Source: Cyclobacteriaceae bacterium
GTDB lineage: Bacteria > Bacteroidota > Bacteroidia > Cytophagales > Cyclobacteriaceae
Assembly: GCA_016787645.1 (NCBI GenBank)
Contig: JAEUUF010000006.1
Location: forward strand, 62,001-126,000
Direction of reading: 5' to 3'
Length of the DNA: 64,000 nucleotides
Positions 1 through 64,000 of this stretch are shown here, piece after piece (within the stretch, counting starts at the first letter, position 1; each line of letters starts with the position of its first letter). Both the position numbers and the translations under genes were made by a program. The notes under the pieces are model-generated. The model did not search any database. It saw nothing but the letters and a program-made list of their open reading frames with translations, and was not told where the DNA came from.

Positions 1-503
1 CGACATCGATCACCGAGAAGAACCCGTTCATCACCCGCAGCACCGACGACGCACACTTGCTCGACTTCGAGTTCCATCTTAACGCCTTTGAATACCGGGA
101 GCGCGATATCCTCACCTCGGCGGCGAAGCGGCTGCGTAAACTCATCACCGGCGGTATGGATAGTTTCGACGCTTTCAACGTGAGCCAAAGCCACCTGATT
201 GATGTCGCCTCAGCGCACATTGAGCGGGTGATCCTGGAGCAGTTCATACACCAGGTGAGTGAGACCAAGGACGCCGGTTGTCGGGCCGTGCTAACTAAAC
301 TTTGTCAGTTGTTTGCCCTTTCCCATTTAGAGAAGCATCGCGGCTGGTACCTGGAGAATGGGTACATGGAAGCAGCGAAGACCAAGGCCATCCGCAAGCT
401 GGTGAGCCAACTCTGCTGGGACCTTCGCCAGGAAGCAGTGCCGCTGGTGGATGCATTCAAAATTCCCGAAAGCTGCCTCGGTGCCCCGATCGCTAAACGG
501 TAA
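1..503 (+). CDS. Acyl-CoA oxidase, C-terminal part (5' end outside window)
   Basis: This reading frame is open from base 3 and has no start inside the window, so it is the last ~166 codons of a longer gene. The peptide begins TSITEKNPFITR and continues through DEEHL-like (DDAHLLDFEFHL), GMDSFDAFN and AHIERVILEQF, which match the C-terminal helical domain of flavin acyl-CoA oxidases. The enzyme oxidises acyl-CoA to trans-2-enoyl-CoA with O2 as acceptor in fatty acid beta-oxidation. FAD-binding residues would lie upstream and cannot be checked. It converges with the next gene, with a palindrome between them. The TTG at 57 is not the true start because homology runs upstream of it. Confidence 0.85.
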   Translation, partial: TSITEKNPFITRSTDDAHLLDFEFHLNAFEYRERDILTSAAKRLRKLITGGMDSFDAFNVSQSHLIDVASAHIERVILEQFIHQVSETKDAGCRAVLTKLCQLFALSHLEKHRGWYLENGYMEAAKTKAIRKLVSQLCWDLRQEAVPLVDAFKIPESCLGAPIAKR

Positions 504-514
504 ACATATTCCCT

Positions 515-555
515 TCACCCCATCTCTGTTTTACGGAGAGGGGGCCGGGGGGTGA
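515..555. repeat. Intergenic palindrome, likely bidirectional terminator
   Basis: TCACCCC (515-521) pairs with GGGGTGA (549-555), and an inner CTCTG...CGGAGAG arm adds to the stem. It lies exactly between the convergent acyl-CoA oxidase and reductase genes, where a two-way terminator is expected. It looks like a dispersed GC-rich intergenic palindrome rather than unique sequence. It also runs into the 3' end of the reductase gene, whose last ~12 codons are encoded by the repeat. Confidence 0.5.
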
Positions 556-1090
556 GGTATAACATCACCGCACCACAACCGAATCTCTTCGTTTTCAGAA
601 GGTTGAGGTCAATTCGTTCAGAAAGGTTCTTGAACAAGGACAAGCCCTTGCCTGCAAGGATTGGCTGAACGCCAAGTTGGAACTCATCCACCAGGCCCAG
701 GTTCGCCAGGGTCACAATCAGGCTTGGACTTCCCACCAGGATATCTTTGCCTGATTGTTGTTTCAGCGATAATATTTCCTCCCGGACAACTTCTTTCCTT
801 AAGGTGGCCGTTTTCCAATCCACTTTCCTGAGCGATCGGGAATAAACAATCTTGGGAATCTCATTCATTACTAAGGCAAACGCGTCGGTGGATCGATCGC
901 CCGTGGGATTCCTGACCACCATGGGCCAATAACTTTCCATCAGTTGGTATGTGATCCGGCCATACAACAGCAAGCCTGAGTTGCGCAACACCTCGGTGTA
1001 ATGATCATGGATTTCCTCATCCGCAATCATGACCGTGTGGTCGCAAAACCCGTCGAGGGTCATGTTCATACCCGCAATCAGTTTTCTCAT
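515..1090 (-). CDS. Dihydrofolate reductase family protein (RibD C-terminal-like), copy 1
   Basis: The 191-residue protein starts MRKLIAGMNMTLDG, the usual opening of YwjB/YyaP-type members of the RibD_C/DHFR superfamily. It also has the conserved LYGRITYQ, ILVGSPSL and PILAGKGLSLF segments that form the NADPH-binding fold. These are cytoplasmic reductases of mostly unknown substrate; the family name does not show that it reduces dihydrofolate. The gene is 52 bp downstream of a paralogue in the same direction. Its C-terminal tail (TPRPPLRKTEMG) is encoded by the palindromic repeat at 515-555 and has no counterpart in the paralogue, so the native stop was probably replaced when the repeat arrived. 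Confidence 0.8.
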   Translation of the reverse strand: MRKLIAGMNMTLDGFCDHTVMIADEEIHDHYTEVLRNSGLLLYGRITYQLMESYWPMVVRNPTGDRSTDAFALVMNEIPKIVYSRSLRKVDWKTATLRKEVVREEILSLKQQSGKDILVGSPSLIVTLANLGLVDEFQLGVQPILAGKGLSLFKNLSERIDLNLLKTKRFGCGAVMLYLTPRPPLRKTEMG

Positions 1091-1142
1091 AATAACCTTT
1101 GGTTGTTCATCTGAATGGAAGTTCCTCCAACGACGGCCCTTC

Positions 1143-1736
1143 TCACGCCCCTACGGTACCCGTCCTAACCTTTCCGGCCCGCTGATAGTTGGCCAGAATT
1201 ACACCCGTGGAGGTGGCCAAACTATCCACCAACTTAAACGCGGCAGGAATAGCTCCACGGTCAAAAAGCTTTTTTCCTTTGCCGAGAGTCAACGGATGAA
1301 TCTTGAGACGCAGCTCATCTACCAGGTCATTCTTCAACAGCAAGCGAACCAGTTGACTGCTGCCCCAAACCTGGATAACGCCACCCTTTGATTGTTTAAG
1401 CTTCTTGATCGCAGCCACCTTATTGAGAAATACTGTATTCTTCCATCCGGATTTCTTCCGTGTCCTGGACAAGACATACTTTGTACCTTCATTGATGCCC
1501 GGCCAGAATTCTCCATGTTTAGGCCAGTAGCCTTCCCAAATCTCAAAGGTCTTCCTGCCCAACAAGTAATCCGCCGGCTTCAGTTCTTCGCTTACGGCTT
1601 TGCCATAGGTCTCGTCACCATAGGGCGCGGTCCAGCCGCCAAATTTAAATCCCCCCGATTGGTCTTCGCGTGGACCGCCGGGTGCTTGCATGACGCCATC
1701 CAGGGAGATCATCGACAAAACAATAATTTTTCTCAT
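1143..1736 (-). CDS. Dihydrofolate reductase family protein (RibD C-terminal-like), copy 2
   Basis: A 197-residue protein with the same architecture as the neighbouring copy: MRKIIVLSMISLDGVMQAPGG at the N terminus, LLGRKTFEIWEGYWP, VWGSSQLVRLLL and HPLTLGKGKKLF. These segments mark a cytoplasmic NADPH-binding RibD_C-type reductase whose substrate is unknown. It has the longer N-terminal loop of the YwjB group (GGPREDQSGGF), which copy 1 lacks. The upstream M50-like gene ends 26 bp before it and copy 1 follows after 52 bp, so the three may be co-transcribed. Confidence 0.8.
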   Translation of the reverse strand: MRKIIVLSMISLDGVMQAPGGPREDQSGGFKFGGWTAPYGDETYGKAVSEELKPADYLLGRKTFEIWEGYWPKHGEFWPGINEGTKYVLSRTRKKSGWKNTVFLNKVAAIKKLKQSKGGVIQVWGSSQLVRLLLKNDLVDELRLKIHPLTLGKGKKLFDRGAIPAAFKLVDSLATSTGVILANYQRAGKVRTGTVGA

Positions 1737-1762
1737 CTCCGCCTATTGTTTTCGCGAGTCTC

Positions 1763-2320
1763 TCAATCAAGATAGGTATTAATTCCAATTACGATAAGTA
1801 CCGAATAAACACCCAAAATGACAAAGTAGCCGAGGGCTTTCAGTTCCAATTTCATCAGTCGCATGGCTCGCCATAAAATCAACGCCAGAATCGCTAATAC
1901 AAAGGCTGCGACCAAGTATTTATTGATATCCATCATGAATGCAATCCTTGCTTCATCCTGACGGTCGATTCCACCAAAGAGGATGGAAAAAAAGCGGGTG
2001 AATACAGCGCAAAAGGTGAGCGAATACGCATAGATGGACCTGGTCAGTCCAGTAAGCCACAGGAATACTAATCCTTGAAGGACGGTGAAAAGTGGCCCTC
2101 CAATTGCTGACAGTAATGCAGGCAAATCACCATTGAAATAACCACTTCGGGGACTCGAGTTGTTTAAACTGAGTATCATGTCATTTCCCGAAAGCTCCCC
2201 AAGGGTCCAATGGCCGAATTCATGAAATAGATAAGTAAAAAATGCGATGGGGATAAAAGCTACAATAAGCTTTCCATCCACATGACTTTCCTTTAAATCA
2301 GCGCGGATTCTGTTTATCAA
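1763..2320 (-). CDS. Small membrane protein with HExxH metalloprotease-like motif
   Basis: A 185-residue protein with about four hydrophobic segments (roughly residues 18-35, 72-92, 130-150 and 160-182). The first carries HEFGH at about residues 33-37, a zinc-binding HExxH signature. A GGPLFT segment follows the next helix. This order resembles M50-type intramembrane proteases, but the usual NPDG-like second motif is not evident, so activity is uncertain. The start is TTG: an in-frame TAG lies two codons upstream and no ATG is available. I do not recognise a specific family. Confidence 0.55.
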   Translation of the reverse strand: MINRIRADLKESHVDGKLIVAFIPIAFFTYLFHEFGHWTLGELSGNDMILSLNNSSPRSGYFNGDLPALLSAIGGPLFTVLQGLVFLWLTGLTRSIYAYSLTFCAVFTRFFSILFGGIDRQDEARIAFMMDINKYLVAAFVLAILALILWRAMRLMKLELKALGYFVILGVYSVLIVIGINTYLD

Positions 2321-2377
2321 AGCCTACTTCATTTACAGCTGCTTGATTGCCCTCCGCAGCTTGATTCAGGCAAACCC

Positions 2378-3202
2378 TTACTGCTTCACAATTTCCACTC
2401 TCCGGTTGAGTCTTCGTCCCTCCTCTGTATCATTGGTACTCACCGGGCACAGGGAGGCGACACCGGCAGTAGAAAGTCGTTGCTCATCTATTTTGGCTGA
2501 TGAGACAAGGTAATTTTTAATGCTCTCCGCTCTTGATTTTGACAAAGCAGTATTACTCACCAGGGTCCCTGTATTGTCAGTATGGCCAACGATAAAAATC
2601 TTTACGGATGGATTAGCATTCAGATAATCCGTTATCTGCTTGAGTGACTGCGCCGATTCTGGTTTAATGTCAGATTTCCCGACATCAAACAAGATTCCGT
2701 AAATGGCAATTTTCCCATACTGGTTGATGGCTTCATCCATATTCACCACCACGTCTTGCTTCATGGTTTCCACTTCGACCACTTCAATCCGGTAACTCTT
2801 CGAATCGGTTGAATTGGCTGCCGTATGAACTTTGATGTACACTTCCTTTCCATTCACACTTGCCGCAAATGTTGTTTTCTTGTCATCAAGGGCGGTACCC
2901 TTCACCTTCAAGATGGCATTGCTGTAATTCTGGTTGATCTGGGCACTGCTGACTTTCTGAGCCTCCGACTCCATTTTTGAATAGAAGAGGTTGTAGTATT
3001 TACCACCTTTGTTGATCTTTTGAGCACTGCCTTTTACATAATAGATAAACTCAACATCGTTGTATTCGCTGTTCTTGCATTCACTGATATAAAACCCAGG
3101 CATACGGTTGAGGTAAGCAGGTTCGGCATCCTTGCAACGAGCTACATCTTGCGCATTTGAATAGGTGGCAATTACCAATAAAATCAACGTGAGGATTTTC
3201 AT
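2378..3202 (-). CDS. OmpA family outer-membrane/peptidoglycan-binding protein
   Basis: The 274-residue protein has an N-terminal signal peptide (about residues 1-17) and a ~150-residue N-terminal region of no recognised family. The C-terminal OmpA domain (about 165-274) contains FDVGKSDIKPES, IFIVGHTDNTG, SRAESIKNYL and RRLNRRVEI, the peptidoglycan-contacting signature. It is expected in the periplasm or outer membrane, anchoring the envelope to peptidoglycan. There is no N-terminal beta-barrel, so it is not a classical OmpA porin. It stands alone between short intergenic gaps. Confidence 0.85.
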   Translation of the reverse strand: MKILTLILLVIATYSNAQDVARCKDAEPAYLNRMPGFYISECKNSEYNDVEFIYYVKGSAQKINKGGKYYNLFYSKMESEAQKVSSAQINQNYSNAILKVKGTALDDKKTTFAASVNGKEVYIKVHTAANSTDSKSYRIEVVEVETMKQDVVVNMDEAINQYGKIAIYGILFDVGKSDIKPESAQSLKQITDYLNANPSVKIFIVGHTDNTGTLVSNTALSKSRAESIKNYLVSSAKIDEQRLSTAGVASLCPVSTNDTEEGRRLNRRVEIVKQ

Positions 3203-3249
3203 TTTATCTTTTATTTTAATTTTCTCTTATAGCGGAAGGTAATAAGACA

Positions 3250-3747
3250 CTATTTGTGATACACCATCATTGCCACATTTTCCCCCGTCTTCTTACTCTT
3301 CATCATTTTGTCAATCGATAGCGTCCGTCCATCAGCGCTTAATTGGTAGATGTCCCGGGTCAGGTATTCTTCGACAATCCCTTTGCTTTCCTCCGATTGA
3401 ATGGTAATCAAAGTGAGTACCTTCTTGTCCGGCGACCAGGTGGCTGTCTTTTTGATGGAGTAAGTACCCTTCTTTTCAATCCTTTCCTTGCCGTCAAGAT
3501 AATAGGTCTCCGTGGTAGTCTTGAAGTCGGGGTTTCCTTCCATGCGGTACAGTAGCAGGTAAGAAAAAGTTGCGCTGTTTTGTGTGATTTGGATAAACTC
3601 CTTGCCGGGATAATCCCTGGCAATCACTCCAGGCTTGCTGGCTGCCTTGTCGTACTCCCATTGTCCGGCAAAGTTTGCAGGAACCTGCGCATACAGTGGC
3701 GCGATGAAGAAAATCAGGAGGATGAATACGTTAATTCGTGTTTTCAT
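3250..3747 (-). CDS. Secreted lipocalin-like hypothetical protein
   Basis: A 165-residue protein with a clear signal peptide (hydrophobic residues 8-18, cleavage after LYAQ). The mature part is rich in alternating hydrophobic/polar strands and opens with FAGQWEYDKAASKPG, as in small secreted lipocalin-like proteins of Bacteroidota. Its start overlaps the 3' end of the hydrogenase maturation protease gene by 17 bp, so it may be the last gene of that transcript, though nothing in its sequence suggests a hydrogenase role. Confidence 0.6.
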   Translation of the reverse strand: MKTRINVFILLIFFIAPLYAQVPANFAGQWEYDKAASKPGVIARDYPGKEFIQITQNSATFSYLLLYRMEGNPDFKTTTETYYLDGKERIEKKGTYSIKKTATWSPDKKVLTLITIQSEESKGIVEEYLTRDIYQLSADGRTLSIDKMMKSKKTGENVAMMVYHK

Positions 3748-4204
3748 AATCTTTCATTTTAAAACTCCAGGATGGTGAAAACCGCTCTTCAAGGTTGGCC
3801 ACTGCCCGCACCAGGTTTTCCCCAGCCGGCTCGCTCAACGACCCCCCCAGCTCAAACTGCACACCTTCAATGGCCATGGTGTAGGCCTTTGGCATGACAC
3901 CATACAACTCCCGGCAAAGCCAAAGCACTGTTCCAGGAGAAAGCCGATGCGTGGTAAACGATGGTGTCGGCTTCGGTTCGCAGTCATTGAAAGCAAATCC
4001 ATCGGGTAACGAATTGGCTATGGCATCTACGAAAATCACGGTGCGGTAGTCTTTGATCATCGCCGCATCTTCCACCTGCAACTGGTAGCGGTATTCAACG
4101 TCCACTCCCTCCCAGGCGGCTGCTTCATCCGCGAACTTCCACCCAAGGCCGTCATCTCCCCGGCCGTTGTTGCCAATGCCCACAATCAATGTGCGCTTAT
4201 CCAT
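3731..4204 (-). CDS. hoxW: [NiFe] hydrogenase maturation endopeptidase (HoxW-like)
   Basis: A 157-residue protein of the HycI/HyaD/HoxW family, which clips the C-terminal tail of the hydrogenase large subunit after nickel insertion. It has the family opening LIVGIGN-x-x-GRGDDGLG, with putative nickel-sensing acidic residue Asp18, then VIFVDA (Asp60) and TTHRLSPG (His86). The start is the ATG at 4204-4202, which overlaps the hoxH stop in ATGGATAA; a longer upstream frame exists but would lie inside hoxH. The gene follows its substrate directly, which supports co-translation. No hyp accessory genes are in the window, so nickel/iron cofactor assembly must be encoded elsewhere. Confidence 0.85.
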   Translation of the reverse strand: MDKRTLIVGIGNNGRGDDGLGWKFADEAAAWEGVDVEYRYQLQVEDAAMIKDYRTVIFVDAIANSLPDGFAFNDCEPKPTPSFTTHRLSPGTVLWLCRELYGVMPKAYTMAIEGVQFELGGSLSEPAGENLVRAVANLEERFSPSWSFKMKDYENTN

Positions 4205-5672
4205 TTTTATAGCGTTCTTCAAGGAGCCTACCCCGGTGGTCAAACAACTCCACATGCAACGGCATCTGCCCCAACGCCTGCGTGGCGCAGCTCAGGCAGG
4301 GATCGTATGCCCGAATGGCTACTTCCACCTGATTCAGCATGCCCTCCGTGATCGTTCCCTTCTGACTGATGACATTATTCGCCACCCAACGCACGGCCCG
4401 GTTCATCGCCTCGTTGTTGTGCGTGGTGGATACGATGAGATTGCAGCGCGTGATCTTCCCCTTCTCATCTACCTGGTAATGGTGCGTGAGCGTTCCACGC
4501 GGCGCCTCGATGATACCGATTCCCTCCAGCCGTGGCTTGCCTTCCCGCACCAGGTCCGTGCCCAGGATGTCAGGGTCATGGAGCAATTCATTCATTACCT
4601 CGGCACAATGCAGCAACTCAATCAGCCGGGCCCAGTGCGAATAGAGCGTGCTGTTGTTCACCCGCTTGCCCGTAAAATCAACATACGCCCTCCGCTCCTG
4701 CTCTGCCAGCGGAGTGGGTATGGTTGTGCACACATTCAACCGCGCCAGCGGACCCACCCGGTTCCATCCCTGCTCTCGGCCCAATTCTTTCAGGTACGGA
4801 AACTTCATGTACGACCACCGCTCCACGCCTTCCTGGAAGTATCGTTGATAATCGTTCGTGGAAACATCCGGTAAGGTGATCTTCCCATCGGCGTCAATAG
4901 CACGCAACTTTCCGTCGTACAACTCCAGGTTCCCTTGCTCGCCCACCATCCCCAGGTGACCGCTTGGAAAGGCGGCGAAGGAATCAAGCAAACTGCGGTG
5001 CTTCTCACTGTAGTCCTTCATTAACGCAATCACCTCGAGCGCCCATTGAATCATCGTCTCTATGTTGGGCAGCTCCTTGCCGTCGAGGAAGTATTCCCGC
5101 TCGGCTGGTTCAAACGTCTTGTGCATACCCCCGGGGACAGCGGCCACACCGTGAATCTTCTTACCAGCGATGGCGCGAATGATCTCCTGCCCAAACTTGC
5201 GCATCAAGATTCCCTTGCGGGCCAACTCGCGATTCTCAATAGCCAACGCAATCACATTACGTTTCTCTACCGGGGCATCCATGCCAAACAACAGGTCAGG
5301 CGAAGCGAGGTAGAAGAAATGAAGTGCGTGGGATTGAAATACTTGCCCGTAATGCAGCAATTTCCGGAGTTTATGCGCGGAGCGCGTGAGGTCCCGGGGA
5401 TCAATCCCCACCAATTGGTCAATGGCCTTCGCAGCAGCCAGGTGATGGCTCACCGGGCAAATGCCACAAAGTCGCTGAACCAGTACGGGGGCTTCCCAGT
5501 ATGGGTGCCCCTGGATGAAGCGCTCAAAACCACGGAACTCCACAATGTGAAAGAAGGAATCTTCCACTTTGCCGTATTCATCCAGGTGAATCGTCACGCG
5601 CCCGTGACCCTCCACGCGGGTAACCGGATCGATGGTGATCTTCTTTTTTATGGATTTGGTGTCACTCATCAT
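4197..5672 (-). CDS. hoxH: NAD-reducing [NiFe] hydrogenase large subunit (group 3d type)
   Basis: The 491-residue catalytic subunit carries both Ni-Fe ligand motifs: RLCGICPVSHH near the N terminus (Cys69, Cys72) and DPCLSC near the C terminus (Cys459, Cys462). RVEGHGRVTIHL at about residue 19 is the family L1-type signature. It oxidises or evolves H2 in the cytoplasm and works with HoxY, HoxU and HoxF to exchange electrons with NAD(H). The residue at the expected cleavage position after DPCLSCAT is Gln465, where most relatives have His or Arg. About 26 residues follow and would be removed by HoxW. The hoxUY stop and this ATG overlap in TGATG. Confidence 0.93.
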   Translation of the reverse strand: MMSDTKSIKKKITIDPVTRVEGHGRVTIHLDEYGKVEDSFFHIVEFRGFERFIQGHPYWEAPVLVQRLCGICPVSHHLAAAKAIDQLVGIDPRDLTRSAHKLRKLLHYGQVFQSHALHFFYLASPDLLFGMDAPVEKRNVIALAIENRELARKGILMRKFGQEIIRAIAGKKIHGVAAVPGGMHKTFEPAEREYFLDGKELPNIETMIQWALEVIALMKDYSEKHRSLLDSFAAFPSGHLGMVGEQGNLELYDGKLRAIDADGKITLPDVSTNDYQRYFQEGVERWSYMKFPYLKELGREQGWNRVGPLARLNVCTTIPTPLAEQERRAYVDFTGKRVNNSTLYSHWARLIELLHCAEVMNELLHDPDILGTDLVREGKPRLEGIGIIEAPRGTLTHHYQVDEKGKITRCNLIVSTTHNNEAMNRAVRWVANNVISQKGTITEGMLNQVEVAIRAYDPCLSCATQALGQMPLHVELFDHRGRLLEERYKNG

Positions 5673-6940
5673 CAATCGTATTTGAACTCTGAATACAGTA
5701 GCGAATACTCTTCACCCCACAACAGGCTGCGCACTACTTTCCAGATGTGGTTGGCGGCCGGTGGACAGCCGGGTATAGCATAATCCACTTTTACAAGCTC
5801 ATGACAGGCGTACACACGGTCAAGAATCTTGGGCAGGTCCTCATGATACGGCACCCGGCCCTCCCCGGCTTCCCCGGTCACGCTGTTCAGATAGGCTTCT
5901 TCCAGGCATTCACCCAAAGGAAGGGTGTTGCGCATGGCCGGCAGACCACCCCACACAGCGCATTCACCCATCACCACAAGGATGTCACACATCTCCCGAA
6001 ATTTCTTCAGTGTCTCTATGTTCTCATCGTTGCAACATCCGCCTTCCACCAGGCCCAAATGGCACCGCTGTGAAAAATTCTTGATGTCCGTAAACGGCGA
6101 TTTGTTGAACGATACCAACTCGACCATATCCAGCAGTTCCTCATCAATATCGAGCAGTGACATGTGGCAACCGAAACAACCGGCCAGCGACACGGTGGCG
6201 ATGGTCTTCTTCTCGAAGTTGGCCACCTTCGGTCGCTGTGTGAGCGTATGCCGGTACTGCTGTTGTGACGAGGTCAAATCGAATTTCCGGTCGCCAAAGG
6301 GCTGCGACAAACTCAGCCCGCGCACGATGATCGCCCCGGTCGGGCAAATCTTCATGGCATGCGCTGCCTGCTCTGCGGTGAGCCGCTCCTCCTGCACATA
6401 GTCAATGCCCACTTGCGTTTCATTCGCACGGTTGATGTTCATGAATACCCGCTTACCGTCTGTGGCGAGAATTTCTTCCACACAGCGGCGGCATTTGATG
6501 CAGCGGTTGTGCTCCATGACCATCCGCTTGGGCTGGTAGTCAATCAGTCGGTCCTTGAAGAGGTGAGGAAACCGCGACGTGGCGATGCCCAGTTCATATC
6601 CCATGTGCTGCAGGTCGCAATTACCGCTCTTCTCGCATGTGGGACAAAAGTGATTGCCTTCGGCGAACATCATCTCCACTACAGCCTTGCGCATGTCGAT
6701 CAGCTCCGGGGTATTCACTTCTACTTTCAGTCCCTCTTTAACAAATGCAGTGCAAGCGGGATCATATCGGCCGTTGATCTTGCAGGTGCAGGTACGGCAG
6801 GTGCCCAGCGGGGGATCAATGTGTTTGAAATAGCAGAGCGAAGGGATGAACACTCCGTTCTCTTTCGCAGCATCCACAAGGTTCGTCCCGGCTTCCGCCT
6901 GGCAGGCTTTTCCATCGATCCAGAAAGTGCAAGCTGCCAT
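5672..6940 (-). CDS. HoxU-HoxY fusion: hydrogenase diaphorase small subunit joined to [NiFe] hydrogenase small subunit
   Basis: One 422-residue protein joins two normally separate subunits. Residues ~1-235 are HoxU-like: a 2Fe-2S site (Cys36, Cys48, Cys51, Cys63), a His-Cys3 4Fe-4S site (His97, Cys99, Cys102, Cys108) and a 4Fe-4S site (Cys147, Cys150, Cys153, Cys199). Residues ~240-422 are HoxY-like, with CFGCHMS (Cys255, Cys258), GECAVWGG (Cys327) and GCPP (Cys392), the four ligands of the proximal 4Fe-4S cluster. The protein would carry electrons from the Ni-Fe site to HoxF. The frame is open without a stop across the junction. I chose the ATG at 6940; a TTG three codons upstream is also in frame and overlaps the hoxF stop. 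Confidence 0.9.
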   Translation of the reverse strand: MAACTFWIDGKACQAEAGTNLVDAAKENGVFIPSLCYFKHIDPPLGTCRTCTCKINGRYDPACTAFVKEGLKVEVNTPELIDMRKAVVEMMFAEGNHFCPTCEKSGNCDLQHMGYELGIATSRFPHLFKDRLIDYQPKRMVMEHNRCIKCRRCVEEILATDGKRVFMNINRANETQVGIDYVQEERLTAEQAAHAMKICPTGAIIVRGLSLSQPFGDRKFDLTSSQQQYRHTLTQRPKVANFEKKTIATVSLAGCFGCHMSLLDIDEELLDMVELVSFNKSPFTDIKNFSQRCHLGLVEGGCCNDENIETLKKFREMCDILVVMGECAVWGGLPAMRNTLPLGECLEEAYLNSVTGEAGEGRVPYHEDLPKILDRVYACHELVKVDYAIPGCPPAANHIWKVVRSLLWGEEYSLLYSEFKYD

Positions 6941-6945
6941 GATGT

Positions 6946-8742
6946 TCAAGGTTTGTAACGTTCGTACTCTTCCACTGCGGCTTCCAGGTCGAACGTGCGG
7001 TACTGGCTGTTGTCTGCACCGGCCACACGTTTGGCAAAATAGTCCTGGAACTTATCCATGGCCTGGACAATTGTGTTGGTAGCTGTTTTTCCTAATCCGC
7101 AACGGCTGGTGGTCTTCATCAACTGACCCCACCGTTGCAATTCGAGCAAGTCGCCCTGGTCGGCCAGGCCATGCTGGAGGCGTTCCAACTTTCGCTGGAT
7201 AATGAAATTGCCCGCACGGCAAGGTGTGCATACACCGCAGGATTCGTGTTTGAAGAACTGCGCAAAGTTCATGAGGATATGTACAAGGTCGCGGTCATGA
7301 TTGAAGATCATGAACGAGCCGCCGCAGCGAATGTCCTTCAGCGCCAGCAAGTCAAGCATGGAGATACGGCGGTACTTTTCCTTGATGGAGATGCATTCCC
7401 CGGAGGGTCCGCTCACCTGGAGGAAGTAGGCATCTTGCGCACCGCAGAGGGTGAGCAGGTCAGCAACGGTCATCCCCCATTCAATTTCATAAAGCCCTGG
7501 CCGGAGACAGTCGCCGGAAATACTGATAAGCTTAGTACCCGGCGAACCAGGGATGCCCCGCTTGAGGTATTCGAAGGTGCCCATGGCGATCAGGCGGGCG
7601 ACGGCAGCAAAGGTTTCCACGTTGTTCACAACCGTGGGCAACTGGAGATAGCCTTTCTCCACCGGGTAGTACCATTTGGTGCGCGGCTCTCCCCGCTTGC
7701 CTTCGAGGGATTCCAAAAGAGCAGTCTCTTCTCCGCATACATAAGCTCCCGCACCCAAAGCAATTCGAATATCGAAGTCAAAACCTTTGATGCCTGCAAC
7801 ATCTTTACCCAGCCATCCGTGGTCCCGGAACGATTGAATCTCGGATTCGACCTTTTCAACGAGCCACCGATACTCGCCCCGCAAATAAATGATTCCATAA
7901 GCCGCTCCCACCGCATAGCCAGCAATGATCATTCCTTCCAGCACGGATCCGGCCTGGTTATGCAGCAGCACGCGGTCCTTGAAAGTGCCCGGCTCACCTT
8001 CATCGGCATTGCAGATGATGAACTTGGGTGTGTCGGAGAACCTCCGGCAGGCGCTCCACTTCTTCCAGGTTGGAAAAAATGCGCCGCCACGACCCGCCAG
8101 TTCGGAGATGCGAAGCTGTTCAATGACTCCATCGGGTCCTGCGTCCATCAGTTTCAGGAGTGCTTGGCCTGCCTCATACGGTGCAAAGAAGATCGTGCGG
8201 TTATTGGCCGGGGTATACCGAATGCTGTCGGTCGGCACATCACAAAGTTCCGCAGCGGTTTTTCCTTGCTTGAGTTTCTGAATGACATCCTTCACCTTGA
8301 GTACGTTCAGGTGGGTGAATGGGCAGAAGTCGATGAGCGCCGCCGGCTCCTGGTCGCTGAGACCAATGCAGGGCGTTGCGAACAGCCCGAAGGTTCCAGT
8401 AGGATCGGTGGTGCCCATGCGTGTGCCCGTTTCATGCTCAAACGCATCGCGAATCCGGTCGTACCCTTTCAGCTCAGCGATGATACTGTTGTTAAGGTAG
8501 ATGGTGTGCTTGCCGGCTGGTGTCGAATGAAAAAAATGGTAGAAGGAGGCGACCCCTTCCACTTCAATTTCCGATAGTTGGTGTTCTTCCGCCAGCATTT
8601 TGATTGCCGTACGGCTGATGCAACCCTCCTTCCGCTGGAAATCCCAAAGCTGCGGCAACATTTTAACCCGCGGCGGTTCCGGCGGAAATAGGTGATTCAC
8701 AGTGGTCAAAGTACCCATGGATATGCTGTCCGCAGCCACCAT
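6946..8742 (-). CDS. hoxF: Hydrogenase diaphorase large subunit (NuoE-like domain plus NuoF-like NADH/FMN domain)
   Basis: The 598-residue protein has the same layout and length as HoxF of the soluble NAD-reducing hydrogenase of Cupriavidus necator. Residues ~1-160 are a NuoE-like thioredoxin-fold domain lacking a full set of four 2Fe-2S cysteines, and the rest is NuoF-like. Signatures are FIICNADEGEPGTFKDR, GAGAYVCGEETAL, VNNVETFA, and ESCGVCTPCRAG with a later SRCGLG for the 4Fe-4S cluster. It binds NAD(H) and FMN. The usual GRGGAGFPTGLKW loop reads GRGGAFFPTWKKW here. It is the first gene of the operon and divergent from katG. Confidence 0.92.
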   Translation of the reverse strand: MVAADSISMGTLTTVNHLFPPEPPRVKMLPQLWDFQRKEGCISRTAIKMLAEEHQLSEIEVEGVASFYHFFHSTPAGKHTIYLNNSIIAELKGYDRIRDAFEHETGTRMGTTDPTGTFGLFATPCIGLSDQEPAALIDFCPFTHLNVLKVKDVIQKLKQGKTAAELCDVPTDSIRYTPANNRTIFFAPYEAGQALLKLMDAGPDGVIEQLRISELAGRGGAFFPTWKKWSACRRFSDTPKFIICNADEGEPGTFKDRVLLHNQAGSVLEGMIIAGYAVGAAYGIIYLRGEYRWLVEKVESEIQSFRDHGWLGKDVAGIKGFDFDIRIALGAGAYVCGEETALLESLEGKRGEPRTKWYYPVEKGYLQLPTVVNNVETFAAVARLIAMGTFEYLKRGIPGSPGTKLISISGDCLRPGLYEIEWGMTVADLLTLCGAQDAYFLQVSGPSGECISIKEKYRRISMLDLLALKDIRCGGSFMIFNHDRDLVHILMNFAQFFKHESCGVCTPCRAGNFIIQRKLERLQHGLADQGDLLELQRWGQLMKTTSRCGLGKTATNTIVQAMDKFQDYFAKRVAGADNSQYRTFDLEAAVEEYERYKP

Positions 8743-8843
8743 AAGTTGCCACCACTAGCCGTCTTATCTCATGATCTTCATCAGGGCGAACACCGGTTCA
8801 TGTCACTAGTAAACTGACCATCCGATCCTAAATTGCCAGAATA

Positions 8844-8851
8844 CAAATCTA
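8844..8851 (-). promoter_or_regulatory. Candidate -7 element for the hox operon
   Basis: Read on the minus strand this is TAGATTTG, an exact fit to the Bacteroidota -7 consensus TAnnTTTG, about 100 bp upstream of hoxF. A TTTG on the same strand lies 15 bp further upstream, shorter than the usual 19-21, so the -33 element is doubtful. Confidence 0.35.
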
Positions 8852-8887
8852 TCCCTGCACCTGTTCCAAATTCGAGAACTTGTCCGA

Positions 8888-8906
8888 CTATAGACCTTAA
8901 CTATAG
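8888..8906. promoter_or_regulatory. Dyad CTATAG-N7-CTATAG, possible OxyR half-operator
   Basis: The core ATAG-N7-CTAT (8890-8904) is a perfect inverted repeat with the spacing of one OxyR half-site (ATAG-N7-CTAT). A second tetrad set expected for a full OxyR operator is not evident. It sits in the 273-bp hoxF-katG divergent region, upstream of both candidate promoters, where an activator could bind. The rest of this region shows no gene. Confidence 0.4.
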
Positions 8907-8924
8907 TATAATAAAGACAATCAA

Positions 8925-8956
8925 TTTGGTTTATCAGGCTGCCAGGGGTAAAATTG
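8925..8956 (+). promoter_or_regulatory. Candidate katG promoter
   Basis: TTTG at 8925-8928 is followed after 20 bp by TAAAATTG (8949-8956), seven of eight positions matching TAnnTTTG. Transcription would start near 8963 and give a leader of about 50 bases before the katG ATG. Confidence 0.4.
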
Positions 8957-9009
8957 CCTCATGACCTTACTCAACCGTTGTAACCTTAGTATCTACCAAT
9001 CATAAATGA

Positions 9010-11229
<2,220 letters not shown>

Positions 11230-11250
11230 AAAGCTGTTTTCCCAATTGAA

Positions 11251-11282
11251 AAGGTGGCCTGCACAACGGGCCGCCTTTTTTT
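11251..11282 (+). terminator. Rho-independent terminator of katG
   Basis: AAGGTGGCC (11251-11259) pairs with GGCCGCCTT (11269-11277) with one G-T wobble, and a run of T follows. It begins 21 bp after the katG stop. Confidence 0.8.
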
Positions 11283-11348
11283 GTTTCCAATTCTGCGGGC
11301 GGCTGGGTACCGCTTCGTTCAGGGTAGTATATTGACACATAGTTGAGG

Positions 11349-12857
11349 ATGAAACAGTACCTGTTAGGGATCGACCTGGGGAGTTCATCGGTGAAGGTCA
11401 ATCTCACCGATGCCAAAAGCGGAAGCACAATCGCTGCCGCCGCTATGCCCGCCGATGAAATGACAATCCTTTGCCCACATCCGGGCTGGGCCGAACAAGA
11501 CCCGAATACCTGGTGGGAACACTTGAAGAAGGCGACACATCAGGTATTGAAGGAGGCGGGAGTTCCTTCTTCTTCCATTATCGCCGTGGGTATCTCCTAC
11601 CAAATGCACGGGCTGGTCGCCGTCGACCAGCATCTCAACGTGGTGAGGCCATCAATCATCTGGTGCGATGGGCGAGCGGTAGCCATCGGAGACCAAGCTT
11701 CAAAGGACCTGGGTGAGTCATACACCCTTTCGCACCTCCTGAACTCGCCCGGTAACTTCACGCTTTCCAAACTCAAGTGGGTGAAAGACAACGAACCCGA
11801 GCGCTTTGCTCTCATTCATAAAGTGATGCTCCCCGGAGATTACATAGCCATGAAGCTGACCGGCGAAGTCACGACAACGGTACCCGGTTTGTCGGAAGGA
11901 ATCATGTGGGATTTTAAGAAGCAAGGACGGGCCGATGAACTCTTCCGTTACTTTGACATTGATCCTGAACTTGTAGCCGATGTGGTGCCTACGTTCTCCG
12001 TCCAAGGACGACTCACATCGCAGGCAGCCGGTGAACTGGGCCTGGCCGCCGGTACACCGTTGTGTTATAGGGCCGGTGATCAGCCGAACAATGCTTTCTC
12101 CTTAAAGGCACTTCGCCCCGGGGATGTCGCCACAACCGCGGGAACGTCCGGGGTAATCTACATGGTCACCGATAAACCCATCGCCGATAGACAAGCTCGA
12201 GTAAACACGTTCGTCCATGTAAATCACGAGGAAAAAGTTCCAAGGCTGGGTGTGTTGCTCTGCGTCAATGGAACGGGTATCATGAACAGTTGGCTGAGAA
12301 AAAACATCGCGTCCGGTGCGATGAGCTACGAGGCAATGAATACACTTGCCGCTCAAATTCCGATTGGGTCCGATCAATTGGTAGTTCTGCCCTTCGGAAA
12401 TGGCGCGGAGCGTATGCTCGAAAACCGCGACCTAGGTGCAAGCTTCCACGGGTTGAATCTTAACCGCCATCAGCCCGCCCACCTTTGCCGGGCCGTTCAA
12501 GAGGGTATTGTATTCGCGCTGGGATATGGATTTGAAATTCTCCGTCAACTCGGTGCACAATCCAACGTAATTCGCGCCGGAAATGCGAACATGTTCCAGA
12601 GCGAAGTATTTTGCCAGACATTCTCCCAGGTGACCGGGACCGAACTGCAGTTGTACGATGTGGACGGTGCCCAGGGAGCAGCCCGAGGGGCAGGCTTAGG
12701 CCTTGGATATTATGCGGATGAAGCTCAAGCCTTTCAAAATCTCACGTGCCTCCGTACCTACACACCGCAGCAAGGTATTAAGGCGGAAATGGATGCAGCC
12801 TATGAACGTTGGAAGCAGATGCTGAACAAAGAATTGGACAATACCCTAAGCAGGTAA
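11349..12857 (+). CDS. xylB: Xylulokinase
   Basis: The 502-residue FGGY-family sugar kinase phosphorylates D-xylulose to xylulose 5-phosphate, feeding the pentose phosphate pathway. The N terminus [16 protein letters not shown] is the phosphate-1 loop. [11 protein letters not shown] and SYQMHGLV are typical XylB segments, and [12 protein letters not shown] carries the likely catalytic Asp. Family C-terminal motifs ([27 protein letters not shown]) are intact. I chose the ATG at 11349 over an in-frame TTG two codons earlier. It is two bases upstream of xylA, so the two are translated as a unit. No xylose transporter or regulator is adjacent. Confidence 0.93.
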
Positions 12858-12859
12858 TC

Positions 12860-14179
12860 ATGAAAACAGACAACCGTTACTTCAAAGGAATTCCTGTCAT
12901 TCAATATGAAGGAAAGGATAGCAAAAACCCGCTGGCGTTTCGCCATTACAATGCCAGGCAAAAAGTGGGCAGGAAGACTATGGAAGAACACCTGCGGTTT
13001 GCGGTAGCTTACTGGCATTCCTTTGGTGGCACCGGCAGCGATCCGTTCGGCATGCCGACCCGAAGCTTACCCTGGTCGACCGCCAAAGACCCTGTGCAAC
13101 GCGGTTACGACAAGATGGACGCCGCATTTGAATTCATTGCCAAAATGGGGATTCCCTTCTACTGCTTCCACGACTACGACCTGGTGGAAGAAGGTGACAC
13201 GCTCAAGCAATCCGAGGAGCGTCTTCAAAAACTGGTGGAGTATGCCCGCAAGAAACAAAAAGAAACGGGCATCAAACTCCTATGGGGAACAGCAAACTTG
13301 TTTTCGCATCCGCGCTACATGAACGGGGCTGCCACAAATCCAGATTTTCACGTAGTCTGTCACGCCGCCGCGCAAGTAAAGCATGCCATAGATGCCACGG
13401 TAGAACTCGGCGGAACCAATTATGTGTTTTGGGGCGGTCGCGAAGGCTACTTGAGTTTACTCAACACCGATATGAAGCGGGAGCAAGAGCACATGGCGCG
13501 GTTTCTGCACATGGCACGCGACTACGGCAGAAAGCATGGATTCAAAGGAACCTTTCTCATCGAGCCGAAGCCCATGGAGCCTTCCAAACATCAGTATGAT
13601 TTTGATGCGGCGACAGTGATTGCCTTCCTCCGTGAATTTGACCTCATCCATGATTTCAAACTAAATATCGAAGTGAACCACGCCACGCTGGCGAATCACA
13701 CATTTGCCCACGAACTGCAGGTAGCCGCCAATGCCGGCCTGCTCGGCAGCATGGACGCCAACCGCGGTGACTATCAGAATGGCTGGGACACCGATCAGTT
13801 TCCAAATAATGTGATTGAGCTGACCGAGGCTATGCTTGTCCTGCTGGGGGCCGGCGGGCTAAAGACTGGTGGGATCAACTTCGACGCCAAAGTCCGACGC
13901 AACTCCACCGACCCAGTAGATCTGGTTTATGCCCACATCGGGGGAATGGATGCTTTTGCCCGTGCACTCCTCGCTGCCCAAGCGATCCTTGAAGACGGCG
14001 AATACACTTCACTGCGCAAAAAACGATATGCTTCCTTTGACACCGGCAAGGGAAAACAGTTTGCCAACGGAAAACTTTCGCTGGAAGACCTGCAACAACT
14101 GGCCAAAAGGAATGGAGACCCGGAATCGATCAGCGGCCGCCAAGAGTACTTCGAAAACCTGCTGAATCGTTTCTGTTGA
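12860..14179 (+). CDS. xylA: Xylose isomerase
   Basis: The 439-residue enzyme interconverts D-xylose and D-xylulose, the step before XylB. It is a class II-length isomerase. The catalytic pair is in YCFHDYDL (His104, Asp107), and metal ligands are in [27 protein letters not shown] and the DANRGD segment. The start ATG lies two bases after the xylB stop; an upstream in-frame start would fall inside xylB and lacks homology. Order xylB-xylA with this spacing indicates one transcript. Confidence 0.96.
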
Positions 14180-14199
14180 CCCCAACATCGCGACTTCCT

Positions 14200-14233
14200 T
14201 CGCGCCTTACTATGCGCCTTACTTCGCGCCTTA
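14200..14233. repeat. Short direct repeats GCGCCTTAC
   Basis: GCGCCTTA occurs three times in 34 bp between the convergent xylA and permease genes. This is low-complexity intergenic filler with no visible hairpin or function. Confidence 0.4.
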
Positions 14234-14273
14234 GCGAGCTTCGCGTGCCCTCCCATCCCCTCACCGCAGCCCC

Positions 14274-16637
14274 CTACTCATTCCGCAACGACTTAACCGG
14301 ATTCTCCAGCGCTGCTTTAAGTGCCTGGTAGCTGATTGAGATGAACGCGATGCCCAGGGAAGCAATTGCCGAAACGACGAAAACCGTGACGCCAACGTCC
14401 GTGCGGTAAGCAAAGCCCCCCAGCCAGTTGTTCATCACCATCCAGGCGATCGGCGTGGAAATGGCGAAGGCAAGGCACACCAGCAAAAGAAAATCTCTGG
14501 ATAACATCGCAAATATGGCCGGAACCGAAGCACCCATCACCTTACGCACTCCAATCTCCTTGGTACGCTGCTCTGCCGTGAACATGATGAGTCCAAGCAA
14601 TCCCAGGCACGAGATGAAGATGGCCATGGATGAAAAATAATTCGCAAGGATACCGATCGTAGTTTCACCCTTATACTGCTCTTCAAAGGTGTCGTCCACG
14701 AACCGGTAGTCAAACGGAAAAGCCGGGCTCACCTGTGTAGTCACTTTCTTCAGTCCCTCCAGCGCGGTTGTTGTTTGTCCCGCCTCCGTGCGGACGATCA
14801 TCAGGTTGCTCCATTGCGGGTGAAGATGGAGGATGATCGGTTCAATGGCATCATGAAACGAACTGATGTGATAATCTTTCACCACCCCGATGATCGGTCC
14901 AGGCGTACTCCAAAACGTAATCACTTGTCCTACCGGGTCCTTCAGGTTCATCTTGCGAACGGCTTCTTCGTTCAGGACGTAAGCAGCGCTGTCCGAAGGG
15001 AATTCGCGCGAGAAGTCGCGGCCCTCTTTCAGCTGAATTCCCATGGTGGTGAGATAATCGTAGCCCACCGACATCTGGGTGAAGGCCATCTGGAGATCCG
15101 GGACCTTCCCCGGCCACTGCACGCCCGTCGTCGAGTTGCCAGTGGCGAGCGGCGGTGTCGTAGTGACTGTCACCGACTTGACACCGGGCAGCTTGGCCGA
15201 TTCGCTCACGATCAAATCCACTTTCGCCTTGTGCTCCGATTCAAAATCTACGACGACCAGGTTTTCTTTATCGAAGCCCAGGTTCTTATCCTTGATGTAC
15301 TGCAGTTGTCGGTAAACCACCAGCGTGCAGAAGATCAGCACGATGGTGAGGCTGAACTGGAATACCACCATCCCTTTGCGCAGGAACACCTGGCCAGTGC
15401 CGAACTTGAGGGTGCCCTTCAGCACTTTCACAATGTCAAAAGAAGACAGGAAGAAGGCAGGATAGATTCCCGACAGCAGGCCGGTCAGCAAGGTGATGCC
15501 GACAAGCATGCCCACGAAGGACGGGTCGGAATAGGGAATGACTACTTGCTTGTCAGTGAACAGCCGGAAAGAGGGTAACCCGGCTTCGACGATCAGCAAG
15601 GCGAGCCCCAGCCCGATGAACGAGAACACCACCGCCTCCCCGAGAAACTGGATCACCAGGAATCTTCTCGCTGCACCTGTCGCCTTGCGGATGCCGATCT
15701 CTTTTGCCCGACGGAGCGACTGCGCCGTGGCCAGGTTCATGAAATTGATGCAGGCGATGAGCAACACCACCACGGCGACCAGGGAAAATGACCTGACATA
15801 TTCAATTCTTCCACCGTCCTGCTGACCGTTGGTAAACCGGGAATAGAGGTACCATTCGGTGTACGGCTGCAGGAAGAGTTCACTGATATCTTCCTTGGGA
15901 TCAGAGACGCGCTTATGAACAAAGTCCTTGATCTTTTCATCCACCGCCTTTTGCTGGCTCGGGTCACGAAGCATGACAAAAGCACGGGGTGCATTGTTTT
16001 CCCAGTCTTTCGCCCACTCATTCTGTGCGAGGAACACATCCCAATGCAGCAGGAAATCAAATCGGACGCTCGAATTTCGAGGAGTATCTTTCGTCACCGC
16101 GGTGACCTGGTATTCTGCCTTGTTGTTGACCCGCACCAGCTTACCGATGGGATCCTCGTTCGGAAAATATTTGGCAGCCAGTTTTTCAGAGATGACGATG
16201 CTGGTCGGTTTCTCGAGTGCCGTGGCCAGGGTACCTTTCGCCAGCGGGTAGCTGAACATCTTCAGGAAATCCGGTTGAACGTACCGGCCTGACTCCTTTT
16301 GTGATTGGGTCCCCACCGTGATCAGTTCCCTCGCATCCCATGACATCTGCGAGCCCATTTCGATCTCTGGTATTTCGGCCTTCAACGCGTCAACGAGAAT
16401 CCCTGGTCCTTGCGGATACACTTCGACCCTTCCCTCGGCAAAGAAATCGCGCTTCATAATGCGGTACAATCGCGCACCGTTCTCATGAAATGCGTCGAAC
16501 TTCAACTCGTCGGTTATCCAAAGAATGATGAAAATGCTGCAAGAGAGTCCCAGCGCCAAACCCGCGAGGTTGATGGTGGTGAAGTATTTGTATCGCCGGA
16601 AATTGCGAAACGTAATGAGGAAGAAGTTACGAATCAT
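14274..16637 (-). CDS. ABC transporter permease, FtsX/MacB-PCD family
   Basis: The 787-residue integral membrane protein has two tandem FtsX-like halves. Each half has a periplasmic MacB-type domain (for example ARLYRIMKRDF near residue 70, and the region 440-640) and hydrophobic segments near residues 20-40, 285-305, 330-360, 380-400, 425-445, 670-690, 720-740 and 750-775. The family exports peptides, antibiotics or lipoproteins, or transmits signals across the membrane, with a separate ATPase. None is adjacent, which is common for the large Bacteroidota MacB paralogue family. The start at 16637 gives MIRNFFLITFRNF, the usual opening; a TTG 14 codons upstream is less likely. Confidence 0.85.
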   Translation of the reverse strand: MIRNFFLITFRNFRRYKYFTTINLAGLALGLSCSIFIILWITDELKFDAFHENGARLYRIMKRDFFAEGRVEVYPQGPGILVDALKAEIPEIEMGSQMSWDARELITVGTQSQKESGRYVQPDFLKMFSYPLAKGTLATALEKPTSIVISEKLAAKYFPNEDPIGKLVRVNNKAEYQVTAVTKDTPRNSSVRFDFLLHWDVFLAQNEWAKDWENNAPRAFVMLRDPSQQKAVDEKIKDFVHKRVSDPKEDISELFLQPYTEWYLYSRFTNGQQDGGRIEYVRSFSLVAVVVLLIACINFMNLATAQSLRRAKEIGIRKATGAARRFLVIQFLGEAVVFSFIGLGLALLIVEAGLPSFRLFTDKQVVIPYSDPSFVGMLVGITLLTGLLSGIYPAFFLSSFDIVKVLKGTLKFGTGQVFLRKGMVVFQFSLTIVLIFCTLVVYRQLQYIKDKNLGFDKENLVVVDFESEHKAKVDLIVSESAKLPGVKSVTVTTTPPLATGNSTTGVQWPGKVPDLQMAFTQMSVGYDYLTTMGIQLKEGRDFSREFPSDSAAYVLNEEAVRKMNLKDPVGQVITFWSTPGPIIGVVKDYHISSFHDAIEPIILHLHPQWSNLMIVRTEAGQTTTALEGLKKVTTQVSPAFPFDYRFVDDTFEEQYKGETTIGILANYFSSMAIFISCLGLLGLIMFTAEQRTKEIGVRKVMGASVPAIFAMLSRDFLLLVCLAFAISTPIAWMVMNNWLGGFAYRTDVGVTVFVVSAIASLGIAFISISYQALKAALENPVKSLRNE

Positions 16638-16789
16638 GGTGAAGGGCAGGTGGCATGCTTCCCGCAGTAAGTATGCCAACCTCGGCTAAGCCAAATTACA
16701 GCAGATTCGCCTATTCTTGAAATTCAATGTGGACAGTACTGTCGCGAAATCGGACAGTTACCGTGCTCAATCACGTCGTAGAAATTCGC

Positions 16790-17452
16790 TCAGTTCCTGA
16801 TTTCTACTATTTCATTCCCTCCACGTGTAACCACTTCTTCCATCAATTCCGCGACGCGTTCTGGCGCTACCCATTGTGAGCGGTCTGCCTTCGGCATCGA
16901 GGCGCGGTTCTGCGGTGTGTCCAGCGCACTAAATACTACCACGTGCGCTTTCACTTTCACAAAAGCCGAGTCCATGTATTCAGCCAACTTGAACAGCAAC
17001 GATTTCGAAAGGCCATACGCGACAAGGCTTTTTCCCGCGGATGCATCCAACGCGGGTCGGGCGCCAATAAAGATAATCCTTCCGCCTTCCGGCTGACGAT
17101 TCATCCAAAGCGATAACGGGCGGGCTACATGGTAGGCTGTCTCGAAGTTCAGCGCATACATCCGCCGCAGAGCCGCATCGTCGGTTTGCTCCAGCCCACC
17201 GGCTTCGAAACCACCTACCGTCAGGATCGCGGCATCTATAACCGGGTGTTTCTTCATCACGGAGGCGAGCACTTCAGCAGTTCCCGCTTCATCCATCAGG
17301 TCCGCTTCCACATAGGTAAGGTTGTCCTTCTTCCCTCCGGGCACCTTCCCCGGAGAAACGAATGCCAGCACCCGCCATCCTTTTCCAAGAAAATGATGGC
17401 TCGCCGCCGCGCCAAGGTTGCCGCCCGCTCCGGTGATCACAACTGTCTTCAT
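16790..17452 (-). CDS. Short-chain dehydrogenase/reductase
   Basis: The 220-residue NAD(P)-dependent oxidoreductase has a Rossmann fold: nucleotide motif TGAGGNLG at residues 7-14, an NFETAYH segment in place of the NNAG/NxxG region, and a YGLSK catalytic Tyr/Lys pair. It is the last gene of the seven-gene operon on the minus strand, and its ATG overlaps the aldehyde dehydrogenase stop by 4 bp. It could oxidise the same alcohol intermediate as the Fe alcohol dehydrogenase, or act on a side product; the sequence does not decide. Confidence 0.8.
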   Translation of the reverse strand: MKTVVITGAGGNLGAAASHHFLGKGWRVLAFVSPGKVPGGKKDNLTYVEADLMDEAGTAEVLASVMKKHPVIDAAILTVGGFEAGGLEQTDDAALRRMYALNFETAYHVARPLSLWMNRQPEGGRIIFIGARPALDASAGKSLVAYGLSKSLLFKLAEYMDSAFVKVKAHVVVFSALDTPQNRASMPKADRSQWVAPERVAELMEEVVTRGGNEIVEIRN

Positions 17453-18816
17453 GGCTTCTTGAGATGAAATGCTTTCGGTTTGGTGAACGCCCTAAGGCCA
17501 GCATGACTCAGCGTAGCGCCAAAGCCTGAATGCTGCCGCCCGCTCCACGGCACCGCGGCGCTTACCCGGTCACAACAGTTCCAGTAACCGGTGCCTGTAT
17601 TGAGCTGTCTCAAAATGGTCAATGCACGCTTCTCGTTGGATGAATATACGGAAGCTGTCAGTCCGTATTCAGTCTCGGCCATCCGTTGTACAGCCTCGCC
17701 GTCGTCTTTTACTTTCATAATGCCTATTACTGGTCCAAATGACTCTTCCTGCATCACTTGCATATGATTGGACACGCCGGTGAGTACGGTGGGTTCAAAA
17801 TAATAACCTTTGCCATCACGTCTTTTACCGCCGCAATGCAAAACGGCCCCACCCTTGACCGCTTCGGCAACCTGCCGCTCCAGCACGGTCAATTGATCTT
17901 TGCGGGTGAGCGGGCCAAGATATACGCCCGCTTCGGTGGGCGCGCCCATTTTATAACTCTTTACCTCGGCCACCAATTCACGCACGTAGGCGTCATACAC
18001 TTTTTCATGTACGTAGATACGCTCCACGGCACAGCAGCTCTGACCGTTGTTGTAGAAAGCTCCGTCCGCGGTAGCTGCAGCCACACTCTTTATGTCGGCG
18101 ATGTCATCAGCAACGTACAAAGGATCTTTGCCACCCAACTCGCACTGGCACGGCACCATCTTCCGGCTGACCGCTTCGTAGATATGTTGACCGGTCTTGT
18201 ACGATCCTGTGAAGAAGTAGCCATCAAACGCCAGATTGAGCAACTCCTCACCTACTTCCTTTGCTCCCACGGCGCAGATAAAAACATCTGCCGGTGCTCC
18301 GGCAGCATGCATAAGCCTTTCGATTTCAAGGCCCGTGAGTGTCGCATACTCCGAGGGCTTGTACATCACGGCGTTACCGGCAAGCAGTGCAGGGACAAAC
18401 ACGTTGGTGCCCACCAGGTAAGGATAATTCCATGCAGAGATGTTGCACACCACCCCAAGCGGTTCATACACAATGGTCTCGCGAAGAGCTGCCCCTTCTG
18501 TCATCGTTTCCTCGCGCAGGTATTCTACCGCGTGTTCCGTCAGCCATTGTATCCTTGCGCGCGCTCCATTTAATTCGTTTCGAGACTGTTGGAGAGGTTT
18601 GCCTACCTCCGTGGTAAGCACGGCAGCCAGTTTCTCAGATTCAGTATCCAGCAGGACCGAGAAACGTTTCAATATTTCCACCCGTCTTTCCAGGGCCACC
18701 GCCGCCCATCCAGCCTGCGACGCCCGAAGTCTACTGAATTTTTCGCGAAGACTTTTCGGGTTGTCTTCCGGCACTTCTTTGACGATTTCCTCAGTGGCAG
18801 GATTTATGACCTTCAT
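17449..18816 (-). CDS. NAD(P)-dependent aldehyde dehydrogenase
   Basis: The 455-residue enzyme oxidises an aldehyde to a carboxylate. The catalytic Cys lies in NNGQSCCAVERIYV and the general base Glu in CELGGKDP. NISAWNYPYLVG and KPSEYATLTG bind the nucleotide, and EESFGPVIGI is the usual C-terminal motif. All key residues are present. In the operon it is preceded by a gamma-glutamyl hydrolase and followed by an SDR with a 4-bp overlap. I infer its substrate to be a gamma-glutamylated amino aldehyde made by the upstream Fe alcohol dehydrogenase. Confidence 0.9.
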   Translation of the reverse strand: MKVINPATEEIVKEVPEDNPKSLREKFSRLRASQAGWAAVALERRVEILKRFSVLLDTESEKLAAVLTTEVGKPLQQSRNELNGARARIQWLTEHAVEYLREETMTEGAALRETIVYEPLGVVCNISAWNYPYLVGTNVFVPALLAGNAVMYKPSEYATLTGLEIERLMHAAGAPADVFICAVGAKEVGEELLNLAFDGYFFTGSYKTGQHIYEAVSRKMVPCQCELGGKDPLYVADDIADIKSVAAATADGAFYNNGQSCCAVERIYVHEKVYDAYVRELVAEVKSYKMGAPTEAGVYLGPLTRKDQLTVLERQVAEAVKGGAVLHCGGKRRDGKGYYFEPTVLTGVSNHMQVMQEESFGPVIGIMKVKDDGEAVQRMAETEYGLTASVYSSNEKRALTILRQLNTGTGYWNCCDRVSAAVPWSGRQHSGFGATLSHAGLRAFTKPKAFHLKKP

Positions 18817-18828
18817 GTGGGATTGGAG

Positions 18829-18865
18829 GAGTTAGGAGGTAGAAGTTAGAAGTTAGAAGTTAGGA
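18829..18865. repeat. Tandem TTAGAAG heptamer repeats
   Basis: Imperfect tandem copies of a 7-bp unit (TTAGGAG/TTAGAAG) fill part of the 99-bp gap between the hydrolase and aldehyde dehydrogenase genes. There is no stem-loop. Confidence 0.6.
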
Positions 18866-18915
18866 CTTGGTATGAGGATCAGTAACATAGAACCTTGGAC
18901 TTTAGACCTTGACCA

Positions 18916-19617
18916 TTAAACATGCTTCAGCACCGCATCCACAAACGCTTCTCTCAGCTTCTTTGAGAACGGGCTTTCTTGCTCGAGCATGCGTTCCGGA
19001 TGCCATTGCACAAGCATTAGGAATGGATGATTATCCTGGTCCCGAACTTCTGCACCTTCAATGACGCCGTCGGGTGAGACAGAATTCATGGATAGCCCTT
19101 CGCCCAATTGGTCGATCGCCTGGTGGTGCGCGCTGTTTACCTCGCCCCGCACGGTGCCAGTGATCTCACCAAGCAGGGTATTCTCCTTAAGCCAGATGGC
19201 ATGTTGACGGTCAACACCTTCCTGTTGGCGTGTATGGTCTGTGCGACCAAAGGCAACGATGTCGGGAACCAGCGTTCCGCCCAGGAAGACATTGGTAATC
19301 TGCAGACCGCGGCAAATGCCCAGCAAAGGAAGGCGCTTCTTGTGGGCCACCGCCAACACCTTCATCTCAAACTCATCGCGGGCTTCATTGATGTCGTCGA
19401 GGCGATATTGCTCCAGGTATTTCGGTTGTCCATAAAGTTTCGGATGCACGTCCTCGCCACCGGTCATCACGATGCCTCGACAGGATGCGACAGCTGAAAG
19501 ATTGTTTTCCTCATATCCGAGCTTCACGATCTCCACACCGGGTGACCGGGAGAGCCACTTCACGTAGTTGTCATATTTTCGGCCGGCTGCAATGCCGATT
19601 TTGATGGTCTTGCTCAT
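18916..19617 (-). CDS. Gamma-glutamyl hydrolase of the PuuD (class I amidotransferase-like, C26) family
   Basis: The 233-residue protein carries the catalytic nucleophile in LLGICRGLQ (about Cys100), MTGGEDVHP near residue 52, and QWHPE with the catalytic His/Glu (about 207-209). This is the PuuD/gamma-glutamyl-GABA hydrolase group, which removes glutamate from gamma-glutamylated amines or amino acids. Its ATG overlaps the Fe alcohol dehydrogenase stop by 4 bp. With the ligase upstream it forms an add-and-remove pair for a gamma-glutamyl group. The exact substrate is inferred from context. Confidence 0.85.
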   Translation of the reverse strand: MSKTIKIGIAAGRKYDNYVKWLSRSPGVEIVKLGYEENNLSAVASCRGIVMTGGEDVHPKLYGQPKYLEQYRLDDINEARDEFEMKVLAVAHKKRLPLLGICRGLQITNVFLGGTLVPDIVAFGRTDHTRQQEGVDRQHAIWLKENTLLGEITGTVRGEVNSAHHQAIDQLGEGLSMNSVSPDGVIEGAEVRDQDNHPFLMLVQWHPERMLEQESPFSKKLREAFVDAVLKHV

Positions 19618-20762
19618 AATGCTTCCAGGTAGAGTCGCTTAAAATCCTCCCGGCTCACTGGCTTTGGATTATTTGGATGAGCAAAATCGGCAAAAGCCAG
19701 GTCCGCGAGTGTTTCCACGTGCTCATTACGCACACCGATGTCACGCAACTTGTGCGGTATGCCGATGCGGCTGTTGAGATCAAAGAGATACCGGACAACG
19801 CCTTCCCCCGTTTCGTCGGCGAGGTTAAGGGTACGTGCGATCCTTCTGAACTTGTCCTCACAGCCCTTGATATTGAACTGCATGCCGTAAGGAATATTCA
19901 CGGCATTGGCGAGACCGTGGTGGGTGTCCAGCAGTGCAGACAACGGGTGAGCCAGCGAGTGGACGACACCCAGCCCTTTCTGAAAGGCCACGGCACCCAT
20001 CATCGAGGCGATCAACATCATGCTTCGCGATTCAAGGTCAGGCTTCTTTACCGCACGCTCCAGTGACTGGCTGATCAGCGAGATGCCTTCGAGCGCGATG
20101 CCCTCCGCCAAAGGATGAGGCATCTTGGCCAGGAACGCTTCCATGTTGTGGGTGAGCGCGTCCATGCCGGTGGCCGCCGTGATCGGTGCAGGTAATTCCA
20201 TGGTCAGGACCGGGTCAGCGAAGACCACTTTCGCCAACAACTTGGGTGAAAAAAGAATCTTCTTCTGGTGTGTGTCGTTGTCGGCAATGATGGCGCTTCG
20301 ACCCACTTCACTGCCTGTTCCTGCCGTCGTGGGAAGGGTAACAAAGTAGGGTACATCATTGGTGACGTACACATCACCGCCCACCAGGTCATCGTACTTG
20401 AACAGGTCCTCCCGGTGATTCACCCGAAGCACAATTGCTCGCGCAACATCTAGCGCTGCGCCACCGCCAATGCCCACGATGCCATCGCAGGCCGCCGCAT
20501 CATACACCTCCACACCTTTGTACACATCCGACTTCACTGGATTCCTATGAATATCGCAAAACAGTGCGGGTGCAAGTCCCTTGGCGGTTATTTCATTGAC
20601 AATCGTCTTGAAAAAACCAAGTTGTGATACCACAGGGTCAGTAACGACCAGCGGCCGCCGAATCCCCTGCCGCTTCAGGTGTTCCCCCAGCTCCTTGCTC
20701 ACCCCCGCCCCAAACCGAATCGTCGTGGGAAAATTGTATTGATAAATACCATCGAAAATCAT
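19614..20762 (-). CDS. Iron-containing alcohol dehydrogenase
   Basis: The 382-residue group III alcohol dehydrogenase has the NAD-binding GIGGGAALDVARA segment and the TLPTTAGTGSEV signature. Metal ligands are in GMDALTHNMEAFL (Asp, His), in HSLAHPLSALLDTHHGLANA (two His) and nearby. It oxidises a primary alcohol to an aldehyde, or the reverse. It lies between the glutamine-synthetase-like ligase (90-bp gap with repeats) and the PuuD-like hydrolase (4-bp overlap). I infer that it oxidises the hydroxyl group of a gamma-glutamylated amino alcohol such as gamma-glutamylethanolamide. Confidence 0.9.
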   Translation of the reverse strand: MIFDGIYQYNFPTTIRFGAGVSKELGEHLKRQGIRRPLVVTDPVVSQLGFFKTIVNEITAKGLAPALFCDIHRNPVKSDVYKGVEVYDAAACDGIVGIGGGAALDVARAIVLRVNHREDLFKYDDLVGGDVYVTNDVPYFVTLPTTAGTGSEVGRSAIIADNDTHQKKILFSPKLLAKVVFADPVLTMELPAPITAATGMDALTHNMEAFLAKMPHPLAEGIALEGISLISQSLERAVKKPDLESRSMMLIASMMGAVAFQKGLGVVHSLAHPLSALLDTHHGLANAVNIPYGMQFNIKGCEDKFRRIARTLNLADETGEGVVRYLFDLNSRIGIPHKLRDIGVRNEHVETLADLAFADFAHPNNPKPVSREDFKRLYLEAL

Positions 20763-20813
20763 GCTTGCTCAACTAGCTCCCCAAAAACCAAAATACCAAA
20801 CCCATTTACACAT

Positions 20814-20857
20814 CAACACTTCAACACCTCAACACTTCAACACCTCAACACCTCAAA
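20814..20857. repeat. Tandem CAACACYT octamer repeats
   Basis: Five imperfect copies of CAACACTT/CAACACCT stand in the 90-bp gap between the ligase and the alcohol dehydrogenase and just enter the 3' end of the ligase gene. Confidence 0.65.
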
Positions 20858-22211
20858 TGATCTCAAAATACCTCTCATACTCCCAATCTGTCACCGACTT
20901 CAAGTGCTGCCTCCACTCCCATTCCCGAGTCCTCACAAAATGGTCAACAAAGTCGGCGCCGAAGATTTCCTTCGCCGGCAATGACTCCTTCATCCGGGAC
21001 AGGGATTCTTCCAGTGTTCGGGGAAGCGTACCGTTGGAAAAGTCTGTGTAGCCGTTGCCCTTGGTGGGGAGCTGCTTCAATTTCATCTTCTTGCGAATGC
21101 CATAAAGCCCTGAGCCAAGGGCAGCAGCCATGGCCAGGTAAGGATTGGCATCAGCACCAATTACCCGCGTCTCCAGCCGGCAGGCAGCCGCGCTGCTGGT
21201 GATCGTACGAATGGCTACCGTACGGTTGTCGGAACCCCATGTAAGTGTAGTTGGTGCCCACGCTCCTTCCACGAGGCGCTTGTAACTGTTGATGGTGGGC
21301 GCGTACATGGGCAGGATATGCGGGAGGCAGTATAATTGTCCGGCAAGGTATTGCTTCATGATCTCGCTCATGTGGAGCTTGTCACTGCTGCTGTAGAACT
21401 GGTTCTTGGTTCCTTTGCGGTCCATTAAGCACTGGTGCACATGTCCGCCGCAACCGGGAAGATGTTCGCTGATCTTCGCCATGAAAGTGGCCATTACGCC
21501 ATGGCGGTATGCAATTTCTTTTACACCGGTCTTAAATAGGATCGCACGGTCACCCGCTTCGATGCCCGGGGCTTTGTGGATTGCCGCCTCAAGCACGCCT
21601 GGACCGGTTTCTGTGTGGAGTCCCTCGAGGGGTATTCCGAATTTGCCCAGCTCTTCGAAGAGATCTTTGAAATAGGGCTGGTTGAGTGTGGAGCGCAGGA
21701 CGGAGTAGCCGAACATCCCTGGGGAAAGCGGAGTAAGATTCTTGTAATTTTTTTCACGGGCCGAGGCAGGCGTCTCTGTGAAATTGAACCATTCAAATTC
21801 CTGGGCAAACATGGGTTCGAAGCCCGCCTTGTGAGCATCGTGAATCACTTTCTTGAATAACTGCCGCGGACATACGGAAGAAGGTTTGCCATCCTTGTCC
21901 AGGAACTCCCCCAGGAAGAAAGGCAGGTCGTTTTCCCACGGAATCTTCCTAAAGCTGGCCAGGTCGATGCGAGTCGTAGCGTCGGGATACCCGCTGTGCC
22001 ATCCGGTATAGCGAATATTGTCATACACGACATCATTCGCATCCCAGCCAAAAACTACATCACAAAATGTCGTAGTGCCATCAGCGACCGCAAGAAATTT
22101 ACCTGCAGAGATATACTTGCCGCGCAGAATGCCGTCGATGTCGGCATAGGCGATCTTCACTTTGCCCGACGGGTGACTCCTGACGTAATCAAGGATTGCT
22201 TTGGTCGTCAT
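20853..22211 (-). CDS. Glutamine synthetase-like gamma-glutamyl amine/amino alcohol ligase
   Basis: The 452-residue protein has the beta-grasp and catalytic domains of GlnA but belongs to the PuuA/IpuC/GlnA4-like branch. Catalytic elements include AQEFEWFNF (metal Glu), HTETGPGVLEAAI, GCGGHVHQCL (His), the NSYKRL and NRTVAIR segments and ADANPYLAMAA. True GlnA regulatory features such as the adenylylation loop are not seen. Such enzymes use ATP to join glutamate to an amine; characterised members act on putrescine (PuuA), isopropylamine (IpuC) and ethanolamine (GlnA4 of Streptomyces coelicolor). The ATG overlaps the permease stop by 4 bp, which points to the amine carried by that permease. 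Confidence 0.88.
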   Translation of the reverse strand: MTTKAILDYVRSHPSGKVKIAYADIDGILRGKYISAGKFLAVADGTTTFCDVVFGWDANDVVYDNIRYTGWHSGYPDATTRIDLASFRKIPWENDLPFFLGEFLDKDGKPSSVCPRQLFKKVIHDAHKAGFEPMFAQEFEWFNFTETPASAREKNYKNLTPLSPGMFGYSVLRSTLNQPYFKDLFEELGKFGIPLEGLHTETGPGVLEAAIHKAPGIEAGDRAILFKTGVKEIAYRHGVMATFMAKISEHLPGCGGHVHQCLMDRKGTKNQFYSSSDKLHMSEIMKQYLAGQLYCLPHILPMYAPTINSYKRLVEGAWAPTTLTWGSDNRTVAIRTITSSAAACRLETRVIGADANPYLAMAAALGSGLYGIRKKMKLKQLPTKGNGYTDFSNGTLPRTLEESLSRMKESLPAKEIFGADFVDHFVRTREWEWRQHLKSVTDWEYERYFEII

Positions 22212-23524
22212 GCGGCTGTGGTTGGTTTACGCGCGATAAATATACCAAAGCACACGCCGATAATCAGCACAAATACAACCGCAACTCGCTGGTTGTAGAG
22301 GGTAATTGAAACCAGGGCAATGGAAGCTATCACCAGGGCCACCCAGGGAAACAGCGGGTAGAAAGGTGTATGAAATGGTCGCGAAAGTCCAGGTTCCTTC
22401 CGCCGCAAGGCTATGACCGAGACCATCGAAATGATATAAAGGGCCAATGCGCCGAAGACAGAAAGCGTAATGATCTCGCCGGTGCGGCCAGTGAAGAGAG
22501 CCACGGCGCCGATCACAGAATTCGCAATCAACGCAATGGCCGGCGTCTGGAACCGCTGATGTATCAATCCCAAGGGTGATCGCGCAAAGTTAACGCGGGC
22601 AAATTCATAGGTCGAACGTCCTGCCGCCAGCATCAGGCCATGAAAGGATGCAACCAAACCAAAAAGGCCGAAAATGATCAGCAACGTGTACTGCCAACCA
22701 GATGATCCCTGAACAGCATCGAGCGCCATGGGCAACGGCGCGTCGGAAGTACTGCCATCGGCGTTCAACACAACAGCAGGCCAACCTCCTGCTCCCACTG
22801 CGCCCACAAAGGTCATCACGCATAAGGCAATCAGCGTGAACAAGGCAGCAAGAAATCCACGAGACATGGTTTGCCGTGGATTCAGCGTCTCCTCGGCCAG
22901 GTTGCCGATGCCCTCAATGCCAAGGAAGAACCAAATGGCAAATGGAATGGCTGCGAAGATCCCTTCCACACCATGGGGAAATGCGTTGCGTCCAAGGTTG
23001 GCCATCGAGGCTTGAGGCAATAAAGTGACCGCAAAGAGGATAAGGCCAACGACGGCAATTCCAGTGACGGTGAGTTCCGTCAGTGCGGCGAGGCGAATGC
23101 CATAGATGTTGATAGCCGTAAACACCACGTAGGCACCGATCGAGAATTGGATGGTTTCAATGGATGGAAAAAACAGGTTGAGATAAGAACCAATGGCAAG
23201 CGCGATGGCCGGCGGCGCAAAAATGAACTCGATGTTTTGTGCCATGCCCGCCAGGAAGCCGAGGTTTTTTCCCAGGGCGCGGTTGGCATAATCAAATGCA
23301 CCACCGGCTTTAGGAATGGCGCAGGCCAACTCGGCGTAGCTGTACGTAAACGTGACGTACATGACAATGACAAAAACAATGGCGATGGCCAACCCGAACG
23401 TCCCGCCAGCCTGCAGCCCAAGGTTCCAACCGAAGTAGTTGCCGGAAATGACATAACCCACACCAAGGCCCCACACCATGGCTGGGGTGAGAATGCGTTT
23501 TAGTTCGGGGTTATCGTGACTCAA
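22208..23524 (-). CDS. eat: Amino acid/polyamine/organocation family permease, ethanolamine permease type
   Basis: The 438-residue inner-membrane transporter has about 12 hydrophobic segments. It matches the Eat group closely: WGLGVGYVISGNYFGWNLG, SYAELACAIPKAGGAFDYA, LAGMAQNIEFIFAPPAIA and PFAIWFFLGIEGIGNLAEE. The group is known for proton-linked ethanolamine uptake, although related carriers move other amines. The start is TTG (an in-frame TAG lies eight codons upstream and no ATG precedes the conserved region). Twenty-one bases separate it from the reductase gene and it overlaps the ligase by 4 bp. Confidence 0.85.
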   Translation of the reverse strand: MSHDNPELKRILTPAMVWGLGVGYVISGNYFGWNLGLQAGGTFGLAIAIVFVIVMYVTFTYSYAELACAIPKAGGAFDYANRALGKNLGFLAGMAQNIEFIFAPPAIALAIGSYLNLFFPSIETIQFSIGAYVVFTAINIYGIRLAALTELTVTGIAVVGLILFAVTLLPQASMANLGRNAFPHGVEGIFAAIPFAIWFFLGIEGIGNLAEETLNPRQTMSRGFLAALFTLIALCVMTFVGAVGAGGWPAVVLNADGSTSDAPLPMALDAVQGSSGWQYTLLIIFGLFGLVASFHGLMLAAGRSTYEFARVNFARSPLGLIHQRFQTPAIALIANSVIGAVALFTGRTGEIITLSVFGALALYIISMVSVIALRRKEPGLSRPFHTPFYPLFPWVALVIASIALVSITLYNQRVAVVFVLIIGVCFGIFIARKPTTAA

Positions 23525-23545
23525 CGCGACAGGGTTTATCCAAAG

Positions 23546-24607
23546 CTACTCATATTCGATGGTCACGTCACCGCCCACCGGGAATGACTGGCATATGAGT
23601 ACACGACCTTGTTCCACTTCACGGTCCGTGAGTACTTCGTTGTACCGCATCCACACCCCACCTTGCACGCACGAAGCGATGCAACTGCCGCAACGGCCCG
23701 CTTCGCAGCTGTACGGGAGTTCTATCCCCCTGGCCTTTGCGGCGGCCAGGATGGTTTGCGGATATTGAACGGCCAGGTGATGAACGCTGCCCCGGATAGA
23801 AATAGTAACCTGGTGTGCATCGGTATCCGGAGGTTTGATATTGCCCGCCGGTGTCTCAGGTGTGAATACTTCACGTTTGATGTTGGCCGCTGGAATTCCA
23901 AACACCTGCAAGACGATCGCCGCCATACGCATATAGTCAAATGGTCCGCAGAGATAGGCCAGTGTCTTCAAGGGACTTCCACGAAGAGATTCTCCCAACA
24001 ATATTTCCAGCGTGGTTTTGCTGAGCCTGGCCTTAAGGAGATCTTGTTCGTTACTATAGTACCACTTGATCTTCAGGTTGGGATGGGACTCCGCAAGCCG
24101 CTCCAGTGGTTGCCGAAACAAGGCGGTTGCCGGCGATGAATTGCTGTAGGCGAGTACGATGGGAAGGTGAATGCCGCGGTTCAACAGATCCTTGATCATC
24201 GCAAAGATTGGCGTTATCCCGCTTCCTGCAGCCAAGAAGAAAAGCTGGTCGTATGTCTCCACCTCATCAGGCAGCACAAAGAAACCGGACGGGCCTCCTG
24301 CCACAGTAAGGCGATCTCCCGGCAACGCCGACTCCAGCATGGGGCGGGAGAATATCCCATTCGGAATTCGTTTGACTGTTATGGCCGGGATCTCTCCGGG
24401 CGCGGACGAAAAGGAATAACTCCGCCGCACCAAACCAGTGAGGGTGGGTATAACGAACGTGATGAACTGCCCAGCCTTCCAGTTCCAGGTGCCCTCTACG
24501 GGTTCGATCACAAAGGTGCTTGCTTCAGGTGTCTCGATCGTGACCTGTTTGATCACCGCTTCATGGAAGAGCTCGCTTTGGGCAGTGATCGGCGGGAAAG
24601 GCAGCAT
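23546..24607 (-). CDS. FAD-dependent reductase with C-terminal 2Fe-2S ferredoxin domain
   Basis: The 353-residue protein has an N-terminal FAD domain (RRSYSFSS flavin motif), an NAD(P) domain (LAAGSGITPIFAMI, LCGPFDYM) and a plant-type ferredoxin domain with Cys ligands in CEAGRCGSC and a later C (LICQSF). This PaaE/HmpR layout passes electrons from NAD(P)H to an oxygenase or other acceptor. No oxygenase is in the window. It is the first gene of the amino-alcohol operon; its ATG is at 24607, five codons inside a longer TTG frame. Its acceptor is unknown. Confidence 0.85.
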   Translation of the reverse strand: MLPFPPITAQSELFHEAVIKQVTIETPEASTFVIEPVEGTWNWKAGQFITFVIPTLTGLVRRSYSFSSAPGEIPAITVKRIPNGIFSRPMLESALPGDRLTVAGGPSGFFVLPDEVETYDQLFFLAAGSGITPIFAMIKDLLNRGIHLPIVLAYSNSSPATALFRQPLERLAESHPNLKIKWYYSNEQDLLKARLSKTTLEILLGESLRGSPLKTLAYLCGPFDYMRMAAIVLQVFGIPAANIKREVFTPETPAGNIKPPDTDAHQVTISIRGSVHHLAVQYPQTILAAAKARGIELPYSCEAGRCGSCIASCVQGGVWMRYNEVLTDREVEQGRVLICQSFPVGGDVTIEYE

Positions 24608-24618
24608 TGGGTAAAAAT

Positions 24619-24647
24619 ACAAATAGCCGGGTGTACCGGCTATTTGT
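24619..24647 (-). terminator. Perfect hairpin ending the upstream TPR transcript
   Basis: CAAATAGCCGG (24620-24630) and CCGGCTATTTG (24636-24646) form an 11-bp perfect stem with a 5-base loop; on the minus strand GTATTTTTA follows. It lies between the TPR gene stop and the reductase start, so it could also act as an attenuator for the operon below. Confidence 0.65.
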
Positions 24648-24665
24648 GATTGGAGTATTGACGGA

Positions 24666-25877
24666 TTAGTTAACGTCTTCGCCGAGTGCTTTGAGTCTTT
24701 TCTTCACGCGGGCAATCTTCGGCTGGTCATCCAGGTCGCCGTAAACGTTGAGCAGGGAGTACAACACAGTTACATCATCCGGGGACAGCTTTTCGCAGGC
24801 CTCGATATACGGGATGTACACTTTCAGAGCCTCCACATACTTAGCATCGATGGCCTTCATCTTTTCAAGGTCGGCCTTGCTGTTGCCCAACTTGCCCATT
24901 TCATCCTTGAATTTCTTCGCATCCTGCCAGTAGAGGTTGGCCAGTTCGGTAGCCGCATCGAAATATTTAGGGTCAATCTCGAGGCACTTCTTGAAGGCGG
25001 TCTTGGCCTTATCCGATTCGCCCAACTCGCGGTTCAACTGTCCATAAAGGAAATAGTTGTCGCGGTTGCTCGGATCGGCTGCCAATTCTTTTTCTACCAT
25101 TGCTTTCGCTACATCATATTTCTTCTCGGTCAGGTAGATGTTGAGTTCAAGGAGGCGCAGATCACGGTAGGCAGGATACTTGGCCTGTCCTTCCTTGATC
25201 CATTTAAGGGCTGTTGCGTTGTCTTTCTTCTGCTCGATGTAAACATTGGAAATGGCCGCATATACTTCCGGAAGTTTTCCACCCTTCTTGAAGTACTCTT
25301 CCAGGAGACTAATGCCTTTGTCAACCTCGCCGGCAGCAGGAGCGAATACTCCCCCCGTATAGAACAGGAATGAAGTATCATTCGGAAGGTAATAGAGCGT
25401 CTTCTCGGCATAGTCGAGCACCTTCTTGGGGTCGCCTTTCTCATTGAAGGCGGTGATGGCCTTGTTGTAATAGACATATCCCAACGTACTCTTGGCATTT
25501 TCATTCAACAAGGGTAGGCCGTTTGGATCAGTCAAGAAATACACTGAAGTCGGGTCCAGCGCTTTGGATTTTTCAAATGCATCTTTCGCCACGGCAAACG
25601 GATCAGCCTCAAGGCTCTTGAATTGTTCTTTCTTGGTAGAGTCGATGGCGCTGTAAATCAGGCCACGGAGAAACCAGGCTTTTGCCGCATTCTTCGACGG
25701 TTGGCCTTTCTTGTCAACCATGAACTCCTGACTGCCTGTAGTGGCGTCAATAATAGTCTTGGCTTCATCAATCTTTCCCTCGCGAAGGGCTTTTTCTGCC
25801 TTAGGTATGCTTGGTTTTACCTGGGCGAATACCAGGATGGGTAACACGGCAAGCAAAATGACTAGGTTCTTTTTCAT
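24666..25877 (-). CDS. Secreted TPR protein
   Basis: The 403-residue protein has a signal peptide (about residues 1-18) and then repeated helix pairs typical of tetratricopeptide repeats, for example KALREGKIDEAKTI, YFLYGQLNRELGESDKAKTAFKKCLEIDPKYF and AALKWIKEGQAKYP-like units. It is a periplasmic scaffold of unknown partner. It lies 33 bp downstream of gyrA in the same direction and has its own terminator. Confidence 0.75.
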   Translation of the reverse strand: MKKNLVILLAVLPILVFAQVKPSIPKAEKALREGKIDEAKTIIDATTGSQEFMVDKKGQPSKNAAKAWFLRGLIYSAIDSTKKEQFKSLEADPFAVAKDAFEKSKALDPTSVYFLTDPNGLPLLNENAKSTLGYVYYNKAITAFNEKGDPKKVLDYAEKTLYYLPNDTSFLFYTGGVFAPAAGEVDKGISLLEEYFKKGGKLPEVYAAISNVYIEQKKDNATALKWIKEGQAKYPAYRDLRLLELNIYLTEKKYDVAKAMVEKELAADPSNRDNYFLYGQLNRELGESDKAKTAFKKCLEIDPKYFDAATELANLYWQDAKKFKDEMGKLGNSKADLEKMKAIDAKYVEALKVYIPYIEACEKLSPDDVTVLYSLLNVYGDLDDQPKIARVKKRLKALGEDVN

Positions 25878-25910
25878 CTTCTTTTCTGGTTATAAATTAT
25901 TGGTTTAGGT

Positions 25911-28400
25911 TCATTCGTTCGGCTTCGCTTCGATTTCATCAATCTTCTGGATTTTCTCCACGGAAGAAATAGCGTCGTCCTCATTGAGGCGAATAACACG
26001 TACTCCCTGGGTAGCGCGACCCATCACGCGGAGTTCATCCACGCGGATTCGGATGCTGATGCCGGAACGGTTGATTATCATAAGCTCATCACTGTCTCTC
26101 ACCTCCTTGATCGCAACAAGCTTGCCAGTTTTTTCAGTGATATTGATCGTTTTTACGCCTTTCCCGCCTCGTTTTGTAATCCGGTAATCTTCAATCAGGG
26201 AGCGTTTTCCGTATCCCTTCTCAGAAACTACGAGCAAGTTGGCCTCCGGATGGGTGATGCACACCATCCCGACGACCTTATCCTGGGCTCCCTCCAGGGT
26301 AATGCCACGAACGCCAGCCGCTGTACGGCCCATAGGACGGACATCTGATTCGTTGAAATGAACCACCTTGCCGCTTCGTTTGGCAATGACAATATGGTTC
26401 TTGCCATTTGTCTGTGCTGCCGTGAGCAGCCTATCCCCTTCGTGCACCGTAATGGCGGTAATGCCATTGGCGCGTGGCCGTGAATAGGCTTCCAGTGAAG
26501 TCTTTTTGATCGTCCCCTTTTCGGTACACAAAATCACAAAGTTGTCCTTCACATAGGCCTCATCGTCAATGCTCTTCACGTTCAGCACTGCGCGAACACT
26601 ATCCGTCGATTCAATATTCAGAAGGTTCTGTATTGCCCGGCCCTTGGAAGCCTTGGTTCCTTCAGGTATCTCATAAACCTTTTTCCAGAATACTTTACCT
26701 AACGCGGTGAAGATCAATAGGTAATGGTGCGCATGCGCAATAAAGAGATGCTCAGTAAAGTCGTCCTCCTTGGTGGTAACCCCTTTCGAGCCAATCCCAC
26801 CCCTGCCCTGGGTGCGATATTCCGACAGGCTGGTTCGTTTGATGTATCCCTGGTTGGAAATGGTGATGACCATCTCCTCGTTGGGAATCATGTCTTCCAC
26901 TGTAATATCCTCGTCGCTGGCAACTACCTCCGTGCGCCGCTTGTCGCCATAGCGCTCTTTCATCTCCTGGAGTTCAGCCTTGATAATCCCCATGCGCACC
27001 GACTCATTGGCCAGGATTTCTTTCAGCTTGCCGATGAGTTCCATCACCTCCTTGTATTCGTTCTGGATCTTCTCCCGCTCGAGGCCGGTGAGGCGCTGCA
27101 GGCGCATTTCGAGGATAGCCTTGGCCTGGATCTCTGACAACTGGAACGTGTTCATCAATCCGATCTTGGCAATATCCGGATCCTTTGAGTTGCGGATCAA
27201 CGCAATCACTTCGTCGAGGTGATCCAGGGCAATCAGGTAACCTTCCAGGATGTGTGCCCTTTTCTCAGCTTCCGCCAGTTCATATTTCGTGCGGCGCACA
27301 ACCACCTCGTGACGGTGCTCCACGAAATGAACGATCTGATCCTTCAGGTTGAGGGTCTGTGGACGGCCTTTGACAAGCGCCACGTTATTGACACCAAATG
27401 AGGACTGTAGCTGCGTGTACTTGAATAGATTATTTAATACAATGTTGGGAATAGCATCCCTTTTCAAGTCGTAAACTACCCGATAGCCGTCACGGTCGCT
27501 TTCATCCCGGATGTCTGAAATGCCTTCAATTTTCTTTTCATTGATGAGCGCGGCAGTCTTCTCGATCATCTGGGCCTTGTTCACCAAATAGGGTATCTCG
27601 GTCACAATGATCTGGTCCTTTCCATGTGGGCTCGTGACGATCTCCGCCTTGGCCCGCACGACTACCCTACCTCGACCCGTCAGGTATGATTCCTGAACCC
27701 CGGATAGCCCGTAGATAATACCCCCAGTGGGGAAGTCCGGGGCGGTGATGTACTTCATCAACTCCTGAATGGTAATCTCACGGTTGTCGATATAGGCATT
27801 GATGCCATCCACCACCTCGCTCAGGTTATGGGGCGCCATGTTGGTGGCCATCCCCACAGCAATACCCGCCGATCCATTGATCAACAGGTTGGGAATCTTG
27901 GAGGGGAGCACCGTTGGCTCGGTCAGCGAATCATCGAAGTTGGGCTGGAAGTCAACGGTGTCTTTGTTGATGTCTGCCAGCAGTTCCTCGGCAATCCGGC
28001 GGAGGCGCGCTTCGGTATACCGCATAGCCGCCGGGAAATCACCATCGATTGAGCCGAAATTGCCCTGCCCATCGACCAACGTATAGCGCAGGGACCAATC
28101 CTGGGCCATGCGAACCATGGTATCGTACACCGAAGAGTCGCCGTGTGGATGGTATTTACCGAGTACTTCACCGACGATCCTCGCCGATTTCTTGTAAGGC
28201 TTGTTGTAATTCACTCCCAGTTCCTGCATGCCATAAAGCACGCGGCGGTGCACTGGTTTCAGCCCATCGCGAACGTCCGGAAGGGCACGAGAGACGATCA
28301 CCGACATCGAATAATCGATGTAGGCGCCTCTCATCTCATCCTCAATACTGATCGGAATTATATTCTGCCTGGGAGGCAGGCCACTGATTTCTTCTGCCAC
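25911..28400 (-). CDS. gyrA: DNA gyrase subunit A
   Basis: The 829-residue type IIA topoisomerase subunit cleaves and rejoins DNA to introduce negative supercoils with GyrB. The catalytic tyrosine is Tyr128 in [10 protein letters not shown]. The quinolone-resistance region reads [17 protein letters not shown], with Ser89 and Asp93 at the Escherichia coli Ser83 and Asp87 positions, the sensitive state. The C-terminal domain has six blade-like repeats, and its GyrA box reads QGRGGIG. The start is GTG. A Bacteroidota -7 element lies about 40 bp upstream. Confidence 0.97.
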
Positions 28401-28437
28401 GATTTAGGGTCGGTTTCTAACCATTAAAATGAACGGG

Positions 28438-28445
28438 CAAAGATA
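28438..28445 (-). promoter_or_regulatory. gyrA -7 promoter element
   Basis: On the minus strand this is TATCTTTG, an exact TAnnTTTG. It would start transcription about 30 bases before the gyrA GTG. I see no clear -33 TTTG at the expected distance. Confidence 0.5.
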
Positions 28446-28556
28446 GGTAAAAACCCAAGAATGGCCTCAGCCCGGGAAGGATAAAATCAGGGGTTTTGGT
28501 GCTTTTTTGAAGGTTTTTGAGGTGGCCAACCAGTAGTCGGTTGGAAGGGCAGAATG

Positions 28557-28672
28557 AACCGCAAAATGTAAAACGCTGAATGTAAAATGTAAAAGGAAAC
28601 ACTGCCCGTCAAGGCTGAATCACCTCCCCATACTTTTACATTTTGCATTTTACATTCTGCCTTTTGCGGTTT
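28557..28672. repeat. Imperfect inverted repeat of ~40-bp arms upstream of gyrA
   Basis: Left arm 28557-28595 and right arm 28633-28672 are near-complementary (AACCGCAAAA...TGTAAAAG against CTTTTACA...TTTTGCGGTTT), with a ~37-bp spacer. The arms are built of ATGTAAAA/ATGCAAAA units. The 287-bp gap also holds the gyrA promoter and no gene. The structure could terminate the upstream barrel gene transcript. Confidence 0.6.
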
Positions 28673-28687
28673 ACCGCCGCTCCAGAC

Positions 28688-29809
28688 TCAATACGGGTTC
28701 AGCATCTTCTTGTTCTTCCCCTTGTACTTGATCAGGTTCGGGTGGTTTTCTCCGTATTGCGGATTCTGCTTCTTGTAGATCGGATGCACCCGGCTTCGGT
28801 ATTCCTTGTCACCATGAGCATGGTTGATCTGGATCCGGCAGTCTTTGTTGTAACACTTCGGCAGCTCGGGAATACGGTAAGTAACGCCGAAGTTCAGGAA
28901 CAACGCGTTCATACCGTGACTGATGGGGTTCCCTCCTTCGGGAAGATTCAGCGTATAACTCTTGAACTCGTAAGAGGGCCTGACAAACACCCGAAGGTAT
29001 TCTGACAAATCGCGTTCGATGGTTACCCCTCCGTTGACGTAAACATTGGTGGTGGCCAACCCCTGATCAAAATTTGAAGGTGAGAAACTTCCGACTTGTA
29101 CATCACCCGTGAACAGGTAGTACCCGGCCCGATAAAACGACACGCCGGCCATTCCAAAGAAACGACTGACCATTCCTGAAGCATTCGTCGGTGTCATCTG
29201 GCCAATCCGATCACCTAGAACGGTTGGTGTAAAATTCCCGATGCTCATGTACTCATAGGAATACCCTATCCCAATCCGATATCGCTTCTGAAATTCAAAA
29301 TGGATGGTGGCCTTGAGTGGAATGACCATCGCATTTCCCCGGAAGCCCAGGGAAACGCTGTCGGAAGAAACCAGGAAGGCGCCGGGCACAGGAGCCGAAG
29401 TATCAACAACCCGCTCATTCACCCAATTGCTGTAGCGTGTTGTCGTGGTGGTACCTGGAAAGAGCTGTGGTGGTCCGCCGGGTGCCTGGTAAACGCCATA
29501 ACCGGGAAGATCATGGCTAAAGAAAGTGTTGCCATACCCTGTGCTCAAGCTGAACCGAAAGTTTCGAAGAAATGACAGCGGCCGTTTCTTGATCTCCGCA
29601 TAGAAGTTATCCAAAGGGAAGTCACTTCCACCCTGCTCTTTCGGTTCCTCCGCCTGGACTTTAGGAGTGACCTTTTGCAACGTATCCCCCGGCACCACCG
29701 GTGCAACCACAGGCTGACGCGTGCTATCGGTCGCCTGGGCCATGACAGTGCCAGGCGCCAGGGCAACCAGGCAAAGGAAGATAAGCCAACGGGTAACTAT
29801 CGTGCTCAA
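28688..29809 (-). CDS. Outer-membrane beta-barrel protein with basic C-terminal tail
   Basis: The 373-residue protein has a signal peptide (cleavage after about VMAQ, residue 25) and a Pro/Gln-rich linker. About 250 residues of alternating strands ending in aromatic residues follow (RFSLSTGYGNTFF, YRIGIGYSYEY, LRVFVRPSYEFKSYTL), as in outer-membrane barrels. After the last strand (LFLNFGVTYRIPELP) comes a ~60-residue polar tail with CYNKDC, several His and a Lys-rich end, which is unusual for a barrel. The start is TTG; an in-frame ATG is absent upstream. Function unknown. Confidence 0.65.
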   Translation of the reverse strand: MSTIVTRWLIFLCLVALAPGTVMAQATDSTRQPVVAPVVPGDTLQKVTPKVQAEEPKEQGGSDFPLDNFYAEIKKRPLSFLRNFRFSLSTGYGNTFFSHDLPGYGVYQAPGGPPQLFPGTTTTTRYSNWVNERVVDTSAPVPGAFLVSSDSVSLGFRGNAMVIPLKATIHFEFQKRYRIGIGYSYEYMSIGNFTPTVLGDRIGQMTPTNASGMVSRFFGMAGVSFYRAGYYLFTGDVQVGSFSPSNFDQGLATTNVYVNGGVTIERDLSEYLRVFVRPSYEFKSYTLNLPEGGNPISHGMNALFLNFGVTYRIPELPKCYNKDCRIQINHAHGDKEYRSRVHPIYKKQNPQYGENHPNLIKYKGKNKKMLNPY

Positions 29810-29830
29810 ACTCTTGAGAAAACAGGCTCT

Positions 29831-29838
29831 TAAAGGTA
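29831..29838 (-). promoter_or_regulatory. Candidate -7 element for the barrel gene
   Basis: On the minus strand this reads TACCTTTA, seven of eight positions of TAnnTTTG, about 22 bp upstream of the start codon. Confidence 0.35.
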
Positions 29839-29857
29839 GGAAGATTTACGCTCGTAA

Positions 29858-31267
29858 TCAGAACCCTGATCGGGGCTGAAGGCTCTCCAGGCTGGTAAAA
29901 GTGTGAAAGTGCACTTGCCCCGGCTTGATGTCGTATGTGAAGGTCTGCTTCTGTGTTCTTCCGGAATAATCCACCGTCTCAAGGGTCACTTCGTTGAGGC
30001 CAACTTTCATCGGAATCCGTGCATAAGAAATACTATGGGGAAGGGTTTGCCAGTTGCGGGTGTCCGCTGCCTCCGTGATCACGTTGATCATTCCCATGAT
30101 CACCCCGGCCCATCGATCCCGGTCACTCGCTGAGTATTCAGCTGCCTTCTTGACGGCCAACCGCATCAACGCCTTGCTCAACTCAAGGTTCATTCGCTCA
30201 TCGAGGCATTTGAACGCTACCTTGTTTACATCTTCCAGCAACTGCATGGAATACGTGGTATCACCCACAGCGAGACTGGCCGAGGTATAATAGGCCGGCC
30301 GCTCCACATACTTTGGCAAGGTAAGCCGGTATACATCCAGCTTGGATAACGACTGGACGTCGCTTTTCTTGTAGTCAGCTTCAGAAAATGCGTAGCTCAA
30401 GCCAAGACTCTCGTTGGTAAAATAGACCATGCCGTTTCGGTTGCTGATGGCAAAGGTCACGGACCATTCCACTTTCACCGGGCTCAGGCCGTTGTGCCAG
30501 AAGAATATCAATTCCCCTCCTGTGTTTTCTTCGATAGTCATCTCCGGCATCCCAAACTTTTCACGGAATTCTTCATATTCCTGGTCGAGCCCGCTGAGTT
30601 TTGCTGTCCGCAGCAGGTCTTTCTTCAGTTGCTCCGGCGCGCCAACATTGAAGAGCTTGAAGAATTCTCCCTCGTAGGCTTCCAATGCATTCCGATAGGC
30701 AATGAAGGCATTGTTGTAATCCGCGTCGGTCTCGTAGATCATTCCCATCAGAGTATGAACAAACGCATCTTTCCGGTACTTGTCTTCGGTGCTGTACCGG
30801 TCGCTGAGTTGCTGGAGACGGATGTTCAGCCTCCGGCACTCTACCAGTGCTTCATCCGTTTTCCCCATTTTGAGAAAGTTCATGGCCTTGTAGTAGAGCA
30901 ACAACAAGTGCTCGTGGTCTTCTCCCCGGTACACCGCAAAGTTGGGATTGGTCAGGTAGGTCGCCGCCTCGTTGGCATAATTGATCCGATAGTCCTCGCC
31001 AAAGTTGTACGCACGCTCAAAGTAGTTGTTGCTTTCGTTATACTTCCCCAGCAAGGAGAGCACCAACCCGTTGTTCACAAAATACAGGAATTGCTTTTTC
31101 CCCGCTCCTTCCGAAGGACGTTCTTGTAGGGACTTGAGCGCTTTGTTGAGATCCCCACGCTCAAATACTTCGTTAAACGAAAGGTTGGACTGGTAATAGG
31201 TTGCGCAGGCAACTACGATAACTGCGATCGCAACAAAGGCAAGAAAGTTTAGCGTCGCGCGTTTCAT
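29858..31267 (-). CDS. TPR-containing lipoprotein, COG3014-like
   Basis: The 469-residue protein has a lipoprotein signal (IVVACATYY, lipid-modified Cys ~21) and several helical TPR-like repeats in its first 220 residues (LVLSLLGKYNESNNYFERAYNFG, GMIYETDADYNNAFIAYRNALEAY). A ~200-residue C-terminal strand-rich part follows. It resembles the conserved envelope lipoprotein family COG3014, which often sits next to an LpoB-type protein, as here (19-bp gap). A role in cell-wall synthesis control is likely but inferred only from that pairing. Confidence 0.65.
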   Translation of the reverse strand: MKRATLNFLAFVAIAVIVVACATYYQSNLSFNEVFERGDLNKALKSLQERPSEGAGKKQFLYFVNNGLVLSLLGKYNESNNYFERAYNFGEDYRINYANEAATYLTNPNFAVYRGEDHEHLLLLYYKAMNFLKMGKTDEALVECRRLNIRLQQLSDRYSTEDKYRKDAFVHTLMGMIYETDADYNNAFIAYRNALEAYEGEFFKLFNVGAPEQLKKDLLRTAKLSGLDQEYEEFREKFGMPEMTIEENTGGELIFFWHNGLSPVKVEWSVTFAISNRNGMVYFTNESLGLSYAFSEADYKKSDVQSLSKLDVYRLTLPKYVERPAYYTSASLAVGDTTYSMQLLEDVNKVAFKCLDERMNLELSKALMRLAVKKAAEYSASDRDRWAGVIMGMINVITEAADTRNWQTLPHSISYARIPMKVGLNEVTLETVDYSGRTQKQTFTYDIKPGQVHFHTFTSLESLQPRSGF

Positions 31268-31286
31268 AGTATCGCACGGACAGGCT

Positions 31287-31859
31287 TCAGTTCTTCACGT
31301 ACTTCTTTATTTCCTCCTGGCCGTACCAGATACGTTTATTCGACTCCATGTCCGTCAGAAAGAGAGTAGTGACATAATTCACCACGCGTTGTTTCTGATA
31401 CACATCCGTCTCCGAGGTCATTTCACCAAACAGCATCAGGTTCGCACCCAGTTCCATCCCCCACTGCGCCACAGTGCCGGACTTGCCATAGTCGCGTTGA
31501 TTAACTCGTTCCACCCGAAGCTTGTCACGGAACGCACCCGACTCCACCAGGTCCGCGACGCCTGAATTGAAGATGGCCAATTCAATTCGCTTGATGTAGT
31601 TTTCGGTATCGATGTGCTCACTGGTACGGTTTCTCACCAATCCCACGATGATAGCCGGCTTCCTTCCTAACTTCTGGGCATACTCCTTGAACTTGTCGCT
31701 GTTAAGGAGGTTATTGACCATCGAGGTGGCTACCTGCCGGGAGTCCGTATCGTTCCACCGCCCACTGAGGTCGATGGATTGCCCGGGGTCAACTCGTGTA
31801 ACTGACCGTGCGCACGAGAAGAGGACCAGGGCGATGAGAATGATTCGGCTGCTTTTCAT
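31287..31859 (-). CDS. LpoB-type penicillin-binding protein activator lipoprotein
   Basis: The 190-residue protein has a lipobox (LFSCARS) and an LpoB-like domain marked by DLSGRWNDTDSR, KPAIIVGLVRNRTSEHIDTE, WGMELGANLMLFGEM and IWYGQEEIKKYV. In Enterobacteria LpoB activates the bifunctional peptidoglycan synthase PBP1B from the outer membrane; Bacteroidota homologues are presumed to do the same. It precedes the COG3014-like gene and is probably co-transcribed with it. Confidence 0.8.
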   Translation of the reverse strand: MKSSRIILIALVLFSCARSVTRVDPGQSIDLSGRWNDTDSRQVATSMVNNLLNSDKFKEYAQKLGRKPAIIVGLVRNRTSEHIDTENYIKRIELAIFNSGVADLVESGAFRDKLRVERVNQRDYGKSGTVAQWGMELGANLMLFGEMTSETDVYQKQRVVNYVTTLFLTDMESNKRIWYGQEEIKKYVKN

Positions 31860-31901
31860 AAGTGACTGACTAAAGCCAACAAATTCCCTGCCAGTGCCAT
31901 G

Positions 31902-32552
31902 CTACAGGGCTTTCAATTGGCGGATTACCTCCTTGGGCTGGCTGGATGAGAAAACAAAGTTCCCGGCCACCAGCACATCTGCGCCCGCCTCCAGGAGCGG
32001 CTTGGCATTGGCCTGGTTTACGCCTCCATCAATCTCAATCAGTGCCTTTGAACCAGTCTCCGAAATCAGCCTCCTTAACTCCTTGATTTTCTGATAGGTA
32101 CCTTCAATGAACTTCTGACCCCCAAAACCAGGGTTTACACTCATCACACAGACCAGATCTATTTCACTGATTACATGCTGAAGGACGCTTATTGGAGTAT
32201 GTGGGTTGAGCGCCACCCCGGCCTGGACTCCCAGTTGCTTGAGCTGCTGGATGTTACGGTGCAGGTGAGGACAGGCTTCGGCATGAACGGAGATCGTCGC
32301 TGCTCCCGCCTTTTGGAAAGCTTCCACAAACCGTTCGGGTTGCACAATCATCAGGTGCACATCCAGCGGCTTCCGGGCGTGGCGTTTTACTGCTTCCACT
32401 ACTGGGATCCCCATCGAGAGGTTGGGGACAAAAACCCCGTCCATAATATCCACATGGATCCAGTCGCCCTCACTTTCGTTGATCATGGTGATTTCGCGTT
32501 CGAGGTTGGCAAAATCTGCGGCGAGAATGGAGGGCGCGATGATGGGCTTCAT
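31902..32552 (-). CDS. rpe: Ribulose-phosphate 3-epimerase
   Basis: The 216-residue TIM-barrel enzyme interconverts ribulose 5-phosphate and xylulose 5-phosphate. IIAPSILAADFANLE opens the barrel and WIHVDIMDGVFVPN carries a metal-binding His and Asp. LDVHLMI, VMSVNPGFGGQ and IEIDGGVN complete the active site and phosphate loop. I use the ATG at 32552 rather than one four codons upstream because it gives the usual MKPIIAPS start. It ends 42 bp before the lpoB-like gene. Confidence 0.95.
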   Translation of the reverse strand: MKPIIAPSILAADFANLEREITMINESEGDWIHVDIMDGVFVPNLSMGIPVVEAVKRHARKPLDVHLMIVQPERFVEAFQKAGAATISVHAEACPHLHRNIQQLKQLGVQAGVALNPHTPISVLQHVISEIDLVCVMSVNPGFGGQKFIEGTYQKIKELRRLISETGSKALIEIDGGVNQANAKPLLEAGADVLVAGNFVFSSSQPKEVIRQLKAL

Positions 32553-32573
32553 AATCGAGCCCAAAAATAGCCA

Positions 32574-34160
32574 TTAATGCTTAACAAACCGAAACGTCGT
32601 CATCGCTGAAGGCAGGTCAACGCGGAGAATGTATATGCCGGAACTTAACGCCGAGACATCCACATGAATTTTGCTGTTGGACCAGGTAATCTCCGGGAGC
32701 TCATAGTTCATTACTACTTTGCCCATGCTGTCGAAAATCGTAATACGTTGGGGTTGCAGTTGTGGTGTAACGGTAAGCCACAACGTTGAAGTCACCGGAT
32801 TGGGATAGGCGGAAATCCAGTTCTGACGCTCGAGATAGTTCTTTACCGATAAATAGCCCGGAATGCCATACCCGATTTGGTTGTCGGGTTGATCACCCTG
32901 TGAGGCAGACGCCTTGATGGATTGGACCAACGCAGAAGGTTTCATATCTGGAAATCGCTGGAGGAGCCCAGCCACGAGACTGCTCACCAGGGGTGCTGCG
33001 GCCGAGGTGCCATCAACTGTCACAACTGCCCCGAAAGGATTAATCACACTGACTCCAGAGCCCATCGCCATTACATCAGGTTTGATTCTACCATCCACGG
33101 TTGGCCCCGTCGAACTGAACGATACCTTCGCTCCCCACGAAGTGACAGCGCCTACAGAGAGAATTCCATCCACGTCTGCGGGTGGAGTAATCAATTGCCA
33201 GGACCCGCCTCCCTCATTTCCCGCGCTCACTACGACAATAATTCCGCGATCCCGCGCCCAGCCCGCCGCTTTGCTTACCACAGCTGTAGTACCGTTCAGG
33301 TCAGAAGTGGCATAGTTCATAGCCGGGTCATCAAAGGTGCTGTAGCCGACAGAAGATTGAATTATGTCGGCGCCTGCACTGTCGGCACGTTCGGCGGCAA
33401 ACAGCCAGTTGTACTCTTCAATCCTGTATTCCGTCGGTACGTCTTCTGTCACAAAGAGCAAAAAGGACGAGGCCGGTGCACCACCGGAGAAATTACCATC
33501 ACGTGCCCCTATGATGGAGAGCACTTCCGTGCCATGGTCGTCAAACTGGTAGATATTGGAAGAGTTGGTGATGAAATCCTGGGTCATGAGTATCCGCCCT
33601 CCATCACGCATTTCCTGGAATGCAGCGGTTGACTCAACACCTGGGAACCCGCTGTCAAGAACGGCAATCAGGATGCCTTCACCCTGCAAACCATCCGCAT
33701 GCATGCTGTCGATCGTGAGCATGCGCAACTGGGTATCCGATGCCAAACTCGTGCGAGCCATATTCCGTGTATCCCCTGAACGTCCTCCCAGCAAACGATG
33801 GTTGGGAGCCACATACTCAGTCGAACTCACAAATGGAAGGGATTGAATCGCGGTCAACTGTGCCGCGGTGGCTTCAATGAGCACACCATTCATCCACCGT
33901 GTTGTAAAGAAAGCCTTCGCACCCGTTGCCCTTACTTGTGATACATAGGAGGGCACCACCGGCAAGTCATCACTGTTCACAGCAATCATCGACTTGGCTC
34001 TTCGCTGGATGGCCCGGTCAGAGAGAAACGTGGAAGGTTGAGTGATGGTGTGCGGTGTACCCGCTTTATCAGTGAAGAACACCATGTAGCGATGGGTTTG
34101 CGCCCATGCCGATGAGCACACCCAAAGAACCAATAGCAGGGAATTACTGAACCAACCCAT
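32574..34160 (-). CDS. Secreted S8 subtilisin-like protease with type IX secretion sorting domain
   Basis: The 528-residue protein has a signal peptide (1-20), a propeptide-like N domain (about 22-115) and a subtilase domain. Its triad is Asp169 (AVLDSGFPG), His209 (DDHGTEV) and Ser386 (DGTSAAAP), and the oxyanion Asn is in VSAGNEGG. Residues ~452-528 (SAYPNPVTSTLWL to TTFRFVKH) match the Por secretion-system C-terminal sorting domain. That domain directs export by T9SS, a hallmark of Bacteroidota. The ATG at 34160 begins the signal peptide and overlaps the upstream lipoprotein gene by 17 bp. Confidence 0.9.
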   Translation of the reverse strand: MGWFSNSLLLVLWVCSSAWAQTHRYMVFFTDKAGTPHTITQPSTFLSDRAIQRRAKSMIAVNSDDLPVVPSYVSQVRATGAKAFFTTRWMNGVLIEATAAQLTAIQSLPFVSSTEYVAPNHRLLGGRSGDTRNMARTSLASDTQLRMLTIDSMHADGLQGEGILIAVLDSGFPGVESTAAFQEMRDGGRILMTQDFITNSSNIYQFDDHGTEVLSIIGARDGNFSGGAPASSFLLFVTEDVPTEYRIEEYNWLFAAERADSAGADIIQSSVGYSTFDDPAMNYATSDLNGTTAVVSKAAGWARDRGIIVVVSAGNEGGGSWQLITPPADVDGILSVGAVTSWGAKVSFSSTGPTVDGRIKPDVMAMGSGVSVINPFGAVVTVDGTSAAAPLVSSLVAGLLQRFPDMKPSALVQSIKASASQGDQPDNQIGYGIPGYLSVKNYLERQNWISAYPNPVTSTLWLTVTPQLQPQRITIFDSMGKVVMNYELPEITWSNSKIHVDVSALSSGIYILRVDLPSAMTTFRFVKH

Positions 34161-34866
34161 GGGCCGTGAGGGTTTGGCGTACAATACGGCCGTTCTCAAC
34201 CACTTGCTGACCAATGCAGCTTCCAACCGTGCAATACTCCAGGTGCGTCTCTTCCCGGTATACACATCCAATGGCTTTCGCGTAAACAGTCTTCCTGATG
34301 TCCTTTAAAACGATGGGATCATCCTCATCATTTTCCACGATCGTCACCGTGTCGCTGTAGGATAAGACGCCCGGTATTTCAAACGGCTTCTGCCATCCGG
34401 AGACTACATACATGTCGCAGGCAAATGAGCCATCGCCGCACGCATCGGTGCCGCCAAGATTGTTAAGCGCATTACCATTCCAGGAGCGCCCTTCTGTCAA
34501 CGGAAATAGCAGCTTGACATACGGCAAATTGCCCTCCTGCTGAACCACCTGTGTGGCATCAACGCGAAGCGACCAGGATTCGGCCGCGTTCCAGTTACTG
34601 GAACCCTGGTTTCGGGTCCACCGATGCAACACATAAGTTAGATCGCCCCCGCTTGCGATTGAATCGGTCACTTCCACGCGCAGCTCAGTAAACGTGTTGG
34701 TTTGGCCACCAACCTGGCTGATGACAGTTTCGGTCACCGCATATTCCCAATAGGCCCCTACCCGCACAGGAACATACTCCTGGCCCGTGCGCTTGGGCAG
34801 GGCTTCCTGCGACTGGCAACAGAACAGCAGAAAAAACAGAAGAATGAAACCGAAAGCCCTCAACAC
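34144..34866 (-). CDS. Hypothetical lipoprotein
   Basis: The 240-residue protein starts with GTG and has a lipobox-like LLFCCQS, so it is probably lipid-anchored at Cys16 or Cys17. The mature part is strand-rich with YVPVRVGAYWEYAVTE and several Cys pairs (DACGDGSFACD, GCVYREETHLEYC), likely disulfides. This pattern occurs in small Bacteroidota envelope lipoproteins of unknown role. It is translated just ahead of the T9SS subtilase with a 17-bp overlap. Confidence 0.6.
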   Translation of the reverse strand: MLRAFGFILLFFLLFCCQSQEALPKRTGQEYVPVRVGAYWEYAVTETVISQVGGQTNTFTELRVEVTDSIASGGDLTYVLHRWTRNQGSSNWNAAESWSLRVDATQVVQQEGNLPYVKLLFPLTEGRSWNGNALNNLGGTDACGDGSFACDMYVVSGWQKPFEIPGVLSYSDTVTIVENDEDDPIVLKDIRKTVYAKAIGCVYREETHLEYCTVGSCIGQQVVENGRIVRQTLTAHGLVQ

Positions 34867-34881
34867 ACCGATCTTATTTTA

Positions 34882-34889
34882 CAAAGTTA
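34882..34889 (-). promoter_or_regulatory. -7 element for the lipoprotein-subtilase-rpe transcript
   Basis: On the minus strand this is TAACTTTG, an exact TAnnTTTG, 15 bp upstream of the GTG start of the lipoprotein gene. Confidence 0.45.
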
Positions 34890-34912
34890 TTTTTTCTTTT
34901 GAATATTTGGCC

Positions 34913-35479
34913 ATGCAAGCACACCCCGTGACCTACGTGAGCCGCATCACTAACCTGAGTGATGCCCGCTATTGTGCTGGTATGGGCGTAGATCTGCTAG
35001 GGTTTGTCGTTGATCCTGCTGACCCGGATTATGTAAGCCCTGAGTCATTCCAGCAAATGATCGGGTGGGTATCCGGCCCAGCCCGAGTAATGGAGGTCGG
35101 CACTTTCAAGGTGGACTTGCACACACTACGGGAGCAGTACGCACCCGACTACGTGCACATCCCCCTACATCGATTGGACGAGTTCACTGACAGTCCCACA
35201 CCACTGATCGTCGAACTTCCCTTTGAGCAATGGGAATCCGCTGATGTCAACACCCAAGGGGTTGCGTGGTGGATGGTCACTGGCACGCCAGATGTCCCTG
35301 TTTCATTTACCCGCAAAGCACAAATCCTTGTCGCTCGTCATGATTTCCCGGGATCAGTAGCTGAGTATCTTGAAGCTTGTGGAGCCACGGGCGTTGCCCT
35401 CAGCGGTACCCGCGAAGTGGCACCCGGACTCAAGGATTACGATCACCTTTCACAGGTACTTGAAGAGTTGAATGGATAG
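34913..35479 (+). CDS. TrpF-like TIM-barrel protein without the catalytic residues
   Basis: The 188-residue protein resembles phosphoribosylanthranilate isomerase from end to end (ITNLSDARYCAGMGVDLLGFVVDP, DYVSPESFQQMI, VALSGTREVAPGLKDYD). However, the catalytic Cys motif KICGIT is YVSRIT here, with Cys replaced by Ser and Lys by Tyr. The catalytic Asp segment of the later barrel strand is also not recognisable. It is shorter than the usual ~205 residues. No trp genes are nearby. I read it as a TrpF-derived protein with another role rather than an active tryptophan enzyme. The ATG at 34913 begins the homologous part. Confidence 0.65.
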   Translation: MQAHPVTYVSRITNLSDARYCAGMGVDLLGFVVDPADPDYVSPESFQQMIGWVSGPARVMEVGTFKVDLHTLREQYAPDYVHIPLHRLDEFTDSPTPLIVELPFEQWESADVNTQGVAWWMVTGTPDVPVSFTRKAQILVARHDFPGSVAEYLEACGATGVALSGTREVAPGLKDYDHLSQVLEELNG

Positions 35480-35512
35480 TTTGGAATGAATTTCCTCTAG
35501 ACGCATTCCAAC

Positions 35513-36172
35513 TTATGACGAGAACTGGAATCGAAGGTATTTGATGGTTTCTCCCTTCGCCGCAAACATTTCTTCATAACGCGTGCGAATGTCATAACAC
35601 TCCTCCCGGAGCTCCGACTGGTACACATCTGTAGTTGATCGCAGACCCACCACATCTTTTCGCTCCGCCAGCACTTCAAGGGTGTAGGCAAAGAGACCGG
35701 TGTTGTCCGTCTTTAATCGAAACAAACCACCCGGACGAAGGATGCGCTTGTACATCTCAAGGAATCTCGGGCTCGTAAGCCTTCGCTTGATGTCGCGCTT
35801 CCGGGGGCGTGGGTCCGGAAAGGTCAGCCAGATCTCATCCACTTCGTGTGGAGCAAAGAAGCTCTCAATCGCCAGGATGTTGGTTCTCAGAAACCCAATG
35901 TTCGTCAACTCTTGTTCGACTGCCATTGTACTCCCCTTCCAGATGCGATCGCCCTTGACGTCTACCCCGACATAGTTGCGTTCAGGGAAGCGGGCGGCCA
36001 GCGCAACTGAGTACTCGCCCCGGCCGCATGCCAGTTCAGCCGTGATGGGTTGAACTTTAGGGAAATAGCTTTCATTCCAATGCCCCCGGATGCGGGTAAA
36101 AAGTTCTTTTCCAGGTTCGAGCACATTGGCCCGTTGGGCGATTACACCGAAACGATACTGTTTGTTTTTCAA
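35513..36172 (-). CDS. trmB: tRNA (guanine-N7-)-methyltransferase
   Basis: The ~219-residue SAM-dependent enzyme makes m7G46 in tRNA. ELACGRGEYSVALA is the SAM-binding motif I, NYVGVDVKGDRIWKG motif II, and WLTFPDPRPRKRDIKRRL the TrmB-specific segment. No ATG precedes the conserved region. I favour the TTG at 36172 (giving MKNKQYRF, aligned with family N termini); a TTG eight codons upstream is the alternative. It converges with the TrpF-like gene. Confidence 0.88.
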   Translation of the reverse strand: MKNKQYRFGVIAQRANVLEPGKELFTRIRGHWNESYFPKVQPITAELACGRGEYSVALAARFPERNYVGVDVKGDRIWKGSTMAVEQELTNIGFLRTNILAIESFFAPHEVDEIWLTFPDPRPRKRDIKRRLTSPRFLEMYKRILRPGGLFRLKTDNTGLFAYTLEVLAERKDVVGLRSTTDVYQSELREECYDIRTRYEEMFAAKGETIKYLRFQFSS

Positions 36173-36208
36173 GCTCCTGGCCGGGTAAAGCGGCAAAGAT
36201 AAGCAAGG

Positions 36209-38776
36209 CTATTCAAGCCGGAGCGACCGGATAGCAATCGCGTGCGACTTTTTGACTTCGTCCTTATCCATACCCGGTCCGATCGACAGCTGCAGGGATT
36301 CGATGAGCGCCGGATCAAAGGGCGCTGCCTGGGTCGGTTCGAAAAAGTAAGGAAGGAAAGTCGGATAGGGACGCGGCAGCGTGACAATGGGCACAGGCTT
36401 AAGCGAAGCGAGTGATAGCGTGTACTCCTGCTGCACGGGTTCGATCTTTACTTCCGCGCCATAGGCAGTTCCATTCTTCATGATCAACGCCACCTGGATC
36501 GGAAAGGGACGGTCCTCCAACGATCGTGCATTCAAGATGAGCTTATTCCGGCTGCCTACTTCGGTTCTGCGACCGGCCACTTTGTTTCCAAAAAAGTAAC
36601 GAAGGGAATAGTCAGCAACCGGTTGACCATTCTTGTTTTCGGGATCAGCCACTGCCAATTGTTTCAGTGAAATCTGAAGCTCCGCCTTGCCCGGTACGTC
36701 GATCGGCAATGCTCCGGAACCGGGTACCCATTGACGGGAGATATCACGAGCATCTGAACCCGCTTCGAACAAGTAAATGGGTGATGTCTTCGGCGCAATT
36801 CTCACTTCATAGGGTCCGTGTCCGGCAAAGTCCCAATCACCCGGGCCGGCTATGTCGTCGGCTGGAAAAGTCCGTCGCTCATCGCCCTGGTGCACTACGA
36901 TATAATACCGGAGGAAACCCCGCATCGCTGGAAGAGTTGCTTTGTAGTGGTAATTTCTGACCCGTGTCATTGGGATCACTTCCATCCGTCGCCCCGTACC
37001 CACCGTATGCAACTCAACAGCGGTGGGCATTGCTTTGCTAATGATGGATGCCTCGATCTCCACGCTGCCACCCTCGATTACCTCCGACAAAGGTTGGTGA
37101 ATAATATAGGTCCTGTTTACGCTCGAAGCGGGCGCCGCATATTCACCCAGTTTTCCCTTCCCCCAGGGATCGTTGCGCGTCGCTCGCACAGTAGTGCCGG
37201 ACTTTGTAAGGAGATAAGTTCCGGGAGTAATGGTTACACCTCCGCTTGATGTCGAAGTGGAGAAAACATTGCCTTCATTCAAAGCCTGGATACTAAAGCT
37301 TGAACCCAAGTCAACCAGGTTAATCTTCATCGGCCAGGATCTCCAGTTTATCACCGCGACTTGCTTACGGGGACTGGCGGGTGCGAAAGGATCTTTCAGC
37401 CAAATGGCGTCGGGCATCACTTCGAGTCGCCAAACACCAGGCTGAATGCGATCGAGGAAATAGGCTCCCGTTCCTTCATAACTTACCAGCGGAGAGTCTC
37501 CCCACCCGGCGATGTGTTCCAGGCTGGCCGGCGAGGGCGGCGGTGTCAAGGTGTGATTCGTATAATAGTATGAAGTAGGTGTGACCATTTCTGCCAGGTC
37601 CTGTTCATAATTCACCCGGAACACATCAAAGGTGGTATTCGCCGGGTAGCCTCCATATCGTTTGTTCATGGGAACTTTATGAAAAACTTCTGCGGCGATC
37701 TTGAGACTAAGCGCTTTTTGCGGCGCATAGGCCAGGTTCATGTAATGCGTTCCATATTCCGTATTGACATCGGCCATGTACGTAGGGTCATAGGCGAAGT
37801 GTGTTGCAGTCTGAATGCCCGCCTCCCGGAAGCTGCGCGCCATCGCCGGGTAGATGTACGATCGCCCCACATCAGCAGCATCAAATTCATAGACCACCTT
37901 GGCCATGCGCTGGTAGGAAGGTGAGGCGGCAAACGGAATATCGTACCGGTCAACATTAGGCAACAGGTTCCCTCCCAGTTCATGACCCGAGCCAAGCCCG
38001 GTGGGATACCACTGAAACGTGCCGCCCTGGATTTTAGAAGCGGCGTAGGCTTCTGCGAGCTGAATGCTATGACTGATGTTGTAGAAGATGGGCTTCTTGG
38101 AGCCGGTCGACCGCATGGCCGACACCATGCCGTTGATGAAAGCGGTCACCGCGCTCGCCTCCTCCCGATGATGAGGTTCGTTGCTAACCTCAAAGGCAAT
38201 CACCGCAGGCTCATCTTTGTAAGCCTTCCCGGTAAACGGGTTGACGTGATTCAGGAAAGCGGCGAGGTAGGTCTTCTGGGCTTTGATCGCATCGGGATTC
38301 GTCAGGCAGGCGTCCTTACCATACTTCGCAGAAAATCCCGGCGTTTTTTCATCAGGCTCAGGCCAGCCGTTCCCCCAAAAGGCAATCGGGGTGATGAAGA
38401 ACCGGAAGCCCCGCTCCTTCATGCGGGAAACCGCATAATCGAACAAGCGCAGGTGCTCGTTGTCGAGCAGGTTGCCCAAGGTGTCACTGATTTCGGTATC
38501 CCACACATGGACGCGGTACAAGTCAAATCCCAACCGGCTAAAATGATAAATGTCCTCGTCCATCGCCTTCTCCAAAGGGATGCTGCGTTGCTTCGCGGCC
38601 CGGTACGCATGCGCAAACATGGCGGTATAGTTTATGCCGAAGCCTTGCACTTCTTCATCGGTCTTGCCCCACCGCATTACCCCTTTCTTGTCTACATAAA
38701 CATCAGCGGTCGATTGTGCCGGTGACGCCAACGGCCAACAAAGTATTATGATAAAAAGAATCAGGATGAATCTCAT
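36209..38776 (-). CDS. Secreted GH5-type (cellulase superfamily) glycoside hydrolase, multidomain
   Basis: The 855-residue protein has a signal peptide (1-21) and a clan GH-A (beta/alpha)8 domain (about 25-420). The acid/base Glu200 lies in FEVSNEPHH and Glu297 in VVYEFDAADVG is a candidate nucleophile. A middle region of beta-sandwich type follows (about 430-700), then a ~140-residue C-terminal module ending IAIRSLRLE, which resembles CBM11-like carbohydrate-binding modules. There is no T9SS tail, so it may stay periplasmic. Substrate is uncertain (beta-mannan or beta-glucan type). Confidence 0.75.
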   Translation of the reverse strand: MRFILILFIIILCWPLASPAQSTADVYVDKKGVMRWGKTDEEVQGFGINYTAMFAHAYRAAKQRSIPLEKAMDEDIYHFSRLGFDLYRVHVWDTEISDTLGNLLDNEHLRLFDYAVSRMKERGFRFFITPIAFWGNGWPEPDEKTPGFSAKYGKDACLTNPDAIKAQKTYLAAFLNHVNPFTGKAYKDEPAVIAFEVSNEPHHREEASAVTAFINGMVSAMRSTGSKKPIFYNISHSIQLAEAYAASKIQGGTFQWYPTGLGSGHELGGNLLPNVDRYDIPFAASPSYQRMAKVVYEFDAADVGRSYIYPAMARSFREAGIQTATHFAYDPTYMADVNTEYGTHYMNLAYAPQKALSLKIAAEVFHKVPMNKRYGGYPANTTFDVFRVNYEQDLAEMVTPTSYYYTNHTLTPPPSPASLEHIAGWGDSPLVSYEGTGAYFLDRIQPGVWRLEVMPDAIWLKDPFAPASPRKQVAVINWRSWPMKINLVDLGSSFSIQALNEGNVFSTSTSSGGVTITPGTYLLTKSGTTVRATRNDPWGKGKLGEYAAPASSVNRTYIIHQPLSEVIEGGSVEIEASIISKAMPTAVELHTVGTGRRMEVIPMTRVRNYHYKATLPAMRGFLRYYIVVHQGDERRTFPADDIAGPGDWDFAGHGPYEVRIAPKTSPIYLFEAGSDARDISRQWVPGSGALPIDVPGKAELQISLKQLAVADPENKNGQPVADYSLRYFFGNKVAGRRTEVGSRNKLILNARSLEDRPFPIQVALIMKNGTAYGAEVKIEPVQQEYTLSLASLKPVPIVTLPRPYPTFLPYFFEPTQAAPFDPALIESLQLSIGPGMDKDEVKKSHAIAIRSLRLE

Positions 38777-38799
38777 ATTGAACTTGCCCTAATGCAATC

Positions 38800-38807
38800 T
38801 AAAGGTA
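38800..38807 (-). promoter_or_regulatory. Candidate -7 element for the glycoside hydrolase
   Basis: On the minus strand this reads TACCTTTA, one mismatch from TAnnTTTG, 23 bp upstream of the ATG. Confidence 0.35.
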
Positions 38808-38846
38808 GCGATTTTCAATGGCGCCCGGTCGGCCTGTCTGACCACT

Positions 38847-39710
38847 TCACTCCAGCACAAATACGCGGGCGTCAGGAACATGCAGGTTGAAATAGCCATA
38901 TCCGCCTTGCACGTTGCTGGGAAAATTCAGGGGCTCAGAAGCAAATCCGGCGAGGCTGTAACGGCTGTCATTGCGCAGCGACAGGTAGCGGAAATATTCC
39001 TCGCTGATATTCGACAAGGTAACCAGTGCGGTGTCACCCAACGAATAATCCTGGAAGATGACATTAAAGGTTTCTTCAAAAGGTTGTCCATTAAAAGCTG
39101 TATCCCGCACCAACCGGGTGAACACCCGAGGGTTAAGATATCGATCGATCGGTGTCTCCGTTGAAATCTTCTGAACATTGATCATGTACCAGTTTGGCCC
39201 GGGTGGATCAGTGATGCCATAGGTTACACTGGCCAACGAGTCAAAGCCAGTCAGGTACAACTTGGCAGATGCGGTCTGAAATACTACGGGTTCGGGAGCT
39301 ATCGCCGTGGCACGAACACTCCCCCATCGGGCGCTGATTACCTTAAGCTCATATAACTGGCCGCTTTGGATAGCTCCATCAGCGCCGGCATAAACCCCAT
39401 ACTCCTGGTAGGCCAGCGTGTCTACCTGGTTGCCATAAGTCAAAGTGACCACAGCATCATCAACCGCTATCTCGCGAAGCAACGGCTCCAATTCCGATCC
39501 CCAACCCGCATCGAGTGCGCCAATGCTCTTCGTGACGAGCACGGATAGCCCTTGCCCGGGGAGGACCTGTGATGAAATCACCAGCTTCACCGGGAGCGAC
39601 GGAATATCGTCGACCTCCAGCGGATCGGGTATGCATCCTCCGAGCACAACCAGGATCAGGCCCACCAGGGGCGCAGTGATTTGATGCAATTTATTGAAAC
39701 GTAAACCCAT
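38847..39710 (-). CDS. DUF4249 outer-membrane lipoprotein
   Basis: The 287-residue protein has a lipobox (VLGGCIPDP) and the DUF4249 pattern: LVISSQVLPGQGLSVLVTKS, a YELKV strand, FNVIFQDYSLGDTALV and EYFRYL. DUF4249 proteins pair with TonB-dependent receptors in Bacteroidota, and here the gene overlaps the 3' end of such a receptor by 20 bp. By analogy with SusD-like partners it may bind the ligand at the cell surface, but this is not established. Confidence 0.85.
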   Translation of the reverse strand: MGLRFNKLHQITAPLVGLILVVLGGCIPDPLEVDDIPSLPVKLVISSQVLPGQGLSVLVTKSIGALDAGWGSELEPLLREIAVDDAVVTLTYGNQVDTLAYQEYGVYAGADGAIQSGQLYELKVISARWGSVRATAIAPEPVVFQTASAKLYLTGFDSLASVTYGITDPPGPNWYMINVQKISTETPIDRYLNPRVFTRLVRDTAFNGQPFEETFNVIFQDYSLGDTALVTLSNISEEYFRYLSLRNDSRYSLAGFASEPLNFPSNVQGGYGYFNLHVPDARVFVLE

Positions 39711-41982
39711 AGCTCACAAATGGAAGAAACCCAAATACACCGGGCTGTTCATACCGGAACGTGCCATCACCATTGGAAACAATGGCAATAGCTACCGGTG
39801 TTGCCCGATTATAGACATTGTATACTCCAAAAAACCATTCACCCTGGAAGCGCTTCCCCAATTTCGAAGGCTTGAACTTCAATCCCAGGTCAAGCCGGTG
39901 TGTGTCGGCCAGCTTCACCGAATTGATCGGCGCATACACGGGAATGAGGTTGGCGCCCACCAGGGTCGGTGCCGGCACGACGTACTTACCTATGATGGGT
40001 GTGAATCGTGAACCGGAAATGAATTCCCACACCGCCGAAAATGACCAGCGACGCGCAAATTGGTAATTAGCCACCACGGCCAGGTTGTGCCGGCGATCGT
40101 AGCGGGCATAAAACCATGCGCCCTGGTTGATCTCATCAAAGCGTCGCTCAGACCACGATAGCGTGTAGCTTACCCAACCCGTCAGCTTACCGGTTTCTTT
40201 CTTGATCAGGGTTTCCACCCCATAAGAAAGACCCTCACCCTGGATCAACTGCTCTTCGAAGTTCCTGTTCACAAACAGGTTGGTTCCTTCGCGGTAGCCG
40301 ATCAGGTTATCCATTTTCTTGTAATACCCTTCCAGGCTGACGAAAACTCCTTTTTCTGGAAACATCTTCTGTACAGCCAGGGACCATTGATCAGCGCGTT
40401 GTGGCTGCACAGCATCAGTCACGGGGTACCAGATATCGGTTGGAAAAGCCACCGCAGCGCTCGACACCCGGTGCAGATACTGCGCCATACGGGAATAGCT
40501 TGCCTTGATAGTGGTTCTTTCATTCAGGGAATAACGCAGGGCAAGCCGGGGTTCAGGATTCACATACAGTTTGCTTTTCACCGAAGCATAAGACACCCGA
40601 AGTCCCAGGCTCCACCGCCATCGGGAACGCCAATTGCCCTCCAACTGTGAGAACGCGCTCCCCTCCCACGCCGTCGCTGCCTTCGTTGTGCTGCTCTCCA
40701 GGAAATCCGCCAGTTCTCCTGAAGTTGTAATCACGTTGGGGCTCACCCGGTGACGGACGAGATCAAGGCCCGCAGTGAATGCCAGCGGGCCAAGGCTGTC
40801 TGTTGAAACCATCCACTTTCCACCAAGGTCTTCAATGTCGGAGCTGGTGAACAACCGACTGTCTTCAAAAGTGTTGTCAATTGTATAGTGGAATTTGGAT
40901 CGGTACAACATCATCGAAGATGACCACTGCCGGCCAAGCGACCGATTCCATCGCAGGGTTTGCGCTGAATTCCCGATCGTAAAATTGCTGGTCGTGTTTT
41001 GCAGTCGACGGGAATTCGAGGATCCTGGAATAAAATTGAGCACATCATCACCCGCATAATGAGTTAGTACCACCTCATCGTTCTTGGTCGGATGGAAGGC
41101 AACCTTGGCATTGAGGTCATAGAAATGATAAGGCAATTGCTGTCCCAGCAGCCGCACCACCTGGTCCACATAGGTTCGGCGGCCGGCGAGCGAAATACTG
41201 AGCTTGTCTTTCACCAGGGGTTGTTCCACCATCAGTCGGGATGCCAGCACGCCCACATTGCCTTTGATGCGGGTTCGGCTGGGAAAATCATTTCGGGTAT
41301 GAACATCAAGGATGGATGAAAGCCTTCCACCATAGGCTGCCGGGAATGCGCCGTTCATCGACTCCACCCTGGACAACACATCAGGATTGAACACTGACAA
41401 GAATCCAAAAAGGTGGCCTGTGTTATAAATGGGAGCGCCATCCAACAACACCAGGTTCTGATCGGCAGCGCCGCCACGAACGAAAATGTCGGTCGTTCCT
41501 TCCACTCCTTTAGATACGCCGGGTAGCAACTGGATGGTTTTGAGGAGATCTGCCTCCCCGCCGAGCACCGGAATGGAGTTGATCTCAGCACCTGTAAGCG
41601 TGACCGCGCTCATCCGGGTCGTCTGCAATTGATCGGACTGCCGGTAACGCTGGGAAGAGACCACTACTTCCTCTAATTGCTCTATGCGGGGCGTCAACGA
41701 AAAATAAATGACGGTATCTTGCAGCACGGTCATCGAACGATGCAATGGCTCAAAGCCTGTGAACGTGATTTCCATCACGAGTACCCCGGGAGAAACCGTG
41801 AACAGTACTTCACCATTCTTGTCCGTTGCAAAAACCTGCTGGTCTCCAGTCACCTGCACATGGGCAGCGGCCAGCGGCTGTCCGTTGCTGGAGGATACCA
41901 CTCCTTTCACCCGAACCGTCTGTGCACAGACCGCCAAAGGCAAAAGCCATATCACTGCAGTAAGACAGGCAACCTTCATCAT
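39691..41982 (-). CDS. TonB-dependent outer-membrane receptor
   Basis: The 763-residue protein has a signal peptide (1-20), a carboxypeptidase-regulatory-like domain (VRVKGVVSSSNGQPLAAAHVQV, about 22-105), a plug domain (IFVRGGAADQNLVLLDGAPI, about 115-215) and a 22-strand-type barrel ending in GFTFQ. It imports an unidentified substrate with energy from TonB-ExbBD, encoded elsewhere. It is shorter than SusC proteins and its partner is a DUF4249 protein rather than SusD. The ATG overlaps the folC stop by one base. Confidence 0.9.
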   Translation of the reverse strand: MMKVACLTAVIWLLPLAVCAQTVRVKGVVSSSNGQPLAAAHVQVTGDQQVFATDKNGEVLFTVSPGVLVMEITFTGFEPLHRSMTVLQDTVIYFSLTPRIEQLEEVVVSSQRYRQSDQLQTTRMSAVTLTGAEINSIPVLGGEADLLKTIQLLPGVSKGVEGTTDIFVRGGAADQNLVLLDGAPIYNTGHLFGFLSVFNPDVLSRVESMNGAFPAAYGGRLSSILDVHTRNDFPSRTRIKGNVGVLASRLMVEQPLVKDKLSISLAGRRTYVDQVVRLLGQQLPYHFYDLNAKVAFHPTKNDEVVLTHYAGDDVLNFIPGSSNSRRLQNTTSNFTIGNSAQTLRWNRSLGRQWSSSMMLYRSKFHYTIDNTFEDSRLFTSSDIEDLGGKWMVSTDSLGPLAFTAGLDLVRHRVSPNVITTSGELADFLESSTTKAATAWEGSAFSQLEGNWRSRWRWSLGLRVSYASVKSKLYVNPEPRLALRYSLNERTTIKASYSRMAQYLHRVSSAAVAFPTDIWYPVTDAVQPQRADQWSLAVQKMFPEKGVFVSLEGYYKKMDNLIGYREGTNLFVNRNFEEQLIQGEGLSYGVETLIKKETGKLTGWVSYTLSWSERRFDEINQGAWFYARYDRRHNLAVVANYQFARRWSFSAVWEFISGSRFTPIIGKYVVPAPTLVGANLIPVYAPINSVKLADTHRLDLGLKFKPSKLGKRFQGEWFFGVYNVYNRATPVAIAIVSNGDGTFRYEQPGVFGFLPFVSYGFTFQ

Positions 41983-43262
41983 TACAAATCCTCCACTTCT
42001 GCTACCACAAACGTACTACCACCAACAAATACCAAGTCATCGGGACCCGCCGCGTCAATCGCCGTACGAAGGGCCTCATTTACTTCCCGGATTACCTTTC
42101 CTGCAAGTCCCACTGCGGAAGCCTCGCGGGCAAGCAAAGACGCATCCATGGCCCTGGGAATCGAAGCCTGGCAGAAGTAATAAACCGCGTTCCTGGGCAA
42201 AAGGTTAAGCATGTGTGAGATATCCTTATCATTCACCACGCCAATTACCACGTGAAGGTTCTGGTGAGGGGTATTTTGGAGCTGGCTGACAACCTCCCGA
42301 ATGCCGGCCTCATTGTGGCCGGTATCACAGATCGTCAACGGTCGCTGACGCAACGTTTGCCACCTGCCCTTTAGCCCGGTGAGCGAGGTTACCAAGGCAA
42401 TTCCTTTCATCACAGCGTCATCGGGTATGCGGTATCCTCGTTCCCTCAACGTCAGCACCGCCGCCAAAACCCCGGGAAGGTTTCTTTGTTGATAGTTTCC
42501 TTTTAGCCCGCAGACCAATCCTTCCAGCCACAGGGAACCCTGTTGATAGACGTCATACCCACCATCGCCCGGATGGAGTTGAACTAAATCGGTCGCGAAC
42601 TGTATCGGGGCATTGAGCTGGCCGGCACGATCAAGAAACACATGCTCCACTTCCTCCTGTCGTTCGCTCACGATCACGGGGATACCTTCCTTGATAATTC
42701 CCGCTTTCTCGAAAGCAATCTTTGGCAGGGTGTTCCCCAACAAGGCCATGTGATCCCAGCTGATGTTGGTGATGAGCGACAGGTCCGGGGTAATTACATT
42801 CGTTGAATCCAGGCGGCCGCCGAGTCCCACTTCGATAACCGCTACATCCACCGGGTAACGGGCAAAGTAGTCGAAGGCCATGCCGACTGTCATCTCGAAA
42901 AACGAAGGCTGGATGCGGTCGAGCACCGGCCGCATCCGATCGACGAAATCAACGACAAATGCCCTTTCAATTTCTATCCCGTTGACACGAATACGCTCCG
43001 TGAAGTTTTTAAGGTGCGGCGAAGTATAGAGTCCCGTGGTGTATCCTGCCGATTGAAGAATAGCAGCAAGCATATGTGACGTACTGCCCTTGCCATTGGT
43101 ACCCGCAACGTGGATGGACTTGAATTTCCGTTCAGGATTCTCCAGGACTTCGCAGAGTGCCAGGGTATTGTCGAGGTTGGCCTTGTATGCGGCAGGTCCA
43201 ATGCGCTGGTACATCGGCAATGCCTGGTAGAGATAGTCGAGTACTTCGGGGTATCGGTCCAT
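41982..43262 (-). CDS. folC: Bifunctional folylpolyglutamate/dihydrofolate synthase
   Basis: The 426-residue Mur-ligase-family enzyme adds glutamate to folates with ATP. HVAGTNGKGSTSHM is the P-loop (about 50-63), SPHLKNFTERIRVNG binds pteroate, and VEVGLGGRLDSTN and ITNISWDHMALLG are metal and substrate segments. TICDTGHNEAGI lies in the C-terminal domain. All family signatures are present. It is followed directly by the TonB receptor gene, an unusual operon mate. Confidence 0.94.
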   Translation of the reverse strand: MDRYPEVLDYLYQALPMYQRIGPAAYKANLDNTLALCEVLENPERKFKSIHVAGTNGKGSTSHMLAAILQSAGYTTGLYTSPHLKNFTERIRVNGIEIERAFVVDFVDRMRPVLDRIQPSFFEMTVGMAFDYFARYPVDVAVIEVGLGGRLDSTNVITPDLSLITNISWDHMALLGNTLPKIAFEKAGIIKEGIPVIVSERQEEVEHVFLDRAGQLNAPIQFATDLVQLHPGDGGYDVYQQGSLWLEGLVCGLKGNYQQRNLPGVLAAVLTLRERGYRIPDDAVMKGIALVTSLTGLKGRWQTLRQRPLTICDTGHNEAGIREVVSQLQNTPHQNLHVVIGVVNDKDISHMLNLLPRNAVYYFCQASIPRAMDASLLAREASAVGLAGKVIREVNEALRTAIDAAGPDDLVFVGGSTFVVAEVEDL

Positions 43263-43284
43263 AGCGTCGTAAAGTTAGCCAAAC

Positions 43285-43316
43285 AAAAAGGCCGCTTCGA
43301 AATCCGGAGCGGCCTT
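43285..43316 (-). terminator. Rho-independent terminator of the porin-like gene
   Basis: AAGGCCGCT (43288-43296) and AGCGGCCTT (43308-43316) form a 9-bp perfect stem. On the minus strand it is followed by TTTGTTT. It lies between the porin stop and the folC start. Confidence 0.8.
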
Positions 43317-43335
43317 CTTAGGGTTTTTCCAACTG

Positions 43336-43899
43336 TTAGTTACCGAACTTGAAAAGCTTAAAGCCGACGCTGAGCTGGAACACCTGGTTCTTGGCTTCGG
43401 TGGTAGCCTTATCTACATCGCTCAAGCCGAGGTTGTAGCGGGCATCAATCACAAACTTGCTGATGTCAAATCCTGCACCCAGGGCTACACTGGTATCTGA
43501 AGATTCAAGAAGGCTCTTGATGTCCGTGCCACCGGAAGTAGCGCTGGTCAAGAAACCAAATTGGGGGCCTGCCTGGAGGTTTAGTCCACCGATGAGGTAG
43601 AATTTCAGGAGGATGGGAATGTTGACGTAGCCCAACTCGACATTGCCGGAAGCGGCATCTGCTCCTTGCACGGAGTAGATTACTTCAGGCTGGATAGCCA
43701 GCTTGGTGAGCTTGATGTTTACAAAGGCGCCGGCATGATAGCCCGTCCGGCTATTGTATGCCGCACCTACGCTAGTAGTATTGACATTGGCGAAGTTAAG
43801 TCCGCCCTTGATACCGAGCGATACCGATGCCTGGGCAAAGGCTGTTCCCATTCCCGCTCCGAAGAGAAGAATCAGCAAGCCTAGTTTGAGTTTGTTCAT
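43336..43899 (-). CDS. Porin family outer-membrane beta-barrel protein
   Basis: The 187-residue protein has a signal peptide (1-22, ending AFAQ) and eight-strand-barrel features: SLGIKGGLNFANVN, GYHAGAFVNIKLTKLAIQPE, NIPILLKFY, LNLQAGPQFGF, and a terminal FQLSVGFKLFKF strand. This is the PF13568-type barrel common in Bacteroidota; function unknown. It has its own promoter and terminator. Confidence 0.85.
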   Translation of the reverse strand: MNKLKLGLLILLFGAGMGTAFAQASVSLGIKGGLNFANVNTTSVGAAYNSRTGYHAGAFVNIKLTKLAIQPEVIYSVQGADAASGNVELGYVNIPILLKFYLIGGLNLQAGPQFGFLTSATSGGTDIKSLLESSDTSVALGAGFDISKFVIDARYNLGLSDVDKATTEAKNQVFQLSVGFKLFKFGN

Positions 43900-43957
43900 A
43901 GTGTAAAAGGTTGAGTTTGACTTATTAATTCAGATTATGATGTATGGGTAACTACCG

Positions 43958-43965
43958 CAAAGATA
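43958..43965 (-). promoter_or_regulatory. -7 element of the porin-like gene
   Basis: On the minus strand this is TATCTTTG, an exact TAnnTTTG, about 60 bp upstream of the ATG. A TTG lies 16 bp further upstream, slightly close for the -33 element. Confidence 0.5.
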
Positions 43966-43969
43966 GGAT

Positions 43970-44515
43970 TCATTCCAATCCCAATTCCGGGTTTTTACCC
44001 TTGATCGAACGATAAAACTGAAGGATGGTTGCCATGTCCTGCTCCATGTTGTCGGTCGGATACATCGGCTTGTCGATAATTACTTGCTTTTTCTCAAAAT
44101 CGAAACCGACAGGGACGATGGGAACCTTAGCCCCTTTCGCGATAAAATAAAATCCTGTCCTCAATTTTCCCACCTTCTTGCGTGTGCCTTCCGGCGCAAT
44201 GGCGAGAATAAACTTCTCATGCTGGTCAAAGATCTTCACCACCTGGTCTACCACATCATGCGAGCTGCTGCGATCAACCGGGTGCCCACCCAGCCAGCGG
44301 AAAATGAAACCAAAGGGCGGCTTAAATAACTGGCTCTTGCCCAGGAACTGCGCATTCCTGATCCGCAAAATACTCCGGGCTGCAAGCCCTACCGGAAAGT
44401 CCCAGTTGCTGGTATGAGGAGCCACCGCTACAATGAACTTCGGTATCGCCGGCATCTCACCGGAAATTTTCCATCCAAATATCCTGAACAGCAATAAATA
44501 GAGTGGTCTAAGCAT
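43970..44515 (-). CDS. Lysophospholipid acyltransferase family protein
   Basis: The 181-residue PlsC-type protein has the HX4D catalytic motif in APHTSNWDFP and the substrate-binding IAPEGTRKK segment. An N-terminal hydrophobic stretch would hold it at the membrane. It transfers acyl chains to a lysophospholipid or a similar acceptor. It is the last gene of the run accA to acyltransferase, 21 bp after hutU. Acceptor specificity cannot be read from the sequence. Confidence 0.85.
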   Translation of the reverse strand: MLRPLYLLLFRIFGWKISGEMPAIPKFIVAVAPHTSNWDFPVGLAARSILRIRNAQFLGKSQLFKPPFGFIFRWLGGHPVDRSSSHDVVDQVVKIFDQHEKFILAIAPEGTRKKVGKLRTGFYFIAKGAKVPIVPVGFDFEKKQVIIDKPMYPTDNMEQDMATILQFYRSIKGKNPELGLE

Positions 44516-44536
44516 GGCCAGTGGGTCTCTCAGAAA

Positions 44537-46549
44537 CTATTTGATGAGATCATTCAATAATTTCTCGTCCGCACCAAAGGGTAAGGTGATCTGCAAATCA
44601 TCTGCGGACTGCTGGGCCCTTGCCGCCGTATCCATCGCACCCTGGTTCCTCGCCCACGACCGCCGGGCGATTCCGTTGTTGACGTCAAAGGACAGCATGC
44701 TCCTGATCTTGCGGTCCGTATCGGCTGTACCATCGAGCAACATACCAAAACCACCGTTGATCACTTCTCCCCATCCTACTCCTCCTCCATTGTGAATGGA
44801 TACCCACGTAGCGCCACGGAACGAATCGCCGATCACATTGTGAATGGCCATATCGGCGGTGAACTGGGAGCCGTCATAAATATTTGAGGTCTCCCGGTAC
44901 GGACTGTCCGTGCCGGAAACATCGTGGTGATCACGACCCAGCACCACTGGTCCAATAGCACCTTCACGGATGGCTTTGTTGAATGCCTCCGCGATTTTCA
45001 TCCGGCCGATTGCGTCAGCGTATAAAATACGTGCTCTTGATCCTACGACAAGCTGGTTTTCCTTCGCGGCCCGAATCCACGCAAGGTTGTCTCTTAATTG
45101 AGAACGAATATCCTCCGGAGCCGTCTTCAATAGCTCTTCCAGTACGCCGGCGGCCAAAGCATCGGTGGTATCGAGATCCTCATCTTTGCCCGACGTGCAC
45201 ACCCAACGGAAGGGACCAAATCCATAATCAAAACACATCGGCCCCATAATGTCCTGTACGTAGGACGGATACTTGAACGTTAGCCCGTCCTCACTCATCA
45301 CGTCTGCCCCGGCCTTGGAGGCTTCCAGCAGAAATGCATTTCCGTAGTCAAAGAAATAAGTGCCGCGTGCCGCGTGGTGATTGATGGCCGTCACCTGTCG
45401 GCGGAGCGACTCCTGCACATCCTGCCGGAATCCCGCGGGATCCTTGGCCATCTTACGGTTGGCTTCCTCAAATGTCAACGTCACCGGATAATAGCCTCCC
45501 GCCCATGGGTTGTGCAGCGAAGTCTGGTCAGACCCGAGGTCCACATGAATTTCTTCAAAAGCGAAGCGTTCCCACACGTCCACAATATTTCCAAGGTAAG
45601 CCAGTGATACGGCTTCCTTGTTTCTTTTGGCCAACGCCACCCGCTTCACTAATTCATTGAGGCTCTCCGTGAGCTCGTCTACCCAGCCCTGCTCGTGGCG
45701 TTTGCGCGCTGCCTTGGGATTGATCTCGGCGATAACGGAAATGCAGCCGGCAATTTTTCCCGCCTTCGGCTGTGCCCCACTCATACCACCCAACCCGCTG
45801 GAAACAAAAAGTTTTCCCTCCAGTCCCTCGCCGCGTTTGGCAATCTTTCTCCCCGCATTGAGGAGCGTAATATTGGTACCGTGTACAATCCCCTGCGGAC
45901 CGATGTACATATATGATCCAGCGGTCATCTGGCCATATTGCGTCACGCCCAGCGCATTATATTTTTCCCAATCATCCGGTTTGGAATAATTTGGAATCAT
46001 CATTCCATTGGTCACCACAACGCGCGGAGCTCCTTTTGAAGAAGGAAACAATCCCATCGGATGACCGGAGTACATGTGCAGAGTCTGCAAATCGGTCATC
46101 GTGGCGAGGTACTTCATGGTCAGCAAGTACTGCGCCCAATTCTGGAACACCGCGCCATTGCCTCCATACGTGATCAATTCGTGCGGATGCTGCGCCACGG
46201 CCGGGTCCAGGTTGTTCTGGATCATCAGCATGATGGCCGCGGCCTGCTGCGAACGATGAGGATAATCCTGGATGGGACGGGCGTACATGGTGTAGGCAGG
46301 TCGGAACCGGTACATGTATATACGTCCGTAAGTGATGAGCTCGTGGTAGAATTCAGGCGCCAGTACCGCGTGATGACGTGGGTGGAAATAACGCAGGGCA
46401 TTCGCCAATGCCAATCGCTTCTCGGCGGCCGAGAGGATGTCTTTGCGCTTCGGGGCATGGTTGACCGTCTCGTCGTACGGTTGCGGCTCGGGAAGTTCGT
46501 CCGGTATTCCTTGTAAAATCTCTTCCTGGAAGGTGAGCTCTATCGCCAT
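44537..46549 (-). CDS. hutU: Urocanate hydratase, long Bacteroidota form
   Basis: The 670-residue NAD-dependent enzyme converts urocanate to imidazolone propionate in histidine breakdown. ITYGGNGAVFQNWAQYLL, MYSGHPMGLFPS, FVSSGLGGMSGAQPKAG (NAD site), CFDYGFGPFRWVCTSG (with the catalytic Cys region) and HNGGGVGWGEVINGG identify it. It is longer than the ~555-residue proteobacterial HutU. No hutH, hutI or hutG is in the window; it is translated directly after the patatin gene, with no gap between stop and ATG. Confidence 0.93.
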   Translation of the reverse strand: MAIELTFQEEILQGIPDELPEPQPYDETVNHAPKRKDILSAAEKRLALANALRYFHPRHHAVLAPEFYHELITYGRIYMYRFRPAYTMYARPIQDYPHRSQQAAAIMLMIQNNLDPAVAQHPHELITYGGNGAVFQNWAQYLLTMKYLATMTDLQTLHMYSGHPMGLFPSSKGAPRVVVTNGMMIPNYSKPDDWEKYNALGVTQYGQMTAGSYMYIGPQGIVHGTNITLLNAGRKIAKRGEGLEGKLFVSSGLGGMSGAQPKAGKIAGCISVIAEINPKAARKRHEQGWVDELTESLNELVKRVALAKRNKEAVSLAYLGNIVDVWERFAFEEIHVDLGSDQTSLHNPWAGGYYPVTLTFEEANRKMAKDPAGFRQDVQESLRRQVTAINHHAARGTYFFDYGNAFLLEASKAGADVMSEDGLTFKYPSYVQDIMGPMCFDYGFGPFRWVCTSGKDEDLDTTDALAAGVLEELLKTAPEDIRSQLRDNLAWIRAAKENQLVVGSRARILYADAIGRMKIAEAFNKAIREGAIGPVVLGRDHHDVSGTDSPYRETSNIYDGSQFTADMAIHNVIGDSFRGATWVSIHNGGGVGWGEVINGGFGMLLDGTADTDRKIRSMLSFDVNNGIARRSWARNQGAMDTAARAQQSADDLQITLPFGADEKLLNDLIK

Positions 46550-47314
46550 TTAGCCTAGTATCTTTGCGAGATCCGCTTTACGTAAGTTCTCTTTCGTGAA
46601 TTTATAGCCAAGGTCAAAAATCTCCTTGGCTTTCCCAATATCAAAGGCACTGAATTTGTCCAACCCGTGCGGCTCGATCACCACATCGCAGAGGTGTTTG
46701 CTCTGCAACGTATTGGCACCGATGGCCATCAGCAGGCTGCGCTCAATGACTACTTTCATGTTCGTCACGTCGAACCAGGGGGTAACACGATTACAATGGG
46801 AACCGATCAATACATCACACTGCTCATGCAACGGTCGCGCAGGCAGGTTATCAAGTATACCGCCATCCACATACAGCGCTTCTTTAAATCGGATAGGGCT
46901 AAACATCCCGGGTATACAGCACGATGAAAGAATCGCGGGAATAAGCTCACCCGAATCAAAATAATTCACCTGCCCCAGTTTGAGTTCGACGGCGGCGATG
47001 GTCAGGGGCTTCTTCAGCTTCGAGAAATCTTCGGGTAAGTGGTTTTTTAACAGCAACTGCAAACCATCCATGCGCAGCAATCCGCCGGGCAGCAACGAAG
47101 GCCGAACCGCGTTAAACATGGTCACCTGGCTGATGATCTTCAGCATCTCCGCCGGAGAAATGCCATTCGCATACAATGCTCCAACAATGGAACCGGCGCT
47201 GGTGCCTGAAATGCGTGTAGCGTGAATCCCAAATTCTTCCAGCGCCTGGATCACCCCAATGTGCGCCGCTCCCCGGGCGCCTCCGCCCGACAAGACAAGA
47301 CCGATTTCCTTCAT
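46550..47314 (-). CDS. Patatin-like phospholipase
   Basis: The 254-residue protein has the oxyanion GGGARGAAHIGV, the nucleophile elbow GTSAGS and the VDGGILDN catalytic Asp, which form the Ser-Asp dyad of RssA/patatin-type lipid acyl hydrolases. It has no signal peptide or membrane segment, so it acts in the cytoplasm. Its stop is immediately followed by the hutU ATG and it lies 8 bp after the MBL-fold gene, so the genes are co-transcribed. Confidence 0.88.
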   Translation of the reverse strand: MKEIGLVLSGGGARGAAHIGVIQALEEFGIHATRISGTSAGSIVGALYANGISPAEMLKIISQVTMFNAVRPSLLPGGLLRMDGLQLLLKNHLPEDFSKLKKPLTIAAVELKLGQVNYFDSGELIPAILSSCCIPGMFSPIRFKEALYVDGGILDNLPARPLHEQCDVLIGSHCNRVTPWFDVTNMKVVIERSLLMAIGANTLQSKHLCDVVIEPHGLDKFSAFDIGKAKEIFDLGYKFTKENLRKADLAKILG

Positions 47315-47322
47315 GGACGCGA

Positions 47323-48159
47323 TTACAGTTCCGACAACTTAAAAGTCCTATCCACCCTCACTCCTTTTTCCGTGTGCTTTACCGTGCAGCACTCATGCAC
47401 CGGGTCGTGCTCGAAGTAGAGTACGTATTTATTATCCGCTGCCAATTGCAGAAACTTCTCTTTCTCCTCCATGGTCATCAAAGGCCGTGTATCATACCCC
47501 ATCACGTACGGCACCGGGATGTGGCCGATGGAAGGTATGAGGTCCGCCATATAACATACCGTGGTGTCCTTGTACTTGATCATGGGCAACATCATCCGAT
47601 CCGTGTGGCCCGAAACAAAGAGAATGTCCATCGAAGGCAACGGGCTGTCCTGGTCTTCATACGCCATTCTCAGCTGACCGCTGTCCTGCATCGGCAGAAT
47701 GTTCTCTTTAAGGAAACTAGCCTTTTCTCTGGCGTTGGGCTGCGTGGCCCACTTCCAATGATCGGGGTTGCTCCAATAAGTAGCATTAGGAAAGGTTAGC
47801 ACCAGGTTATCCTGATCACGACGCACACCGCCGCCGCAGTGGTCAAAGTGAAGATGGGTAAGGAACATGTCCGTGACGTCGGCCGGCGAGAAGCCAGCTT
47901 TTCCCAATGATTTGATCAGGGTGTCATCACCGTGTAAGTAATAGTAGCTGAGAAATTTGGCGTCCTGCTTTTCGCCGATACCATTGTCGATGAGGATCAA
48001 CCGGTTTCCATCCTCAATCAATAAGCACCGCATGGCCCAACTGCAGAGATTATTGGCGTCGGGCGGGTTCAGCTTTTGCCAGATCGACTTGGGAACAACG
48101 CCAAACATGGCGCCGCCGTCGAGTTTGAAAAATCCGGTCTCAATGGTGTGCAGCTTCAT
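47323..48159 (-). CDS. MBL-fold metallohydrolase
   Basis: The 278-residue metallo-beta-lactamase-fold hydrolase carries THLHFDHCGG (metal ligands HxHxDH), then FVSGHTDRMM, ADLIPSIGH and FEHDP, supplying the remaining His and Asp ligands. The lactonase-like layout (LIDNGIGEK before the HxHxDH motif) fits quorum-quenching-type or other ester hydrolases, but the substrate is not determinable. Nineteen bp follow accA. Confidence 0.85.
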   Translation of the reverse strand: MKLHTIETGFFKLDGGAMFGVVPKSIWQKLNPPDANNLCSWAMRCLLIEDGNRLILIDNGIGEKQDAKFLSYYYLHGDDTLIKSLGKAGFSPADVTDMFLTHLHFDHCGGGVRRDQDNLVLTFPNATYWSNPDHWKWATQPNAREKASFLKENILPMQDSGQLRMAYEDQDSPLPSMDILFVSGHTDRMMLPMIKYKDTTVCYMADLIPSIGHIPVPYVMGYDTRPLMTMEEKEKFLQLAADNKYVLYFEHDPVHECCTVKHTEKGVRVDRTFKLSEL

Positions 48160-48178
48160 GATCGCGACTAACCCTCAC

Positions 48179-49129
48179 CTACTCTTTCACCACACCCATC
48201 GCCGAGAATTTCTCGATACGCTGACGAATGCGCTCGTCGGCAGGAATGGCCATCAATTCCTTGGTAGTTTCCAGGATGACACGCTTTACTTCCATGGCCA
48301 TGGTCTTGATGTCATTGTGCGCGCCGCCGAGCGGTTCTTTCACAATTCCGTCGATCAGGTGAAGTTCTTTCATGTCTTTCGCGGTAAGCTTCAGTACTTC
48401 CGCCGCCTGCTCCTTGTAGTCCCAGCTGCGCCAGAGGATGGAAGAACAGGATTCGGGAGAAATTACCGAGTACCACGTATTCTCCAGCATCAGCACACGG
48501 TCGCCAACCGCTATGCCCAGCGCGCCACCGGATGCACCCTCTCCGATCACAATGCAAATCACCGGGACATTAAGCATGAACATCTCCTTCAGGTTGCGGG
48601 CGATCGCTTCTCCTTGCCCTCGCTCTTCGGCTTCAAGACCAGGAAAGGCTCCCGGTGTGTCGATAAACGTGACGATGGGTTTGTTGAACTTCTCCGCAAT
48701 TTTCATCAGGCGCAGGGCCTTCCGGTAACCTTCCGGGTTAGCCATTCCGAAATTGCGCATCTGCCGCTGCTTGGTATTGCGGCCTTTCTGCTGTCCAATG
48801 AGCATGAAGGACTGGCCTTCAATCATTCCTAATCCGCCCACCATCGCCTTGTCATCGGCCACGTTGCGGTCGCCGTGCAATTCAATAAAATCGGTGGTGA
48901 TCTCGTAAATGTAGTCCAGGGTGTATGGACGGTCGGGATGGCGGGAAAGCTGAACGCGTTGCCAGCCCGTCAAGTTTTCAAAAGTCTCCTTTTTCAAGTC
49001 CAGAATTTTTTGCTCGAGCGCCCGGATGGCCCGGTTCACATTCTCGTCACTGTCATCGGCCAGTTGCTTCATATCCTGCAACTTGGTCTCCAGTTCAGCA
49101 ATGGGCTTTTCGAAATCCAATAGATTCAT
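48179..49129 (-). CDS. accA: Acetyl-CoA carboxylase carboxyltransferase subunit alpha
   Basis: The 316-residue subunit works with AccD to carboxylate acetyl-CoA in fatty acid synthesis. The N-terminal coiled region ([15 protein letters not shown]), [41 protein letters not shown] and [11 protein letters not shown] are standard. The ATG at 49129 is preferred to an in-frame TTG eight codons upstream. It is the first gene of a five-gene minus-strand run and has a promoter just before it. Confidence 0.96.
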
Positions 49130-49150
49130 TCGCTCGCGTGGTAAGGCGGA

Positions 49151-49158
49151 CAAAATTA
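49151..49158 (-). promoter_or_regulatory. accA operon -7 promoter element
   Basis: On the minus strand this reads TAATTTTG, an exact TAnnTTTG, 21 bp upstream of the ATG; a TTG lies 17 bp further upstream as a possible -33 element. Confidence 0.5.
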
Positions 49159-49297
49159 CAAGATTTTCCCGGTTTCAACAGGATAGACAGGCTTCTGCAT
49201 AGATCATCTAGTCACGGTATTTGACCACTTAGCACAATACTTCTACCCGGCGTGGTCTTATGCCATTCTTTTGCGGAGAATCAACACAGTTCCAACC

Positions 49298-51880
49298 ATG
49301 AAACGAATTCTTTCACTCCTCTTCACCTTCGTGGCTGCCGCCGCTTTCGGTCAGCTTCCTAAACCTGCCGAAACTTTCGGCTTTGAACCGGGGGCAGACT
49401 ATAAGATGGCTACTTACGACCAGATGCTCACCTATTATGCCAAACTCGATGCCGCCAGCGATCGCGTGCAGATGATCGACATCGGCAAATCAGTACGAGG
49501 AAGGCCGATGAAACTGATCTTCATCTCCAGCAAGGAGAACATGAAGTCGCTCGACAAATGGAAAGATATCAGCGCAAAACTATCCCGCGCCAACATCCCG
49601 GCCGACGAAGCCCGAAAGCTCAGCCGGGAAGGCAAGGCCATTGTGTGGTTTGATGGTGGTATGCACGCCAGTGAAAAGGCACACGCACAGATGACACCTG
49701 AATTGGTTTACCGCATCGCGTCGGAAGAATCAGACGAGATGAAAAATATACGCAACAACGTGATCACCCTCGTGGTGCCGGTCATCAACCCCGATGGTCT
49801 TGATATCGTCGGCTCGTGGTACCGGAAGTATGTCGGTACTCCTTATGAAACTTCCGACCCGCCCATTCTCTACCAGGAGTACGTCGGACATGACAACAAC
49901 CGCGATTGGTTCATGAGCAACATGCCGGAAACCAAAGCGGTGACAACGGTATTGTACAGCCAGTGGTATCCGCAGATTGTACACAACCATCACCAGACGG
50001 CTCCCTCGTGGGCACGCATCTTCATCCCTCCTTTCCGGAGCCCTGTCAACCCGAAGATTCACCCGGGTGTTACCACCGGTGTGAACCTCGTGGGTACCGC
50101 GATGGCCAATCGTTTTGCTATGAGGAAAATGCCCGGCGCCATTTCCCAAACCACCTTTGAAATGTGGTGGAACGGCGGCATGCGCACAGCTCCCTATTAT
50201 CATAACCAGATCGGTATCCTCACGGAAACATCACACGCTACACCTACACCGCGTTACTACCCCACCGACTCCGTTCCCAAAACCGTGGGCGGCAAAACCA
50301 CCGACGGCACTGAAATCTTCTATGCGTATCCCTGGCGAGGCGGCGAGTCGCATTTCCGCGATGCCGTGAATTACATGCTCGAAGCCTCCATGGCCGTGCT
50401 TGACCTGGCTGCCGAGAAGCGCGATGAACTCCTCTATAACATCTACCAGATGGGACGCGACGCCATCGATGATAAGACTGGCGCTTTTGCCTACATCATT
50501 CCTAAGAATCAATGGGATGCTGCTTCCGGCGACAACCTCGTGAACGTAATGATGCAGGGCGGTATTGAAGTACATCGCGCTACCGCCGCATTCAAAGTTG
50601 GGAACACGGAATACCCGGAAGGATCATACATACTATATGGAGCGCAGGCCTTCCGTCCGTACCTGGCCGACCTAATGGAACGCCAGAATTACCCCGACCT
50701 GTACCAATTCCCCGGCGGCCCCCCCATTCCACCTTACGACCTCACCGGCTGGACACTTCCCATGCAGATGGGTGTAAAAGTGGATCGGGTTACCACATCG
50801 TTTACCGCCACCGCACAGAAACTCGAAACCAAAATCGCAGTCAATGCCGGAAGCGTCAAAGGCAACGCAGGTTATGGCTACGCGATCGCACGACAAGATA
50901 ACGCCAGCGCGAAGGCTGTGAATCGATTATTGAAGGCCGGTGAGAAACTCGTCGTGGCCACGGCTTCGTTCACCGATGGTGGAACGAATTTCCCCGCCGG
51001 AACTTTCCTCGTGGAAAAAGGCTCCAAGACATCCAACAATCTCTCACGCGTTGTGCAAGAGACAGGTGTAAGCGCTCAAGCTATCAGCGCCAAACCCGCC
51101 AACATCAAAGCCATGCCGAAAGTTAAAGTCGGCATTTACAAATCTTGGGTCGACAACATCGACGAAGGGTGGACACGCTGGGTGCTGGAACAATTTGACT
51201 TCGACATCGATACCCTGCACGACACGGACATCCAGGCGAAGAATCTCAGCTTGTACTCCGCGATCCTCCTGCCCTCGCAGCGAGGCGAAGAGATCATGCA
51301 CGGTCACCGAAAAGGTGAGATGCCGGACCAGTTCACCGGGGGAATCGGGCTCACCGGTGTGCAGGCCCTGGAGCGTTATGCGGCCAATGGCGGCACGCTC
51401 ATTTGCCTCGACCAGTCTTCCGGTTTTGCCATCGAACAGTTTGGTTTGCCCGTTGAGGATCTCACCGCGGGCCTCAGCACCAACGAGTTTTTTATACCTG
51501 GCTCGCTGATCCGCATGACCGTCGATGTGAACAACCCGCTGGCATTCGGAATGCAGCCGGAAGCGGCCGCTTCATTCCAGCGCAGCCGTTCATTCCGGAA
51601 GATTGTGCCGACACGAAAAGGCGAAGGCGGCAACGAGAAGACCGTTCCTTACCCCTCACCTGATGTGGTTGAGGTGGCCCGCTATGCCAGCAAGGACCTC
51701 GTGATGAGTGGTTGGGCTAAAGGGCACGACCGCTTTCTCAAAGACAAGTCGGCGATGCTTAACGTGGGTTATGGTAAAGGACGCGTAGTACTGTTCGGGT
51801 TCCGCCCGCAGTTCCGTGGACAGACCCATGGCACATATAAACTCCTGTTCAACTCCATTTACTCCGGAGCCATGAAGTAG
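49298..51880 (+). CDS. Secreted M14 zinc carboxypeptidase family protein
   Basis: The 860-residue protein has a signal peptide (1-19, AAAFGQ) and an M14 peptidase domain (about 45-370). Zinc ligands are in GGMHASEKA (HxxE) and IVHNHHQT; VVPVINPDGLD is the family signature, and GILTETSHA is in the region of the catalytic Glu. A ~480-residue C-terminal part includes a flavodoxin-like/glutamine-amidotransferase-like fold (LYSAILLPSQRGE, GRVVLFGFRPQFRG), as in large Bacteroidota M14 enzymes. It is expected in the periplasm. The ATG at 49298 opens the signal peptide. It is divergent from accA and ends with its own terminator. Confidence 0.88.
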   Translation: MKRILSLLFTFVAAAAFGQLPKPAETFGFEPGADYKMATYDQMLTYYAKLDAASDRVQMIDIGKSVRGRPMKLIFISSKENMKSLDKWKDISAKLSRANIPADEARKLSREGKAIVWFDGGMHASEKAHAQMTPELVYRIASEESDEMKNIRNNVITLVVPVINPDGLDIVGSWYRKYVGTPYETSDPPILYQEYVGHDNNRDWFMSNMPETKAVTTVLYSQWYPQIVHNHHQTAPSWARIFIPPFRSPVNPKIHPGVTTGVNLVGTAMANRFAMRKMPGAISQTTFEMWWNGGMRTAPYYHNQIGILTETSHATPTPRYYPTDSVPKTVGGKTTDGTEIFYAYPWRGGESHFRDAVNYMLEASMAVLDLAAEKRDELLYNIYQMGRDAIDDKTGAFAYIIPKNQWDAASGDNLVNVMMQGGIEVHRATAAFKVGNTEYPEGSYILYGAQAFRPYLADLMERQNYPDLYQFPGGPPIPPYDLTGWTLPMQMGVKVDRVTTSFTATAQKLETKIAVNAGSVKGNAGYGYAIARQDNASAKAVNRLLKAGEKLVVATASFTDGGTNFPAGTFLVEKGSKTSNNLSRVVQETGVSAQAISAKPANIKAMPKVKVGIYKSWVDNIDEGWTRWVLEQFDFDIDTLHDTDIQAKNLSLYSAILLPSQRGEEIMHGHRKGEMPDQFTGGIGLTGVQALERYAANGGTLICLDQSSGFAIEQFGLPVEDLTAGLSTNEFFIPGSLIRMTVDVNNPLAFGMQPEAAASFQRSRSFRKIVPTRKGEGGNEKTVPYPSPDVVEVARYASKDLVMSGWAKGHDRFLKDKSAMLNVGYGKGRVVLFGFRPQFRGQTHGTYKLLFNSIYSGAMK

Positions 51881-51910
51881 GTCATAAGCTATATGCGATT
51901 GACAGGCAAA

Positions 51911-51949
51911 GCACGGTGCCGGTGTTCTTCACCGGCACCGTGTGTTTTC
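51911..51949 (+). terminator. Strong hairpin terminator of the M14 peptidase gene
   Basis: CACGGTGCCGGTG (51912-51924) and CACCGGCACCGTG (51930-51942) form a 13-bp perfect stem with a 5-base loop, followed by TGTTTTC. It starts 31 bp after the stop. The next 12 bases include the palindrome CAGCAATTGCTG. Confidence 0.8.
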
Positions 51950-52027
51950 AGCAATTGCTGTACTTTGAAAAAATGCCGACAACGAGTCTCGCTTTGTCTC
52001 CGTTTACGCTCAAAAAACCTGTTTCCT

Positions 52028-52612
52028 ATGAAATCACTTCTTGCTCTCATTTGCGCTCTCAGCTACCACATGGCAGGTGCTCAAAGCGATCTCCCTTACC
52101 GGGAAATACCAGACTATCCAACCGCTTATACTGCGGGAACGGTGGCCGCGCGCCTACTCGACGGACTAGGCTTCCGGTATTATTGGGCCACGGAAGGATT
52201 GCGACCGGAGGATCTTCAGTTCCAGCCCAACAAGGATGGCCGCACCAGCCTTGAGACGATTAAACACATTTATGAACTGACGCTGACGATCGTCAATGCC
52301 ACCAAAAAGGCGGTGAACGATAACACCGTACCCAAGCCGGTACTCACTTTTGAGGAGATGCGCCGCAAGACCCTGGAGAATGTCCGTGAAGCCAGCGAGA
52401 TGCTGAAGAAGGCGTCCGACAAGGAAGTGAGCGAACTCAAAGTAATCTTCAAGAGTGACCGGGGCACCAGCGAGTTTCCATTTTGGAACGAACTCAACGG
52501 GCCTATCGCCGACGCCTTGTGGCACACCGGGCAAGTGGTTTCTTTCCGGCGTGGTTCGGGCAATCCGTTCAACGAGAAAGCCAGTGTCTTTACCGGTAAG
52601 GTGAGGCCTTAA
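52028..52612 (+). CDS. Secreted DinB-like four-helix protein
   Basis: The 194-residue protein has a signal peptide (1-18, AGAQ) and a DinB/DUF664-like helical fold: LDGLGFRYYWATEGL, a SLETIKHIYELTL helix and ADALWHTGQVVSFRRGSGNP, with conserved His residues that bind metal in this superfamily. Cytoplasmic relatives are thiol transferases; an exported form suggests a different role. I use the ATG at 52028; a longer frame upstream covers the terminator region and has no homology. Confidence 0.75.
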   Translation: MKSLLALICALSYHMAGAQSDLPYREIPDYPTAYTAGTVAARLLDGLGFRYYWATEGLRPEDLQFQPNKDGRTSLETIKHIYELTLTIVNATKKAVNDNTVPKPVLTFEEMRRKTLENVREASEMLKKASDKEVSELKVIFKSDRGTSEFPFWNELNGPIADALWHTGQVVSFRRGSGNPFNEKASVFTGKVRP

Positions 52613-52615
52613 ACT

Positions 52616-53029
52616 TCAAAGGAAGAACTTCTTCACTTTCGCGACCACCTGGTTCTGGGTCATGTGATCGGCGGGTTCTACGCCGCGCAGTTTTCCGGCA
52701 AGCGCAGTGAAGGCTTTTTCCGTGTCGAGTTTACGCTGCAGATGCTTGCGTGTTTCGGCGGGACCAAAGACAAACAATTCATCTGAATCAGCGACCTTCT
52801 TCAGGACAGAATCCAGGTACTGATCCAATTGGTGCCTTTCGCGTTCTTCGAAACGCTTCTCGGGAATAAGGTGCTTTGAACCCATGTAAACCCCTTGGTT
52901 TCCATCCGCATAATGGTGAACCCGGTTCTCTACCTCAGCATCAATCTCCTCCACGCGTTCTTTTCCGTCTATCAAGTTAACGATGACGGCCTTGCTGCCA
53001 TCGATCCAAATACCGGTTTGCTTTTTCAT
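52616..53029 (-). CDS. Small hypothetical protein, release-factor-like (baeRF) fold suspected
   Basis: A 137-residue cytoplasmic protein. KKQTGIWIDGSKAVIVNL at the N terminus and ELFVFGPAETRKHLQRKL in the middle recall bacterial eRF1-like (baeRF) and host-attachment-type proteins, but the match is by eye and weak. It ends four bp from the convergent DinB-like gene. No signal peptide. Confidence 0.5.
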   Translation of the reverse strand: MKKQTGIWIDGSKAVIVNLIDGKERVEEIDAEVENRVHHYADGNQGVYMGSKHLIPEKRFEERERHQLDQYLDSVLKKVADSDELFVFGPAETRKHLQRKLDTEKAFTALAGKLRGVEPADHMTQNQVVAKVKKFFL

Positions 53030-53198
53030 AACGGGCAGATCTTTACCGTCTGCAGGCTCAAGGTACCCTGATGAACTGCCTGCTTCAATGCGGTCGGTAT
53101 TCGGTGGTGATGACTTTTGTCACCGCGTTCCTGGTGACAATCCTCATTGGATTTGGACAACTCACCGACCTAAATTGTTAAAACCGGCCGAGGATTTC

Positions 53199-53648
53199 AT
53201 GAAACACCGGTTTCCATTATTAATTCTTTGCGGCCTGCTCACCCTGGGCTGCAAAACCTACCAATCCATTCTCACGCCGGGCATGGACGGGGTCGATTCT
53301 GTTACACTGTCGCACCTGACGTTGGGTAAGTCTTACGAGATCCTCCTGGCCAGCGACAGTGTCATCGAAGTAAAGGTGCTGGCCGCGGACTATCACCAAC
53401 TTACTTGTGAGACCAAGTACAAAGACTCAACCGCATTGAAGGGTTCCATCGTCGTTTCCCAGGGCGAAGAAGTCATTTCCAGTCAAAACCCAGGTCCAAC
53501 CATCCTTCTGCGGGAGAACATTAAGGACGTGAGAGAACGGAAGACTTCATCGCATGAAACCAAGAAGAACATTGCGTTGACGGTGGGCCTGGCCCTGATC
53601 CTGGCTACTGCCCTCATGATTGAAAACTACGTCAAGAGCACCTTCTAG
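53199..53648 (+). CDS. Hypothetical lipoprotein with C-terminal membrane helix
   Basis: The 149-residue protein has a lipobox (LTLGCKTY, Cys ~16), a central strand-rich region (LGKSYEILLASDSVIEVKVLAAD) and a C-terminal hydrophobic helix (NIALTVGLALILATALMI). A lipid anchor plus a C-terminal helix is an unusual combination. I use the ATG at 53199 because it opens the lipoprotein signal. Family not recognised. Confidence 0.6.
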   Translation: MKHRFPLLILCGLLTLGCKTYQSILTPGMDGVDSVTLSHLTLGKSYEILLASDSVIEVKVLAADYHQLTCETKYKDSTALKGSIVVSQGEEVISSQNPGPTILLRENIKDVRERKTSSHETKKNIALTVGLALILATALMIENYVKSTF

Positions 53649-53727
53649 CATAAGGTCAGGGCAGTTCGTGATAATCGTCACCCCGGTTCAGCATCCGGTT
53701 GCCTTTCTTTAGGGGAAAGGTGATCCC

Positions 53728-54369
53728 GTGAAAGAGCGCTTCAACCCGATATTTTATCTCCTGTTTCAATCACCGCGGCCCATGCGGCTGGTGAATTGGA
53801 TTTCTTTCTTTCGGGTGGTGGCCTTCCCGGTGTTCCTGGTGTTGCTAACCCTGCGGGCAGTGGATGCTTTCAAATGGCTCGTGCTGGCCAGCTTCCTCAC
53901 CGACGCCCTGGATGGCTACCTGGCCAGGAAGTTCAAGGTCATCAGCATCCTCGGATCTCGGCTGGACTCCCTGGGAGACGACCTCGCGATCCTGGCGGCC
54001 TTCCTGGGGGTGGTCGTCTTCCGCTGGAACTTCCTCATCGACCAATGGATCCTCATTTCTTTGCTCTGGTTCCTGTTCCTGGTTCAGCTGGGATACGCCA
54101 TGGCCAAATACCAGAAGCCTACCAGTTTCCACACCTACGGCGCGAAGCTGGCGACACTCTTCCAGGGAGCCTTCCTGAGTTCGCTGTTCTTTTTTGATGA
54201 ACCCCTTCTCCCCTTGTTCTATGGTACTGTGGTAGTTACGTCCCTTGAATTGATCGAAGAGATCATCATGGTCGGGATGTTGCCCACGTGGCGGTCCGAT
54301 GTTCGCGGGCTGTATTGGATCAACAAGCCCACGCCAGACGACGGCTCCGGGACATGGAACCCTGAATGA
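53728..54369 (+). CDS. CDP-alcohol phosphatidyltransferase family membrane protein
   Basis: The 213-residue inner-membrane enzyme has about six hydrophobic segments. Its signature D-x2-D-G-x2-A-R-x8-G-x3-D-x3-D is seen as DALDGYLARKF followed by GSRLDSLGDD. Such enzymes condense CDP-diacylglycerol with an alcohol headgroup. The start is GTG with an AGGGGAAAGG upstream; an internal Met at codon 19 would remove only the cytoplasmic N terminus. It resembles but is not clearly PgsA; the headgroup is unknown. Confidence 0.8.
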   Translation: MKERFNPIFYLLFQSPRPMRLVNWISFFRVVAFPVFLVLLTLRAVDAFKWLVLASFLTDALDGYLARKFKVISILGSRLDSLGDDLAILAAFLGVVVFRWNFLIDQWILISLLWFLFLVQLGYAMAKYQKPTSFHTYGAKLATLFQGAFLSSLFFFDEPLLPLFYGTVVVTSLELIEEIIMVGMLPTWRSDVRGLYWINKPTPDDGSGTWNPE

Positions 54370-54397
54370 TGGCTTTATCCAATAGTTCCTGGGCCTA

Positions 54398-54428
54398 TTT
54401 GGATTAAATCCTTCAAAACCTATCTTTG
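54398..54428 (+). promoter_or_regulatory. tRNA-Asp promoter
   Basis: TTTG (54398-54401) and TATCTTTG (54421-54428) are separated by 19 bp, an exact match to the Bacteroidota housekeeping sigma consensus. Transcription would start near 54435, about 75 bases before the tRNA. Confidence 0.7.
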
Positions 54429-54509
54429 CACCCTCGTTTTGTGGTCCAGGAGTCAAAAAGTAGCATACTCCCAACTTTAAACCTTGAACCCAGAACGTTT
54501 AACCTATTA

Positions 54510-54583
54510 GGACCGGTAGTTCAGCTGGTTAGAATGCCTGCCTGTCACGCAGGAGGTCGCGGGTTCGAGTCCCGTCCGGTCCG
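54510..54583 (+). tRNA. tRNA-Asp (GTC)
   Basis: A 74-base cloverleaf: acceptor GGACCGG (54510-54516) pairs with CCGGTCC (54576-54582), with discriminator G54583. The anticodon stem CCTGC/GCAGG encloses loop CTGTCAC with anticodon GTC at 54544-54546. The T loop is GGTTCGAGTCC. The 3' CCA is not encoded. It has a promoter upstream and a terminator downstream, so it is a single-gene transcript. Confidence 0.97.
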
Positions 54584-54601
54584 CAAGAATCAATCAAATA
54601 G

Positions 54602-54623
54602 CCCTCTCATAGAGGGTTTTTTT
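54602..54623 (+). terminator. Rho-independent terminator of tRNA-Asp
   Basis: CCCTCT (54602-54607) and AGAGGG (54611-54616) flank a CAT loop and are followed by seven T. Confidence 0.8.
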
Positions 54624-54744
54624 GTTTTAGGTCAGGCTGATCGCTTCTTCATTCTAAGTACCTTATCTGTTTGCCTTCCTGCGCGGAAGTACAGGTACCA
54701 CCCCCTTTTAGTAAATTGGTCTATTCTGCAATAAGGAGTTATCA

Positions 54745-55185
54745 ATGAGAGAATCTGCAATCATGGCAACAATGGTGGCGGTCTTCCTGGGACTGCTGTT
54801 ATGGTTTGTCTACGGTGGGAGAATAAAGCCCGGACCGAGGCAGGAACAAAATTTGGACAGACTTATCAATTTCGCCGAGAAAGAAGGCAGGCTCGAGGAT
54901 GCAAAAGCCTTGAGGTTACAAACTGAACGCTCACAGTCTGCCTACCAGAACGAACGGACTCTAAGTGGTAGTGACAAGGTATCAGTATATAGAGCCGGAA
55001 CATACAATCAGAAAATGGCTCTCTGCAGAGCCTTAGTTGAGAAGTCCAAGGAATTAGGATCTTATAAAGTCAGTGATATCGATCTATATAACTGTTTAGA
55101 AGAAGCAACCAAATACGGAGATGCGGATAAACTGACCGTAGCTGAAGTTTCTTCAATGTGCGTTGTGCTTATTGATAAAATGTGA
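54745..55185 (+). CDS. Hypothetical protein with one N-terminal membrane helix
   Basis: A 146-residue protein with a single hydrophobic segment (about residues 7-23) and a hydrophilic, helical remainder (NLDRLINFAEKEGRLEDAKALRLQTE). A clear AAGGAG lies 8 bases before the ATG, unusual among its neighbours. It opens the AT-rich islet after tRNA-Asp. I do not recognise a family. Confidence 0.6.
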   Translation: MRESAIMATMVAVFLGLLLWFVYGGRIKPGPRQEQNLDRLINFAEKEGRLEDAKALRLQTERSQSAYQNERTLSGSDKVSVYRAGTYNQKMALCRALVEKSKELGSYKVSDIDLYNCLEEATKYGDADKLTVAEVSSMCVVLIDKM

Positions 55186-55337
55186 ATGGTCTGATCAAAG
55201 AGAAGACATTTCTGGCCTACCAGGAGCCGGCTGAAGGATTAATAGGGGTACGGTGCTAGTGGTAGCGGAAATCAAAAGGGAGAACTTAATTTAGATTAAC
55301 CCCCACTTCCTTTGCAGCCTGCAATTTCATCAACTAG

Positions 55338-55616
55338 CTACTTGACTCGGACTCCACCATCAATCCTCGTGAGCTTGTCAAATTCAAAGTAGAAAAATCT
55401 GACATCTGTTTTATATCCATTCATATCATAGTCATAGACCCTATACACCGTGCTTAATGCATTCTTTGAGTCGAGGATAGCTCCTTTTCCTGCTATAGTT
55501 AGGAACTCGTTCAATGGCATTCCAATATATGCCTTACTCGTCACTTTAGATATCTGGTTGGTAGCACAACCAAGCAAGCTTGCAACAATAATTGTTAAGA
55601 TAATTGAGTGCCTCAT
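55338..55616 (-). CDS. Small BamE/SmpA-like lipoprotein
   Basis: A 92-residue protein with a lipobox (SLLGCATNQ, Cys ~17). The pattern IGMPLNEFLTIAG then a VYDY/RFFYFEFDKL strand pair recalls the BamE/SmpA/OmlA fold, in which GM-x-x-x-E starts the domain. The match is weak. It lies in AT-rich sequence with low similarity to the surrounding gene style. The ATG at 55616 begins the signal peptide. Confidence 0.5.
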   Translation of the reverse strand: MRHSIILTIIVASLLGCATNQISKVTSKAYIGMPLNEFLTIAGKGAILDSKNALSTVYRVYDYDMNGYKTDVRFFYFEFDKLTRIDGGVRVK

Positions 55617-55712
55617 AATCCTTTTCAACAATGGGAAGTTACAATTCAAAACTCGGAGTAATAACAATCATCATCCAAAAACATTCATATACTTTCAGAT
55701 ATTTGGCGGCTG

Positions 55713-56222
55713 TTATCTCACGGCAAACTCCCAATAATTATAGTTAAAGAACTCGACCAAATTTAAATGTCTAATATCATAGTAGCTGCAAGCCGCAGGA
55801 ATCTTATTAGGAGAAGTTTTACTTTCGTTGCTGATGATAATATAGTTGTTTGTTTGATTGCCAATGATCTCTTTCTCTTCCATTATCATGGCGATTATCC
55901 ATGGGTCAGCTTGGTCTTTGGTGCTGTCAGGGTTTATGAGTTTCGGAAAATTTTTCAATATATCAGGAACAAATTCAGTTTGTCTTTGTGAGATCTTTTT
56001 AAAATATCTCTCCTTGTTTTTGAGCCACTTAGCTAACTCGTCAGGTTTTTTCTTGTCGTGGCAAATCTCCTCATAAACAATGTGGTGAGAGATTAATTGT
56101 CCGTCTTTAAATAAAGAATCGAACCTATCCCAAAGCCCTTTGATTAATGACTCAGGATAGTTTTTATATATGAAGATGAATATATTAGCATCTATGCAAA
56201 ATATATCATTACTAGACTTCAC
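55713..56222 (-). CDS. DUF4411 PIN-domain protein, probable RNase toxin
   Basis: The 169-residue protein has the PIN-type acidic positions Asp11 (FCIDANIF), Glu51 (VYEEICHDK) and Asp106 (QADPWIIAMI), and the C-terminal YDIRHLNLVEFF. This is the DUF4411 pattern, a PIN-like family often encoded after an XRE-ImmA/IrrE gene. The GTG start lies within the last codons of that gene (11-bp overlap), so translation is coupled. It is probably the toxin of a two-gene module, or a stress-regulated nuclease. Confidence 0.8.
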   Translation of the reverse strand: MKSSNDIFCIDANIFIFIYKNYPESLIKGLWDRFDSLFKDGQLISHHIVYEEICHDKKKPDELAKWLKNKERYFKKISQRQTEFVPDILKNFPKLINPDSTKDQADPWIIAMIMEEKEIIGNQTNNYIIISNESKTSPNKIPAACSYYDIRHLNLVEFFNYNYWEFAVR

Positions 56223-57300
56223 TCATAATTGTTTTAATTGTAAGTCCTAGCGCCTCAGAGGCTTCAGTATACTTAATTTTGTTACTGCTTAGGTTTTCAA
56301 AAATCATGTTATAGAATGTCTCTCCTCTTTCAGCCTTGCTCTTTACTACAGGTTTGACAAACCCACCCTTTCTTTGTTTGAAGTCTTTATAACTCGCTTT
56401 TATTTCCTTAAGTAAAGAGAAGAATCTCACCTTGTTGAGCAATCCCTCGTCCAGTAGCCGCCTTAGATAGACTTCACTGCTAACCTTGAGTTGTGAGGCG
56501 AATGTTTTTATTTCTTCAAATTCTGTTGATGGAACTAGGGCGTTCTCTGGAATTAGAAACCTACCGGCAAATTCGTTACATCCAAATTCCACTTCTTCAT
56601 TGCTCTCCACTTTGTCCGGCAAGCAAATACCGGATTGATGTTTTACTAAATGTCCCAGTTCGTGGAACAATGTGAATATCCGAGCCTGATAAGAATGTTT
56701 ACTATTTACGACTATGCAATAGGGCTGATAGTCAGAATAGCAAAAGCCCTGGACTTGGTTTAGCGGCATCGCAAATTGAAAAACAAGAATTCCTAGTTTA
56801 CTTTCAATACTATTCCGCCAGTGCCTATATGCTTGGGACGATGATTCATACCTCAATTGATCGTCGATAGAAATGTCAAGCTTGTTGCGAAGCCATTGCT
56901 CCTTCTCTTTTGTGGTTTGGGCTTCTTTGGTCCATTCGTATTTTTTTGTCCAATATGTCGAACCTTCCAACTCAAGAGAGAGCGTGCGAAAGTGATTTAC
57001 TTTTCTTATTACAAATAAAGTGTCCTTCGTTAATGTAGTATCAGCGAGGTTTCTATAGTCTTTTGGTTTTTTAGTTTTGGGTGGAATATCGGGAAGAAAG
57101 AAGATGGCTATCTGTCTCTTGTATTGGTTAGCAAGCTTCTGAAGTTTTGAAAACGGTATATCTTTTCCATTCTTTTCCCAGTCATTGTAGGTTTCAATAT
57201 TGAGTCTAATTTTTTGGCATATTTCCTCCGTTGTGAATCCTCGTTCCTCTCTGGCCCAGCGAAGTATTTTAGAGTTAATGTTTACTGATATTCGAGTCAT
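56212..57300 (-). CDS. XRE-family HTH and ImmA/IrrE metallopeptidase fusion, probable antitoxin/regulator
   Basis: The 362-residue protein has an N-terminal helix-turn-helix (about residues 8-65, WAREERGFTTEEICQKI) and an M78 peptidase domain with zinc motif HELGH (His213, Glu214, His217) and the downstream Glu in CNEFAGRFLIP. Such proteins bind DNA and cleave a repressor or antitoxin in response to a signal. It is co-translated with the DUF4411 gene. The genes are AT-richer than their neighbours, which fits horizontal gain. Confidence 0.88.
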   Translation of the reverse strand: MTRISVNINSKILRWAREERGFTTEEICQKIRLNIETYNDWEKNGKDIPFSKLQKLANQYKRQIAIFFLPDIPPKTKKPKDYRNLADTTLTKDTLFVIRKVNHFRTLSLELEGSTYWTKKYEWTKEAQTTKEKEQWLRNKLDISIDDQLRYESSSQAYRHWRNSIESKLGILVFQFAMPLNQVQGFCYSDYQPYCIVVNSKHSYQARIFTLFHELGHLVKHQSGICLPDKVESNEEVEFGCNEFAGRFLIPENALVPSTEFEEIKTFASQLKVSSEVYLRRLLDEGLLNKVRFFSLLKEIKASYKDFKQRKGGFVKPVVKSKAERGETFYNMIFENLSSNKIKYTEASEALGLTIKTIMSEV

Positions 57301-57310
57301 GAATCTTGTT

Positions 57311-57318
57311 CAAAAGTA
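57311..57318 (-). promoter_or_regulatory. Candidate -7 element for the ImmA/DUF4411 module
   Basis: On the minus strand this is TACTTTTG, an exact TAnnTTTG, but only 10 bp from the ATG, so the leader would be very short. Confidence 0.3.
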
Positions 57319-57428
57319 ATGCCCGGCTAAGGTTGTGTAAGCACCGTGCCGGGATTCCGGATGCGGCATTTCTAAATAGCTCCTCATACAACTAAGTTAG
57401 TTAAAACGTCCATTTGTTGCTCCATTTG

Positions 57429-57452
57429 AAAAAAGCCCACCCGAAGGCAGAC
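57429..57452 (-). terminator. UUCG-loop hairpin plus T run on the minus strand
   Basis: On the minus strand GTCTGCC-TTCG-GGTGGGC forms a 7-bp stem (three G-T wobbles) closed by a stable UUCG tetraloop and followed by six T. No gene ends just upstream on this strand, so it may end an unannotated RNA. Confidence 0.5.
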
Positions 57453-57746
57453 CCCGGACGGCCAGGGAAAAGGAAATTTCCGTCCTAAGATTAAGCCGAG
57501 GCTCGGAACACCCGGCAAGGTTCAGCCCGTGGGGCCGCGACGTGTGGTTTGTCTGAGTTCTTGGCCTATCTCACCAGCAAGTCCTGGATGCTTCTTGAGC
57601 CGAACAACTTCCACCCAAACGGCGTAAACGGTTTTGATGCAGCGTGACCACACATCTCGTCGCACCGTTAATACGAACACTCGCCTGGCCTCTATTGGGC
57701 TTTCTTAAAGGCGGCCCGCGTCGTAGCAACAAGCTCCCCAAAATTG

Positions 57747-57754
57747 TATATTTG
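57747..57754 (+). promoter_or_regulatory. -7 element for the gene at 57769
   Basis: TATATTTG matches TAnnTTTG exactly, 14 bp before the first ATG. The short distance makes the ATG at 57778 a credible alternative start. Confidence 0.45.
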
Positions 57755-57768
57755 ACTACACGCGTTAT

Positions 57769-58644
57769 ATGAGCCCCATGAAAATGCGTTTCTTCCCCTT
57801 CCTGCTTTTTGGCCTGTTGCTATATGGCGCTCCTGCGTCCTCGCAGGATGAAGGAACCATTGTCAAGAAAGAGCGCGTCTCCAAAGGAAAGAGTTTCTAC
57901 TTGATCGGCGGTCCCTCCTTCCGGTTCGGGGGTAACAAAAGCGACTACAGCGGCGGCCTCAACCTTGAAGCAGGCTACCTGGTCCGGCTTAACCGGATCC
58001 TCACCATCGGCCCTTCTATCTCCTTCACGAAATTCAGCTACGACCCTGCCATCTCGGATCGATTCGCGAATCCTAACGCGGAGGGCAATAACATCTATCA
58101 ACAAGACGATGGACCTGGCCTCGGCTATGAAGTCTACGTGGTCCATATGAAAGGCGGCGACCTCGGGTTTCTTACGGCCGGCTTCAACGTGAAGGTTGAC
58201 TTCATTCCCTCCAGTGAGGAAAGGCGCTTCAATGTCTACGGAATCGTCAAGCCTTATATGCTCTTCCTCTCAAGGTCGGAGGTCACTGCAAACGTGGACC
58301 TTTGGTACGCCAACAATACCGACCCCCTGGACGATCCCAAGAACTGGTCGGGCGGAGGATCTTTCGACTACCTCACCTCCAGCACAGCCGGACTGGAAGA
58401 CTGGGCCGCGACGAGCCAGTTCTCGGCGGGGATGAACCTTGGCGTTGGCGCGGAATATTCCCTGCCCTCCGGCTTCAGCCTGTTCGTGCAGGGCACCCTC
58501 GGCATGACACTGCCGGTCACCTACATCAACACGAGTGAGTTCCCGCCCTACAAAATGAGCGGTTATTATCACCCCGATTATCCCTTCGTCAAGAAAGGTT
58601 TTACTTCCATGAACATTTCCCTCGGCGCAGCCTATCGATTCTGA
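57769..58644 (+). CDS. Outer-membrane beta-barrel-like hypothetical protein
   Basis: A 291-residue protein with a signal peptide (hydrophobic ~8-21, cleavage after ASSQ). Many short aromatic-ended strands follow (FYLIGGPSFRFGG, GGLNLEAGYLVRLN, NLGVGAEYSLPSGFSLFVQGTLGM), with a final MNISLGAAYRF strand that fits an outer-membrane barrel. ATGs at 57769, 57778 and 57784 are all possible starts. It is 7 bp upstream of the caspase-like gene, so the two are likely co-transcribed. Function unknown. Confidence 0.65.
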   Translation: MSPMKMRFFPFLLFGLLLYGAPASSQDEGTIVKKERVSKGKSFYLIGGPSFRFGGNKSDYSGGLNLEAGYLVRLNRILTIGPSISFTKFSYDPAISDRFANPNAEGNNIYQQDDGPGLGYEVYVVHMKGGDLGFLTAGFNVKVDFIPSSEERRFNVYGIVKPYMLFLSRSEVTANVDLWYANNTDPLDDPKNWSGGGSFDYLTSSTAGLEDWAATSQFSAGMNLGVGAEYSLPSGFSLFVQGTLGMTLPVTYINTSEFPPYKMSGYYHPDYPFVKKGFTSMNISLGAAYRF

Positions 58645-58651
58645 TCAAATT

Positions 58652-59980
58652 GTGAAAGTCATGCGGGTTGTTCTGATTGTCACTTTTATGTTGCTGAGCG
58701 GAATCCCAATTCAGGCTCAGTACAAGTTCTACGAAAAAGGTTTTGAAAGCTACAAGGCGGGCAAGTACAGCGACGCCATCGCCAGCTTCTCCGAATACCT
58801 GACCAAATCGATCCGGGACAAATCGCTGGATGTGGAAGTCTATTACCTGCGCGGTCTTTCTTATTACAAAAGCCAGGAGTTCAAGAAAGCCATCGGCGAT
58901 TTCGAGGAAGCCCTGCTGAGGAACCATGCCAACAAGGGAAATATTCACTGGTTCCTCGCCAAATGCAATGACAACCTCGGATTTTTCCCCGACGCGATCG
59001 ATGCTTATGGCAATGCTATTCCCGCGTTTCAAAATGACAAGGAGAACCTGGTGAAGATTCTCTATGAACGCGGGCTGGTGTACCTGAAGTTCGGTGATGA
59101 AGTACTGGCCTACGATGATTTCCTGAAGGCCTACGAAATCCAGCCGGGCAATGAGTCGGTCAAAGCAGAGATCGCCAAGCTCGACAAACCCGGGTTGAAA
59201 TCAAGGATACCCACAGCACCAAAAGAAGTGGTGGCTCAGCCCGCCGCCGCCGTCAATACATCACTTGCTGACCTTTACAAAGATGAAAAACGCTATGCCC
59301 TGGTCATCGGTAACAATCTTTATCCAAAGAACATCGGCGAACTGAAGAATCCGGTAAATGATGCCATGGATATGGCCGCCGAACTGGAGGCGTCCAATTT
59401 TGAAGTGCAGTTGCTGACCAATGCGACGTACGGACAGATCCGCGCGGCCTTGCTGAAATTCAAAGAGAAACTTGACGCGGGCGAACAGGATAAAACGGTG
59501 GGTCTCTTCTACTACGCCGGCCACGGGGTGCGGCAGGAAACTGAAAACTACCTGGTGCCCGTCGACGCGGTGATCGAATTTGAAGATGATATCTGGCGCT
59601 ACTGCTTCCCCGTGCAGCGGATGGTGCTCGCTAACATGGCCCGCTCGAACTCGCGACTTAACATTGTTATTCTCGACGCGTGCCGCAGCAACCCATTCCC
59701 TTCCATCACCCGGGGTATCGGCGACCAGGGCCTTGCTGAAATGGAAAAGGCTCGCGGATCATTTATTGCCTATGCCACCGCGCCGGGTTCTGTCGCGAAC
59801 GACGGCAGCGGACGCAATGGCCTGTATACCCAGGAATTATTGAAAGCGATGCGCAAGCCCGGTCTCACCATCGAACAAGTATTCAAGCAAGTCAGGCTCA
59901 ACGTGCTGCGCCTTTCCGGCGAGCGGCAGAATACGTGGGACAGTTCGAATATTACCGGGGAATTCTACTTTAAGTTCTGA
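58652..59980 (+). CDS. Secreted TPR-caspase (C14) family protein
   Basis: The 442-residue protein has a signal peptide (1-23, PIQAQ) and a TPR-like helical N region (about 24-175, YSDAIASFSEYLTKS, GLVYLKFGDEVLAYDDFLKAYEI). The C14 caspase-fold domain (about 213-442) has catalytic His291 (YYAGHGVR) and Cys344 (ILDACRSNPF). YALVIGNNLYPK opens the caspase fold. Both catalytic residues are intact, so it may be an Arg/Lys- or similar-specific protease of the envelope; the target is unknown. The start is GTG at 58652, with an ATG three codons later as alternative. Confidence 0.82.
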   Translation: MKVMRVVLIVTFMLLSGIPIQAQYKFYEKGFESYKAGKYSDAIASFSEYLTKSIRDKSLDVEVYYLRGLSYYKSQEFKKAIGDFEEALLRNHANKGNIHWFLAKCNDNLGFFPDAIDAYGNAIPAFQNDKENLVKILYERGLVYLKFGDEVLAYDDFLKAYEIQPGNESVKAEIAKLDKPGLKSRIPTAPKEVVAQPAAAVNTSLADLYKDEKRYALVIGNNLYPKNIGELKNPVNDAMDMAAELEASNFEVQLLTNATYGQIRAALLKFKEKLDAGEQDKTVGLFYYAGHGVRQETENYLVPVDAVIEFEDDIWRYCFPVQRMVLANMARSNSRLNIVILDACRSNPFPSITRGIGDQGLAEMEKARGSFIAYATAPGSVANDGSGRNGLYTQELLKAMRKPGLTIEQVFKQVRLNVLRLSGERQNTWDSSNITGEFYFKF

Positions 59981-59986
59981 GCTAGT

Positions 59987-60457
59987 CTACCCAAACGGCG
60001 TAAACGGCTGGAGATAGCGCGTGTACGTTTGCGTGTAGGTGCATCCGGTGTCGTTGCTGGAGTTGATAAACGTGAGCGTGGTACTCGTGTAGGAATAAAC
60101 AGAACCGGAAATGGAATAATCTTTAACTCCGGGGCTCGATGATCCCGTTAGAATAATATAATTCGAACTGAGGGTAAACGAGCCGCTTTCCACCAGCTGG
60201 GAACCGTCAGGCATGTTCTGCACCCATGACCACGTATTCTCCGTAAAGGTCAATACTCCGCAATCCGCGGCGAGAGCGGTGCATTCAACGGCCTGGTTGT
60301 TGCCGGCATCGGTGCAATGCGTCACCACAAACGAGCTGAACTTCCAGCTGCCGACCAGGGTGGCCTGAGGTTGGGGCTGGGCGTTATCACTTGTGCTGCA
60401 AGCTGAGCAAAGACCAGCCAATAGCACCAGCAACAGGTAAGGCGTTTTGTTCAGCAT
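59987..60457 (-). CDS. Lipocalin-like hypothetical lipoprotein
   Basis: A 156-residue protein with a lipobox (GLCSACSTSD, Cys20) and an eight-strand-type region starting LVGSWKFSSFVV, as in lipocalin-like Bacteroidota lipoproteins. Cys pairs (HCTDAG, ADCG) suggest disulfides. Its 3' end carries the 19-bp sequence also found at 57613-57631, encoding PFTPFG. It converges with the caspase gene. Confidence 0.65.
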   Translation of the reverse strand: MLNKTPYLLLVLLAGLCSACSTSDNAQPQPQATLVGSWKFSSFVVTHCTDAGNNQAVECTALAADCGVLTFTENTWSWVQNMPDGSQLVESGSFTLSSNYIILTGSSSPGVKDYSISGSVYSYTSTTLTFINSSNDTGCTYTQTYTRYLQPFTPFG

Positions 60458-60473
60458 ACAGCGGTCAATTCAA

Positions 60474-60481
60474 CAAAGGTA
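60474..60481 (-). promoter_or_regulatory. -7 element of the lipocalin-like gene
   Basis: On the minus strand this is TACCTTTG, an exact TAnnTTTG, 16 bp upstream of the ATG. Confidence 0.45.
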
Positions 60482-60592
60482 TTGCTTACAGTAATATCAG
60501 GTATATGCAGGAAAAGATGGACATTCTAAACATTTCATTTCACAATAGATCGCCGAATATTTCTAACCACTTTGGTCACCCCCGACAAGGTC

Positions 60593-61465
60593 TTATTTGT
60601 CAAGGCTAGATGCGGATCCCCCCTTGATGATCTTCTCGCGCAGGCCCTCCAGTAAAGCATACTCATTTTGCAGACTTTGAAGTCCTTTAATCAGTGACTT
60701 AACCCTTGTGGTCTGGTCGGCCTTTTCAAGCTCCGACAGCAATACTGGGATTGCCGACGCTTGACCCAAAACAAGGCTGATCAATGGCGTGAGTATTTGG
60801 ATGCGATGTGGCGCAGATCCCGGGTAAGTATCAATTATAGATGTTGATAAGTAGAGTCCTTCTAAAAAAGTGGAGGTTAACACCAGCGCACAGGAAGAAC
60901 TGTCCGGGGTGACTTTGCAATTGATCACCTGCTCCATAGCCCTGTCCAGTAAGAAGGACAAAGAATCCCAATTCTGAATTTCGGGAACTCCCGTCCTCCC
61001 CGTGGGTGACCCAAACCCTGCCGTGACTCCTACTCGGTCGGCAAGTTGTTGGCAGGCCAAGAAATACTCCATGGTTTCCTGTGTCTTGTCATACAGGGCC
61101 ACGTACTCCACGTCTGCCATATAGACACCCAACATAATCGCAGCTTTCTCGGGCTCGGCCAGGTAGTTTTCCAACTTGCCTAGCGGGTTGACTAAATCTG
61201 AATGGTATTCAGCCCCAGTTTGCATTATGAAGTATGGAATATCCTCAAATGGGGGTTCGACATATTCTTCCAGGTATTTATCCCATTCCGCAAATTGACT
61301 ATTGACTGTCTCAGGCGGCTCGCGAAGATTCAAGTAAATAAATGTTCCAAATGCCAACAGGCCAATCACGACCACGTAATAGAACAATGGGTATCCACAA
61401 TAAGGACAAAGGAGCGCTGGGTGCTGGCTTTCCTTTCCACAAGAAGGGCACTGTGTAAATGCCAT
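60593..61465 (-). CDS. Zinc-ribbon membrane protein, hypothetical
   Basis: The 290-residue protein opens with a zinc ribbon (CPSCGKE and CPYCGYP, residues 6-24), then one membrane helix (about 29-47) and a ~240-residue helical domain presumably on the other side of the membrane. The family is not recognised. Zinc-ribbon-plus-helix proteins are often envelope sensors or scaffolds. Confidence 0.6.
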   Translation of the reverse strand: MAFTQCPSCGKESQHPALLCPYCGYPLFYYVVVIGLLAFGTFIYLNLREPPETVNSQFAEWDKYLEEYVEPPFEDIPYFIMQTGAEYHSDLVNPLGKLENYLAEPEKAAIMLGVYMADVEYVALYDKTQETMEYFLACQQLADRVGVTAGFGSPTGRTGVPEIQNWDSLSFLLDRAMEQVINCKVTPDSSSCALVLTSTFLEGLYLSTSIIDTYPGSAPHRIQILTPLISLVLGQASAIPVLLSELEKADQTTRVKSLIKGLQSLQNEYALLEGLREKIIKGGSASSLDK

Positions 61466-61650
61466 GCTGAAGGTAATTAATATCTCCTAATCCTGAAGAA
61501 CACCGAAAAACGAACGTAGAAGCAATTCCTTCGAGAAATTAATGCCTCGCTCACGAAAAACGAATAGGATCACAAAATGCGATATCAAGTCTGAATGGTC
61601 GCAGAACAAACGCCAATGCGGGTACCGGTATTCGGCGAGGTAAACCCATG

Positions 61651-61679
61651 TTGTCAATAGGTATAAGTCCTTAACTTCG
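61651..61679 (+). promoter_or_regulatory. Candidate promoter of the TPR gene
   Basis: TTG (61651-61653) and TAACTTCG (61672-61679) are 18 bp apart; the second is one mismatch from TAnnTTTG. It lies 13 bp before the ATG. Confidence 0.3.
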
Positions 61680-61692
61680 TATTACAGAAAAT

Positions 61693-62916
61693 ATGATCAA
61701 ACCTCTCTCTCTCCTCCTCGCCCTTCTTTGCATCACGCTTTCAGCGCACGCCCAAACCGCCGCACTCTCCAACCGCGCCCAGGCCGTCGAGCTCTTCGAG
61801 AAAGGAGAAAAAGCCCTGGCGAACAAAGAGTATTTCAAAGCGCAGGCCCACTACAACGAAGCTATCCGCCTCGATCCACGCTACGCCGACGCCTATCGAT
61901 CCCGCGGCATCGCGCGCGAGTACCTCGGCGAATCCGCCAAAGCGCTCACGGACTTCAGCATCTACTGTGACCTCCGCCCGGAAGATCCGGAAGGCCTCTT
62001 CAACCGCGCCGTCCTGCGCTTCGAAGCGAAACAATACCTCCCCGCCCGCCAGGATTTCCTCAAGTTGCTCACTTTGCCACCCTCCAAAGAGACCAACACG
62101 ATCTACTACAGCCAGGAGAAGCACGGCAATGGACAGACCTCCATCCAAACGGCACAGTCCGGCAAGAAGGACCATCTCTACAACTACCTCGGCCAGATTG
62201 AAACGCACCTCAAGCGCTACCCGCAAGCCATCAGCTGGCTCGATTCCGCCATCTTGCTCTCACCCACCACGGCCGCCTACTATGTCAACCGCGGCGTGGC
62301 CCGCGTGGAGCGTGGTGACAAAGCTGGCGCCGCCGCCGACTATGAGAAAGCCCTCGAACTCGACCCCGACAACGGCCTCGCCCTGCACAACCTCGCCGCC
62401 CTCAAGTCCCTGGCAGGCGACAACGAGACGGCCGAGAAACTGCTCAGTGAGTCCATCGCCAAAAACGAAAAGCTACCGTACCCCCGGGCCGAACGTGCCT
62501 ACCAGCGTCTGCAGAGCAACGACCTGAAAGGCGCTCTTGAGGATTACAATGAAGTAGTTCGACTGGAGCCAAATGAACCGGATAATTACATCAACCGCGG
62601 CATCGTGAAAGAAAAGATGAAGGACTTCGCCGGCGCCCTCGCCGATTTCAGCCACGCCATCAAGCTGGACGACAAAAATCCAAAAGCGTGGGTGTGCCGC
62701 GGCAACGTGGTCTCCAAACTCGGCAACTGGAAAGAAGCGGTCGAAGACTACTCCGCGGCGATCATCCTCGGACCCAACTATGCCATCGCCTATTACAACC
62801 GAGGCATCGCTTACCAAAATTCCGGAAACCCAACCCTGGCCTGCGCCGATTTGAAGAACGCGCTTCGCATGGGAATCAAGGAGGCGGAGAAGATTATATC
62901 GAAGGTGTGTAAGTGA
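61693..62916 (+). CDS. Secreted TPR-repeat protein
   Basis: The 407-residue protein has a signal peptide (1-20, SAHAQ) and about eight canonical TPR units, for example ALANKEYFKAQAHYNEAIRL, VERGDKAGAAADYEKALELD and EKMKDFAGALADFSHAIKL, covering almost the whole mature chain. It acts as a protein-protein scaffold of unknown partner in the periplasm. It is convergent with the ligase gene across a tandem repeat. Confidence 0.85.
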   Translation: MIKPLSLLLALLCITLSAHAQTAALSNRAQAVELFEKGEKALANKEYFKAQAHYNEAIRLDPRYADAYRSRGIAREYLGESAKALTDFSIYCDLRPEDPEGLFNRAVLRFEAKQYLPARQDFLKLLTLPPSKETNTIYYSQEKHGNGQTSIQTAQSGKKDHLYNYLGQIETHLKRYPQAISWLDSAILLSPTTAAYYVNRGVARVERGDKAGAAADYEKALELDPDNGLALHNLAALKSLAGDNETAEKLLSESIAKNEKLPYPRAERAYQRLQSNDLKGALEDYNEVVRLEPNEPDNYINRGIVKEKMKDFAGALADFSHAIKLDDKNPKAWVCRGNVVSKLGNWKEAVEDYSAAIILGPNYAIAYYNRGIAYQNSGNPTLACADLKNALRMGIKEAEKIISKVCK

Positions 62917-62942
62917 AGTGTCTAGGGGTCAGTGGATTCGAC

Positions 62943-63093
62943 ACTGATCACTGATTACAGATCACAGATCACGGATCACCGATTACCGATTACCGATCAC
63001 CGATTACCGATTACCGATCACCGATTACCGATCACCGATTACCGATCACGGATCACCGATTACCGATCACCGATCACCGATCACCGATCACGG
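62943..63093. repeat. Heptanucleotide tandem repeat (CCGATYA)n
   Basis: Some 20 head-to-tail copies of CCGATTA or CCGATCA with variants (CAGATCA, CGGATCA) fill the gap between two convergent genes and stop at the ligase stop codon. An open frame through it (62932-63126) is only a consequence of the 7-bp period. The unit is not palindromic. It is expected to vary in copy number between strains. Confidence 0.85.
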
Positions 63094-64000
63094 CTACCCC
63101 CCACTCAAGTCCGGCCTGATCCGTAAAAAAACCGGCTCACGGTACATCTTGTCCTTCGTCAGTTGCGCGTAACTGATTTCCGCCACGAGCTTGGGCTCTA
63201 CCCAGTGAGTTATTTTCTCATCAACCAGTTTCCCTCCGTGCAGGCTGGGCTGCTTGGCTTTTTTTAGCTTCTTGATTTCAGTCAACACTTGCTTTGCCGT
63301 GGCATCATCAAAGCCAGTGCCTACTTTGCCGCGATAGTGAAGTTCATCGCCCACGCGTTCGGCAATCTGGAGCGCGCCAAAAGTAGTCTCGCGGTTTCCT
63401 TTGCCGGGTGTGTAGCCGATGATGAGGCAGTCGGATGAATTCCGGACTTTTACTTTCAACCAAAGATCGCTGCGACGACCTGGAAGGTATCGTCCGTCGC
63501 GCCGCTTGGCCATGATGCCCTCCAGCGCATGCTCGCGAGCGGCCTCAAACAACGCTTCGCCATCTTCGACCACCTCGCTGATCCGGTACGGTGTGTCGGG
63601 ACGAAGGGCATCACTGAGCCATTCTTTCCGCCGACCCAGCGGTTCATTCACCAACGGCCTTCCATCCAGGTACAGGCAGTCGAACAGGTAACAGTAGACG
63701 GGACTGGTCTTCACCAACTTCTGAATGTTGGTCTCGCCGTTTGCCATCAAGCGGTGGATTACTTTTTTGAAATCCGGACGTCCGCTTTTGTCCAGGCAGA
63801 CGATCTCCCCGTCAAATAACCCGCAGTTGGCGCGAAACGCTTTGTCCACGATCTGCAGCTCAGGGAATTTGTCCGTAATGTCGTTGTGATTCCGGCTCCG
63901 AATGCGGACCTGGCCATCTTCCACGGCGATGAGGGCACGGATGCCATCCCACTTCACTTCATAGAGAAATTCATCCCCCTTCGGCACCTTCTCTGAAATT
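63094..64000 (-). CDS. ATP-dependent DNA ligase, LigD-type ligase domain (5' end outside window)
   Basis: The last ~300 codons of a gene that continues past the window edge (frame open through 64000, no true start in view). YEVKWDGIRALI holds the adenylated Lys (KxDGxR). FDGEIVCLD, EGIMAKRRDGRY and DLWLKVKVR are ligase motifs III-V, and an OB-fold with FGALQIAERV and WVEPKLVAEISYAQ follows. This is the LigD branch used in non-homologous end joining. The protein ends after the ligase OB-fold, so any polymerase or phosphoesterase domain would have to be N-terminal and outside the window. Confidence 0.88.
   Translation of the reverse strand, partial: ISEKVPKGDEFLYEVKWDGIRALIAVEDGQVRIRSRNHNDITDKFPELQIVDKAFRANCGLFDGEIVCLDKSGRPDFKKVIHRLMANGETNIQKLVKTSPVYCYLFDCLYLDGRPLVNEPLGRRKEWLSDALRPDTPYRISEVVEDGEALFEAAREHALEGIMAKRRDGRYLPGRRSDLWLKVKVRNSSDCLIIGYTPGKGNRETTFGALQIAERVGDELHYRGKVGTGFDDATAKQVLTEIKKLKKAKQPSLHGGKLVDEKITHWVEPKLVAEISYAQLTKDKMYREPVFLRIRPDLSGG

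Follow-up and report, generated by a model that had tools for sequence, protein, structure and literature searches.

A putative five-gene operon for ethanolamine use through gamma-glutamylation within a seven-gene block of a Cyclobacteriaceae bacterium

We analyzed a 64,000-nucleotide stretch of DNA from a Cyclobacteriaceae bacterium, hereafter the window, and inspection of its open reading frames revealed seven genes running uninterrupted on one strand (Table 1). The gene families named in an earlier note on this DNA agreed with our Pfam and NCBIfam matches, and all seven reading frames were present. However, its list of activities comprised six and omitted the PaaE-like FAD/2Fe-2S reductase. 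The start of this gene is a TTG at 24622, with an in-frame ATG at 24607. The 4-bp overlaps that had been ascribed to most junctions occur at three of the six (permease/ligase, Fe-ADH/hydrolase and ALDH/SDR); the remaining spacers measure 21 bp (reductase/permease), 90 bp and 99 bp. A terminator-like hairpin lies between the upstream gyrA-TPR pair and the block, in a scan that as a whole showed no excess over shuffled sequence (terminator-like sites, 14 versus 13.2; promoter-like sites, 7 versus 8.7).

Table 1. Features of the block at 16790-24622 and of its upstream border
Feature	Position	Strand	Remark
Terminator-like hairpin	24619-24647	-	12-pair stem, T-rich tail; pattern match only
PaaE-like reductase (FAD/NAD domain and C-terminal 2Fe-2S)	23546-24622	-	flanking
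Eat-type ethanolamine permease	22208-23524	-	core gene 1
Glutamine-synthetase-like gamma-glutamyl-amine ligase	20853-22211	-	core gene 2
Fe-containing alcohol dehydrogenase (Fe-ADH)	19614-20762	-	core gene 3
Peptidase C26/PuuD-type amidohydrolase	18916-19617	-	core gene 4
Aldehyde dehydrogenase (ALDH)	17449-18816	-	core gene 5
SDR, dihydropteridine-reductase (QDPR) type	16790-17452	-	flanking

The seven genes had been proposed to form one operon. All of them exist, but the conserved unit is the middle five. The complete collinear five-gene core was found in 34 of 80 named loci, which are the closest 80 of at least 582, biased to near relatives and in part short or cut, and in 7 of the 40 loci drawn from a phylum sample. 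Cultured relatives that carry all five genes include Chitinophaga niastensis (L111), Parapedobacter koreensis (L126), Olivibacter sitiensis (L130) and Emticicia sp. CRIBPO (L118). In the family of the host, the permease and/or the Fe-ADH adjoins the ligase in 17 of the 19 short loci examined. Because the same five-gene order appears in distant genera, chance clustering is argued against; the core is presumably co-transcribed. The search of Bacteroidota for this gene order, which the earlier note had suggested as a check, thus recovered the five genes but neither the reductase nor the SDR with them. In a genome of the same genus (G524), a peroxidase gene directly follows gyrA-TPR and the core lies on another contig; therefore, the site of the block varies, and the seven genes may or may not have arrived together as one mobile block.

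All seven genes could instead serve one pathway, with the SDR, for example, as a second dehydrogenase. They share a strand, the flanking genes are joined to the core by the 4-bp ALDH/SDR overlap and the 21-bp reductase/permease spacer, the Streptomyces cluster contains an SDR, and two genomes with SDR homologues (G033 and G091) hold the core too, though far apart. Nevertheless, neither flanking gene accompanied the core in 120 ligase loci, many of which are cut by contig ends: a reductase homologue was present in one (L046, a non-core locus, on the opposite strand and approximately 5 kb off), and an SDR homologue at 1e-10 in none. Conversely, no core gene was found near homologues of the flanking genes in 14 regions, seven for each gene. 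SDR homologues at 1e-25 occurred in 12 of 247 genomes of the class, host included. The SDR carries the motif Y146xxxK, its best PDB matches are dihydropteridine reductases (8b5t, 8b5u and 1dhr), and in a blastp comparison with five SDRs of other ligase clusters it matched none at 1e-5. We consider a single seven-gene pathway quite unlikely; the reductase and the SDR are probably passengers outside the conserved operon, for which they would be dispensable.

Specific roles for the two flanking genes were also considered. The SDR was set aside as the main candidate for the ethanolamide dehydrogenase, being QDPR-like and absent from the core in the loci examined. The reductase matched PF00175 and PF00111 and carries the motifs RSYS and CEAGRCGSC; its score against the PaaE model TIGR02160 (186.6 bits) falls under the cut-off of 420.8. 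A role as an oxygenase partner was dropped, though not disproved, since no such partner recurred across genera, and Pfam detected no Rieske, P450 or di-iron oxygenase among ten neighbours of reductase and SDR homologues. Among these neighbours, those in L235 and L236 (one genus) have the FGE-sulfatase/DinB_2 architecture of EgtB-type iron sulfoxide synthases, and another is a pirin.

Turning to the core, the permease scored 401.2 bits against the ethanolamine permease model TIGR00908, above the cut-off of 381.75. The model was also passed by the permeases of a core locus (L075), a permease-ligase locus (L096) and the T. roseum locus L165. Among plasmid-borne relatives of 41-45% identity, 15 of 16 are annotated eat, and three of the four annotated relatives inspected sit directly after eutBC. 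From its model score and its eutBC-linked relatives, the permease is predicted to be an ethanolamine importer.

The ligase matched PF00120 with 305.8 bits. In an alignment with GlnA, all six metal residues and five arginines are kept, while the ammonia site differs. Glu327 of GlnA is the residue used for ammonia; the ligase has Trp at this position, together with N264 replaced by Pro and Y179 by Phe. The column of D50, another ammonia-site residue, holds Asp in the ligase too, in a loosely aligned part. The ligase therefore appears to combine an intact catalytic metal site with an altered ammonia site. According to the GlnA4 paper (Krysenko et al. 2019, PMC6529630), the E327 position is occupied by Phe in GlnA4 and by Trp in PauA7. 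A glutamine synthetase, ordinary or alternative, among unrelated neighbours would accord with the fold of the ligase, with the retained Asp in the D50 column and with the presence of a single other Gln-synt_C match, of 738 aa, in the host genome. However, the ligase falls under the GlnA model cut-off (198.3 versus 429.15 bits) as well as that of type III glutamine synthetase, carries the Trp at position 327, and belongs to a conserved operon with a permease, an ADH, an ALDH and a hydrolase, and the 738-aa protein appears to be a type III-like glutamine synthetase that could supply glutamine. We regard a glutamine synthetase as highly improbable. Just as little credence goes to the use of putrescine or some other diamine by a route like Puu, which the PuuA- and PuuD-like families and the ALDH of the block would recall: the ligase reached 182.1 bits with the gamma-glutamylputrescine synthetase model, whose cut-off is 650, an amine oxidase (PuuB) or aminotransferase is absent from the seven genes, and that route has no role for an alcohol dehydrogenase.

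The ligase shares 32-36% identity with four ethanolamine-type ligases but is closer, at 38-40%, to IpuC types. In a tree of 84 different rows chosen from 143 gathered, built by a quick method with SH-aLRT support only, it fell into a clade of its own, apart from the type represented by 5dm3, Ruegeria and Streptomycetaceae (SH-aLRT 98 and 100). PDB 5dm3 is the C. salexigens enzyme. The clade is also separate from that of IpuC, in a tree whose long-branch warnings name the IpuC, GlnA4/5dm3-type and Shinella rows. Besides the references and the window, the rows came from contexts A (24 of 61), B (16 of 33), C (14 of 16), D (3 of 5) and X (5 of 5); GlnA4 itself was absent, with Embleya (Streptomycetaceae) as a stand-in. 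In favour of ethanolamine, Eat-like permeases adjoin ligases of two clades, the GlnA4/5dm3 type in T. roseum and the window clade in Photobacterium (L159). Against it, the genes around two proteobacterial ligases of the window clade encode aminotransferases and polyamine-type ABC transporters.

An alcohol dehydrogenase, an aldehyde dehydrogenase and a gamma-glutamyl hydrolase family member are all encoded with the ligase, in conserved order and with their catalytic residues. The Fe-ADH matched PF00465/PF25137, and its residues D201, H205, H268, H272 and H282 are invariant across the 65 sequences aligned; its best NCBIfam model is 4-hydroxybutyrate dehydrogenase, under the cut-off. The ALDH matched PF00171 with 419.7 bits, and its Cys261 and Glu226 are invariant across 64 aligned sequences. 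The amidohydrolase matched PF07722 with 156.9 bits, with Cys102-His206-Glu208 identical in 39 of 39, and has PuuD (6vtv) and Lin1909 (3fij) as PDB relatives. We propose that the three act as gamma-glutamylethanolamide dehydrogenase, gamma-glutamyl-aminoacetaldehyde dehydrogenase and gamma-glutamylglycine hydrolase, respectively. The Ruegeria enzymes do not stand out among the sequences compared as nearer relatives of the window ALDH and Fe-ADH, whose identity was dropped as evidence on the substrate because it does not discriminate. In support of ethanolamine, in proteobacterial loci of the window clade the ALDHs of L153 and L160 resemble that of the Ruegeria operon (L166) at 60% and 55%, and the Fe-ADHs of L155 and L158 resemble its Fe-ADH at 52% and 48%.

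ADH, ALDH and hydrolase would carry out identical chemistry on any primary amino alcohol. The five enzymes might thus convert alaninol, serinol, 3-aminopropanol or 4-aminobutanol into the matching amino acid, and the closer identity of the ligase to IpuC types speaks for such a substrate. Against it stand the permease, with its score above the ethanolamine-permease cut-off and its eutBC-linked relatives, and the permeases adjoining two ipu-like plasmid ligases, which gave no TIGR00908 match at 1e-20. We judge another amino alcohol unlikely. Ethanolamine appears to be the best-supported substrate, a call that relies mainly on permease and context because the ethanolamine-type clade does not include the ligase.

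Overall, reading reactions and substrates from the observed gene content, order, families and catalytic residues, we infer that the core is probably a catabolic operon for ethanolamine via gamma-glutamylation. The permease would import ethanolamine, and the ligase would join it to glutamate at the expense of ATP, giving gamma-glutamylethanolamide. Oxidation of the alcohol end to gamma-glutamylglycine would fall first to the Fe-ADH and next to the ALDH, and from this product the amidohydrolase would release glycine and return glutamate. The earlier note put forward uptake, gamma-glutamylation and two oxidation steps, followed by cleavage to glycine and glutamate, with no need for an ammonia-lyase; this chemistry fits these genes and comparisons, except that the SDR and the reductase fall outside the conserved operon. 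EutB had no match in the host genome (99.83% complete), in disagreement with the eut ammonia-lyase pathway, and glycine decarboxylase is present. If the proposal holds, many Bacteroidota of soils and fresh waters can obtain glycine from ethanolamine, of which membrane lipids are one source, by a route that needs neither ammonia-lyase nor microcompartment.

Against this reading, in 33 of the 40 phylum-sample loci (context B) the ligase orthologue sits next to a protein without annotation and a HAD phosphatase, with none of the pathway partners. The unannotated protein had no Pfam or NCBIfam match in the two of 33 scanned, and a profile built from 13 of the 33 did not match any PDB entry at E 1. 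It keeps DxxxxN and DxD motifs, from which we read it as APH/choline-kinase-like. We tentatively speculate that the ligases of Bacteroidota make up a third gamma-glutamyl-amine ligase clade beside GlnA4/5dm3 and IpuC and might serve two unrelated settings: the ethanolamine-to-glycine operon and, in the majority of the sampled ligase-bearing genomes of the phylum, an undescribed cassette with the APH/choline-kinase-like protein and a HAD-IIA phosphatase, in which gamma-glutamylation would modify or protect a phosphorylated amino alcohol.

The route is not new, because it has already been proposed for S. coelicolor and reported for Proteobacteria. The cluster of GlnA4 (SCO1613) was proposed to convert ethanolamine through gamma-glutamylethanolamide, the aldehyde and gamma-glutamylglycine to glycine and glutamate (Krysenko et al. 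2019, PMC6529630), and the route was reported in C. salexigens, A. tumefaciens and Phaeobacter (PMC10132767). The descriptions we located concern Streptomyces and Proteobacteria (PMC6529630, PMC9397018, PMC10132767); a literature search naming Bacteroidota, with most subscription journals outside it, returned no published example. The pathway logic is ordinary; parts and phylum are partly new.

Like the window, the S. coelicolor cluster comprises a glutamine-synthetase-like ligase, an ALDH and an amidohydrolase (a glutamine amidotransferase in the figure legend), but the alcohol step has been assigned to an SDR-type dehydrogenase and a repressor, EpuRI, is present (PMC6529630). Clusters of other Streptomyces include a permease, described there as without similarity to Eat, unlike that of the window (PMC6529630). 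The Embleya relative of the Streptomyces ligase is 33% identical to ours. The Eto operon of Phaeobacter sp. MED193 and C. salexigens (Sci Adv 2023, PMC10132767, citing Vetting et al. 2015; also cited in PMC4646407) follows the same reaction sequence, but with a TRAP importer, EtoVWX, instead of Eat and an RpiR regulator (PMC10132767). Its Ruegeria relative L166 has a glutamine-synthetase-like ligase, an ALDH and an Fe-ADH in the layout published for Phaeobacter (PMC10132767); the hydrolase of the Eto system is of the N-formylglutamate-amidohydrolase type (PF05013) rather than C26, and its ligase is 34% identical to that of the window.

Uncharacterized loci on a Legionella lytica plasmid (L155) and in Photobacterium (L158, L159) carry ligases of the window clade (45-46%), with ALDH and Fe-ADH in L155 and L158; in L159 the ligase has an Eat-like permease on one side and an ALDH on the other. 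L155 and L158 differ in their order, GS-ALDH-FeADH-amidotransferase, and in an amidotransferase that matches PF00117 and not PF07722; for L155, blastp at 1e-5 did not match this protein to the amidohydrolase of the window, and no Eat is annotated beside the cluster. The ipu cluster for isopropylamine (P. aurescens TC1, L156) shares a glutamine-synthetase-like ligase, a C26-like hydrolase (36%) and an ALDH with the window, but has P450, ferredoxin and ferredoxin reductase genes and a ligase of another clade, whereas the block contains no oxygenase; the ipu-related plasmids L162 and L163 have a permease of another family. Together, these comparisons suggest that the published route is built from interchangeable parts, with importer, alcohol dehydrogenase, hydrolase and even ligase clade varying by lineage.

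The seven open reading frames that the earlier note had described were all found on the minus strand, at the same positions. Pfam and NCBIfam assigned them, in transcription order, to a PaaE-like reductase with a C-terminal 2Fe-2S domain, a permease, a glutamine synthetase-like (Gln-synt_C) ligase, an Fe alcohol dehydrogenase (Fe-ADH), a Peptidase C26 hydrolase, an aldehyde dehydrogenase (ALDH) and a short SDR. The 4-bp overlaps that were said to prevail hold at three of the six junctions; the others are spacers of 21, 90 and 99 bp. Both long spacers contain short tandem repeats (a 7-mer in five copies and an 8-mer in six). Seventeen consecutive bases of the 7-mer array recur at a single other place in the genome, at most 25 bp past the 3′ end of the sole other glutamine synthetase gene (a 738-aa ORF) and on the opposite strand. 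A 12-pair terminator-like hairpin separates the gyrA-TPR pair from the reductase gene; otherwise, our terminator/promoter scan found such sites no more often than in shuffles.

Gene content at this site varies within the genus. Genome G524, from the same genus, has a peroxidase gene directly after the gyrA-TPR pair; its counterpart in the window (82% identical) comes 13 kb later. In G524 the five-gene core (permease, ligase, Fe-ADH, hydrolase and ALDH) is located on a different contig. Two other same-genus genomes gave no ligase match. Besides the seven genes, the roughly 13 kb that the window has in addition to G524 codes for an FGGY kinase, a MacB/FtsX-type protein and what looks like a xylose isomerase. 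Elsewhere in the window, a single 598-aa ORF unites NuoE-like (2Fe-2S thioredoxin) and NuoF-like domains, and another protein combines TPR and caspase (Peptidase C14) domains.

Coordinates of the features discussed (L-numbers, fetched loci around ligase or other homologues)
Feature	Location	Remark
Extra ~13 kb relative to G524	window 11230-24665	TPR then directly peroxidase gene in L259 (G524)
Tandem repeats in long spacers	window 18830-18863 and 20808-20856	
Copy of 17-base repeat piece	L002:386-402	
NuoE-NuoF-like ORF	window 6946-8742	
TPR-caspase protein	window 58652-59980	
Ligase, putative kinase-like protein, HAD-IIA cassette	L035:7338-10613, L057:7418-10665	31 further loci among L035-L072
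Reductase homologues beside FGE-sulfatase/DinB_2 proteins	L235:5213-7835, L236:7013-9608	
Split reductase homologue	L240:6893-7910	same-genus genome G146
Plasmid clusters with ligases of two clades	L154:1-10729, L168:1832-9311	

A search of 395 Bacteroidota genomes at E 1e-60 matched the ligase in 51, 41 of which (the host's included) scored at least 510 bits; a clear gap separated these from the next score, 260. As the earlier note had proposed, we looked for the same gene order in this phylum, and the complete one-strand order permease-ligase-FeADH-hydrolase-ALDH was present in 7 of 40 phylum-sample loci (18.6–20 kb around the ligase in genomes other than the host) and in 34 of 80 named loci, counts that include loci cut by contig ends. 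Among these named loci, the best 80 of at least 582 matches, a further 19 had Fe-ADH plus some or none of the remaining core genes, 19 had permease-ligase alone on that strand and 8 had the ligase alone. Part of the core set was inverted at two loci (L083 and L144). Complete cores occurred in genomes labelled Cytophagales, Chitinophagaceae, Sphingobacteriaceae, Flavobacteriales and Saprospiraceae. Within the host's family, the ligase was matched at 1e-60 in 47 of 148 genomes, and permease and/or Fe-ADH adjoined it in 17 of 19 short loci.

The outer two genes behaved otherwise. No SDR homologue was detected at 1e-10 in the 120 ligase loci (the 40 plus the best 80 of at least 582), and the only reductase homologue there lay inverted, about 5 kb away, at a non-core locus. 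Conversely, no core genes were found near the SDR or reductase homologues in 14 regions holding either. Therefore, although all seven genes of the proposed seven-gene operon are present, the conserved unit comprises five, and the SDR and reductase look like local additions. Reductase homologues in two genomes of one genus diverge from adjoining FGE-sulfatase/DinB_2 proteins, a make-up that we take to be EgtB-like; in a genome of the host's own genus, the closest reductase homologue is broken into two ORFs. The five-gene catabolic operon is real and recurrent, and we consider it probable that it serves ethanolamine.

The permease, which passes the curated NCBIfam 'ethanolamine permease' model (401.2 bits against a cut-off of 381.75), is the strongest clue to the substrate. 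Of its 16 nearest plasmid relatives (41–45%), 15 carry the annotation eat; among four inspected in context, three come immediately after eutBC and one lies ahead of a primary-amine oxidase. The cut-off was also passed by the permeases of a core locus (L075), a permease-ligase locus (L096) and a Thermomicrobium locus (L165), and those beside two ipu-like ligases gave no match to the model at 1e-20. No EutB was found in the host genome, where glycine decarboxylase is present.

The ligase fell under the cut-offs of all four matching NCBIfam models. In our alignment, it keeps the metal residues E129, E131, E212, E220, H269 and E357, as well as G265 and the equivalents of R321, R339, R344, R355 and R359; E327, Y179 and N264 are replaced by Trp, Phe and Pro, respectively. 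The D50 column holds Asp in a loosely aligned part. According to the GlnA4 paper (PMC6529630), E327 and D50 are unconserved in GlnA4 and PauA7.

A quick tree built from 84 distinct rows, with SH-aLRT support, placed the ligase among other Bacteroidota ligases; the nearest group beyond them was a proteobacterial set (Legionella, Photobacterium, Burkholderia, Rhizobium, Pseudorhizobium, Paracoccus, a Rhodobacteraceae strain and Shinella, the last on a long branch). Support was 100 for this whole clade, and the GlnA4/5dm3-type (98) and IpuC-type (99) sets fell outside it. Identity to the window's ligase was 43–46% for five of the proteobacterial set and 37% for Shinella, 38–40% for two IpuC types and 32–36% for four ethanolamine-type ligases. 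Therefore, the ligase does not group with the ethanolamine-type clade, and none of the references compared is a characterised member of its clade. Despite this separation, it may do the same work as the ethanolamine-type ligases, to judge by the genes found beside other members of its clade.

An Eat-like permease and an ALDH flank the clade member in Photobacterium GJ3, and those in Photobacterium DA100 and Legionella lytica are accompanied by ALDH, Fe-ADH and an amidotransferase of the GATase type, unlike the window's C26 type. Two ALDHs (60% and 55%) and two Fe-ADHs (52% and 48%) of the proteobacterial set are akin to their counterparts in a Ruegeria operon laid out like the published Eto operon, whereas the window's own ALDH and Fe-ADH share 37–38% identity with these. 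Against a common function, the setting varies within the clade: aminotransferases (one annotated as class III) and ABC transporters of polyamine type accompany two of the proteobacterial members.

A second setting was seen at 33 of the 40 phylum-sample loci, where a 341–373-aa protein and a HAD-IIA-type hydrolase come after the ligase. In the two of these 33 loci that were scanned, the hydrolase was above the HAD-IIA cut-off and the 341–373-aa protein had no Pfam or NCBIfam match; a profile built from 13 such proteins matched nothing in the PDB. From its invariant D-W-N-I-G-N and D-Y-D-W motifs, we read it as a putative APH/choline-kinase-like protein. In the tree, ligases from these loci branch off below those of other Bacteroidota, with the core-operon loci nested (supports 84–93, with open forks). 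Given this second setting and the nesting, ligase orthology alone is no proof of ethanolamine as the substrate.

At five Emticicia/Cytophagaceae loci (L137, L141, L149, L150 and L151), an ATP-grasp-like protein and a GntP-family permease, as assigned by scanning one of the five, flank the ligase, and neither Eat nor Fe-ADH adjoins it. Plasmid clusters of rhizobia and Paraburkholderia also carry ligases of two clades, alongside genes for a 2-aminoethylphosphonate-pyruvate transaminase, a PLP transferase, a fatty-acid desaturase, a gamma-glutamyl hydrolase and a LysE exporter; this gene content may resemble that of rhizobitoxine (serinol) biosynthesis.

The route proposed in the earlier note, from ethanolamine through gamma-glutamylethanolamide to glycine and glutamate, is the same as that of Krysenko et al. 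2019 (PMC6529630), so its logic was already known; in that paper, the ligase was demonstrated in vitro and by mutant, and the later steps were predicted. A Phaeobacter study (Sci Adv 2023, PMC10132767) reports that five operon proteins were raised on phosphorylethanolamine and that EtoX binds ethanolamine; for the pathway itself, it credits Vetting et al. 2015 with a demonstration in C. salexigens and A. tumefaciens. Our literature search naming the phylum Bacteroidota found no paper on this route. The logic of the pathway is known and the phylum is new.
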